Positions 1-64,000 of a DNA stretch of 64,000 bases are shown piece after piece. This DNA is from Escallonia rubra (Eukaryota; Streptophyta; Magnoliopsida; Escalloniales; Escalloniaceae). The translations under genes were made by a program, and so were the position numbers. The stretch lies in NCBI GenBank assembly GCA_033065855.1, contig JAVXUO010003216.1, positions 1 to 64,000 on the forward strand, given 5' to 3'. Numbering within the stretch: the stretch's first letter is position 1; each line of letters starts with the position of its first letter. The notes beneath the pieces are model-generated. The model was not told where the DNA came from. It did no database searches and saw only the letters and a list, made by a program, of their open reading frames with translations.

Positions 1-309
1 CACTGCGAAAGAGGTTAATCAGCCTTTCTGCCAAACTAGCTGGGGTCGTTTGGCTACATAAATCTTTTTCCTCAAACTGGGACGACCCATCTTACATTCA
101 CAGTGTCCTTGTTTCTATTCCATCCTACCTGGCCGCTTATCCCGTTAATTATTTGCATTTCTGTCGTACTTAGCTACTCAATGGTGCAACATTCGGACCT
201 TTCTAGTATAGCTGACCTCCAATCCATCCTTCATCCCTCTAGCTAGTTAGAGAAGTTACAGTCCCCCAATATCAGTAGACACTTATCCGCTTGCCACCTC
301 TTAACATCT
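1..309. other. unassigned sequence at window edge
   Basis: No reading frame, family motif or terminal repeat could be supported here. The stretch leads directly into the TRIM-like repeat and may be part of a larger repeat cut by the window edge. Confidence 0.3.
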
Positions 310-785
310 CTGTAGCGACCAGACCACGGCTCCACAACGGGGCAATATCTCCCTAAAAATTACCACAGGGCAATGCCTCTCTCAAAAGGGCTATCCAAGT
401 TCATGGGCAAGGTCTTGTAAGGCCAAACACAAAGTCACCAGCATCCGATGTGGGATATTGGCACATTTCTTTTGCCTTGGCGTCCTCGCCAAGGCACAAT
501 CTAAACTTAGTCACATATAGTTTAGAATCTTCTCCTGGCAACCCAATGGGATCGACTGAATCGAGTACGTCTTCATGTCCCAGCCTCCGGCAACCCCCAA
601 TTGATAGCCCAGCAAGGGCACTTGGGAATCGGCTCCGATACCGTTCGACTCAAACCACAGCCCTGGCAGTACCTCCCTAAAAAAGGCTAGCCAAGCAAGT
701 AGTTATAAGTTCCTGAACAAGGTCTCATAATGCAAATCACAAAGTCACCCGCATCTGATGTGGGATCTTCGGATATCACACACTC
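310..785 (-). mobile_element. TRIM-like LTR fossil (paired direct repeats)
   Basis: Two direct repeats, about 381-462 and 675-772, share the same order of short blocks: a 'caaggtct' block, then 'cacaaagtcac', then 'gatgtgggat'. Read on the minus strand each starts like the short LTRs of plant terminal-repeat retrotransposons in miniature, with 'cccacatc' near the 5' end. No coding capacity is seen between them. The assignment rests on repeat spacing and the 'cccacatc' signature only, and the ends are approximate. Confidence 0.4.
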
Positions 786-1658
786 CCTCATTGTTCAGAG
801 CTGATCCAAATGTTCTTAGGCAACTTTTGCCCATTTGCATATACTTCACCTACGGTTCCACTCCGTATACTCTTTAGCCCAACTATCTTAAGAGATTTTG
901 GATTTGAAAGAACTCCAATCTAATCTCGTCAATCCGCACAACTAAATCAAAAGTGCATTACATTGAGCCCAATCTCCAGCCTCTCCATCTATGTAGATAA
1001 TAGACTTACATGCAGACCTGTTAACTTCTGCAACACTTGATGTCATTGGGAATGAAAAGGAAATAGTTAAAGACTGGTAATATCAAATAAGTTTTCTCAT
1101 TTGGCACACACTAGCCTTCTTTTGATGTTATTAAGGTTTTTCCAGCTGGAGGCAGGAATACTTGTCTTATCCCTGTTTCTGATTCACCACCTTTTGGAGT
1201 TGATGGCTAGGGGTGGTGGAGGTTGAGTCGTGGATTGGAGATCGTACCTGAAGGTCCCTGGTTGTATAGGCTTTATTTACTGTTTAAACCCGAGTAGAAC
1301 TGGGACTCTAACGGCCCTCACCTCACCACCAGCAATTCCACACCCAACTAACCTCCAGCCCCTAGCCGTCAAGTCCACCCCCATCTACCTGTTGGCGATC
1401 TTGTTAAGCTATGGAGAAATTGACAAGTCGCCACCCCACCCTCCCCAACACTATCTAAGTCCCTGGTAGGGAGATTGATGATGACCATCAGCGCAATACA
1501 CACACAAATGTTGGTGAAGAGTGTCGACAAGTGCTTCGGTTCGATGTGTAGCAGAGGAGAGAAAAATGGATTTAAGATTTTATCAATAATTGTGTGAGTG
1601 CTTACATATATATGTAAAAGCCATAAAAAAATAAGTAAAATGAAACGTTCATGCTTAC
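786..1658. other. unassigned stretch downstream of last placed CRT3 exon
   Basis: The last exon I can place in the calreticulin gene ends at 1659 with a good donor (GTAAGC on the minus strand), so a short terminal exon encoding the final Asp-Glu-Leu and stop is expected at lower coordinates. I looked for an acceptor followed by an in-phase DEL-stop codon set from 1 to 1657 and did not find one. The exon may lie beyond the window or use a variant sequence. Nothing else is recognised. Confidence 0.35.
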
Positions 1659-9782
<8,124 letters not shown>

Positions 9783-10714
9783 CTTTTCGGTTCAATGTTT
9801 GCTTGGGAAGTTTTGGTTACTTATAGAAATGAAGACTGCTCAAATGCCCGATGGTGTTGGATTAATTGCACAACTGCCCTTTGCATTAATCTACTTTACT
9901 TGACTCTTGGTTTGGCCAATGAGAGGTCTCTAGGACGTTGCATCGTCCAATCATGGTGTTCCTTCTGAGTTCTTTTGGTCTTTTGGTAGTCCACCCTCAA
10001 ACCTAGTATTGCCAATTTGATGCCCTCTGATAAGTAGATTATTTTAATATCAAAGCTGCGGTAAAATTTCTCGATGTATTAGTTTAGATTTAATGACTGT
10101 ATTGTCGTATACTGTAGTTCTACAATATTTTGATAAAAAATATATTATTATTTACATAGTACACACTGCTTTAATTTATAATTATAATAATCAGTTTTAC
10201 ATTTTTAAAAGCATGCATGAATAAGAATGATACGAGTATGTATGAAAAACGTGCATCTACGTTCTCGAAATGGATGGCGCTACATATATAGGTCTGATCG
10301 TCTTCGTTTTCAAGAAGTTTGTACTTTCTTGGGACATTTGTATTTTGTAAAAAGAAAAAAAAAATTGATACATGAATGTAAAACCGAACCCATCTACTTG
10401 ATTCTTTAGAGTGACCAATTCTTTATTTCCATTTGGAGTGATATATTATTTTCCCCGAGAAAAAAAATATATCTAGTTATGAAAAGCATAAAGAACATTC
10501 CTTAATTTGGACAACACATGGACATGTTTTGTCCAAACTTCACTGCTATGGGCAAGGAGGGCATGTTATGGAGATTTTGGGAAGGTTAGTGGCAAACTCC
10601 TAGCAGAAAGATGAGCTGACTTTGAAAGTCTTTTTCCACGATGCCACCCATTTCAAAGTCTAAGTCGTTCCTCAGTCTACGCCCATTAGACAAGCACCAG
10701 CAGAATGACCAAGT

Positions 10715-10717
<3 letters not shown>
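9783..10717. other. upstream region of CRT3
   Basis: AT-rich sequence upstream of the CRT3 start. A minus-strand promoter is expected here, but I see no TATA element clear enough to annotate. No other gene is supported. Confidence 0.35.

Positions 10718-10757
<40 letters not shown>
10718..10757. repeat. (AT)n microsatellite
   Basis: A perfect AT dinucleotide run of about 20 units. Confidence 0.98.
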
Positions 10758-10760
<3 letters not shown>

Positions 10761-11384
10761 GGGGCCGCCGGCTGCACTTGATAGATTAAAGAAAAATAAA
10801 TCCATATTATAGTTTAAAAATGGTAATTACTTGACTTTATTTAAGGAATTAATTAATTTTGCTTTCTAGATGATACTTTAAGCTGAAGCAACAACGAGTG
10901 ACGTTTGGTGACTCTTGCAGACACTTTTTATAACCGTAAATTCATTAGTGACGATTAATTGTACATTGTCCTCCCATTGCTCTTTGGCAGAAGCACACAT
11001 CTCCCGCTCGACGGAGTCGGGATTGATTGTATTGTGGACGGCACAGGGAAGAAACTAAGTCATACCAAACTGTCGGGTTCAACAGTTGTCCGGATACCAT
11101 TCAAAACCAAGTCAACTGTTTCAACCTCCATCGAACAGGCCGTTAGGCAGATATTTATGCTTGAAAGTAAGCCCTCAACCACAACTAAACAATTCACGAG
11201 GCACAGCTTGGTGCTTGAAATTTACTAGAGATGGTTTCACCTGAGCCCTTCTACAAATGGGCCAAGACCAAAGGGCCCAGGGCTATCAAAGCATAGGCCA
11301 GAGTCATTGTACTCGTTGCTGATGTTTCTCGCACCAGGAGATAACGAGAACCGCAAGATCCAAATCAAAAGGAAGGAAACCTTC
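10758..11384. other. unassigned intergenic stretch
   Basis: Short open frames are present (for example 10959-11228), but none has a recognisable domain or a plausible splice context. No repeat structure was paired. Confidence 0.3.
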
Positions 11385-11690
11385 TCACTCTGGCCGGCTG
11401 GTCGGGCCAGTATCCTTCCTTATCACCGTCATCAGCCTTCCATACTCCCTTATTTTCACCGAAGTTTCCTCCTCAGTTGCCATCAATAGGGAATAGTACG
11501 TTATCTCAGACTCCAAATAGGGACTTGCAGGAGTACCAATCGGCCTAAGATCGGTGATGGCCGCTAAATCCCTGAGCGCCATAGACATCATGCCATGCCT
11601 AAAATGGAAAGTATTATTTGTAACGCACCAGAAAAAAGGTGTAGAAAATAAGAGAACCTTATCTTGTTCTACTCTGCACTTCGAGAGCAA
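11385..11690 (-). pseudogene. plant mobile domain (aminotransferase-like) fragment
   Basis: A minus-strand open frame of about 100 codons contains NTFHFRHGMMSMALRDLAAI followed by TDLRPIGTPASP. This resembles the conserved entry of the plant mobile domain, typically W-NTFHF-GEMTPTL-DVA-LTGL-P-G. The domain normally spans several hundred residues, so only its N-terminal part is present here. The family occurs both as host genes (MAIN/MAIL type) and inside retroelements and MULEs. The isolated fragment between repeats suggests a transposon-derived relic rather than a functioning gene. Confidence 0.5.
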
Positions 11691-11828
11691 TATAGGCTAA
11701 TTGATCCACCCATAGATTCCAAGACTTGCCAAAAAACGGCCAGTTCCTGATCAAGGACTAACTGCTACTTCAACAATCACAAGAAGGAGCGGAATTAGTG
11801 TCAAAAGTCAGGTGGCCCTCAGTGTAGG

Positions 11829-12779
11829 CAAGGGCGGAGGGAATGGGGGGCACAGGTGGGCCGATGCCCACCTGATGAATTTTTAATTCTATATGGTATA
11901 TTTTATCCTTAATGAGAAAATGCCCATCTAAATTTTTTTAAAATGTTTAAAAGAGATATATTTTTTGTCACTTTATATGTTTTGCTATATGAAAATTCTA
12001 AAACTTGTTAAAAACAAAAGTCGTTTTAGCCATTAAAAATGTTAAACTTACTAAATAAAAGAAGTCCTAAATTATCAATGTCTTGCCTAATTTTCTCAAC
12101 GATAATCTCTTTAGCTTAAAAATCATGAAGAACCCTCTTTTTCCCCAAATATAAAGCCACCATTCTTCCACTGATTACTGGAATTGCTCCACTACCTCCA
12201 AGCAAAGTCGCAAACCCTAATCTTCCACTTTGAAAGCAAGACAAGATCTAGACTTTCGGTGTTTATTCTTAGAATTTCTAATTCTTTGAACTTAAACCCT
12301 CTCCTTTTTATTTCAAATTAGAATTTGATAATTGAGTTTTGGAACTTACAAGTCCCAATTGGGAATCGGGCCGCTAGTGAGATTCTTAACTTTAGATTGA
12401 GATTTTGAACTTTTATTTTCAGATTACAATAGTTAGGTTTCAGATTGAGGTTTGTCGAGATTTTTTTATTTTAGATTGAGAGATTGACAATTGCTACCTG
12501 TGGTTACAATTAGGAAGTATGAATTTGGCATTTGGGAGAATTTAGCACTGGATTTGACAATTGGGGTTTGAGAATTTAGAACTTTCATGAACAAGTTGAA
12601 TGTACTGCCCATTTGATAAATTGGGAAGTTCGAATTGCCGAATTGGAGTTCTTGTTTCTTGCCCCTCTGACCCATGTTCATTAGTTCGTTAGGTTTAGCT
12701 CATTGACGAAGGGATTTTAAGCAAAAAAAAATTGGTTATTAAGTGCCTACCTTGAACTAAGTTTCTGGTTCCGCCACTG
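11829..12779. mobile_element. non-autonomous hAT element with 8-bp target duplication
   Basis: The element is bounded by identical 8-bp direct repeats AGTGTAGG at 11821-11828 and 12780-12787. Its ends form an imperfect inverted repeat: CAAGGGCGGA at the left and, reading inward from the right, CAGTGGCGGAACC. Eight-base target duplications and short CA-G-GGCGGA-type ends are hallmarks of the hAT superfamily. The 951-bp interior is AT-rich and encodes no transposase, so mobility would have depended on an element elsewhere. Confidence 0.82.
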
Positions 12780-14537
12780 AGTGTAGGGATAAATTTCAAG
12801 AGGCGTACGAGAGGGGATCCGACTTAGTCTAAAGGCTAGTTCTCAGGCATTCTCAACGTCTTCCATACAAATGTGAATCTTCTTGTCAACATCATCATCA
12901 AAGCCCTCCAAAGTGGACTTTTTTTTGCAACAGTATGTTACCCATACCCATTTGCTTATGACGGTACCTGGGGAACAAGAGTAACAAAGTAAGGACTAAA
13001 GTTTTGTCATGAGAACGAACAAACATACAAAAGAAGAAGAAGGAATGGTGTTAGGGAAGAAAACAAAGGTGTTCCAAAAGCTCTCTGGGGTAACATACAA
13101 AAGAAGAAGAAGGAATAGTTGCACGTCTGTGCATCTTCATTGTTTAAGTAACTATTGAAATGAGAGGGAGCCTGACATCACACTCTGAAATAGCATGATA
13201 ACATGATCACTCTATTTTGGAGGCATTGTTTGCATGAAATAAAGTTACAACTTATCGGACTAGCAGGTTGATCAGTCCAAAAGGCATCAAGCATGCAGAC
13301 CATCAAAATGATGGTTTCGGCCTGAGGATAAATCCCCACTTAAGGCTCATTCGTTCCAGAGCAAGTTGGTAACTGTCAAATTGAGGGTAACGGTGGCTAA
13401 ACGACAAGTGGTGTATTCGGAGCAACGGAAAGACACATGGCTCAATCATGCAAAACCTAAAGTTTCAACTATGTAACATGTCATCAAAAAAAGATTTTTA
13501 AAAAATACAGCAAAAGCTGGATGAAAGCATAGATAAGAAGGTAAATAAGGTCCTATCCAGCTTCTACACATGGCAAACAGGTATGGAAGCTTCACGTGAG
13601 TAGAAGGGTAAAACATGCATGCTTCAATTTGACATGTGGTAGCTTCACATTGGATTGTCCTGAGGCTAAATGATTACAACTCATTTACAAAAGCCATCAA
13701 TGTTGTCTCAATGAATCCGGTTCAACACCAAACATAAACTAGCTCTTAGTTTACGTTAGCACAACCTTCATTTACCTTAGATAAACAAGTTTACCTTAGA
13801 ACCATCACACTAGCTGTTTGACTCTCTCAAGTAGTCCGCAATTCAATCTTTGAGTTAGTGCTTTGTGCAGTTGAAGTATTATTTTTGTAAGAGTTTTTTT
13901 ATTGAAAATTCTATGAAGGTAAATTGCCTGTATTTAATGTATTATTCTTTGATTAGGAGTAGGAGTAGATTAGATAAGACTACCAGAAATATGAAGAGTA
14001 CTGAAAAAATTCTAAAGCTTTAGGTGAAAAGAACTCTAAGGATGTTTCCGAGTCTTCATAGATCGGTTGGGAGAAGTCATAACAGGCACACTCCCCCAAA
14101 AGTCAGACCTTTTAATTATATGGAAATGGTCAAGACTTGGTACGCTCGAGCACCGTAAAATATCCATTTTTACCCAACGGCACGGCACATGCTTAAGCAT
14201 TTTACAAGCAAACATGGCTGCCAGGAAAAAAACTAGGATATGAATTAAACACTTTTCATAATTAGGTTTGACCAAATAAAGTACAAGAGTATCTCTATTG
14301 ATTACAAAGACCTTTAGCACATTTAATTCAAACACTTAAGTTTTGGTCATTTTGTCATTGCGAATAGACTTTTAGTACTTTTATCCAATCACCATCCATA
14401 GGTTAAAACTAATGTTGCTGAAAATAAATTAAAGCTAAATTTCAAAGTTGACTAAGAATAAATCTGAAACTTGTTTTCGAATATCAATCCGAAACTGGCT
14501 CTAAGTAACAAAATAATTCTAATGATAAAAGATGACG

Positions 14538-14895
14538 TGTTTTAAAGTCTTGCATCGAAGATACATGGGCATTAATTAAGACCAATTCTTATATCTGATG
14601 AATTTCTCCTCCTTTTGAGCATACTAATGAGTTCGACATCAGGCTTTAACATGGTATCAGAGTTAGCACTGCTTTTGCCACATGGACTTTAGGTCACTTC
14701 CTTGCCGCTTCTTTTGGATCTACAGTTCGTTTTTCTCAGTTCAGGCCTTGAGATTACCTCATATTCGACACTATGCGTGAGGGTGGGAATTAGTGTTCCA
14801 CATGGACTATAAATGAGGATCAAGATCAGTTGTAATACCTGGTGAGCTTCTCATTCTCTTGAACATACTTTTGTATTGGACACCAAATTGTAACA
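14538..14895 (+). mobile_element. TRIM LTR fossil
   Basis: Two short LTR-like repeats, about 14538-14651 and 14794-14895, each end in AACA. The first is followed immediately by TGGTATCAGAG, the usual initiator-Met tRNA primer-binding site of plant LTR elements. A purine-rich tract (GAGGGTGGG) lies close to the second repeat. The internal region is about 140 bp and non-coding, as in terminal-repeat retrotransposons in miniature. A related copy is in the second repeat segment. The repeats have drifted apart, so it is old. Confidence 0.72.
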
Positions 14896-15042
14896 ATGCT
14901 AATGAGAAAATTGAGATCAAGATATATCCAATGATCTAAAATGCTTAGAACGATTGATCTTGTACTAGCCAATTTTTTTATATTTCTAGAATACTAGACA
15001 ACTTAGTACTTTGTAATGCTCGACTTCTTAAATTTCATTTTT

Positions 15043-16019
15043 GGGCAAATTACACTTATATCCCTGAGGTTAGGGTATAATTACAGTCAAGGACAACGAG
15101 TTTCAAAATGTAACATTCCGTGACCAAACACTTTTAAAATATAGCAGCCATATCCATCCATTAGGGTTCCATCCAAAAATTGTACTTTTTGTATGATGTC
15201 ATCAATATGTATTTTTAAAATGACGATACTACCCCTTGTACTGTATATATTGAAAAATATCTGTTTATTATTATATATGATTTATTTATCAGTTTTAGTT
15301 TTAAGATATTCTTGAAACCCTAATATGCAAAGTAGGATATTCTTGAAACCCTAATTTGCTAATTAGGGTTTTATGTTCTCTCTCCCATTGCCAGTGAATC
15401 TGAAGTCCCCGCCGGCCGTCGCCTCCCTCCCCCACCCCCGCTGTCGGCAGTCCCTCCTTCCGCGGCCCCTCGCCGCCGGCAGCCCCTGTCCACACCACCC
15501 CACCACGCAAGCGATAGGTTTCGCCGCCGGCAGGCGATTCCACGCGGCGGCTTGGGGTGGGCGGTGACGAGGAAGGGGAGGTAAACGGGGTAGGCGGTGA
15601 CGGGGTGACGAGGAAGGAGGAGGCATGCGGGGTGCGGCGCCGGGGAAGGGGAGGCAAGCTGGGTACGGCGCCGGGGAAGGGGAGCAGGCGGGGTGTGGCG
15701 CCGAGGAAGGGGAGTAGGCGGGGTGCGGCGCTGGGGAAGGGAAACAGGCGGGGTGGGTGGGTGACGGGGAAGGGCGAGGGGGATGCAGATGGGGTGGGGA
15801 GGGGTGGGGGGGGGGAAGATAATGAAAATTAGGGTTTCATGTGGTCCCAGGGGCAAATCAGGGTTTCAACTTTTATTTAGGGGCAACTTGGTCTTTTTGT
15901 CAGAACCGTTAAGTATTTTTGTATTCCGTTTGTCAATGGACACAAGTGTTACATTTTGAAACTTTGTGTCCTTGCGTGTAATTACTCCCAAACCTCAGGG
16001 ACATAGGTGTAATTAGCCC
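15043..16019. mobile_element. non-autonomous MULE with GC-rich interior (Pack-MULE-like)
   Basis: Nine-base direct repeats TTCATTTTT flank the element at 15034-15042 and 16020-16028. The ends are long inverted repeats starting GGGCAAATTACAC and, from the other side, GGGCTAATTACACC, and the similarity extends more than 60 bp inward. Nine-base duplications and long inverted ends identify a Mutator-like element. The central part, about 15370-15830, is strikingly GC-rich in an AT-rich window and includes an imperfect tandem repeat of about 39 bp (15620-15790, built on 'ggcgccggggaagggga'). Its composition suggests captured host exon or CpG-rich DNA, as in Pack-MULEs, but I cannot identify a donor gene. 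The overlapping open frames here are by-products of GC richness. Confidence 0.85.
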
Positions 16020-16635
16020 TTCATTTTTTACTTGCTCAGAATGACTTTCACCTCATGCTTACTAATAAAGGATCCCCCAACTTCACGTTCCAAGGTGAAG
16101 ATGCGAGACAAGTCAGGCCATGAACCCCATGATGAAGGTGTTTTCTTATTGTCACCTGATTCTGTTTTATGCTATTCTACCTTCTTAAAAGGTAATTAGA
16201 AGATCCTTCTCTTCGAAATCAAATAAAAATTTTCGATGTCCAACAAAATTTTGTACTTTTCACCATCAGGACCCTATTCATCGGAGTTGTCCTTAAGACT
16301 TTCTGTTTTCCAAATAATCGATGTTGATCCTAATCGGATATTGTTCATGTTCGATTCTAGAACGCAATAAATACTTTGATTTAAACTAAGTAATCGACGT
16401 ACCTCTCCTTACTTGGACTTCTCTGCCATCCCAATTTTGACAAGACTTCGTTATTTTGCCTGACCTTTAGATTCATAACTAGATTGATACTTTGAATATA
16501 ATTGTGTCATATGCTGAACGATACCTCGGTATATGACCAGCAGTAACGATTGGCCCGTGCTCTATTCTCTTTCTGTAACTGCAATTTGCGTAATTGTAGA
16601 CAACTTTAGCCATGAGACACACAGACACAATTTCT

Positions 16636-17559
16636 CTCTCTGTCACTCTCTTCTCTACCCCCACCCCCAAGGTATGCCATCTATTTTCTATTCACTTGTT
16701 GGTGTACTGCAGTTCATGGAGATGGAGATGAGCAACTTGCATCTTACCAAGTGAACCCCCTCTAGCTGCTATTACTGTTTAAGCCCTTCCTGCTTCATCG
16801 CGGTAAAACTGGCAACGATATTTGATATATTTTGTTCCTTTCTAGATAGGTGGAATAGCAGAGATCCTGTTCCAGGAATGTATTTCTTCACACAACTGAG
16901 AACCGCGACATAAATTTTCTTACAAGACATCAACTGGTGTATAGTATACCATGATTACACTCTTTGACCAGATCCATCCCTACTTTACTATCTCCAAATC
17001 TCCAAGTAATAGTTATGTCTGTGAGGGCAGCAAAAGCATTTCTTCGTTTAGGCTGAATGTGTAATGATCCGACTTCAGAACGGATTTGGACGATTGAAAT
17101 GGCATTTAACTCAACCCACCCTAAATTCTTGTTCATGCCTATTGATGCCTAAGAATAAGAAATATAGTTGTTTCGCCTTTTGGTAACTAAGGTTTCAAGT
17201 TCTTGCTGGAGCCAAGATCTTTGCAGTGTAAGAAAGAACCTCACTTGCCACATTGCTACATGTTAGCCAAGCAATAAATTTTGCAAAGCACAGGGTTCGA
17301 AAATAATGTTTATCCGACACAAGTAACCTTATGTTAAACAGTTACCTCACAAGGGAAAAAAGAAAAATAGAAACCGTAAATGCGAGACTTGTTATGATTA
17401 AAAGCAGCAGAGCAATTTCGAGGAGCGACCGTGACGTGTGCCTTAGGAGGAGAAAGCTTGGATTAACAAACATCACCTATGTGCCAGGATTCATTGGCAT
17501 ACATTTGCTACTCTTCTGAACAAGACTAAACTTTTAAGAAGAGCTTTGGTTTCACAGGT
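16636..17559. other. unassigned intergenic stretch
   Basis: No domain-bearing reading frame or terminal repeats were seen between the repeat segment and the CACTA fragment. Confidence 0.3.
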
Positions 17560-17965
17560 TTCTGTGAGTTGTTGCATTGGAGAAGGAGAATGGTGGTAAA
17601 ATGGTATCTTCTCCGGTCCGGTTTTATAAGTGGATATACAAGGTAGATATACAAGCTGAAGTTATGGTGGAGGCACAATATGGTTATCGAGATATGATTA
17701 TAGATGTCGGACATGCCAATGTTAATTGGGGCGACTACTGCGACGATGACAGTCCCCAGCAGCCGAACGAGGGGCTCATCAGTTTTATGATTTGTTGAGA
17801 GACGCCAAAGAGCCATTGTGGGACGAAATTAGGAAAAACACACGGTTGTCTGCGGTTAGTAAGTTATTACAGCTGAAATCGGACCACGGACTGATTGAGA
17901 AAGAATTTAAGGAGTTCGTTACCTTTATCAAGAAAATTGAAACATGTCTGAATGAACTTGAAGAT
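17560..17965 (+). pseudogene. CACTA (En/Spm) Tnp2 transposase fragment
   Basis: In plus-strand frames this encodes DVGHANVNWGDYCDDD, NEGLISFMIC/LLRDAKEPLW and SAVSKLLQLKSDHGLI, then EFVTFIKKIE. This is the N-terminal region of CACTA Tnp2-type transposases, where the usual pattern is LLxDAxxPLxxGxxxxSxLSAVxxLLxLKxxxxxS. The same block occurs on the minus strand at about 57000-57350 and the two align along their length, so they belong to one family. The fragment lacks the catalytic core and any terminus, and needs at least one frame change to read through. Confidence 0.8.
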
Positions 17966-19148
17966 GTGAGCCTTCTTTGAAGGAACTTTCATGGTTATTG
18001 ATCGGTCTAAAGTTTGGTGGCTCCTAGACTTGACGTTTCAAGTACTATCACTTCTTTGTTGATTATTGTATACAAAGGGCATATATACATTCTCTTTAAA
18101 TGTTAATTTAAGGTTTCAACCAACTAGTCAAAGTCCATAAAACAGAATATACTACACATTGTCTTGAGCCTGAAAGCATAAAGGGTTGAATAGGCATTAT
18201 CATCCAGTGCACTAAACTTCTGAATGCCGTGCACAAAAGTTCAGAGTCCTTTGAACTTCCTAAAGCAACTATGGGACAAAACTAAAATGCTAGCCACGGT
18301 GGACGTACGAAGTCTTCTTCGGCTATTTTTCCACACGGTCATGGTTGTATCGCCATCGCCATCTCCACTCGCATGCCTTATGCTTGGGAAGGGGAAGAAC
18401 GTAGCGAAGACTTTATCTGGTAGTACGATAGTTTGCCTTTTCAAGTGTTTACGTTTCACCAACACAACTCGAAAAAACCAAATATAAGATAAATGACTAC
18501 TATCCACTTGTCTATATAAGAACCTGCCCAATTTAACATACAACGCCAATGAAAAAAGCTAGGGTTTAACTACGAAAACAAAGCACCCATTGCCCACAGT
18601 TCCCGTAGTACCACCTCTGTGTCTAATATTCCTGAGATATTGACGATGATTCTATCATTACCCCGACTAAAAACTCATATATGTAGCAATTAAACAAATA
18701 ACACCAAAAAATGGAAAAAGAGAAGAACAAGGGTCTAATCAAGGGCAAAGCAACCATTCCCTAAGATTCTAGGAGTACCAATTTCTTGTGTTGTTGAGAA
18801 ATAAATTCCGGAAGAATGACAGAACACAAACACAACACACTTTTAAGATTGCTATTTGTAGAAACAAAGATGCTTGAAGCAATAATCCTAACTGTGATTC
18901 CTAAGTTATCAAGCAAAGGTAAATGAACCATTACCCATTTCTGTATTTAAAAACCAAAATGCTGCATGTACTCCCTCTTTTACATCGATTTTTTTTTGAG
19001 CTTCGGTAATATTCATGTAAAAATCAACTCTTTCAACGTTTTTATCTTAGCTTCACTTGTCAAAATGAGGCTTATTTAATATATGAATTATATTTAATTA
19101 ACATACATGTAATGTTTGTGTCTAAACCCAAACAAGAACCTAATTTCA
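17966..19148. other. unassigned stretch after CACTA fragment
   Basis: No gene or paired repeat is supported. It could be decayed CACTA interior, but no motif shows this. Confidence 0.3.
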
Positions 19149-19149
19149 T

Positions 19150-19195
<46 letters not shown>
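19149..19195. repeat. compound (TG)n(GA)n microsatellite
   Basis: A run of TG repeats passes directly into GA repeats. Confidence 0.98.
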
Positions 19196-19196
<1 letters not shown>

Positions 19197-19208
19197 GCAA
19201 GAAAAAGA

Positions 19209-19431
19209 TGTTGGTCTGCTGCTCGACGCCTCAGATGCTGCTATGGTTCTCTTCAACAACCACAATAAGGACATGGCATGCCTTTTGTCTTGGAAAATGT
19301 TAGACATGGGCAAAACATACGCTGGTCTGCTGCTCGATGCCTCAAATGCTGCTCTTCATTTTCTTCAACAGCCAACATGAGTACATCACACACCTTTTGT
19401 CTTGGAAAATGTTAGGCATGGGCAAAAACAT
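19209..19431 (+). repeat. two-copy tandem duplication, about 112 bp
   Basis: The blocks 'tggtctgctgctcga' and 'cttttgtcttggaaaatgtt' each occur twice with a spacing of about 112 bp, the copies starting near 19210 and 19322. No coding role is apparent. Confidence 0.85.
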
Positions 19432-20150
19432 GTGCACCTCGCTACCAAAGTAATCGTTCTATATGATTTTTAGCTGTCATGCCCGCTTTTATAAGTGTAA
19501 GTACCTATTTTCACTTGCATTCATGTATTTGAAGTTAAAATATATACTAACGACTAAATAGTAAGCGAAAAAGCATAGTAGGAGTGAAGATAGGCCGACG
19601 TTCTCTCCACGACGGATTAGTCTAAATGTTCTTGTCAAAACTATGTATGGTTAAAGAAGTAAGTGTTCCATCATATTTTATTTTGACAAAAGTCGAAGGA
19701 ATAATTTCATTTCAATATCCTGAAATATGTTCGTATTCTTAAAATAGTCCTTGGACTCTTATTTTCTGAGAACAAATACTTGTACTATGTTCCGACACCA
19801 TTTAAGTCCGGTTAGGTTTTTCGGTCCAGAATGACCACGTGCTTGTCATGTTAACATATTTGAGAGGCAAATTCGCCTATATTAGTAGTTTTAAGGATAG
19901 TTTCTAGAAAATGGGCAAAACCAAAATGGAATAATTCCTTTTTCGAACCTTCTTCATTTCTCCACCACCAAAAGTCAAACCCATCTCAACCCACCACCTT
20001 CGACCCCCTACTTCAGCCAAGCCCTAATTAAACCCTAATTAGGGTTTATAAGTGCTATTTTCATGTTAGTTTCTACTGGGGTTTCTAATGCAGTTTCTTA
20101 TTGTCATGTTAATGTGTTAATTTCTTTGGACTTCATATATACAAAGTCAG
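19432..20150. other. unassigned AT-rich stretch
   Basis: No coding frame or paired termini were found. It precedes the second CACTA-like region. Confidence 0.3.
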
Positions 20151-20189
20151 TTATGGATAGATTATAGGCCATTTGTGGTCACGGTGGAT

Positions 20190-22503
20190 GCCGAGTTGCG
20201 TCATCCCCAGTAGCTCCCACCTCGTCATTGCCTGCTGATGACGAGGCACATAGTGCGAGCATCCAACATTCGAGGCGCCAGCCCTAGCCGCTGTCGCTGC
20301 TGTAACATCAGCCCCAGGCTGAGTCCTCCCACCCACACGCTGGTTCTCCTTCTTTGTGGGTTTGACCTCAGGTATATTTGATAATAGCATTTAGTCGTAA
20401 TGTTAGACTTATATTTAAATTTTATTTGAGTTGTATTAATGTTGGCTTTTTGTAAGATCTCGTCAAGGCCGTGGCCCAACACGCGGGGTGCGCATCGATC
20501 CCTACGTAAACGGAGAGTTGCTCTCACCGAGGAGGGGGGTCAGTAAATAAAAAAATCACATAGTGCAGTACATATCACTTTAATTTCGATAGTTATTATT
20601 TGTCACTTATTTAATGATATTATTGTATTTCTTTATCAGGTTCCTGGAGTGTCCGATGAAGCTGAAAATCGATGTCCTTGTGAAGGGCCGATTCTCCTAG
20701 CCACTACTGTATAGGAAAGACTGGGATGCCGGGACGAGGGAGGCCTTGTGGGAGGAGTGGCTGGTACGGTTTTCCTTTTTGTCAGTTATTATTTGTTTAA
20801 TTAGTACCTAATATTTAAATTAATTGTACTGACTGTGTAATTGGATGCATTGTAAAATGGATTCGATTTTAAGTCGCCTGAGCAGCAGGCATTGGGGCGG
20901 CATGAATTTTTTGCCTATATCGGTAAAAATTACCGGCGATGGCTACACGACACACGAGAGCGGGCAAGGAAGATACTGCCTGAGGGTGCCCTGATAGAGG
21001 AGTGGAAGGGGTATCCCCCTTATTGGATCCCATCTTGTATGAGGGCAGATGGTTAATAAGTGGATCACTGATCCAGCTTGAGAGGCAAAGAGCAAGAGCG
21101 GGAAGAAGAACATACAGGACAAAGATCCTACACACACGGGGGGATCAGTGCCTCACGACATTTTCTGAAACAGGAATAAGGCTGAGCACCCGAACATGGA
21201 GTTGGATGAGGTTTGTGCTCTAACATACACTCCGATGCACGTGAGGAAGAAGGATAAGGACGATGCACATCGGGTGAGGGACTTTATTTCAGATATTTCT
21301 CGGCAGATTGACGTAAGTTACACATTAATTTTTTTATGTTAAAATTTTGGCTATGTATTCGATGTCTATTTCCTTAATGTCTTCAATGTCAATCACTATT
21401 TTGTAGGCCTCGTATGAACAGATCAGGGGATCTGGGTGGCAGCCCGACTTGCCATCAGCGTCCACAAAGTACGGGTACAACTACCAGGGTATTGAAGCAG
21501 TGGCTAGATACACTAGGGGTCGTCAATAGGACGAAAAGAAGCGTACACGGCTTGCCCAGCATGACTGCACGTGCCTTGATAGGAGCGTCCCCACTCCTTG
21601 CTGTTCCTCTACAAACGCAGACACCACCCACAGAGCGACAGTTACACCCATACAATATCCTTCACGTTACGTAGGAGGTATTCCGGATAATCAGTGCACG
21701 GGGGGTATCAGGTACAAAACAATTATTTTATGATGCCAATTAACACATAAAGTAAATACGACTTACAATTACTATTGAGATTAATGCGTCCGTGCCTTTA
21801 TCTATAGAGCATTGTTGCTGGGCATACCGAGCCGCATCCTGATGACAGTAGCCTTACTGTGGACGAGCACGATTAGCAGGATCCAGATCCCAGTCTCGCT
21901 GACCCTTGAGCCCTTCCCCTCCTGTGCCCTACTGTACTTTTGCGAATTCCCACCCTTATATCTATCCCTGTCTCCTGCCCTCCTGGATTTGTGCTCCCTT
22001 CCCTCCTCTATTATATTTATATCCTGTTCCTATACTCTTCTGAACTCTGTATACATATTATTTTTCGATTAGTATAGAATTTATAAATTTATCTATTTAT
22101 GTACTGTGTTTGAATCATTAGGATTAAATAATTGCTGATGTAAAGTGGATTGAGAATTGATTGTTGGGGATTGAGAATTGATTATAGATTTGAGTATTCA
22201 AAAAATAAAAAATTGATTTGACTTTTAGCGACATATTTTATTCTGTCGCGAAAAGTCTTCAACTTAATGTACATAATACTTTTAGCGATGAAAAAGTCCG
22301 CTTTAAAAGTATTACTAGAGGCCTTTATTTTGGCGACTGATTTTTAGCGATGAAATATCCGTTGCTAAAATTCTGTCAGTAATACTTTTGGCAACAGACG
22401 TTTCCGTCGCTAAATATTTTACGTAATAAATTATTTTTTTAAAAAAATTAAAATAATATATAGAAAATATATTTAGCGACAGAATTCCCATCGCTAATTG
22501 AAT
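20190..22503 (+). mobile_element. CACTA element remnant: TnpA/Transposase_24-like coding pieces and subterminal repeats
   Basis: Plus-strand pieces read as a plant En/Spm accessory transposase of the Transposase_24 type. They include RGPTRGVRIDP near 20465, RRWLHDTRERARKILPEG near 20940, and MELDEVCALTYTPMHVRKKD near 21198, followed by SYEQIRGSGWQPD after a likely intron around 21310-21405. The frames are interrupted, so this is a relic. From about 22215 to 22500 comes a cluster of short motifs in both orientations ('tttagcgac', 'ttagcgatgaaa', 'gtcgctaaa'). Such arrays lie just inside CACTA termini and bind the element's own protein. No CACTA terminus itself was found. Confidence 0.6.
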
Positions 22504-23129
22504 TTATCGCCCCGTCGAAGTATGTGTGCTTTTTCTCGTGCAAGCAATAGTGCGAAGCCTGTCATAAAATGGTGGAGAGTAGTCTGTTATGTTGCTATTA
22601 GCAAGTGCCTCAGAATATTTTCTAAAGTAAGGGTACCTAGCTAGGTTGAAGGACAAAGCAGAAGCATAAAACATGCGGGCTGCTCTTTTATCGGCAATAT
22701 TTCTTTCCACCACGTTAAAGACTTTCTCTAGAGGGCCACTTGCCTCGTGTTTTTTGTTATGTAACAAATCTGATCCATCAGGTAACTTGAGGTAATTGGC
22801 CTATTTTCGTGCTTCCAAAATACGTATGTTCTTTCTTCTTTCAGCATCGTTGTCCTATTTCTTTATCACCTTCATTATCTCCACGCTCTAATTTTTGCAT
22901 GCAGTAACTCCACAAAGTGGGATTGCCAACAGATGGCCCTTCACCAAGTATAACCTGTTACCTTCTTGTTGCAATAATTGCGCATCTTGCAGTGCCTATT
23001 GCCACCTCCACCGGCAGCACCACCAGTGACTTTCCATAGTGGTGATTCATTGAAACCCCCAAGTTGAATATGTGAGAGACGTAAGACAGCCTTGCCTTTA
23101 CCCTTCACAGTTGACCGAGATGAAGACAT
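22504..23129 (-). pseudogene. hAT transposase N-terminal fragment with BED zinc finger
   Basis: On the minus strand the frame starting MSSSRSTVKGKGK at 23129 leads into ESPLWKVTGG and HCKMRNYCNKKVTG, then VKGHLLAI in a shifted frame. Together these form a degenerate BED-type DNA-binding finger. Further on, ADKRAARMFYASALSFNLAR and PYFRKYSEALAN plus YSPPFYDRLRTIA match the conserved block that opens the hAT transposase body (ARMFY-GGLPFNLARNP, then YIPP-YN-LRTTLL). The copy needs frame changes and stops near 22504, where CACTA subterminal repeats begin. It is therefore truncated, probably by that insertion or by a deletion. Confidence 0.78.
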
Positions 23130-23365
23130 ATTGTCTACCCTTAAAGAGAAAAGACTATGAATTTCTTATGGAAATATATGCTTGAATGTAGAAAAGGAAG
23201 ATGAAGATATACTGTCTATCCTAAGAGAGAAAAGATTATGAGTTTCTTCTAGAAATATACACGTCAATGTAGAAAAGAAAGATGAAGACATATTGTCTAT
23301 CCTAAGAGAAGAAAAGATTATGAGCAGCTTATAGAAATATATGCTTGAGTGTAGAAAAGGAAAAA
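23119..23365. repeat. three-copy tandem repeat, about 81 bp, at the hAT start codon
   Basis: Blocks 'gatgaagacatattgtct' and 'gaaatatatgcttgaatgtag' recur near 23119, 23200 and 23281. On the minus strand each copy begins ATGTCTTCATC, so the start region of the hAT reading frame is present three times and the two upstream copies give short decoy frames (MSSSFFSTL). Confidence 0.85.
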
Positions 23366-24039
23366 TCAAAACCAATATTACCTTTCTGTTGTAATTTTCT
23401 TGTAGTATTGCTTTCACCAGTTTCTCTCCCTCTGTGTGTTCACCAGATTTTTCTCTCTGTGTCTGTTGTTTGGTTGTGTGGAAGTTGGATACGGAGACTT
23501 AGAGTAAGGAAGAAAGCATACTAGTGGCTTTATGGGAAAGGCTTGGTATGTTTAAGTCCATAATTGTTTTCTTGTTGGGGACCTAAGTCTACTGACTTAG
23601 ACAATTCTGTTTTTTTTTCCTACTAGAGTTCTATTATTACATGTATGATAATCCATCTATATGCTTTAGTTCAAATAGTGAGGTTATGTCCTCATCTACT
23701 CTAGTAGATAGTACTCATAATTTAATTTTAATTCGACTCTAGCAATTCTAATTAACCATGAAATTCTTTGTTCCAAAATTTTAGTCCCCTATAAAACTTT
23801 AATAAGTTTAGTAAACTATACTAATTCTTCAATGACACAATATCCCTGAGTAATGTCATAATTGCATCTATAGTTCTTATTCTAGTATGATTAAATTCCA
23901 CCAGTAAAAATGATAGTGTTAATGAGATGGGAGTATAATTATATGAGTATATTTCCGCTTTATCTATGGACACACATTGGCAGTGACGTGCGAGTTATAA
24001 TCACAGTGTAAGTTACGGTGTAGCGGCATTTTGGTGGAA
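23366..24039. other. unassigned stretch
   Basis: No supported gene, terminus or repeat was seen. Confidence 0.3.
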
Positions 24040-24780
24040 GTGATCAGTGTGGCGTGGCATTAAGTGGTGGGGTAGCAAACTGTAATGTTAGCGGTCACTG
24101 TTCTATTAAGGCGTCATTAATGGTGGTGGCGGTGACAATAGTAACGGAGGCGGTAATAGTGACAGTGGTGGCGGTGTGGCAGTGGTGTGGCTTCAATTCT
24201 CGTGGCAGTGGTTCTGGGGCGGTCTAATGATGGTAATTGTGGTAGTGGTGATTTTGTTATTCAAGTGTCGCTAGTGTTGGTGACAACAGTAGTAGTGGTA
24301 GCAGTGTCGTTAGCGGTGGTGGAGATGGTGTCGCATCAATAGTGGTGGTGCTGGGCAGTCTAGTGATGGTAATGGTGCTCATGGTATTCAAACGTTGCTA
24401 GTGGCAGTGTTGGTGACAATGGTGATACAATGGTGGTGGTGGTTACAGTCTAGTGATGGATATGGAGGTGGTGGTATTAAAGAGTCATTAGTGGCAGCGT
24501 TGATGATAGTAGTGAGAGTGCTGACAGTAGCGATGGTGGTGAGAACATGGTATGGAGGTGGCATCGACAATGGCAGTCGAGTGGTGGTGATAGTGACAGT
24601 AATGGTGGTCTTGGTGGTAATGTAACATACTAAAGTGGTAGCTGTAGTGATTATAATGGTGTTGGTGGCATTGGTGTGGTGAAGGTGGTTGTGTGATGCT
24701 AACAGTAGTGCGGCGATGGTGACGGGTGTAGCGGTATAGTGTGATGGTTGTGAGGGTAACAGTGGTGAAAATGGTGAAGA
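24040..24780. repeat. GTG/GGT-rich low-complexity tract
   Basis: About 740 bp of imperfect short units built on GTGGTG, GGTGAC and AGTGGT. Long open frames on both strands here follow from the codon-like three-base texture and are not counted as genes. Confidence 0.85.
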
Positions 24781-26059
24781 CAGCGGTGAACAGTATTGGC
24801 TTTCCGCACGACTCAATTGATATAACGTATATATGGGATTGTATAACTCATACTTGCATATTAATCTACGAAGTTCTCCGAAGAAAAAGATATTACTATT
24901 GACAAAAAGACATCGTTGTATTAAAATCCCTAATTAGTTGGCAATTTCTTGGATAACATGATTATAGCAAGAGTTTTTACAATTCCACTATGGGTAATCT
25001 TTATTTTAAGCTGTTAAATCGTGGAATTTCTTGTTTTTTCATTGTTTTATCAAAGTTAATCAAAAAAAAAATTCGGTGTATCTCGGTTGATCTATTTTAT
25101 ATAATGTATGAAAGCTTTAATTTGTTCTTTTATTTAGCTTTAACTTCAATGAATTACGATAAAAGCTGTTGGAAAGTGGGATTTGTCATATATTTGAATT
25201 TACAATCTAACTTTTAAAATTACTACAATTATACATATTAATATGGATACATAAGGACAAGCACACACATCTATACACATGTATCTGCACACAGAGTATG
25301 CACCTCTATAGCATATGAAGTTGTTTGTAAGAAAATATTTTTCCTAATTATCAAAAGTTTAAATGATAAGGCACATAATTATTTGATGCTAAGTCATTTG
25401 TATATAAATGAATATTTTAGATTCTTCATCGGTAGTACATTCCACTATATTTGAAAACAACATTCATGCTCCATATTTAAACTACTCATTTGACCCACAA
25501 ATGCCATACATTATTAATGCTAAGTATATCAAATAGTTGTATGATAAAACCTTATTGTTGTTGTTTGACCACATACTATATAAAGCAATATATTTTTGAT
25601 AGCTAAGGCATAGTGAAATTAATGATGGGAATATGACTGCCTCGATAATTCTTTAATACTAAAAATGTACGATGTTATAACAACTTTGTCAAAATTTTCT
25701 CTTTCTAAGTACATTAGTAAAAAATTATGGTAGAAGATTTACGGTTGCACTCTTTTATCATTTTTATTATAGCTGTCACTTAAAAATTGCACGTAAAACT
25801 TATGAACAGCGTGAATTAAAAAGAGCGACTAAATTATGGTGACAAAAGTGAAGTGCAACACAATATAGAAAATAAAATGGAATTTTATATGCAATGTGAA
25901 TGTTGAATTATATTTTTTCTCGAGATTTACATAGTGAATATATTTTAAAAATATTTATGGATTGAAAAATTGAGCTACCATTGTCAAAAGTAACAAATTT
26001 TAAAATTTTAGCATAGATAGAGATATTGTACAAAGTTTCCAACTACTATTAGCCCTATA
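24781..26059. other. AT-rich unassigned stretch
   Basis: Strongly AT-rich with no coding frame or paired repeat that I could support. Confidence 0.35.
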
Positions 26060-26080
26060 CCCCCCCCCCCCCCCCCCCCC
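26060..26080. repeat. poly-C tract
   Basis: A run of 21 C residues. The length may be affected by sequencing slippage. Confidence 0.97.
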
Positions 26081-26114
26081 TCCTCACCCAATAGTTAAAA
26101 GGTTGAACAATTAA

Positions 26115-27091
26115 GGGTCTGTTTGAAATCACTTACAGTTTTAGTTTTCAGTTTTCAAAAAAAACAAAACCAGTTTAGTTTTTATTTTTTTGCAAAAACA
26201 AATGGGTGTTTGATAAGTCAGTTTTTATATTGAATTTTTTCTTTACCAATTTTTTTCCTTAAATTTTCCACCAACCATTTTTCTCATCACCACCATCATA
26301 ATCAAATGCAATGGTGGTGGGTTGGTGACGGTAGGGCAAATTGTGGCTTGTGCGACGGTTTAAGGTTGCGTCGTTACTTGAGGTCCAATTGATTGTCCAT
26401 GGCAGTGGAGTGAAAATGGTTGGTTGAGGTCTGATTCATTGTCAAAGGCATGTGTTGGCGACGGGCAGTCAGATCCGCGGGTGGCAATGACGGTAAGGTG
26501 GCGGTGCTGGGGCAGATCTGTGGGTGGCAGTGATGAGAGTGTGGTGGTTATGTGACAGACACGTGGTTGTCGAAGGCATGGGTTGGCGATCGGAGGGGAG
26601 GGGGGCAGATCCATGGGTGGCAATGACGAAAGAGTGGCGGTGCTGGGGCAGATATGTGGGTGGCAATGGTGAGAGTGTGGCGGTGGTGTGGCAGACCCGT
26701 GGTTGTCGAAGGCATGGGTTGGTGACGGCGGGCCAGATCTGTGAATGGCGATGACGACGATAGGGGCAGATTCGTGGGTGATGATGGAGATAGGGTGAGA
26801 CGGGGCATATTTGGCCGATGGAATGAAGTATATGGTGGTGGTGGTGGAGCTCTGTGTGTGAGGAGGTTTTCTTAAAATGATACTCATTTTTTTGCTTCTA
26901 AAAAAGTTGGAAGATTGGATCTCAAAACCAAAACTGAAAATCCAAAACTCCAAAATAGAGTTTTCAAAAACAGTCATGTTTTAAATACTGGTTTTAAAAA
27001 TTGAAGGGAAAAAAAACGAAAATTGTCTGTCAAATGGATTTTTTTTCTACGATTTATAAAACTGGAAAAGAAAACGTTGTCAAACGCTGCC
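26115..27091. mobile_element. PIF/Harbinger-like non-autonomous element (tentative)
   Basis: The left end begins GGGTCTGTTTGA and the right end, read inward, GGCAGCGTTTGAC. The element is flanked on both sides by TAA (26112-26114 and 27092-27094), which fits the three-base TWA target preference of PIF/Harbinger. Both ends are followed by related stretches rich in 'gttttc' and 'ccagttt', suggesting long imperfect inverted ends. The middle, about 26290-26830, is GTG-rich with minisatellite character ('gggtggcaatga', 'ggttgtcgaaggcatggg' recurring). No transposase is encoded. Confidence 0.55.
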
Positions 27092-27094
27092 TAA

Positions 27095-28680
27095 AGAGGC
27101 GACGCTTTGCATCCCATCAAATGTATGGTGCCACATGCTATAAAATTTGCATGTGTGGTTCTGGGCCTCTGGCAGATAAGACGACAAAAGAAAAATGGTT
27201 TTGGCAGATTGAAAAAATCTATTCAGTTCTCATATCAACTTGCAAGTAGAGATGGCAATTGAACCCGTACCCAGCAGATATCCGTCTGACAGCACTCCAA
27301 TATGAGTGGATTTTTTTGACTATGACCAGGTCATGGGATGGGTTTGGTATTCACTTTCATAACCCACAGCGGATATGGGACATGTATGGTTTCAAGTGTA
27401 TCTTCATCGCTACTCGACCCGACCCATCCCGCTATGCTTTATATTCTAGTCAAGATTTAATCTCAACCCTCCATCTCTACTTATATATAAGTTAAAACTC
27501 TAGCCCTTTCATCTCTCCCCATTTTCTCTTCTTCTCCTTAGGCCTCCGCACCCCCAACCATGTCGACCAACTTTCGTCGTCGTCTACCAGTCGGTGTCAG
27601 CTAGTCGCCGGTCACCTTTAATCTATAGTCCTTACTAGACATAACCCTCTCTCGCTCTACACACCCGCACACAATGCACGCACTCCCTTTCATCTATGGC
27701 AGTGGAGATCTGTGTTAAGATAGTGCCTGGTGCCCTTAATGTCCTTGGCAACTGTTTATCTCTCTCTTTCTCCCAAATGTGTGTTCAATTGTATGTGGGT
27801 TTTATGATTTCCATCTCTCTTATCCAGGGTAAGTCAATTTTGCAGAAGTTTACTCATGACTCTAGAGGAAAAGAAAGCCCCCTACAAGATGATGTTGATC
27901 GACTTGAGAAACAAACCCAATGGTAACAGTTTTAAAAATCAAAGAGAGATGCTTTTAATGTTTGTGCTAAAACCTTGAAGCAAAAGTTTGATCTTGGTGG
28001 GTGGTTGATGGATTCTTGAAGAGAATTGAACAAAAAGTGTCAATGTTCAAATTCGAGGGTAATACTAGTGACCTACAATGGCAGCGCGGAGACGATCGGG
28101 TCGGGGTCGAATTACCAAAAACCCCATCAAATCAGGGATGGTATCATCGTCTCCAAACCGGATGGCGGGAGGAGTAACATGTTGGGTGTGGCGGGACGGG
28201 TGCGGATCTTATCAAACCCGCATCCGTCACGCCCCATTTCCTCCCCTCCTCTTCCTTCATCTTCGGCTTCTCCTTCTCTTCCGTCTCCAGCCACTTTTCT
28301 TTTCTTTCTTCTGCAACGCAATAGACAAACAAATGAAACTAGTACAAAAAGACAAAGAGATCAAGCAATTTAAGGATTTCATTCATTAATTTGACGAAAA
28401 CAAAGAAGAAAAAGTTGGTAAGTTTGATCTGCAAATTCATCTTTTTCTTCTTCATTTCATCCAGATTAGAAGTTGCCCAAGAATCTTCTTCATCCTCTAA
28501 ACAGCGACAAAGACATCAACCATGTCCATTCTCAATCCAAAGGGTCCAACACGGATCCCATACCCGTATCAGGTCGTGTAGTCTGGACACTGCCGCTTCA
28601 ACCCAAAGTGAAGGGTCCATGTAACATAGCATCCATCTATGGAGAGATATAACATGCAAGTGTAGGTATGCAAACCTGTA
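27095..28680. other. unassigned stretch between two transposons
   Basis: The segment contains phrases such as 'agatggcaattgaacccgtaccc' (27250) and 'cgcatccgtcacgcccc' (28219) that recall Ac/Ds-like hAT subtermini, but I could not pair ends or target duplications. Open frames at 28026-28389 lack domains. Confidence 0.3.
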
Positions 28681-29275
28681 TAAATAGATGGGTAAATTAC
28701 ACTAAAACCCCCTGAGGTTTTACATAATTACACTCAACTACCGCTATCTTTAAAAATTACACTCCGTTAAAAAAAAAACTTTTTCTCTTACGGTGTTAAC
28801 GTTGGAATGCAAAAAGACATGAATACCCTCCTACGGTTTTCTTGAGATTTTGGAGGGAAAACCTGTTCTTGGGAATTTGAGGGAAACTTCTTCTCGGGAA
28901 GGAGGAAAAACAAGTTGGCAGAGAAGGAGGTAGGTAGGGGGTCACTGTGCGATCGGGGGAAGGGAAGCCTAGAAAAAAATCAGAGCCAAACATTTCACAA
29001 CCCTAATCTCATAAAAAAGACGACGCAACCAATTCCGGTGTACCTGTGCTGCGGGACGACGCAACCACTTCCGGTGAACCTGTGCTGCGGGACGACGCAA
29101 CATTTTCGGTGTACCTGTGCTGCGGGACGACAACCACTTCCGGTGAATCTGCTTGAAGGTATGTTTTCCTAACTCCTTCATGTCTTTCACGTTTTTCTCG
29201 TTATTTCCCATTTCTGATCTTTCTTCTTTTGCATGATTTCCGTAGTTGATAGCATAATGTAACCCGTAATTGGAC

Positions 29276-29997
29276 CCTGATTTAGGCCCTAATTCACGTA
29301 GACACATTTTGAACCCTAATTGGACCGTAATTGAACCAAATGAACTCTAATTGAACCATAATTGAACCGTAATGTAACCAATTGAACCCTAATTGAACCG
29401 GAATGTAACCAATTGAACCCTAATTGGATCGTAAGTGAACCAATTGAACTCTAATTGAACCATAATTGAACCGTAATGTAACCAATTGAACCCTAACTGA
29501 ACCAATTGAACCCTAATTGGACCGTAATTGAACAAATTAAACAAATTAAACCCTAATTGAACCGTAATCGAAACCAATTGAACTCTAATTGAACCATAAT
29601 TGAACCGTAATGTAACCAATTGAACCAATTGAACAAATTGAACCCTAAATGAACCTTAATTGAACAAAATGACCCTAATTGAACCAATTGAACTCTAATT
29701 GAACCCTAATTGGACCCTAATTGGACCCTAATTGAACAAATAGAAACCTAATTGAACCAATTGAACTCTAATTGAACAAATTGGACCCTAATTGAACAAA
29801 TTGAACCCTAATTGAACCCATTGAACTCTAATTGAACAAATTGAACCCTAATTGGACCTTAATTGAACCAATTGAACCCTAATTGTACCAATTGTACTCT
29901 AATTGAACAAATTGAACCCTAATTGAATATCCTAATTCACTTAGCCCCAGCTGATGAACCCTAAATTGAATGCCCTAATTGTAGCCCTAATTTAACC
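29276..29997. repeat. degenerate 'CCCTAATTGAAC' tandem tract in the MULE leader
   Basis: More than 700 bp of short units alternating 'aattgaaccctaattg', 'aattgaaccataattg' and 'ctaattggaccc', with variable spacing. It lies between the left terminal region and the transposase reading frame. Confidence 0.93.
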
Positions 29998-30025
29998 CCC
30001 TAATTATTTTTTCTTGTACTACAGA

Positions 30026-32564
30026 ATGGGCACTGAAAGGATATATGAACTGAAGGTCCACTACTGTAACATTGTTGATAGCATAGCTGATGTGGATCCT
30101 GACAGATACAGCTATATGGATCTGCTTACCGATGTAAATGATCTTATGTTGAAAGACCTCCCCTCTAGTTTAGGTATAGTTATTGCCCTATACTATACTT
30201 TGCCTGGAACTCATGTCAGGGAAGAAATAACATCTGATAGGTCCTTACTTGACATGTTTGCGCTGTATGAGAATTCAGAGGAGATTCATGTGTTCTTAGA
30301 AACTGTTGGGGTAGAACCTACAGTAGTTAGTTATCTAGAACCAAATGTAGAGGCAGCTAGAAATGACAGTAGACCTGGGACTAGTAGGGCACCTGAGAGT
30401 GAGAGTGAAGATGGCAGTGATGAGGAGTTGCACCACACTAGTGATGATTCTGATTCTGAGGATAATGATTGGGAATTAAGGGAAGAATTAAGTGAGACTG
30501 ATGAAGAGGCAAGTGATGAAGAGCCTGTGACAGAGGATGATCAATTAAGTGAACATGAGTTGTCCAACTGTGATGATGAAGATGAAAATCCTGTGTACAA
30601 GAGTGATGATAACTTGGATGTTGAAGCAGTAAATGTAGACAAATATATGAGGGGAGAGCTATTTGAACATAGGCCAGGTGAAACTATTCAACTGTACAAG
30701 GGTTTGTTGTTTGAAGATGTCAATCATTTTAGGAATACTCTGAGGGATTATTGTATTCAGACTGGGTTTAAGCTGGTCAGAGATAGGAATGAAAAGAACA
30801 GGGTTGCTACCCACTGTGGCAATCCTGGATGTAGTTGGAGGATATTTGCATCACCTATTCCTGATGGGAAAACTTACAAAATCAAGAGCTTAGGTCCTGA
30901 ACATTCTTGTGTAATGGGCATTACTAACAAGGAGGCCAATTCCACTTGGATTGCACAGAAGCTGCTTGGGCACATTAGGGGAAATCCTGATATTACCATA
31001 AATGGGCTGCAAGAGCTTTTGCTAAAAAACTATGGTGTAGAGGCCCATAGAATGCAGTTGTACAGGGCAAAAAAGAAGGCACTAGAAAAGATTGAGGGGT
31101 CTCATGCTGAGTCATATAAGAAGCTGTGGATGTATGGGCATGAGGTGGTGAAGACTAACCCTGGGAGCTTGTTCAAGCTTGAAACTCAAAGAGTTCAACC
31201 TAACCTGGATTTGCCTCACTTCCATAGGCTGTTCTTTTCATTTGCAGCTGTGCAAAATGGCTTTAAGGATGGTTGTAGGCCATTTCTTGCAGTTGATGGA
31301 TGCCATCTTAAAGGGCCTTATGGAGGTGTATTATTGTCTGCTGTGGGCTTAGATAGGAACAATGGGTTATTCCCTATGGGATTTGCTGTTGTTGAGAGTG
31401 AGAACACACAGAGTTGGAGGTTTTTCCTACATCACCTTTATACCATCATAGGTGATGGTCCTGATCCAAAGCCATGGGTGATCATGTCTGATGGACAAAA
31501 GGGTATTGAGATTGCCCTAGCAGACATTATACCACATGCAACTCATAGAAGGTGTTATAGGCATCTTTTCTGTAATTTTAGGTCTAGATACACTGGCATG
31601 AAGCTTAAAAGCTATTTTTGGTCTGCTGCCAAGGCATACAATGTGGATGACTTTAAGCTAGCTATGAGACAGATGGAAGACTTGTGACCAGAAGCAGCTG
31701 AGTGGTTAAAAGGTCATAAAGTAGAGAGCTGGGCTAGGTATACATTTGACCCTGCTGTTAAGAATGACCAGGTAACCAGTAATGTGGTGGAGTCCTTCAA
31801 CAACTGGCTAGGGAAATTGAGGGGAAAACCTGTGCTATCCATGATTGATCACATTAGAACTAGGCTGATGGTAAAGGTACATGAAAGGTTTGAAAAGGCT
31901 GCTTCTTGGGAAGAAGTAATAACTCCAAGGATAATGAAAAAATGCAAACTGGCAGTTGCTGAATCTAGGTGCTGTAAAATAGTCATGGGGGGGGGGGGGT
32001 ACAGAGTTTGAGGTATCTGACCTTGGGAAGGTGCATGTTGTGAACTTAGTGAGGATAAATTGTTGTTGTAGGGTTTGGGATCTTACAGGCATACCTTGCA
32101 AGCATGCAACAACATGCATCAACACCAGGAGATTGAATGTGGTTGAGTTTGTGGATAGGTGCTACAGCAGGAATACTTATTTGAAAACTTATGGTCATGT
32201 TATGCACCCACTGCATGATGAGACCCACTGGGGGCCAGCTCCAAGGGATCCTTTGCAACCTCCCCCTTTTAGGAGGTTGCCTGGAAGACCAAGAAAGGAA
32301 AGGAAGAGGGCAGCAGATGAACCTGCTAGGGAAGGAAAAAGGTCATGCACTCTGAAGTGTGGAAATTGTAAGCAATTTGGGCATAATAAAAGGACCTGCC
32401 AACGGGCACCAGTGGGAAGCAATAGAAATGCCAATGTTACAAGACCAGTGAGGGGGGGGGGGGAGGTAGGGGCAGTCAAGGTAGGGGCAGTCAAGGTAGG
32501 GGCAATCAAGGCAGAGGCAGTGAAGCTGGGTGCAGTTAGATTGGGTGCAGCCAAGTTAGCATGA
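30026..32564 (+). pseudogene. MuDR-family MULE transposase, two lesions
   Basis: The enzyme would cut and paste the surrounding MULE through its inverted ends. The first ATG is at 30026, just after a possible splice acceptor (TTGTACTACAG). An N-terminal PB1-like region of about 100 residues is followed by an acidic linker. Next come the MuDR DNA-binding region (FRNTLRDYCIQTGFKLV, then HCGNPGCSWRIFAS), the MULE catalytic domain (FLAVDGCHLKGPYGG and WVIMSDGQKGIEIA carry the two Asp of the DDE triad), a SWIM finger (CCCRVWDLTGIPCKHA) and a CCHC knuckle (CGNCKQFGHNKRTC). The order and length are complete for the family. An in-frame TGA at 31685-31687 interrupts the catalytic region, and a 13-G run at 31987-31999 puts the next part out of frame. 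Twelve G would keep frame, so that lesion could be a homopolymer error. Confidence 0.95.
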
Positions 32565-32739
32565 ATGAGCAGGTAACCACTGATTTCTTTTACTTGTTTT
32601 TCAGACTTTAACTTATTATTTTTTTCCTCAAGTTTTCCCAATCTGTTTTTTTTTTTAACAGGGAGGACCTGAGGTGGTGGCTAAAACCCAGGAGTCACAG
32701 CCTTGAAGCTGCAGAGAAGGGTAAGGGTATTTGTAGATA

Positions 32740-32935
32740 TGAAATGACTTTTGTGAAGCTGTGAATGAAGATTCTTTTGTGAAGCTAGTTGAAGACAGAT
32801 TGAAGATTATTTTGTGAAGCTGTGAATGATGATTATTTTGTGAAGCTAGTTGAAGATAGATTGAAGATTATTTTGTGAAGCTAACTGAAGATATTGTGAA
32901 GATTATTTTGCGAAGCTGAATGAAGAAATTGTGAA
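32740..32935 (+). repeat. tandem 'gattattttgtgaagct' repeats in MULE
   Basis: Three to four imperfect units of about 60 bp containing 'gaagattattttgtgaagct' and 'agttgaagatagattg' follow the transposase stop. They may belong to its 3' untranslated region. No function is evident. Confidence 0.8.
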
Positions 32936-33803
32936 TACCTTGTGACTGCATACAAGTTTTTGAAGTTGAAGTCCAAGGAATATGTTAGCTTTAGGTCCCA
33001 AATATGTGACAGACAATGTGTACACTTTGTAAAGTTTAGGTTACAGTCAACACATGCACAAGTTTGGATTATGTAAGCTTAGATCTTGGGGATGATGTAA
33101 ACTGTCTATTTTTTGATAATGAAACCATGGTTGTATTAAATCTCAGTGCTTTTTGTAATTTACCAATTAGTTTGTGTGCACACTACAGTTTGGTGCAATG
33201 TGTTTGTGTATTTGATTTGTTGCACTTGGTTGTCTTCATTTGGTCTGTTGCATTGAGTTTATGCAGTGTGTTGCAATACAGCAGTGGGTTGCACTGTATT
33301 GGTGCATACTGTTGTGGTGGTGCATTTTGTTTATGGAGTTGGTTGCAATATGTTGGTGATACCCTGGCATGATTTGGGTGCAGTTTGTTTGTTCACTAGT
33401 TTTGAGCAGGGTCACTCCAATTTAACAATTCAACAGTTTGTTTGTTCACATGATTTGGTGATACCCTGGCATGATTTGGTTGCAATATGTTGATCATGTC
33501 CTGATTTGCTGTTTTTCAGAAAGGTCACTCCAATTCAACAATTCATGCATCATATTCATCCACAGCATGTCATGCGCAAAAATAGTTACTTTTCAAATTA
33601 CACAGAACTCCCATGAGGTTTGCATTAATTACACTGAGCTCCCATTACGAAAAAGATCAGAGAAGGCCATACAGAGAAAACCCTAGAACATCACATTCAT
33701 TCACCTTCTTCATACAAAGTCATTACAAAATATTACAAAAGAGCTCTGGAAAGGAAAATGAAGCCCACATTACTTGCAGTACATAAACACACACCCAAAT
33801 TCC

Positions 33804-34226
33804 TCATTTGCGGACAACAAAAAACATCACCATAATACACATCCATGAGGAAATTAGAGAAGAAATAACCAACAACTTCAGCATTGCCTGATTAGCTTCA
33901 ATCAATTGTAATTTTTGACCGGTTACAGCTCCATTTCCATCAAAAGAGTGCATCTTTGCCTCTTCATTGATCTCGGGCCTTTGAATCTCTTCAGAAAACT
34001 CAAATGAACATTTCATTAACCTTCCACTTGGCTTCATTGTTGCTCTATCAGGTGTGCACCAAGTGAACATTTTACATCCACCACTTGCACAAGAGAAGAA
34101 CAACTTACCTTTACTTGGCTTCTCATTAGATTCAACAATCCTCAAGTTTGCCCTCTTTCTACACCAACAATTCTTGTACCTAAACCTTAGATCCAACCAC
34201 TCTTCATTACTTTCTGACCAAGACAT
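33804..34226 (-). CDS. GRF-type zinc finger, C-terminal membrane-anchored small protein of the MULE
   Basis: An uninterrupted frame of 140 codons with a true ATG at 34226. Residues about 20-60 fit a GRF zinc finger, a nucleic-acid-binding fold: CWCRKRANLRIV, GKLFFSCASGGCKMFTWC. A short acidic, polar middle follows. The last 25 residues form a hydrophobic segment (LLVISSLISSWMC through MFFVVRK), predicted to be a tail-anchored membrane helix. It lies inside the MULE, convergent with the transposase and ending about 1.2 kb beyond the transposase stop, with its promoter presumably in or near the right inverted repeat. The arrangement recalls mudrB in maize MuDR, which is also transcribed toward the transposase gene, but no sequence similarity to mudrB is claimed. 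Small GRF-finger ORFs are common in plant genome annotations. Its role in transposition is unknown. Confidence 0.8.
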   Translation of the reverse strand: MSWSESNEEWLDLRFRYKNCWCRKRANLRIVESNEKPSKGKLFFSCASGGCKMFTWCTPDRATMKPSGRLMKCSFEFSEEIQRPEINEEAKMHSFDGNGAVTGQKLQLIEANQAMLKLLVISSLISSWMCIMVMFFVVRK

Positions 34227-34583
34227 TGTTACCCCTTAAATTGATGGGTCTGATTTTACTTTAGGGATAAAAGGGCATGAGCAGAAGGTGGAGGAAGGGA
34301 AGAAGCTGCTGTGGAGTTGGCTGAAATTATGTAAAAACCCACATTACAAGAAGATCACACAGGGGAGTAAAGGACAAAGGGGGGTATTTTGGGTATGAAA
34401 ATTGCATAAAAGAGTGTGTCAGGGAATCTCCTCACGGAGTTGGACGGCCCGTTAAATCTGTGTAGTTGTGTGTAATGCGGGTACAAACCTTAGGGGGCGG
34501 AGTGTAATTTTTAAAGATAGCAGTAGTTGAGTGTAATTATGTAAAACCTCAGGGGGTTTTAGTGTAATTTACCCTAAACAGAT

Positions 34584-35106
34584 AATAGACTTGCACTGAT
34601 CGGTCCCTCCATTTTTTCAACCCACCATTTAGGAAGCTTATTCACTGTAATTTCAGAGTTACACTTTGCCTCAGTTCTATGGATTCTTGGTTACTCAGGT
34701 AAATAGCCAGCTCTCTCAGCAGATTATGATGCATAATGTCTTGCCCATTGCATAGTCGTAAAGGTTACTTGCACCTAAGCTGTGATTAAGCAGGATGTTG
34801 GTGAGTCAAGGAAAAGGAGCAATCCTTAAGCATACAGTGGTAGCAAGTACCTAAAAAGTATCACTGCCTCCACATATTACAATCTTAAATTAGTGGTCAA
34901 TCTATTAGATCAAACATGCATTTTGCAGTTTTGTTCGGCTTATTGATCATTATGGATGAAACAATATCAAACAAAAACGAAATGGTAATTAATTTAGAAG
35001 ACAATAAAGAAGCTAGAATTCGAACCTTGTAGGCACGAGATAAACTAGATTTCACATCAAGAGTTCCTCCAGGTACTCATAAGCATACATGTCATCTTCG
35101 TCTACG
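34584..35106. other. unassigned stretch
   Basis: No supported gene or element was found between the MULE target duplication and the foldback element. Confidence 0.3.
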
Positions 35107-35115
35107 TTGTATAGC

Positions 35116-35459
35116 GAGTTTTTGCCTTTAGTAATCAATTTTTAATATTTTATTACTCATTTACCCCATTTTGAACCGTATTTACTTATTTAACTCACTT
35201 TTGAAAATCGTGATTCCAAACAGAGATTTCAAGGAAAGAAAACGTGGTTTAAAACCACGTTTTCAAAAGAAATCTTGGTTCTTAACAGAGATTTTATACG
35301 TTGGCATATTAAAAGCGTGGTTTGGAACCACGTTTTCTTCCCTTGAAATCTCTGTTTGGAACCATGATTTTCAAAAGTGGGTTAGATAGGTAAATAAGAT
35401 TCAAAATGGGGTAAAGAAGTAATAAAGTATTAAAAATGAATTATTAAGGCAAAAACTCA
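35116..35459. mobile_element. foldback MULE-type MITE
   Basis: The 344-bp element is an almost complete palindrome. The left arm starts GAGTTTTTGCCTTTAGTAAT and the right arm reads back as GAGTTTTTGCCTTAATAATT, with arms of about 140 bp. It is flanked by nine-base repeats TTGTATAGC (35107-35115) and TTGTACAGC (35460-35468). The duplication length points to the Mutator superfamily. The centre holds a second small inverted motif, 'cgtggttt' with 'aaaccacg', present twice. Transcribed, it would form a long hairpin of the kind that can feed small-RNA pathways. Confidence 0.88.
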
Positions 35460-35494
35460 TTGTACAGCTCCACCTACAAATCATGCAGTTCTAG

Positions 35495-35517
35495 CTCTCT
35501 CTCTCTCTCTCTCTCTC
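35495..35517. repeat. (CT)n microsatellite
   Basis: A CT dinucleotide run just right of the foldback element. Confidence 0.97.
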
Positions 35518-36217
35518 ATTTAGTGTATTTTATTAAAACACTAAATAAAAAGGCTAGGTGATCCTATAGCCTTAAGAAGGGGTGCCTGGAATGGGGGAGG
35601 TTGAACTTTCGGCAAGTCTGATTGTCCCCATATGAGCTGCTTGAATCACTTCAATTGTTAATCTTCACGGTTATTGCAAATTCCATGCGTATTCATTCTT
35701 CTAAACTCACGTGTTAACGTTGCTAAAGTTTATAATTTCAGTTTCATATGGTAGCTTTTTTAGAAGTTAGTTGAGTTACAATTATATCTCGATTAAACAG
35801 GTTTTGAGTGTAATACAAGTTCCTTGTGAACTTCTAAAGTTCGCTAGACTTCTAAATATCCTTTCTCATGGAGAATTTCAGTATTTCGCTTTTGTATTGA
35901 ATTCAAAGATTAGCGTTGGACGGTTAGGATGATTAGATTTGTTTATATAATTAGATATGGTTTAGACTTACATATTAATGTTGTTAAAGTTTATAATTTC
36001 AGTTTCATTTTGCAGATTGGGCTTTAGAGTAATGGAGCCCCTGATATGGCTACTAGCATTCTCGAAAAAGTTGTTGAATCAATATGCTTGGTTTAGTTTC
36101 TAGATTTTTATAACGCTTCCTTCAATTTTTTATAGATGCTAAAACATTCAACAATTATGTACACTTTTACAAAATATGCAACTTCTGAAAACTTTGTGCA
36201 CTTTTACACTACGCAGA
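35518..36217. other. unassigned stretch
   Basis: AT-rich sequence. The phrase 'tttataatttcagtttca' occurs twice (about 35730 and 35990), but no gene is supported. Confidence 0.3.
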
Positions 36218-36590
36218 GCAAGGTCATGAGATTTTCCAATTCTTTTTTATAGCTAAATTATTTTTACTAACAAAATTCGATGTATGTTTTTTTTTTCCTT
36301 TTCCCCTTATGCTTGTTTTCATGAGCAATTTACAAATAAAGAAACAATTGTAGGGAAAATACCAACTGATGGGTTTAGTTTTATTTGAAGTGTACATTCA
36401 TAAGATGTAGAGCACGGTCATAAGATTTTTTTCAGTTATTTTTATTTACAAAATTTGGTGGATTTTTTTTTTTGTTATGCTCTCTTTCATCAGCAATTTT
36501 TAAATAAAGGAATGGCTGTAGCTAAAATACCAATTGATGGGTTTATCATTGATGTGTTTAGTTTTATTTGCAGCAGTTTACTTTGCTAGT
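36218..36590 (+). repeat. two-copy local duplication, about 190 bp
   Basis: The ordered blocks 'gagcaaggtcatgagatttt', 'caaatgggttt/accaactgatgggttta' and 'tttagttttatttg' recur with a spacing near 190 bp (second copy from about 36410). The copies are diverged and AT-rich. Confidence 0.7.
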
Positions 36591-36907
36591 TATAATAGGT
36601 GCTCTCTTGGTTGGATGAACGCCTAGATTAAATTATTACTGATTGGATTCATCTTGAGTAATTTTAGTTTTCAGTTTGTACCATTTGCTCATTATTTGTT
36701 TTCGCAAGTTCTTATCAATATCTTCCTTAACCTTCTCCTGCTAACTGGTTGCAGGTGGCGTCAGTCCTCTTCTACGAACACCTTAATATGCTCTTTTTCC
36801 CTTAAGTAATGCTCCCGTGAGCAACGGGATCATTAATTTATGATGAAAACCACAGAAGAAGAGTTCGATCCATAAGTTCCTGATGAATTACATTTCTCAA
36901 GCCCAGG

Positions 36908-39900
36908 TTAAGCTGAGCAGTGCTTCCGGGGCTTCTTGGGGCTGGGCTCGCCCCCCTTACCAGATCCCGAGGTCCTCTCATGCTTCTTGGGGCTGGGCTC
37001 CTCCCCCTCACCAGATCCCACGGTCCCCTCATGCTTCTTGGGGTTGGACTCCTCCCCCTCACCAGATCCCGAGGTCCCCGCATTCCCGTTTTTGTTATAT
37101 TTGTCCTCGAAAGAGCCTTTGAACTGCATCAGTGCTTCATCCTCCGTTTCATACTGTCCTTGGCACCCCTTAGTTTGGAATAGCTTCGGAACAATGCCTT
37201 CGATGTTGGCCATTTGGGAGCCTTTGAACTGCATCAGTGCTTCATCCTCCTTTTCATACTGTCCTTGGCACCCCTTAGTTTCGAATAGCTTCGGAACAAT
37301 GCCTTTGATGTTGGCCGTTTTCGAATCCGTCCCAAGGCAAAAGTACTGAGACATGTCTGTCCAATCTGTAAAAAGAACATAAATAAAATATATAAGAGTG
37401 AAGCCGGTAAATACTGTATCACCACATTTTCTTAATTAATGCTGAAACATATCATATCAAATCGAGGGAGGCAGATGCCAAATAGGCCCCAGTAGGAAGA
37501 AGCTCAGGCGAAAGAATTATCGAGAGCACAGAAAAGGAACTTAATTGTAGCTCTGAAACAAATTTAGCAATGAACCGCACAAAACAATCAATGGCAACCA
37601 ATCAACCATCCCTAAAACAAGTGAAAGAAAAAAAAAAGGCCAGAGGGGCAAAGTTGCTGCAGCACTGATCAATGACCACAAAGCATTTGCTATGAACTTC
37701 CAGCCAAATAATTTACATCAAGCAAATAGGTGCAACTGCCCATTATTTATACATGTCAAGTACTAGGAACAGTGACATTTGCATTTTTGGACTCCATGAT
37801 GTCCGTTTCAACTTCGCAACTCATTTTCCTGTCTATCGTGGAGTTCAACCGTGGAAAGGAGAACGCAGATATCAGCCTCCTTTATGTTATGATGTATTGA
37901 AAGCAATTACAAGTGGGCCAAAAATAGCGAAGTTATCATGGTGATAGGTAGGTACGTGCCCCCAATGTAAGCTACACAGTTCGCACTGATCATGTTTCTG
38001 TTAGTACTAGCAATATTAATCGGTCAAATTCTCACGACATCACGGCATACTTTAGGCAACTGGCCGTCTTAGGACATATAAGGCGATGCAAAGTTGCCAC
38101 TGATGAATACACAGACAAGAGTAGTGCTATATATCCCCTAATCTCCAACCAAATTAGGGGTCATCGTGTCAAATACTCCTTGCGTTGATCCTGTAAACTA
38201 GAACAGTCACAAGCAAGATCCTCACATTCGGATCCCCAAAAAGTGAAGCTCAATCAACATATCCCAAAACAAATGAGAGTGAACAAGCTAGTTTACTCAA
38301 ATATCCCAGCTTAATAAGCAACTAGAAGAACAAGGCTAGCAACTTTGACAACTTCGATCTTTCTTAAAAAAAAACTGCTAGAGAGAGAAAGTCTACCTTC
38401 TCTCTAAATCTGTGAGAAATTAAAAAAAATAGGAATCAAATTTGCAAATTGACGACTTTGATGATGGAATGATGGCACTGAAAGCAAATTCCCGAAGATC
38501 TGATCGATTACGAGGACCCCCAAGGGATCCATTTGCACAAGATTTTGTGGGAAAAGATTGGCAATCGGTGCATGGAAATTTAAGTAAGGTACATACAAAC
38601 CCTAGCATTCCAATAAATCTGGGCGAGAATGAATTCAAAGATGTCAGCGACCTCAGGCCAGAGAAAATCCAAAATTCTCAGATCGGAATTGAATCCAGTT
38701 CTGATTCTGATGGAAATGACAGAATTAATGGAAAACTTATGCAGTTAATAAGGCAGATAGAGGAATTAAGACAAGAAAATGTGGATTTGCGTAAACAAAT
38801 CTGTGCGCAAAACTCCATTAATGCAGTTGGTGCAGTAAATGAAGCAAATCTCTGCAACAATCAAGACCAAGATGCATTGAAATTGTCGAGAGAAGTTCAA
38901 AGGTTGGAGAAGAGTACAGATGACGCGCGGGCTGACGAGGCAGTATATGTCCAGTCAGCTATGCCAAGTGGGGGAAAAAAGGATGACATGGCATCCACAT
39001 CACTGCTTAAGAAAACAAGTGAGAATTCAAGCAGTGACTCAGCGGGAAAATTAGAGGAATTTCCTCCCCTAACATCCAAAGGTAAACAGAACTCTCCAAA
39101 CCAAGGATTGGTTGAAAATCAACAGATGATTTCGTACGCAGCAATCATCAAGCCAAACAAGGAACTGGTGGAAAACAAATTGCAATATATTCCGCCACAG
39201 GAAGTTCAGGGGAAGAAGGGAGTTGAATACTCCCATGAAGATGTTGAAACTGAGCTAAAGAAATGGGAAAATGCTGTAATTACATATGTGGTAGGAGCTA
39301 AACCGCCATTTCATGTCATGCAAGGTTTCCTGACACGAAAAATGGAAGAGATTTGGTAAGTTTTCTATGAGTTTTGTCAAGTCTGGTATATTCATTGTTA
39401 ACTTTGAAGATGGAGTGGCAAAACAACAAGTAATGGATCAGGGGCCATGGTTTTTTGATAATAAACCACTAGTTACAAAGCTGTGGACTCCAGGAATGTC
39501 TATAGAGAGAAAGGATCTAAATTCTATGCCGGTATGGGTAAGATTACCTAATCTACCTTTGCAATTCTGGTCTCAAAGGAGTCGAATAATTAGCACTATT
39601 GGTACACCATTATTCATGGATGGGGTGACAGCATCCAAGGAAAGGCTAAGCTATAAAAGCATTTGTGTTGAGGTCGGCAACTACCAGAGTATATACCTAT
39701 AAAAGGACCTCAGGGGGAAATAAGAGAACAAAAGATAGAATATGAATGGCTTCCTGTGAAGTGTTTTCATTGTAATGTGTTTGGACACAAAGGAGAAAAT
39801 TGCTATAAAAAAACCCAAAATGCAACAGATGTGGAAACCAAAAGCAACTGGAAATGATAAAGTCCACACCAGCAAGGAAATGGGGAAAGACAAAAGTGAA

Positions 39901-42900
39901 AGTGTCTCTCAATATAGGCCTCAAAATGTGCTGCAACCAGAAGGTCTGGTGATTTCTAACAGGTATAATGTCTTTAACCAAACTGAGATGATTTTGGAAG
40001 ACAATGCTGAGCCTGAATCTTCTGTTAATATTTCATCAAAGGAATCTGAAGGAGGTAAGGAAAAGGGGATGGAAAGGCAGAACAGTACTGCTGCTAGAAA
40101 AGGTAGAGGTACTAAAAACAAATGACCATCTTAGCAAGTTGGAACATCAGAGGCTTCAATCACTCTGTGAAGCAAGCTGATGTAAAAAAAGCAATTAAGC
40201 AAAACAAAGTGGAAATCATAGGGTTGCTTGAGACTAGAGTCAGGGGGGAATTTATTCCAAGAATCACCAGTAAATGGAGTAAAGAATGGAGTTTTATATA
40301 CTCAACTAATACCAAAGGAGTATCTAGACTATGGGTGGGATGGCAAAGTAGCAAGTTTACTATGGAAGTATTCAATAAATCTTCTCAGCATATCACTGGT
40401 AAAGTAACCCCCTCTGGAAGAAGTGAATTTTTCTATGTCACTTTTGTTTATGCAAATAACAAAGGACATAAAAGAAGAAACCTATGGATGCAGATAATGA
40501 GAGAGGCTAGCAGCATTGGGAATTGGCCTTGGATGGTGGCTGGAGACTTTAATGTAGTAAGGTCCTCACAGGAAAAACAAGGAGGTATATCCATCAATAG
40601 AGGAGACATATTGGAATTCAATCAATGTTTATGCCAAGCACAGCTTGAAGATATGAATACCAAGGGGCTGTTGTTCACATGGTGCAACAAAAGAGAAGAA
40701 AATTTGATCAGATGCAGACTTGACAGGGCAATGCAAAATGAAGGCTGGCTCAATAAATATCCTAACACACAAGTGAATGTTCAAGAACCAGGTATTTCTG
40801 ACCATTCTTTGTTAGTAATAATAGAAAATTCAGAACATTGGGAAGGTAGAAGACCATTCAAATTCTTTAATTACTGGATGAGGCATAGGAGATTCAAAGA
40901 GATCATATTATCTGTCTGGAATGAAGGAGTCTCTGGGAATGCAAGTTATAGGCTGTATTATAAACTCGAAAAATTAAAACCCCTTTTGAAAAAGCTCAAC
41001 AAAGAGTCTTATAGCAATAATTTTTAGAACTCCAAGAGACTCAAAGGAAAGTGCTACAAAATGGGGATCAGGATTTAATCCAGCAGGAGAAAGAAATTCA
41101 CAAGGAATATTATCTTTTAGTACAAGCTGAAGAAGCCTTTTATTATCAAAAAGCTAGGACCAAACACTTGAAGTTGGGAGATGGTAATACAGCATACTTT
41201 CATAGACAAGTTCAAGTTCATAAATCTCATAACCAGATTTTGTCTATAATGAATGCTGAGGGAGTACAGATTCATGGGACTAGAAATGTCCATCAAGCTG
41301 CTATTGAGCACTTCCAAAAATTCTTAGGGACAGCTGTGAACAGGCCTCATAACATGAAGAATAGGCTATTGGAGATTATCAAATGTAAAGTATCTCAACA
41401 TGATCAGAATATACTGTGTGCACCAGTAACTGGGAAGGAAATCAAAGATGCTATGTTTTCCATGAAAACAAACAAGGCACCTGGCCCTGATGGGTATAGT
41501 GCAGAATTCTTCCAGGACAATTGGGAAATAGTGGGGAAGGATGTAATGGACACAGTGCTGGAATTTTTCAACAAAGGAAAAGGCCTACAGTTTCTCAATA
41601 ACACAGCATTAACACTCATTCCTAAGGTAACATGCCCTGCTACTATGAAGGATTTCAGACCTATTGCATGTTGCAATGTGGTTTACAAATGCATATCTCA
41701 GATCCTTTGCTCCAGAATCAAGTTAGTCTTGCCAATGCTCATCAATTCTAGGCAGTCTGCTTTTGTGAAAACCAGGAGTATTGCTGATAATATTTTACTA
41801 ATGCAAGAGTTATTAAAGAATTATCACAAGGTAATTGGGGAGCCTAGGTGTGTGATGAAGATAGATCTCCAAAAAGCCTATGACTCAGTAGGATAGGAGT
41901 TCTTGAAGACCATTATGGAGGTAATGCAATTTCCTCAAAGATTTGTGGACTGGATTATGAAGTGTGTAACTACTGCTAAATTTTCTATCAACTTAAATGG
42001 ATGTGTGGAGGGCTTCTTTGCTAGTGAAAAGGGATTGAGGCAAGGGGATCCCATCTCACCCTATCTATTTTTGTTAGTTATGGAGGGATTAGCTGGTTTG
42101 ATTGACTATTATACTGCACAAAATGGTTTCAAGTATCATCCAAGGTGCAAGGATCTGCAAAGAACACATTTATGCTTTGCTGATGACTTGTTCTTAATGT
42201 CAAGGGCAGATCAATACTCCTTAATGTTGCTTGAACAGGCAATGCAAGAGTTCAAGAGTTTGAACAACTCTCTGGGCTATCTCCAAACCTTAACAAAAGC
42301 TCTATTTATATAGCTGGAGTCATAGATGAAAGGATAAAACAGGAGTTGGCAGAACAAATGGGAATTCCTCTTGGATATCTACCAGTTACTTATCTTGGAG
42401 TTCCATTAATATCCACAAAATTACAATCCAAAGATTGTGTGGTGTTGATTGAAAAACTGACTAAGAGGATTGATAGCTGGGCTGCCAAATGCTTATCCTA
42501 TGCAGGGAGGATTCAATTGGCTATGTCTGTATTGATGAGTATGCAACTATACTGGTGTTCCATCTTTATTCTACCTCAGAAAATTATCAAGTAAATTGAG
42601 TGCAAAATAAGAGCTTTTATATGGCATGGGAAGGATGTAAAGTGCACTAGTGCTAAAGTGGTCTGGAAAGATTTGTGTCTTCGAAAACAAGAAGGTGGAC
42701 TGGGGTTGAAGAGAATAGGGGAATGGAACAAAGCAGCAATATGCAAACATCTATGGGATCTAGCTCACAAAAAAGACTCGCTTTGGGTTAAGTGGTGCCA
42801 TACCTACGTTATCAAAGATCAACACTTATGGACATTCAAACCTCCTGCTACAATTTCATGGACATGGTGCAAAATGATGAAACTTAGACAGAAAATGCAG

Positions 42901-44677
42901 CAATCATGTACCTACCAAATTGGGAATGGCAGATCCACATGGTTGTGGTTGGATAAATGGGTACCAGGTGGTCCATTAATTCAGCAATTTGGACAAAGGA
43001 TCGTATATGATGCTGGGATGAGCTGGAATGCTAAAGTTGCAGACATCATTACAGGTAGCAACTGGACTACATTGCCACTAAGATCCCAAGCTTTGCAGCA
43101 AATGCATGATATAATCAGTAAACAGGCATTACCTAGGACTGAGTCTAATGATAAAATCATTTGGGATTTACACCCCAGTGGGGAATTCACCGTACAATCA
43201 GCATGGAATTGGTTGAGAACTAAAGCATCTAAAGCTGAATGGTGGAAGATAATCTGGTTCACTGGGCATATACCAAAATGCTCTGTAATATTATGGATGG
43301 TATGCAAGGGAGGCATAAGAACAAGAGATAAACTAAAAAAAATGGAAAATTGTCCAAGATGATAGCTGCAGCCTATGCCAATCACAGAAGGAGACCATAG
43401 ACCATTTGTTTGTGCAATGTGCCTATGCTAAAGAAGTCTGGGAATATATCTTTACAAAGATTGGAAAAAGACTACCATTGGTTTCTTGGCAACATCTAAT
43501 GCAGTTTGCAATGCCACATTTTAGAGGGAAGAGTTTCCGAGCTACTCTCTTAAAACTCTCACTTGCTGTTACAATCTATGGGATATGGATGGAGAGAAAC
43601 ACAAGGGTTTTTGAGCAAAAAACAGGCTACACCACAAGGATGTGCTCATGTCATACAACAACGGGTGAAGTTTAGAGTGGAAGCTGGAACAAGATACCAA
43701 AAACAGAGAAGAATGAAGAATTATGTACTGCTTGGGGGATAAATGAGGGAATTTTCATGTAAATAGGTAGAAGAGAGGATATACCATAAAAGTAGTAGCA
43801 ATTTTGTCTTTGTAAATTGGAAACAAATGTACATGTTATGAGCTTCAATGAAATAAAAGGACATCTGACCAAAAAAAAAAAAAAAAACTTTTACAACTTC
43901 ATCCAATCTTCTTTTTCAGTCACAAAAAGTTGTTGCCATTAATATTTGGGGCCACATTTATGTAGGAGCTAAAGTTCGTTCCACATTTATTAACAACACT
44001 CTATCGACAATTGTAGAGACTAGAGATAGTGGCAGCATCTCCCTAAAGGTGCTGCCATTAGTGCTACGAATGACCTGTAGCGACGATGTTTATTCGTTAC
44101 CTTGGATTTCAGGCGAAGTGGCCGTAATAAACCAACCGGGAGGCAAAAGCACCACCGCCGGGCGATCCTTGGTCAGCAGCTCGTCCGGCACGATGACCGC
44201 ATCTGTAAGCGTCGAGCCCGGCAAGATAATCTTACCAACAAAACTCCGACCCTTAACATAATCAAGCACTTCACTGACCCGATTCAGCTTCACCAGCATC
44301 TCCTTAATATCACTGCTCTGCTCCAGCTGCAATTGGACCTGATAGAACCTCAGCAGATCAGCTTTGTAGCAAGTGAGCTCGTCGGAGTACCCGGACCTCT
44401 TGATGATACTCCACGAGGATATCTCTGAACACCTTTCGACGAGCTCTTTCCCTCTGTTTAGCAGATCTATGTAGGGCTTGGTCTTTTCGGCACGGTCCAG
44501 CTCGTTGTTGTACTTCTCTATCTCAAGCAACTTTGGCTCAATAGACTGCAGGATTTCTATCAGGGCGCCCAATTCGGGCTTGAATTCGATGTTTTTGGTT
44601 GCCATGTCTGTGAGTGATGTCTGTAGTTTGCCCATCACGGCGCCGACGATGCCTCCTTCGACTAGTCCGGCGGCCAT
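36908..44677 (-). CDS. RPW8/HR-like immunity protein with C-terminal tandem repeats (two-exon model)
   Basis: Exon 1 (44101-44677) starts at the ATG giving MAAGLVEGGIVGAVM and encodes an RPW8 domain of about 150 residues. The domain has an N-terminal membrane-like segment and a helical region with LLEIEKYNNELDR, GKELVERCSEISSW and LLRFYQVQLQLEQ. RPW8 domains act at membranes in defence and form the N-terminus of helper NLRs; here no NB-ARC follows. Exon 1 ends in a strong donor (CCAAG|GTAACG) in phase 1. Without splicing the frame stops three codons later. A compatible acceptor (TTTTTACAG) opens exon 2 (36908-37365). It continues the frame as DWTDMSQYFCLG, then two 35-residue repeats (NI-GIVPKLF-TKGCQGQYE) and three 17-residue repeats (GSGEGEE-PKKHE) before stop, 344 residues in all. 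Arabidopsis RPW8.1 and HR4 also carry variable C-terminal repeats. The 6.7-kb intron holds a LINE. The exon 2 link is inferred. Confidence 0.68.
37012..37340 (-). repeat. in-frame coding repeats of the RPW8-like second exon
   Basis: Two copies of a 105-bp unit start near 37113 and 37218 ('gagcctttgaactgcatcag' marks each on the plus strand). Shorter 51-bp units ('catgcttcttggggctgg') continue below to about 36930. Both unit lengths are multiples of three, so copy-number change would keep the reading frame. Confidence 0.88.
37366..38340. other. intron sequence left of the LINE
   Basis: Under the RPW8 model this is intron. No other coding feature is supported; a 63-codon frame at 37753-37944 has no recognisable domain. 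Confidence 0.4.
38469..40125 (+). pseudogene. LINE ORF1 (DUF4283 plus CCHC knuckle), frameshifted
   Basis: ORF1 proteins coat the LINE RNA. The first ATG is at 38469. A predicted coiled coil (LMQLIRQIEELRQENVDLRK) lies near residue 100. The DUF4283 domain follows (KWENAVITYVVGAKPPFHVM, then DQGPWFF and WVRLPNLPLQFW), and a zinc knuckle (CFHCNVFGHKGENC) comes near 39770. Frame changes are needed near 39350, 39680 and 39810, the last in an A-rich run. The ORF1 stop TGA (40123-40125) overlaps the ORF2 start ATG (40122-40124) as ATGA. Confidence 0.9.
40122..43675 (+). pseudogene. LINE ORF2 (endonuclease, reverse transcriptase, zf-RVT), broken
   Basis: ORF2 nicks target DNA and primes reverse transcription. 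The APE-type endonuclease spans about 40122-40830 with ASWNIRG, GLLETRV, VAGDFNVV and SDHSLL. The reverse transcriptase spans about 41450-42300 with NKAPGPDGYSAEFF, KIDLQKAYDSV, GLRQGDPISPYLF and the catalytic CFADDLFLM (FADD variant of YADD). A C-terminal zf-RVT region (IWDLHPSGEFTVQSAW, then DHLFVQCAYAKEVW) ends near 43600. Breaks seen are frame changes near 41030, 42280 and 43370 and stops at 41894-41896 (expected Trp) and 42592-42594. Confidence 0.95.
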
Positions 44678-44784
44678 TTCTGTCCACTCTCTGTGAGGCT
44701 GTAAAGTGAAAAGGGGTGGATGGATGTGCAATACAGGAAGCAGGTCGAGTCTGCAGTTGCTCTAAGTTTCTTCGAACTGGCGCC

Positions 44785-45709
44785 GGGCCGTAAATGAACA
44801 GAGTTGTTTACCAACAGCTCGTCTTTCGGTTCGCTAAAAACTCGCTCGTGTTCGTTCACTTTATAAATGAACAGAACACGAACATCATTTTAGGATTCGT
44901 TTATTAAACGAGCTGAGCATGAACATTTTATTGTTCGTTTATTAATGTTCGCGAACATTTAGAGCTCGTATATTTTATATAAACATAAAATATTTGTATT
45001 AAAGATTATATTACCTAAGTTAAAGCTAAACCTATATAATTGATTCCAAACCTATTTAATTATTATTATCTAAGTTAAAGCTAAACCTAAGGGAAGAAGA
45101 TAATGCCACATAATTCCATCGCACACATCAAAACAAACTGAGAGTCAAAGTCTTCCGAAGAAGTCCAGAAGCTCCAACCAAAAAGAAGTCCAGAAGCTCC
45201 GACGCCTCCGTCTCCCTGCCGACGGCGAGCTCCATCGCCGACGCCTCCATCTCCCCACCGTCGACGCCTCCTTCGCCCCGCCGTCGACGCTATTATCTCC
45301 CCGTCGTCGAAGCTGCATCACACTATCACCGATGACTTCATCGCCGGCCGATCTCTTGTTGTATGTTTTCCATTCGGCATCTCCTTCTTCCTTGTATGTT
45401 CTATAGATCCTTTTTGATTCATCAACGTTTATAGCTTGATTGCGTCAAAGATTGAGGAATCTGAGAAAAAAATTAGGGATTTGGTTGGATCTGAACATGA
45501 ATACGGTCCGAGTTTTGGAACTTTAGTTCGACTCGTATAGTTAAACGAACGAGTCGAGCCCGAGTTGTGGAGTCACGAACTCGAGCTAAGTTCGAACGTT
45601 GATATTTTGGTTCTTAGCGAACTCGAGCTGAGCTCGAACACGCCGAAACTTAGACGAACCGAGTTCGAACGCACCCATGTTCGGCTCGAACTCGGTTCGT
45701 ATACAGCCC
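44785..45709. mobile_element. TIR element in the RPW8-like promoter region (hAT-like, tentative)
   Basis: The left end begins GGGCCGTAAATGAACAGAG and the right end read inward begins GGGCTGTATACGAACCGAG, an imperfect inverted repeat rich in 'gttcg' and 'gagctcg'. Flanking TGGCGCC and TAGCACC could be a diverged target duplication. The interior around 45170-45360 is GC-rich with 'gacgcctcc' repeats and may be captured DNA. No transposase is encoded. Its near edge lies about 108 bp upstream of the RPW8-like start codon. Confidence 0.5.
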
Positions 45710-45936
45710 TAGCACCAAGTGTGGGAAGACGCATCTTCGGAAATCGTCGCAATATATGACAAAAAAGGTGTTTTTTTTTTTGGTTTAAAACACAGAAAAA
45801 AAGGCTGGACCGTAAGGCTCTAATCCAACCGGCAGGGAGTATTGCGCCTCGGGGACCTACAAGGCCGCCACATACATCTGAGCCCCCGATTCCCGCACCT
45901 ATGTCGGGGCCGAAGCGCACAAGGACTCGTGTGGCG

Positions 45937-48900
45937 GCATTTTACCCTTACCTATTTGCTTACGACAGCGTTGGGCTGAAAGGAGGAATAAAAGGGAGGG
46001 ATCTGAGGATGCAGGGATCTACAAAATAAGAATAATGGAGTCTGTGCAAGTACTCTAAAGTTTGGTCCCAAGAATGCACAAATGTATAAAAGAAGAAGAA
46101 GGAATGCTGTCAGGGAAGAAAATGAAGGGGGTTGCAAAATATCTTTACGGTATGAGAAAAGTAAGTGAGAGAAAAGAACCCTGATAGCTTATTACGGTTA
46201 AGAATCCAAGGCAGAAAAACAATGGCTTGGATAATAGTCTTTTCATCCCTTATAAATCGCTCAGTTTGATTTTGCACGCATATTAATATTGTATGTTTCT
46301 CATTTTATCCTTTAAAAAAAAAGAGGGAAGAGAGTGAATCAGAAGAGAGAAATGTATAAAGAGGATAAATATGTAAAAATATCTTCTAAATCATTCTTAA
46401 TTTGAAAGTTATCAAATTTTGTGGGATGCCCCAAAAAGAAAATATGATCAATTATGAAGGACGGAAAGAGTAATAAAGACAAGACATCTAACTCTTGAGC
46501 ACCTTGGGATGAGCGCTGAAAATGGTTGCACGTTTACATACATCTATCGGTGAAACAACTGTTGAAATTGAGAAGGGAGGCTTACGTGGCACTCTGAGTC
46601 TAACGTGGCACTCATATAACAATTCAAATAGCATGACAATATTGTCACACTAGTTTGGGAGGCATGGTTTACACCAAGTAAAATTACAACATATTGGCTT
46701 GATAGGCTGATCCATCTAAAGGGCATCAAGCACGCCGCGTGATCAAAGAGCTGAAATCGGCCAGACTTAAGGCTGATTTGTTCTAGAGCACGTTCGTGAT
46801 TGTCAAATCAAAGGCAATAACGGCTACCTGAAGCGTAGCGAGTTCTGAGCAAAGGAAGGACACATGGCTCCCTCATACAGAGCCTAAAGTTTCAACTATG
46901 TGACATGTCATCGAAAGAGGAGCAGTAAATAATGTGGCAAAAGCTAGATGAAGGTTTAGATAGGAAGGTAAAACGAGGTCTAATCCAGCCTCGACACGTG
47001 GCAAAATGGATCAAACAAAGAAACTCAATGAGCAAAATGGTAAAACATGCATGATCCGACATGTGGTAGCTCCACATTGGATCGTCGTGAGGGTGAATGA
47101 TTATAACTTAGTTATAAAAGATATGAATGGTGTCTAAATTAATCCTATTCAGCACCAAATGGAGGAAGCCAGAACATGCATACTCGTCAAAATGCCAAAT
47201 TGTTTAATTAAATGGGAACGTACTTTAGACATGGTCTCATCAGAACCTAGCACCCCGTGCACCATAAAATATTCATTTTTACCCAAGGGCATGTTCCTTG
47301 GCATTTTATAAGCAATCACGATACCTTCTGATTCGGGTAATATATACGTGGTACTGTCCACTTGCACTAAAGAATACTAATGCTAATGAAGTTCAAGGCC
47401 TTTTTTGTGACCTAAAAACATTTGCTCCACCTTAATTCCACAGGTACTACAAAAAGGCACTAAAGGCACTTTTAGTGCCTGTTCGAAATTGATTTTAGGA
47501 TGATCAAACAAAATTTTAATCTAGTCTAGATTAGATCAGGTTGCTAAATATTTGGCAAACATTTATAACTGATTAAATCAGCTTTCAAAAGCTAAAAATT
47601 GATTAAATCTTAATTCAAGAAAACGAGGATTATGAATTAATCACTTTTGCATAATTATATTTAATCAAGTAAAATACCAGAGTATTCCTATTGATTACAA
47701 AGACCTTTAATATATTTTATTTAAGCACTAAATTCTATATCTTTTTGCCGTATCGAAACTGATAATAGTACTTTTATCCAAACATCGTCTATAGGTTAAA
47801 ACTGATTTTGCTGAAAAGAGATTAAAGCTAATTTTGAAAGTTGATTAAGATTAAATCTGAAATTTGCTTTTAAGAAATCAATCTCAGACAGGCTCTTCAA
47901 AGTATTATAATAGCAAAACATGACGTGTTAATGTCCCACATCGACGATACATCATGATTGAGATTGGTTTTTATATCTGATGGGCTTCTCCTTTTATACT
48001 TTTGGGTCGGACACCAGGTTTTAACATAATACCAGAACTAGGCTCTGCCCGAGGCTCATGGACTTTAAATGGGCAGGGGTAAATATTCCACATCGATTAT
48101 ACATGGGATCGAACCTTGGGATTACAATTACCTCATATTCGACGCTACGCGTGAAGGCAAGTATAAATATTCCACATCGACTATACATGGGATCGAGATC
48201 AGTTCTTGTACCTAGTGAACTTCTCCTCCTCTTGAGTGGACATTAGGCTTTAACAATGCGAATGACCAAAATCAATATATATCTCACGGTCTAAAATGTT
48301 TAGAACAATTGTTCTTATACTAGCCAATATTTTTTCCATTTCACCTCACATGTAAAATCACGTGCATGGTACATAACCAATTAACGTGCATCTTGGCTTT
48401 GGGACTTGAGAAATCAAAGGTGAAAATTCAGAACTTTTGTTTGGAGTTCCCACGACCACGATGAATTTGGCTAAGGGTGTAAAATACATGAGAAACTTTG
48501 TGATTAATTTTTATCAAAATTGCCCACGAAACTACTAAATTAGCTTTTATATAATCTACTAAACTAGGTTCCCCCGACTCCACAGTTTTGAGGTTGAGAT
48601 ACTAGACACATCAAACAACGATGAAGGTGCTTTGTTACTTTGTTATACCGTCACTCATTTTTGTTTTATGTATCAAATTATCTAACTTCTTAAAAGATAA
48701 TTAGAGGGTCTTTCTCTTTGAAATCTAATAAATGAGTTGTTCTCCAACTAAATTTTGAACTCTTGCTATCCGAACCCTATACATCGGAGTTTAGTCCCTT
48801 AGACTTATGCTAATAATCGATGTTGTTTCAGATTAGAGATTGTTCGCTTTTGCTCCTAAGACGCTAAAAATCATTTAACATAAAGCAAGTAATATTCGTA

Positions 48901-49100
48901 TGTTTGCTTGTTTGGACTTTCCGTCTTTCAAATTTTGAGCAGACTCTGTTACTCGGCTTGGCCTTTAGATTAATAATAACTAGACTGCATACCCTAAAAG
49001 TAATTGTGTCATACAATCTTTTGTTGTATTCTCTTTCTACAATTGCTCACTTTGTGTAATGGAAGGTAACTTTACCAAGTAGACACACATATCTCCAATT
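45937..49100 (+). repeat. diverged repeat segment, copy 2
   Basis: This is the counterpart of 12935-16635, in the same orientation and block order. Here it begins near 'acctatttgcttacgac' and ends near 'agtagacacacat'. It shares the TRIM at the corresponding place but lacks the GC-rich MULE of copy 1. No intact gene lies within it. Confidence 0.75.
47936..48255 (+). mobile_element. TRIM LTR fossil, counterpart of 14538-14895
   Basis: The first LTR-like repeat runs from about 47936 to 48026 (ending TTTTAACA) and the last ends at 48255 (CTTTAACA). A further related block ('aaatattccacatcga') is repeated internally. The layout matches the copy at 14.5 kb. It is non-coding and old. Confidence 0.65.
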
Positions 49101-49640
49101 CAAAAACCAAAATAATTCTATACAACTATCAAAAAATTTGTAATAGAATCTCAAAAAAATAGCGGTTAATCACTAAAAATCCCATTGATGATTCCCTAGG
49201 CTGCGCAGAGGCCTCTCTTCTGTCTTGTTAAAGGGATTTTACTCCAACTCCATACTCTAAACTCCACTCGTTGTTGTATGGCATGCAAGCCGTCTTGAGG
49301 GTGGGCTTGATTTTATTCAAAAATCCTGACATTCCTTTCCATCCACCACAAGCCATAGATAGTTACAGCAAAAGAGAGCTTATAAAGTTTAGGCTTGAAA
49401 CTTTTGCCTCTAAAGTTGTGTGCTACATGTTAAGCATAAGGGCATTGAGTAAACAGATGATCCACCGTTTGCTGATTAAAACACATGACACTGCTTTCAA
49501 AAAATAAGGTTTGAAAATCTTGAAAACCAATGACTTTTAACGACACTTACACTTTTTATTTCTAAGCTCCTAGATCAAACACACATTGTTTCACCTTAAA
49601 TACACATACATCTACAATGCCTCTTCCCTAACAATCCCAT
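49101..49640. other. unassigned stretch
   Basis: No supported gene or paired repeat. A 78-codon frame at 49271-49507 has no family motif. Confidence 0.3.
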
Positions 49641-49648
49641 ATTACACT

Positions 49649-50379
49649 TAGGGATGGCAATGGGGCGGGTCGGATCTTATAAGATCCACACCCGCCTCGC
49701 TACCCTTGAAATCCCACCCCGCCCCGCACCGCATCGGGTTATATAATCCCAAATCCATATCCGACCCTAAACGAATTTAGAAAACCTGGCCCCGCCCCGC
49801 TCTAGCAGTAGGACTCGGGGACTGAAAAAGGAGGCGCGACAGCCGATGGGGAGTTGATGGCTCGCAGGTTGGCCTACTCTGGTTTCACTGATCGAGCCAC
49901 GCAACTTGTCAAGAGACCGAAAAAAGTCAACAACGAAATCGGATGATCGACATTATCATCATGGCAGCTACAACAACGACGGCTCGCTGATGGCTCGCTG
50001 TTGGGAACGACGGTGCAAAGGAGAGGGAGAGAAGAAGACGCGAAGGAGACAAAAGAGGCGCAGCACCTTCGTTGTCGGCATAGAGTGGGATAGATGGCTG
50101 TGAGATTAAGATTGAAAATTAGGGTTGGGGAATGGGGAGGAATAAGGAGTTAAGGACATCTTATATATGTGTGGGATGGACGGCTGTGATTAAAGTATGA
50201 ATAGGGTTAATATAGCTGGGTGAGAACGGGGTTGCGGGGCGGGGCGAGGAGGGTTTAGGGGCGGGTTAGACGAAATACCATATCCGCCCTGTGGTCCGGT
50301 CAAAGTCAAGAAGACTCGCCTCGCTCTTAAGCGAGGCGAGTCGGGGATCCACCGGTTGTGGGTCTTATTTCCATCCCTA
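49649..50379. mobile_element. Ac/Ds-like non-autonomous hAT
   Basis: The ends are TAGGGATGGCAAT and, read inward from the right, TAGGGATGGAAAT, close to the CAGGGATGAAA/TAGGGATGAAA ends of maize Ac/Ds. The flanks ATTACACT (49641-49648) and ATTATACT (50380-50387) form an eight-base target duplication with one mismatch. Subterminal sequence is GC-rich ('ccgcctcgc', 'gcgaggcgagtc'). No transposase is present. Confidence 0.83.
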
Positions 50380-51189
50380 ATTATACTGTGATGCCAAGGA
50401 AAGTGGGTTCGTACTTACGTGGAGGTGCCACAAAGGCTGCAGTCCGAGTCAGCTTCCAAGTATGTTGATGTGAGACACAGCAAGGATGGAACAAGGGCAG
50501 AGACCAAGGGCTTCCCAGACAGAGCTCGAGGGTGGCAGTGCTGCGAGGGCGATAGCGCGGGATGAATACACGATGACAGTCACAGTCCGATGCTTAGGTC
50601 CAGAGTCAGGGTACTGTATGTTTCTCTTTCTAGAATTCTAGAGTGAGAAAGTGAAAATGTGAGAGTGAAGAAGAAGTCCAACCGTTATGTCCCCTCTGTC
50701 AAATGAATTCTCAAGACCTCTATTTATAGAGATTGAGATGATGATGTCATTAACCGACACGTGGCGCTCCCTGGGAGTGACACGTCACCAGGGGGTCCAC
50801 GGGTGCCGGTGCTCCACGGACTGTCGAACCGCATATTCATCCGGCCTGCCCCGTACAACGTCGCTCTGTCTGTCTGGAAAGACTGGCTTCCACCGCATCG
50901 GTGTGGCCAGAGAACCCCCTTGATCTAGCCTCCAATCCAAGCCCTTGCGGAGTCCCACGAGGTGCGTCAAGAGACGCGCGGAGAACCTGACAGCGGTGAG
51001 GGTTACCCCTGTAGCCAACTGCCAGGCGGACTAGGCGCGATGCCCTCCGAGGACCTGCTCCCGTCCCGGAGTGACCCGGGGGTCATTGTCCTGGTGGTGT
51101 CGATGATCAATGGTAACATGAGCGGACATGGTCGCAGCTCAGTGCTCCGAGTCCGTGGCGAGGGGTCCTTGTGTCGGAGCCCCCTGTGA

Positions 51190-51817
51190 CTATGACGGCG
51201 ATGGCTATGAGGTTGTGAGCCCATCTCGGTACGAGGGCCGAAGCCCCCTTGTTGATTGAGACGGCGATGGCTATAAGGTTGTGAGCCCATCCCGGTACGA
51301 GGCTGAAGCCCCCCTTTTGATTGAGACGGCGATGGCGATAAGGTTGTGAGCCCATCTCGGTACGAGGCCGAAGCCCCCATTTTGATTGAGACGGCGATGG
51401 CTATAAGGTTGTGAGCCCATCCCGGTACGAGGCCAAAGCCCCCATTTTGATTGAGACGGCGATGGCTATAAGGTTGTGAGCCCATCCCGGTACGAGGCCG
51501 AAGCCCCCCTTTTGATTGAGACGGCGATGGCGATAAGGTTGTGAGCCATCTCGGTACGAGGCCGAAGCCCCCATTTTGATTGAGACGGCGATGGCTATAA
51601 GGTTGTGAGCCCATCCCGGTACGAGGCCAAAGCCCTCATTTTGATTGAGACGGCGATGGCTATAAGGTTGTGAGCCCATCCCGGTACGAGGCCGAAGCAC
51701 CCCTTGTGATTGAGACGGCGATGGCTATAAGGTTGTGAGCCCATCCCGGTACGAGGCCGAAGCCCCCCTTGTGATTGAGACGGCGATGGCTATAAGGTTA
51801 TGAGCCCATCCCGGTAG
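51190..51817. repeat. 65-bp minisatellite, about 9.6 copies
   Basis: The block 'gagacggcgatggctataag' recurs at near-constant spacing. ACGGC falls at 51195, 51261, 51326, 51391, 51456, 51521, 51585, 51650, 51715 and 51780. Units also contain 'gttgtgagcccatcccggta' and 'cgaggccgaagccccc'. The frames open across it arise from the repeat; 65 is not a multiple of three. Confidence 0.97.
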
Positions 51818-51829
51818 CATGCAACATGA

Positions 51830-52500
51830 TTGTGGCGCATGAGCGCGGTGCCTATAGCACGAAACAATACCTGGTGCCTGGGGCACGTGTTGTGAAAGTG
51901 GTGCGGCGACGATCGTCGCGAAGCAATACTTGGTGCCAGGGCACGTATCATGAGAACGGCGCAGGGGCGAGGCGACGAACGTCGCGGAGCAATATTTGGT
52001 GCCGGGGCACGTATCATGAGAATGGCGCAAGGGCGCGGCGACGAACGTCGCGGAGCAATACTTGGTGCCGGGGGCACGTGTTATGAAAGTGGTGCGACGA
52101 AGAACGTCGCGAAGCAATACTTGGCGCCGGGGGCACGTATCATGACGATGGCGCGAGGGCGCGGCGACGAACGTCGCGGAGCAATATTTGGTGCCGGGGC
52201 ACGTATCATGAGAATGGCGCGAGGGCGCGGCGACGAACGTCGCGGAGCAATACTTGGTGCCGGGGGCACGTGTTATGAAAGTGGTGCGACGACGAACGTC
52301 GCGAAGCAATACTTGGCGCCGGGGGCACGTATCATGACGATGGCGCGAGGGCGCGGCGACGAACGTCGCGGAGCAATATTTGGTGCCGGGGCACGTATCA
52401 TGAGAATGGCGCGAGGGCGCGGCGACGAACGTCGCGGAGCAATACTTGGTGCCGGGGGCACGTATCATGACGATGGCGCTCGGGCGCGCATCGGGTGTCC
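51830..52500. repeat. higher-order tandem array, 192-bp unit of three subunits
   Basis: Subunits of about 59-67 bp carry 'gcgacgaacgtcgcg' and 'ggcacgtatcatga'. GACGAACG falls at 51974, 52040, 52166, 52232, 52291, 52358 and 52424. The step from 52166 to 52358 is exactly 192 bp and the three-subunit pattern (ending 'tatcatgacgatg', 'tatcatgagaatg', 'tgttatgaaagtg') repeats. Since 192 is a multiple of three, long frames stay open on both strands without implying a gene. Confidence 0.95.
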
Positions 52501-52739
52501 TGAAGACGAGATGTGAGCTGAGTGTGCCTGTCATAACAAGATAATGAATGCAACATATAGTAATGACAAAGTTGGTAGTTATGGTATGCGGTCGTCGGCG
52601 ACGGGTCATTCGGTGATAGTGCGCGACTTTGGGCGATGGGCATCACAGGAGCAGTGTGCGGTCATGGACGACGGACGTCCCGAGGTTGATGCACGACGGA
52701 CGTCATGAGGTTGATGCACGACGAACGTCGCAAGGTTGA

Positions 52740-53660
52740 TGTACGAACGTCCGTAAACATCGCGGAGGTGCAAAGACTCGAGAAAGTAAGTATGTGGGAA
52801 ATGGGTGAACCACCGGGGGAAAGTGGCCAAGGCCAAGCCCCCCAGGAGGCCGAGGCCGACCCCTATGGCCTGGGGAAGGCCGAGGCCGACCCCCTGGGGT
52901 TGGCCAAGGCCAAATGGCCAACTCTTATGAAGGAGCCCAGGGCCACTCCCCCCCTTTTGGTAAACTTCGGGCACGCCGACGGTAGGTGTTTTGATGGGCA
53001 AATACAAATCCGAAAGTTGCATCACGACGAGTGTGTCGACGCAAATCATACCTACATGAGGAACGAAATGTCAAAGTCACGTGCAAAGCGTACGAAGCGA
53101 GAAAAGTGCGAAAAGGGGGGTTGCGCGGAGGGGTGAACCACCGGGGGAAAATGGCCGAGGCCAAGCCTTCCAGGAGGCCGAGGCCGACCCCCATGGTTTG
53201 GGGAAGGCCGAGGCCGACCCCCCTGGGGCTGGCCAAGGCCATTTGGCCATCTTCCATTTTCGGGGCCCAAGGTCACTTCTCCTTTTGCAAACTTCGGGCG
53301 CGCTGTCGGTAGGTGTTTTGACAAGCAATGACGAATCCGAAAGTTGCGTTATGACGAGCATGTTGCCAAGAATCATACCCACGTAGCGATCAAGGTGCCA
53401 AGGTTACGTACGAAGCATACGAGGGGAAAGGAGTACGAAAAAGGGGTATGCGGGAAAGGTGTGAACCACCGGGGGAAAGTGGCCAAGGCCAAGCCCCCCA
53501 GGAGGCCGAGGCCGACCCCTATGGCCTGGGGAAGGCCGAGGCCGACCCCCTGGGGTTGGCCAAGGCCATTTTCCCCCTTGACCCCGTTTCTCCAAATGAG
53601 CCGTCGACCGATATTTTTGATGAAAAGGTGTTCGGATGGTCTCGGTGTGACGATCGCGCT
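52740..53660. repeat. large tandem repeat, about 325 bp, three copies
   Basis: The block 'gtgaaccaccgggggaaa' recurs near 52806, 53136 and 53463. Each is followed by 'ggccaaggccaagcc', then 'gaggccgaggccgaccccc', and later 'gtaggtgttttga' and 'aatccgaaagttgc'. The copies are diverged, mainly between the conserved GC-rich halves. Confidence 0.93.
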
Positions 53661-54052
53661 AGCGTTAGTGACGTTGACGCGAAATAAAATGACTAAGTCA
53701 CGCACGAAGCGCGCAGAACAAGAAAAACACGTGTCTTGGCCGCGCGGGCGCTGACAGGTTTGATGCGTTGGAAAATTGACCGTTGACAATGTCGACGTGT
53801 TCGCGTGAAATAGGACTCCTATTGGGCCCTTGGGTATGACCAAAATGGGTTGGGAACACACTGTAACACAGACACACATTCTTAAACACCAACACACACA
53901 GTGCATTACTCTCTTTCTTTCTCTCTTAAGAATACGTGCCCCACACACACTCTCAAGAACACACCTGCACACTTACTGTTTTATACACACAAACACACTC
54001 ACCAATACTACCCCATCCCCTTTACACACACAGGTATGTATGTGTATGTATA

Positions 54053-54055
<3 letters not shown>

Positions 54056-54125
<70 letters not shown>
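54056..54125. repeat. compound (TG)n(TA)n microsatellite
   Basis: TG repeats pass directly into TA repeats, preceded by a CA-rich stretch from about 53870. Confidence 0.97.
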
Positions 54126-54127
<2 letters not shown>

Positions 54128-54283
54128 ACACATACACACAACATATATCTATTTATCTATATCTCTCTACATTAAAAGTATAATGCGCTTACGCATGATT
54201 CTATACATGTTCATCACCAAAATACCCTCGAAGATACTCCATATTACTAGCTACCCCCCCCCCCCTTCATATAGATGCAACCT

Positions 54284-54476
54284 CCTCACAAACACTCATG
54301 TGTTGCCTCAAGGACATGTAAAGAACCAGGACATCCGAATGGAGCAGACAATATCCTCACAAACACTCATGTGTTGCCTCAAGGACATGTAAAGAACCAG
54401 GACATCCAAAGGGAGCAGACAATCATGTGTTACCTCAAAAAGGACAAGTTAAGAACCAAGACACCAGATGGAGCCC
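54284..54476 (+). repeat. 71-bp tandem repeat, two full copies plus a partial
   Basis: 'cctcacaaacactcatgtg' begins at 54284 and again at 54355, and each is followed by 'cctcaaggacatgtaaagaa'. A third, shortened and diverged copy follows from about 54423. Confidence 0.92.
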
Positions 54477-55199
54477 TAGTTAGATCATAAGAGTTGTCAT
54501 GCATCAATAAGAAAACGGTGCACCGCCCCTTATTTTGGTACCTTCTCAATTCCATCTCCCCCTTCCCGCGGTAGAGCCTTTCCATTGCTCTTTTTGCTAT
54601 CTCTTTGTTATTCCCTCACTCTTTCATACTCGAAGAAATTTGCAATTTCCGCATTAAGGATTAAAAACATCAAATTGATGCAATAAAGTCTTAATGTGAC
54701 TGAATTATCGACCGGTGAGTCTTTTAACATTTCTCGTCTTACTTTAAATTTCTCTCATTTATTTATTTGTGTCAAACAAAACAATATAGAATGAAAAAGG
54801 TGCATATTTGCAACTATAGAAAGGATATACATATTTAGCGGCAATTTGAATGACAAAAGGCATACCCCCACTTATAGAGATGAAACATTTGCTCGATTCA
54901 TTGATACTTTTGCTTCAATAGAATCATGAGTCTCATAAATACAACGAGCTGATGTCGTTACACTTAAGTAATAATGCCTTCTAGGTTTTTGTAATTGTGC
55001 TAGAGAAATTTCATCTTTTTCGTTATTGCCATTAGTTTTAAAATTTTGACCCTCTGTTTTGTCTAGCTTAACTATATTAAATCCTTTTTGCATTTGATTA
55101 CGATATGGGTAGGGCTATATTTTTTTTGCATTTATTCTATTTTTTTTGTGCGACTCCTTCGATTACTTGCAATGTTGTCTTTGAGCCAGGTTTTGAAAT
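54477..55199. other. unassigned AT-rich stretch
   Basis: No gene or paired repeat could be supported. Confidence 0.3.
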
Positions 55200-55466
55200 T
55201 AGGTTTGTAAAAAACCCTAATTTTTAAATTAGGGGTTGTAAAAATAATTTTTAAAATTTTCAGATTAAGATATAAGGGCACTATTGTCATTTTAAAAATA
55301 CTTAATGATGACATCATAAAAAAATACATTTTTTGAACGAAACCCTGATGGATGGATATAAGTGTTACAAAATTAGGATTTTTGGTTGCGGTATGTTACA
55401 TTTTAAAACTTAATGTCCTTGACTATAATTTCACCCTAACCTTAGGGACACAGCTGTAATTATCCC
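55200..55466 (-). mobile_element. single arm of a MULE related to 15043-16019
   Basis: Read on the minus strand from 55466 the sequence begins GGGATAATTACAGC and continues with 'gtcaaggaca', 'tttaaaatgtaaca', 'tatccatccatcagggttt' and 'tgatgtcatca', in the same order as the left arm of the MULE at 15043. Only this arm is recognisable, so the copy is truncated. The inner limit is approximate. Confidence 0.75.
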
Positions 55467-55689
55467 AAAGGAAAATTCAAATTGCTAACTCTTAGACAAT
55501 AACTAACTACCATTGACATAAATATTATTCCTTCCATACTGAACTTGAGATTCTGATGCAAACCATTAATCTTCAAATTAGGGTTTTGAAACCCATTGCA
55601 GAAAACCTTCGCTGGGCGTTATACCCAACTGACAAACCTTCAAATTCCTAGCCTACTGACAAACCTTCTTTACCTATTTCATGTCTAGA

Positions 55690-57499
55690 CAGTACAGTAC
55701 TTACTGATGTATCATCCTTCTGCTAACTATCCAAGGATGCAGTTCATGGTATACACCCAACTGTTGTAGAGCCTTTCTTGCTTTAAGATGATTTATCGAT
55801 TTTCTCTTGACATTCATCACTGTGTTGGACACATTATCTAAAACATTCTTCTCAATGTGCATCACATCCATGTTGTTTTGAATAATGAGTGTCCTCCAGT
55901 AGTCTAACTCCCAGAAAATAAATTGTTTCCTCTAGTTGTGCTCTTTCACTTATCCTGAATCTCCTTATTCAGCACACCCTTGTCGTATGGTATGTTAGTA
56001 TCAAGTGCCTTAAGGTGTGAAAGCATTTCATCACCAAATGGATAGACCAATGTGACAACCTCATGCTCTATTGTTCTGTCGAATTTATCCTTCTGCCAGT
56101 GAAACTGATGGTCTGGTGGCAACATCTGACAGTGACATCCGAACTAAGAGAGCTTTCTACCGTGCTTTAACATATGACCGGGGTTCACGCTCATACAAGT
56201 AGGGCATGTTAATTTTCGCGCTTCGGCCACATGTCATTCTCGATGTAGGAAAATCATGTATAGCCTACATCAAAGTAGCCCTCATCTGAAAGTTCTATTT
56301 AAGAGATACATCATAAGTTTTGACTCCACGATCCCATAACTATTTGTGCTCATCAATCAACGGCCTTAAATACACATATATGTCCTTACTAGGACTCCTT
56401 GGCCCCGGATAAGCAACGACAAAAACATCTACGTCTTCTTCATGCAAATGCCAGGTGTAAGGCTATACGAGACAATAATAACAGGTCATGTGGAGTAAGG
56501 CATGCTAGACTGTCCGAAAGGATTGAACCCATCAGTTACCAAACCAAGTCTAACATTCCAAACTTCCTGAGGAAAGGTTGGATGCTTGCGGTCAAACTCC
56601 TTCCACGCCTCTCCTTCAGCGGGGTGTGTCATCACATCGGCATCTTTGCTACGAGTCTCACAGTGAGCCCTCATATGTTCAGCCATATTGGAGGAGTAGT
56701 ACATCCTTTGAAGCCTTAGCGTAACCAGAAAATATCGCAATACCTTCTATAAAATATTTTTCTTTTTCTTTTTGTCCGGTCTATTTCTCGAATGATCATA
56801 TATTGGACACTTTGTCAAGTCCTTATTCTTTTTCCATAACAATACACAGTCGTTACTGCATACATCCATCCGCTCATGACCCAATCCAAGTTTCATCGTA
56901 ATCTTCCTCGCATCATAGTACGACGGTGGCAGCTTCTCAATTTCCGGCAAAATTTCCTTGATAAAAGTAACGAACTCATTACATTCTTTCTCACTCTGCC
57001 GGTGGTCCAATTACAACTGTAATAACCTATTAACCACAAACAACCATGTGTGTTTCTTAATTCCATCCCAAAATGGCTCTTCGATGTCTCTTAACAAATC
57101 ATAAAACTGATGAGCACCCTCGTTCGGCTGTTGGGTATGGTCTCGCCACCATAATGACCCCAATCAACACTAGCATGCCCAGCATCTATAATCATATCTC
57201 AATAGTTTTACTGTGCCTCCACCCTAACTTCTGCTTGACTAGTCGGGCTGGATGACAATACTACTGTTTTTCCGTGATGCGTCCACCGCGTGTATCCATT
57301 CATAAAACTGTACTGGAAAGATGTCATTTTACCACCATTCTTTTTCTTCAATCCAACAACTCACAATTACTGCCGGACACTTTATCTTCTCAAAGTCAAC
57401 ATATGCAGGATGCGCGTTAGCGAAATCGAGAAATTCATCGACGCAATCCTCAAAATCACCATCATTTTTCTTTTTCATCCACCTTCCATCAACCGACAT
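55690..57499 (-). pseudogene. CACTA Tnp2 transposase relic
   Basis: The start MSVDGRWMKKKNDGDFED (57499) leads into a Transpos_assoc-type domain (FLDFANAHP). In changing frames the Tnp2 body follows: EFVTFIKEILPEIEKLPPSY, KLGLGHERMDVCSNDCVLLW, MRYFLVTLRLQRMYYSSNMA with EHMRAH, HPAEGEAWKEFD, and VRLGLVTDGFNPFGQ. Further on come pieces matching the HGRK/GH-R--LP-DHPFR and LRHN-DVMHIEKNV regions, the latter in 'GHSLFKTTWM'. Order and spacing are those of a complete transposase, but many stops and frame changes are needed, so the gene is old and dead. Confidence 0.88.
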
Positions 57500-58249
57500 G
57501 ACGATTGAGATTACTATATACCACCTTAGATTAAAACCAATAATTAGGCACGGTTGATTTGAAAATGAATGCATGCATGTGACAACATGTCTATACCCCT
57601 TCCATTCTCTAGTAAGGAGTGGTCATATCCCATTTAAAAAAGCACATGTCTATAAAATAGTTGTCGACTCATGCCTTGTCCTATGTTTATGGAAAATTTG
57701 GCAGCAACTCCCTGTATTCTTCCAAGTACACGACATCGTTTAGGTGTTCCAGCATCCATCTAATCTTGCCCTTGCAAGATTAGACAGATGTTAGATGTCA
57801 GATCTGTATGCACCAGATAAAAAACACTGGAGAAAGTGCACCAAATATCTAAGACATAAAACATGGAGCATGAGTCAATACATTGTTTTATAAATACTTA
57901 GTTTTTCCAAATGTCCAAGCTGGACATCCGAAGGCTCATTGCAAAACATTACTTTGTAATGACTACCTTTGAACGAGAACTAATGCTGGCATGCGTTTGA
58001 AAATTTGGTAATAAATGTAACAATCTTTCTGAAATATCAAAATTTCGAGAAAGAAAGAATCATTAGGTTAATTTGCAATAACATGCCATAAAAAAAATGA
58101 TTCACTTTAAAATTCATCTACAAGTAACTCATTGTCAATGGACTTCACAAAATAACAATAAATATTCCTAATGCGTGAAGCCGACTCATGTTTCTCAGTG
58201 GAATATGGAGTTCATTCGCGAAATTGATATTGTATCACCTATGATTGTG

Positions 58250-58610
58250 ATATGGTTTACGGTTTAGTTAGGGTTAGGGTTGTATTTAGGCTTATTATGG
58301 TTAATTAAGGATGTATTAGGGTTTAATTAGGCTAGTTAGGGTCTAATTAGGGTTAATTAGGATTAATCATGGTTCTTTAGGACTCATTAGGGTTTATTAC
58401 GGCTAATTAGGATTTAATTAGGGTAATTGGGGTCCTATTAGTTTAACTAAGATTTGCTAATTAGGATTTAATCAGGGGCAATTAGGGTTAATTAAGATTT
58501 AATTAAGAGTCAATTAAGGTTAATCAGTGTTAATTAAGGCTAATTAGGGCTAGTTAAACTTAGGCTAATTACTGTTCATAAGGCTAATTACAGTTTAGTT
58601 AGGGTTAGTT
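58250..58610. repeat. degenerate 'TTAGGGTTAATTAGG' tract in the CACTA leader
   Basis: Irregular short units such as 'ttagggtttaattagg', 'ctaattagggttaattagg' and 'gttagggttagggttg' run for about 350 bp. The resemblance to telomere repeat is superficial because spacing and sequence vary from unit to unit. Confidence 0.88.
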
Positions 58611-59362
58611 AAACTTATAGCATGTAACAAATTACGTTAAAACATTATACACTACACATACAATTACACTGTACATTATAACAAATTAAATTATACTATA
58701 CATTATAACAAATTCAACATAACATGTCATTACACTATAAATTATAACATGTAATTAGAGTTCAAATATACATAATGTTAGCAGCAGCAGTGGTGCAACG
58801 GCGGTGGTATGGCAGTGGCGGCATGGAAGAGATATAGGGGCTGTCATTTTGGGGGGGGGGGGGGGGGACGACGCGGGAGGGGCTGTCACCGGTGGTCATG
58901 TGCAAACAGAGAGAAAGAGGGAGAAAACATGGAGAGAGAAAAGAAAGAGCGGAATGAGTCTTATAACATGACTTTTAGCAACGGACTTATCCCGCCTTTA
59001 AAAGTCCGTCGCTAAAAGTCATATATTTTCTAAAAAATTCATTGACTTTTAGCGACGGGATATGTCCGTCCCTAAAAGCCTACTTTAAAACTGATTTAGT
59101 GATCGATTTTTTAGCAACGAATGCAAAAAGTCGCTAAATATTTTCTAAAATATTTTAAAAAATTGGCTGAAAATACAAAAATTTAAACATTCTTTAATGA
59201 TGGATTTTGTGTTGCTAAAACCCATCCGTAAAGATTTTTACCGATGGAATTCTGTCGGTAAACATTTATCCACGGATCTTTACCAACAGGATAGTCTGTC
59301 GGTAAATGCGACATTTAGCGACAGAATTGTGTTCGTCGCTAAAGAGTCATTTTCTTATAGTG

Positions 59363-59779
59363 TCCCTCCCGCTGTTTTTGTACCTTTCCCCTTTTCCCTC
59401 TGTGTGTGTGCGCGCGCGCACGCATGCGGTGTGTGTTGTGTTGTCTGTTCAAAGTAACTGAAATGAAAATGGATCCATATAGTTTCTAATTGCTCTAATT
59501 TCTCGAGATTTCTCTCCCCTTTCATCTCTCCATTTACTTACTTTCTACTTATGCAAATTCAACTCATTAAATAAAAAATCAATTAGAGGTAATTTGCTTA
59601 ATTTACATGATAACTCCCAATTTTCTTATAGTTTTCAAAGTCACCCCTCACTTTAATTTTTTTTTCTATTGCACTCCCATTTAATAATTTGCATCTTATG
59701 GCCACAAATACAGATATGCATTTAACACATTTAACCCATGAATACAGATTACCTTAAATATCAATACCCTCAAATATCT
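59363..59779. other. unassigned stretch beyond the CACTA terminus
   Basis: It contains a short CT/GT/GC-alternating run near 59398-59440 and nothing else that I can support. Confidence 0.35.
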
Positions 59780-62470
59780 CTAGACAGTGGCTGAACCATG
59801 TGAGAACTGGGGTAGGGTCACGACCCGAACCCACGGGCAGGGCCGCGAGCTAGGCACGTGACCGGCCGCAGACCCAATAGACAACTTAGGGCTCTTCCAG
59901 GCCTTACTCACTAAAACCTGTACACAATTCTAAAATCATGCTTAAAATTTCTCAATAAATCTCTAATGAAATTCTTTGTTTAATAAATAACATAGATCAT
60001 TTTAAATCCGATGGACATCTAAGCTCCAAAAAAATCTTAAATTACAACTTTAGTACTAGCATACCACCTAAAGACTTATTAAATAATTTAAGAGGACTAC
60101 GACTCCTCTAGCAGTCGGCTACTGTAATTCCTCGTGGCCTTCATCAGTGCCAGTTCCATCTAGATCATCGCCTGAAAAATATTTAAAAGAATGAGCTTGG
60201 GGCCCAGTAAGTACACATACCATATTCCTAAAATAGTTTTGGGATTCATAAAACATGAAACATGCCACGGTTTTCTTCAATTTAAAGCTGGTAAACATTT
60301 TCACAAGAGATACTATACATATATAGACTTTTTGAAAGCAATGCATCCAAGATTCTCATAAACGAAGTATGACATCAAGTAGGCTTATTAATAGCTATAA
60401 CAGTTCTCATCATAACTTAGGTATGTTGCGGTCAGCGTACATTCCCCCCTGACTAGGGCCCACAATCCCTACTCCACCTGGGATTAACATTATTTGGTCA
60501 GGGTATGCGCCCCCCTGACTAGGGCACACAATCCCTCCTTCATCCGGGATACATATGTGGACGCAATGGCGCACCACGAGCAACAGTACTGTGCGTCAAC
60601 GTATCGTCCCGTTGACCAGGACCCAACAATCCAACTTTCCCCCGTGGATATGGGGCGCAACAACCGAGCCAGAAATACCGTCTCATTCAACATAAGCCAA
60701 CTTTAACACACTACTCATAGAAAACATTCCATGGCATTTTTTTATGCATTTTCTCATCAAACAATTTACACAAAAACAGTAGCATGTAAAAGGCTTTAAA
60801 ACTTATAATTTGAACAATTCATTCATACATATACATAAACGGAAAATAGGGTATACGGAGGAATATGGCAGGAGTACTTACCTCGCTCAAAATCCGCTTC
60901 AGGTATTTGCTCAAATGCCGGCCCTAACTCTTGACTATCAAAACCTAAATAACAATTCATACAAATGTCATTCATTAACGCTCGAGCACACCTAAGTATT
61001 AGGTATTAGTTTTCTTTTAGATGAGTAAAATTTTACCCAACCGTCCCTCGACTTATGGATAATTACCTATGTGCCCCCAATTCCTAAAGTACCTCATCCA
61101 CCTGGATATAACCTAATAAGGTCCTTTTAAAACAATTGATGGATATTTCGAATAAGAACGATCGTTCCGGCGATTTTTCGCTCGAATCCCTAAACTGCTC
61201 GTTAAATGGAACGTTAATGGTAATGATCCAAATATATATCAAACGGCACCAGAATGCCACGAAATTCTAGAAACTTAAGCCTCTCAGTGTCTTTAGACCA
61301 CTGTAAAATTCCCAACTAAAAATAATTTTGTTTGCTATATCAAACAATTCAAAATCTTATTTTCAAAATAAGGTCGTTTCAGACCTTTCGCGTGCCTAGA
61401 AAAATCTCATAAATTTCTAAATCAAAGTATTTACAAAAATAAGGGTAGTTTTAGTTTTGTACTTTGCCCAAATATTCTTAGAAGTGGCTGAAAAAGTCTT
61501 GGGCAATGTACTAATCTATAATTCTGAAAACAGCATTTTTCAGCAAACCCTAGTTTTGTAGATTGGCCATTTTGAGGAATAAAAATGATGAATCTTAGAA
61601 AACTCAAAACTAGAACATTAAAGTAGACTTTCTAAGGTTTTCAGAAATATAAATATCACAAAAATCCAATGATTGATGACTTCTCTACAGTAAATCGAAG
61701 TGGTTGATCAAAACAGCACATCTCTGTGCATACCAGTTTTGTTCAATGATTATTTTGGAGCAGAAATACTATGAATCTCAGAAAAACATAAACTAAAAAG
61801 TTGAAGATGACTTTCTGATGTTTCTAGAAATATAAATTTCCCAAAAATATCATGAGTAAATAATGTTATATTATAAATCGAAGTGGCTGCCAGCAACCAA
61901 AAGTTCTGGATTTCTACAGTAAATTGACTTTAAGATCGATTTTCAATGTGCAAACGTGGGATTCTGAGAAAACTCAAAACTAAAGAGTTGAAGAAAACAC
62001 AATGACGGTTTCAGAAAGGGTAAAATAATCTTAATCGGATTTGAAATAAAGGAGATATGTCAAAAACCCTAATCCACTCTTAATCTGCTCTATAGCCGCA
62101 TTGTTCTCAAATACTACCAAAAGCTATCAATTCCACACCAAATATACATATAAAATGTCCAAATTCGTGGCCAAACTAAAGAGAGAGTTAATGGATTTCA
62201 TTACCTTGAATTTTCCCTTGCTTAGCCTTGTTCCTTCTCTCTCTCTCCCTCTCTGGACTTCGCGTAAAGGGGGTGGCAGATTTGCTAGGACGGCTGCCCT
62301 CTTAAAACTTCCTTTATATATGGTTGCCCTAGGTTAGAATAATTCTAAAGACCCCCCACACTTAGCTAGTGTTCTAATCTCACCCACATTCCTCTTAAAA
62401 GATCACAATAATCTTATATTAAGGTTAAAATAAAATTTTCATCGACCAATAAAACATTCCGGGCATTACA
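59780..62470 (-). mobile_element. Gypsy-type LTR fossil (tentative)
   Basis: On the minus strand the segment starts at 62470 with TGTAATGCCCGGAATG, resembling the TGTAATACCC start of long LTRs in plant Gypsy elements. About 150 bp further there is a TATA element (CCATATATAAAGG, near 62313-62325) followed by a leader-like stretch. The body contains a direct repeat of 'ccctgactagggc' with 'cacaatccct' (about 60453 and 60516). No coding parts are seen and the other end is uncertain. Confidence 0.45.
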
Positions 62471-62778
62471 TTCTTCCAACCTCATTAATTTGCAACTTAG
62501 GAGCATTATACATTGTCACTAAAAGTCACAATCAATACCGCTGGCAATAATCGTCGCTAGAGACTCCAATTTAAATGTAGTTTTATAACTAACCCCGATT
62601 CACTAATCATCGCTAAAAATCACTCTAATAACAAATATCGATGCTAAGCATAAAACCGCTGCTAATTGTTGTCGATAAAATCTTAATTATGCACATCAAC
62701 GCTAAATATTACGTTCATAATCGTCACTAAATATGAACTAATCAGCTAGGCATAAAATCAAGATTCGGGGTATTACAT
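62471..62778 (-). mobile_element. second LTR-start-like fragment
   Basis: On the minus strand this begins at 62778 with TGTAATACCCCGAATC, a second sequence of the same LTR-start type 308 bp from the first. Short 'cgtcgcta' and 'catcgctaa' motifs follow. It may be a truncated related LTR into which the neighbouring copy inserted. Confidence 0.35.
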
Positions 62779-63617
62779 AGGGGGGGTGGCTAGTGCTTAC
62801 CCTAAACTCTTAAAAAAAAATTCCTCTTTGCACCCCAAGACAGACTTCGGCAGACAACCCCAGGCCCCCTCTGGTGTCAGCCCCCAGCTCCTTTACCAAA
62901 ATCTTGTTCCCCTTTCCACTTATCTAAATTCATCTCTCTCAGATTTGCCTGACCAGACTCGCCATTCAAGCTCCGCCCCGAATCCTTCAAGATCAAGCTC
63001 ATTCACGTAAATCGATATGTCGTGATTCTTGATATTGTTTTTTTTTTTCATTGTGCTTTCTGATATATTATGAGTCTTTGCTTGTTGTAATTAATCTGGA
63101 TTATGAGGAAGATGAGATCATTTTGGTTGTTTGCTGATAAACTAAAATTCTTGAATGGGTGTTTGGTTTCTTGGAAAAATTTCACGGGAAGGAATTGGAA
63201 TTTTGGGATTGGGTTTTGTTCTGTTCTTTGATTTGTAAATGTGGTGGTGTGTTTTTTATTTTTCTGGATCAATTGATTTTTGGGCGTTGTGAGGGTTATT
63301 ATTCTTCTCTAGTTTCTATTGAAAGACATTGATTTTTATTGGAACCCTTCTGCTTATTTGCTTGTGTGCTAATATCTTGAGGAAACAAGCAAGAAAAAAT
63401 ATTTGATTTTGTGAAATTAGCTGAATACTTGTCAAACATTGACAATGATTGTACATTTGTACTTATTATTATGTTTGAACCAAATTGAGAGGGAGACGGC
63501 AGAGTCCGGTGTGACTGGGAGAAGACAAAGTCCGACATATCTTGTGTATCTGGTCTGGGCGTGGTAGGTATGGAGCTTGGATCTGGAGATGGGCAACGTG
63601 AAGGATGTTGTGAGTGA

Positions 63618-63658
<41 letters not shown>

Positions 63659-63693
63659 TTTTTCGGTTGGAATTGCAGATACATGGGGAGAAA

Positions 63694-63728
<35 letters not shown>

Positions 63729-64000
63729 TAGAGAGTTTTTTTATGCGCTGAGGAGAGTTTAGAAAAATGGTGCACAGTTGAATGGATGTAACTTTTCTCT
63801 AACAGGGAAGTGGATAGCGTCGATAAAAGCTGAAAACACCTTGTTCCCAACCTATTCTGGTCGTACCCAAAGGCCCACTGCGGTCCCATTTTGCATGACA
63901 CGTCCGCACAAGCAACAGTCAATTTCAACGCTCACAACCGGTCAAAGCATACACGCTCAAGTCACGTGCACTTCTCACTTTCGTTACGTTACTTTGTCAC
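62779..64000 (+). other. possible 5' region of a gene running off the window
   Basis: The stretch 62800-63010 is C-rich and pyrimidine-rich like plant 5' untranslated exons and ends in a fair donor (TTCAC|GTAAATC near 63007). The T-rich sequence after it resembles intron. No coding exon is visible before the window ends, so this is only a possibility. Confidence 0.25.
63621..63735. repeat. (GA)n and (GT)n(GA)n microsatellites
   Basis: A GA run at about 63621-63655 and a GT-to-GA compound run at about 63695-63733. They generate Ser-Leu-rich false frames on the minus strand. Confidence 0.96.

Follow-up and report, generated by a model that had tools for sequence, protein, structure and literature searches.

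An RPW8-domain exon and a putative second exon with a short-repeat tail flank a LINE insertion in Escallonia rubra

Results

An RPW8-domain exon, a decayed LINE and a repeat-bearing open frame on one strand

The window, which is the whole 64-kb stretch of DNA that was analyzed, contains on its reverse strand an exon encoding an RPW8 domain and, 6.7 kb further along the same strand, an open frame with two sets of tandem repeats that is splice-compatible with it. The interval between the two holds a LINE flanked by a target-site duplication. The features of the locus, in the direction of transcription, are as follows.

44101-44677, minus strand: exon 1, from the ATG to residue 192 (577 bp, 192 codons plus one base); the RPW8 domain occupies protein residues 5-139 and is followed by about 50 more residues
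44090-44100, minus strand: splice donor CAAG/GTAACG, at 44100
37366-44100, minus strand: inferred intron, 6735 bp today and 1190 bp without the LINE
43886-43900: target-site duplication copy adjoining the poly(A) end of the LINE, 15 bp with 1 mismatch to the other copy
38356-43885, plus strand, antisense to the gene: decayed plant L1-type LINE with several broken frames and a poly(A) end
38341-38355: target-site duplication copy at the 5' end of the LINE
36908-37365, minus strand: inferred exon 2, 152 codons plus a TAA stop ending at 36908, with the repeat tail
37106-37315, minus strand: two 35-residue repeats of 105 bp arranged head to tail, units 37315-37211 and 37210-37106 in the joined frame
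36926-37078, minus strand: three 17-residue repeats (51 bp each), units 37078-37028, 37027-36977 and 36976-36926

The product of exon 1 is a true RPW8-domain protein. It matched the Pfam profile PF05659 with an E-value of 3.9e-28 and 98.3 bits, well above the curated cut-off of 30.4, and the match covered profile positions 3-138 of 139, which is near full length. The original prediction of an intact RPW8-domain exon ending in a donor was borne out. The GC content of this exon is 0.516, versus 0.367 upstream and 0.393 just downstream. The best relative in the PDB was the CC-R domain of Arabidopsis NRG1.1 (phmmer E 2.3e-5); the matches after it began at E 0.034, were mostly to influenza hemagglutinin and were regarded as chance. 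A fold model placed helices over residues 10-140 but was poor (mean pLDDT 54.3); searched with Foldseek, this low-confidence model gave no match at E <= 0.001, with the NRG1.1 CC-R domain in second place (E 0.95, probability 0.77) behind an unrelated chain. With regard to the potential N-terminal transmembrane stretch of RPW8-domain proteins, the highest 19-residue hydropathy of the exon 1 product was 1.34 (residues 145-163), residues 1-19 reaching 1.11, and both values lie below the usual threshold of 1.6.

As predicted, no NB-ARC domain was seen with the RPW8 domain. A six-frame scan of the 64-kb window gave no match to five NLR motif patterns, and the scan evidently works since it found 53 GK[TS] motifs and both known exon peptides, and no NB-ARC was present among the 26 window ORFs, a subset of all ORFs, that were scanned with Pfam. 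With no NB-ARC joined to its RPW8 domain, the gene belongs to the RPW8-only (non-NBS) class. It has no second copy in the window, as tblastn with both exons returned only the exons themselves and matches with E 4.0 or worse. Pattern matches in viral contigs (31 for exon 1 and 5 for exon 2) yielded no confirmed relative, and Rfam had no match in the window. A duplication linking 13-16.5 kb with 46-49 kb might have represented a second RPW8 locus, but it contains no RPW8 sequence and this reading was rejected. Two telomere-like arrays (29309-29927 and 58274-58557) were considered as the ends of one large element that had captured the gene. We rejected this as well, since the first array is part of the following element:

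28681-34583: MULE, for which inverted ends and a target duplication of its own were identified

A LINE accounts for the wide spacing of the exons

The 6.7-kb gap had originally been described without mention of a LINE. Pfam matches within it comprise DUF4283 (1.3e-25), Exo_endo_phos (2.9e-11), RVT_1 (2.2e-12 and 1.6e-14) and zf-RVT (8.1e-12), and a CCHC-like knuckle was read by eye. DUF4283, endonuclease and reverse transcriptase, together with the poly(A) end and the target-site duplication, are what we take to be the marks of a plant L1. One LINE frame also matched Gemini_AL1, but at E 0.042 this fell short of the cut-off of that profile and was set aside as chance. The 15-bp target-site duplication and the poly(A) end indicate that the intron formerly measured 1190 bp, and the exons now lie so far apart because the dead LINE makes up about 5.5 of the 6.7 kb.

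This insertion bears on where the transcript ends. Reading through the donor adds only the residues GNE before a stop, three codons beyond the donor, so that an unspliced product would have 195 residues. In the sense of the gene, AATAAA occurs at 44094 and 43991, before the LINE, where it could end the transcript early, at 42570, 41144 and 40256 within the LINE, and at 36568 and 36446, 3' of exon 2. It is thus conceivable that exon 1 alone yields the functional product, an RPW8-only protein that arises because, since the LINE inserted, transcripts are polyadenylated early or retain the intron; exon 2 would then be a relic or minor isoform. Precedents exist in the available parts of two reports, one of a COPIA-R7 retrotransposon insertion that affects the NLR gene RPP7 (PMC7529245) and one describing RPW8-only genes (PMC5039405). 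We nevertheless consider this explanation rather unlikely, given that the in-phase acceptor is well formed, that the longest open frame lies at exon 2, and that this frame remains open even though the LINE has badly decayed.

The putative exon 2 is in phase with exon 1

The two exons are quite probably spliced together, as judged from the anatomy of their borders. The acceptor TTTATGTTCTTTTTACAG, with 12/14 pyrimidines, directly precedes 37365, and across the junction G and AT rebuild codon 193 as Asp, so the phases match; a phase-compatible acceptor on the same strand had indeed been predicted. Among the 47 pyrimidine-rich acceptors between the exons, the one at 37365 gives the longest frame (152 codons), and the other 14 of the best 15, with 84 codons or fewer, all lie within the LINE. 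For acceptors of the same type in the whole window, a frame of at least 100 codons followed 11 of 423 and one of at least 150 codons 3 of 423. The GC content also steps from 0.395 in the intron to 0.531 in exon 2 and 0.343 in the 3' flank. A looser list of acceptors adds 37413, with 4/14 pyrimidines, from which the same frame extends to 168 codons; which acceptor exon 2 uses is therefore not certain.

Exon 2 has an ATG of its own at 37354, which lies 11 bases past the acceptor and starts a frame of 148 codons that runs to the stop, and its repeats have no sequence link to RPW8 proteins. Both observations would suit a small independent gene starting at this ATG, or an exon of an unannotated neighbour. 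Such an origin appears improbable, as the frame starts right behind the best acceptor of the interval and in the phase of exon 1, while of the remaining AG sites in matching phase that were listed from the LINE to exon 2, 37413 enters the same frame and none of the others exceeds 65 codons.

Exon 2 carries two in-frame repeat sets

The two repeat sets that had been noticed, 2 x 35 and 3 x 17 residues, were recovered by TRF at 37113-37320 (period 105, 2.0 copies, 96% matches) and 36931-37083 (period 51, 3.0 copies, 89% matches), and both periods are multiples of three. The 35-residue units are near-identical. The 17-residue units are of low complexity and charged, rich in Gly, Ser and Glu with a Pro-Lys-Lys element, and a basic end follows them. 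The protein search that had been proposed for the exon 2 product found nothing in Pfam with an E-value under 0.32 and nothing in the PDB up to E 10, and a single-sequence structure model of the tail showed four short helices with a mean pLDDT of 49.1.

Long open stretches also occur in three other frames of exon 2, two in antisense (145 and 88 codons) and one in sense (96 codons), so an open frame is by itself no strong argument. When the repeat cores are compared codon by codon in the proposed frame, the 35-mer copies differ at 3 codons and the three pairs of 17-mers at 3, 7 and 6 codons, and every one of these differences changes the amino acid, none being silent; silent differences between the 35-mer copies occur at the borders only. 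As nearly all differences between copies alter the amino acid, purifying selection is not visible. All three 35-mer differences are silent in sense frame 1, yet that frame contains stops. Moreover, 5 of the 11 window acceptors followed by at least 100 codons are unexplained, so that long chance frames do occur. A GC-rich tandem repeat region that is open by accident could account for the other open frames and for the lack of visible constraint between copies. Against this, only 40/5000 composition shuffles of the 83 non-redundant codons of exon 2 stayed open in frame, and the acceptor, the phase, the GC step and two distinct periods that are both multiples of three also speak against an accidental frame, which is highly improbable.

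Discussion

The locus is likely a two-exon gene that encodes an RPW8-type protein without a nucleotide-binding domain and with a 152-residue tail; the splice, the translated tail and any regulatory part that it plays are predictions. In immune cell death, RPW8 and NRG1 proteins form oligomers and work at membranes. The same would be expected of the whole N-terminal RPW8 (CC-R) helical domain that exon 1 appears to encode. The intron would have measured about 1.2 kb until the L1 LINE inserted in antisense, and exon 2, joined across it, would add two 35-residue units, three 17-residue units and the basic end. By analogy with the C-terminal repeats of RPW8.1 and HR4, this tail may most plausibly tune or restrain the activation of the RPW8 domain and its choice of partners, and repeat copy number would shift through slippage or unequal exchange.

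A further-reaching reading is doubtful. It holds that an RPW8 protein acquired, independently of the Arabidopsis proteins, a tunable tail of unrelated repeats encoded on a separate exon, that the intronic LINE turns the locus into a switch between a bare 195-residue form, ending ahead of the LINE, and a 344-residue form bearing regulatory repeats, and that the tail is under diversifying selection. If it were true, that selection would be the source of the surplus of amino-acid-changing differences among the repeat copies.

The closest parallels are Arabidopsis RPW8.1 and HR4, in which an RPW8 domain that lacks an NB-ARC is combined with short tandem repeats at the C terminus and a short end piece. 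According to the available part of one report, these repeats have 21 (RPW8.1) and 14 (HR4) residues, and the RPW8 proteins that trigger NLR-dependent autoimmunity can be predicted from the number of C-terminal RPW8/HR repeats in combination with the short end piece (PMC6684095). The published sequence of these units is absent from the unrelated 35- and 17-residue repeats found here. It aligns instead to exon 1 residues 116-138, the end of the RPW8 domain, which is single-copy in this gene (shuffles as good: 0/1000 for the HR4 unit, 6/1000 for the RPW8.1 unit). The sole match in exon 2 is WTD, adjoining the splice site and outside the repeats, which shuffles equalled in 405/1000 cases for the RPW8.1 unit, 9/1000 for the HR4 unit and 40/1000 for the doubled HR4 unit. 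The tail is therefore not the Arabidopsis repeat set lengthened. Of the original picture of a tail expanded by repeats unlike those known, the in-frame C-terminal repeats and their difference from the published RPW8.1 and HR4 units hold, but not an expansion of Arabidopsis units. The second exon thus probably adds a short-repeat tail unlike the Arabidopsis ones. An RPW8 repeat tail of such separate kind would suggest that what counts is the presence of a tail and not its particular sequence, and it would offer a further, independent way to test how tails govern the RPW8 domain. Among the literature matches listed, which are no proof of absence from print, no repeat-tailed RPW8 protein appeared beyond RPW8.1 and HR4.

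The gene had also been called HR-like, which is a loose fit. In the available part of their description, the Brassica napus HR genes BnHRa-d encode RPW8 family proteins and have two exons and one intron, as is probable here, but the intron follows 293-296 bp of coding sequence (PMC4955382) and by length must interrupt the RPW8 domain, whereas exon 1 here runs for 577 bp and holds the whole domain uninterrupted. The nearest solved relative, the CC-R domain of NRG1.1 (At5g66900), belongs to an RNL helper NLR that has the N-terminal RPW8/CC-R domain in common with this gene and differs from it in the NB-ARC motif, which was not found here. At RPP7, COPIA-R7 reportedly acts via polyadenylation inside an intron. 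As far as the available account of that locus goes, the two cases share a retroelement in an immune gene with a possible effect on transcript ends, the element being a Copia at RPP7 and a LINE here.

An RPW8-domain exon and its candidate tail

44677-44101, minus strand: exon 1, encoding the RPW8 domain
38356-43885, plus strand: LINE, flanked by a 15-bp direct duplication (one mismatch) and adjoining a poly(A) run
37365-36908, minus strand: proposed exon 2, the repeat tail

As originally predicted, exon 1 is an intact RPW8-domain exon with a donor (at 44100). Its translation comprises 192 residues plus one base, of which residues 5-139 match almost the whole Pfam RPW8 profile (E 3.9e-28); if the donor is unused, the protein stops three residues further on. 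Among PDB sequences the top three matches were to Arabidopsis NRG1.1 (At5g66900; E 2.3e-5 to 4.5e-4), and the other 54 rows out of 57, with E values of 0.034 or higher, were taken as chance. A fold search with the exon 1 model gave no match with E <= 0.001; the NRG1.1 CC-R ranked second (E 0.95), after an unrelated chain. By analogy, the RPW8 domain of exon 1 probably works as in RPW8/NRG1 proteins.

The predicted phase-compatible acceptor and two repeat sets were likewise recovered. Exon 2 starts after TTTATGTTCTTTTTACAG in matching phase and runs for 152 codons to a stop, with TRF periods of 105 bp (2.0 copies at 96%) and 51 bp (3.0 copies at 89%); an ATG at 37354 gives 148 codons. The GC content reaches 0.516 for exon 1 and 0.531 for exon 2, against 0.34-0.40 in the surroundings. 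When the non-redundant part of exon 2 was shuffled, 40 of 5000 sequences remained open. Further frames are also open in this region.

Evidence on the proposed splice join

Acceptors were listed from 60 bases past the donor down to 36900 using a simple pyrimidine test. Among the 47 that passed, 37365 opened the longest phase-matched frame; the 14 others of the 15 listed acceptors all lay within the LINE. A second list, made with looser criteria outside the LINE only, held 37413 (168 codons, 4/14 pyrimidines, same frame as exon 2), two sites within exon 2 (37356, 149 codons; 37302, 131 codons) and remaining sites with at most 65 codons. Over the whole window, 11 of 423 pyrimidine-passing acceptors yielded at least 100 codons.

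Pyrimidine-passing acceptors yielding at least 100 codons
37365: proposed exon 2 acceptor
36964, 37015: antisense to exon 2
30174, 31248: MULE transposase
7558: calreticulin exon
Five further sites: unexplained

We counted for the join the frame length at 37365, the window-wide rarity of such acceptors, the GC level and the few open shuffles, and against it the other open frames at exon 2 and the repeat-core differences, all of which change amino acids. In the proposed frame the 35-residue cores differ by three amino-acid-changing and no silent substitutions, and the 17-residue core pairs by 3/0, 7/0 and 6/0; silent changes occur only at the 35-residue borders. All three 35-residue differences are silent in sense frame 1, yet that frame contains stops. 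Purifying selection is therefore not visible in the exon 2 repeats, and with such small counts diversifying selection cannot be claimed.

The 6.7-kb gap between the exons, noted originally, is mostly accounted for by a plus-strand plant L1-type LINE, which matches DUF4283 (1.3e-25), endonuclease (2.9e-11), reverse transcriptase (1.6e-14, and a partial match at 2.2e-12) and zf-RVT (8.1e-12) in Pfam. Its coding sequence is scattered over several frames with stops, so the element looks dead. By arithmetic, the intron minus the LINE and one duplication copy measures 1190 bp; the exon distance is thus no argument against the join. AATAAA occurs at 44094 and 43991, ahead of the LINE, and again past exon 2. 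A retroelement insertion affects the immune gene RPP7, according to PMC7529245. By analogy, the LINE and the preceding AATAAA might affect the transcript here.

Other elements in the window

A separate, complete-looking MULE (28681-34583) has 77-bp inverted ends (98.7% identical), a 9-bp target duplication (1 mismatch) and MuDR/MULE transposase and SWIM frames; a zinc knuckle match falls below cut-off, as does a match to the GRF zinc finger (E 2.7e-4), the latter in a minus-strand ORF within the element. Degenerate telomere-like arrays at 29309-29927 (within the MULE) and 58274-58557 run in opposite directions and are of the AACCCTAATTG and TTAGGGTTTAA types. Calreticulin exons occupy 3865-7568 on the minus strand (Pfam E 7.7e-14 and 3.8e-13). 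A colinear direct duplication (12996-16511 and 46055-49013, ~33 kb apart, pieces 72-81% identical) gives translated matches on both strands without one clear reading frame. An inverted duplication (17563-17938 and 56951-57365, 82-83% identical) overlaps an ORF with a weak, below cut-off Transpos_assoc match (E 0.004). Two large tandem arrays at 51194-52488 have units of 65 and 66 bp (9.6 and 9.0 copies).

Gene architecture and comparison with known RPW8 proteins

The expectation of an RPW8 protein without NB-ARC was supported. None of five NLR motif patterns matched when the window was scanned in six frames, and as a control the same procedure recovered 53 GK[TS] and both exon peptides; NB-ARC was absent from the 26 ORFs scanned with Pfam, a subset of those in the window. 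Fission of RPW8-NBS genes is the origin proposed for RPW8-only genes in PMC5039405. Exon 1 of B. napus HR genes measures 293-296 bp (PMC4955382), so that, judged by length, an intron there cuts the domain, whereas here a single 577-bp exon holds it.

A protein search of the exon 2 product found no relative in Pfam (best E 0.32) or PDB (none at E 10), and its single-sequence structure model was poor (mean pLDDT 49.1). The Arabidopsis RPW8.1 and HR4 repeat units, as printed in PMC6684095, align to exon 1 residues 116-138, the RPW8 domain end, which is predicted to be helical in a low-confidence model. Against exon 1 the HR4 unit scored 36 (equalled by 0 of 1000 shuffles) and the RPW8.1 unit 31 (6 of 1000); against exon 2 they scored 25 (9 of 1000) and 19 (405 of 1000), and the doubled HR4 unit gave 40 of 1000. 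Both exon 2 alignments rest on WTD adjoining the splice site, beyond the repeats. Since these printed units match the end of the RPW8 domain and not the exon 2 repeats, the latter are, as proposed, unlike these published ones, and the Arabidopsis repeated piece appears, judged from short units, to resemble the domain's own end. In PMC6684095, repeat number and the end piece of RPW8.1 and HR4 altered necrosis; by analogy with these C-terminal repeats, the tail probably regulates the RPW8 domain. In Arabidopsis RPW8.1 and HR4, to judge from the printed units, a domain-end-like piece would thus be repeated, whereas here the same piece appears singly and other material is repeated.
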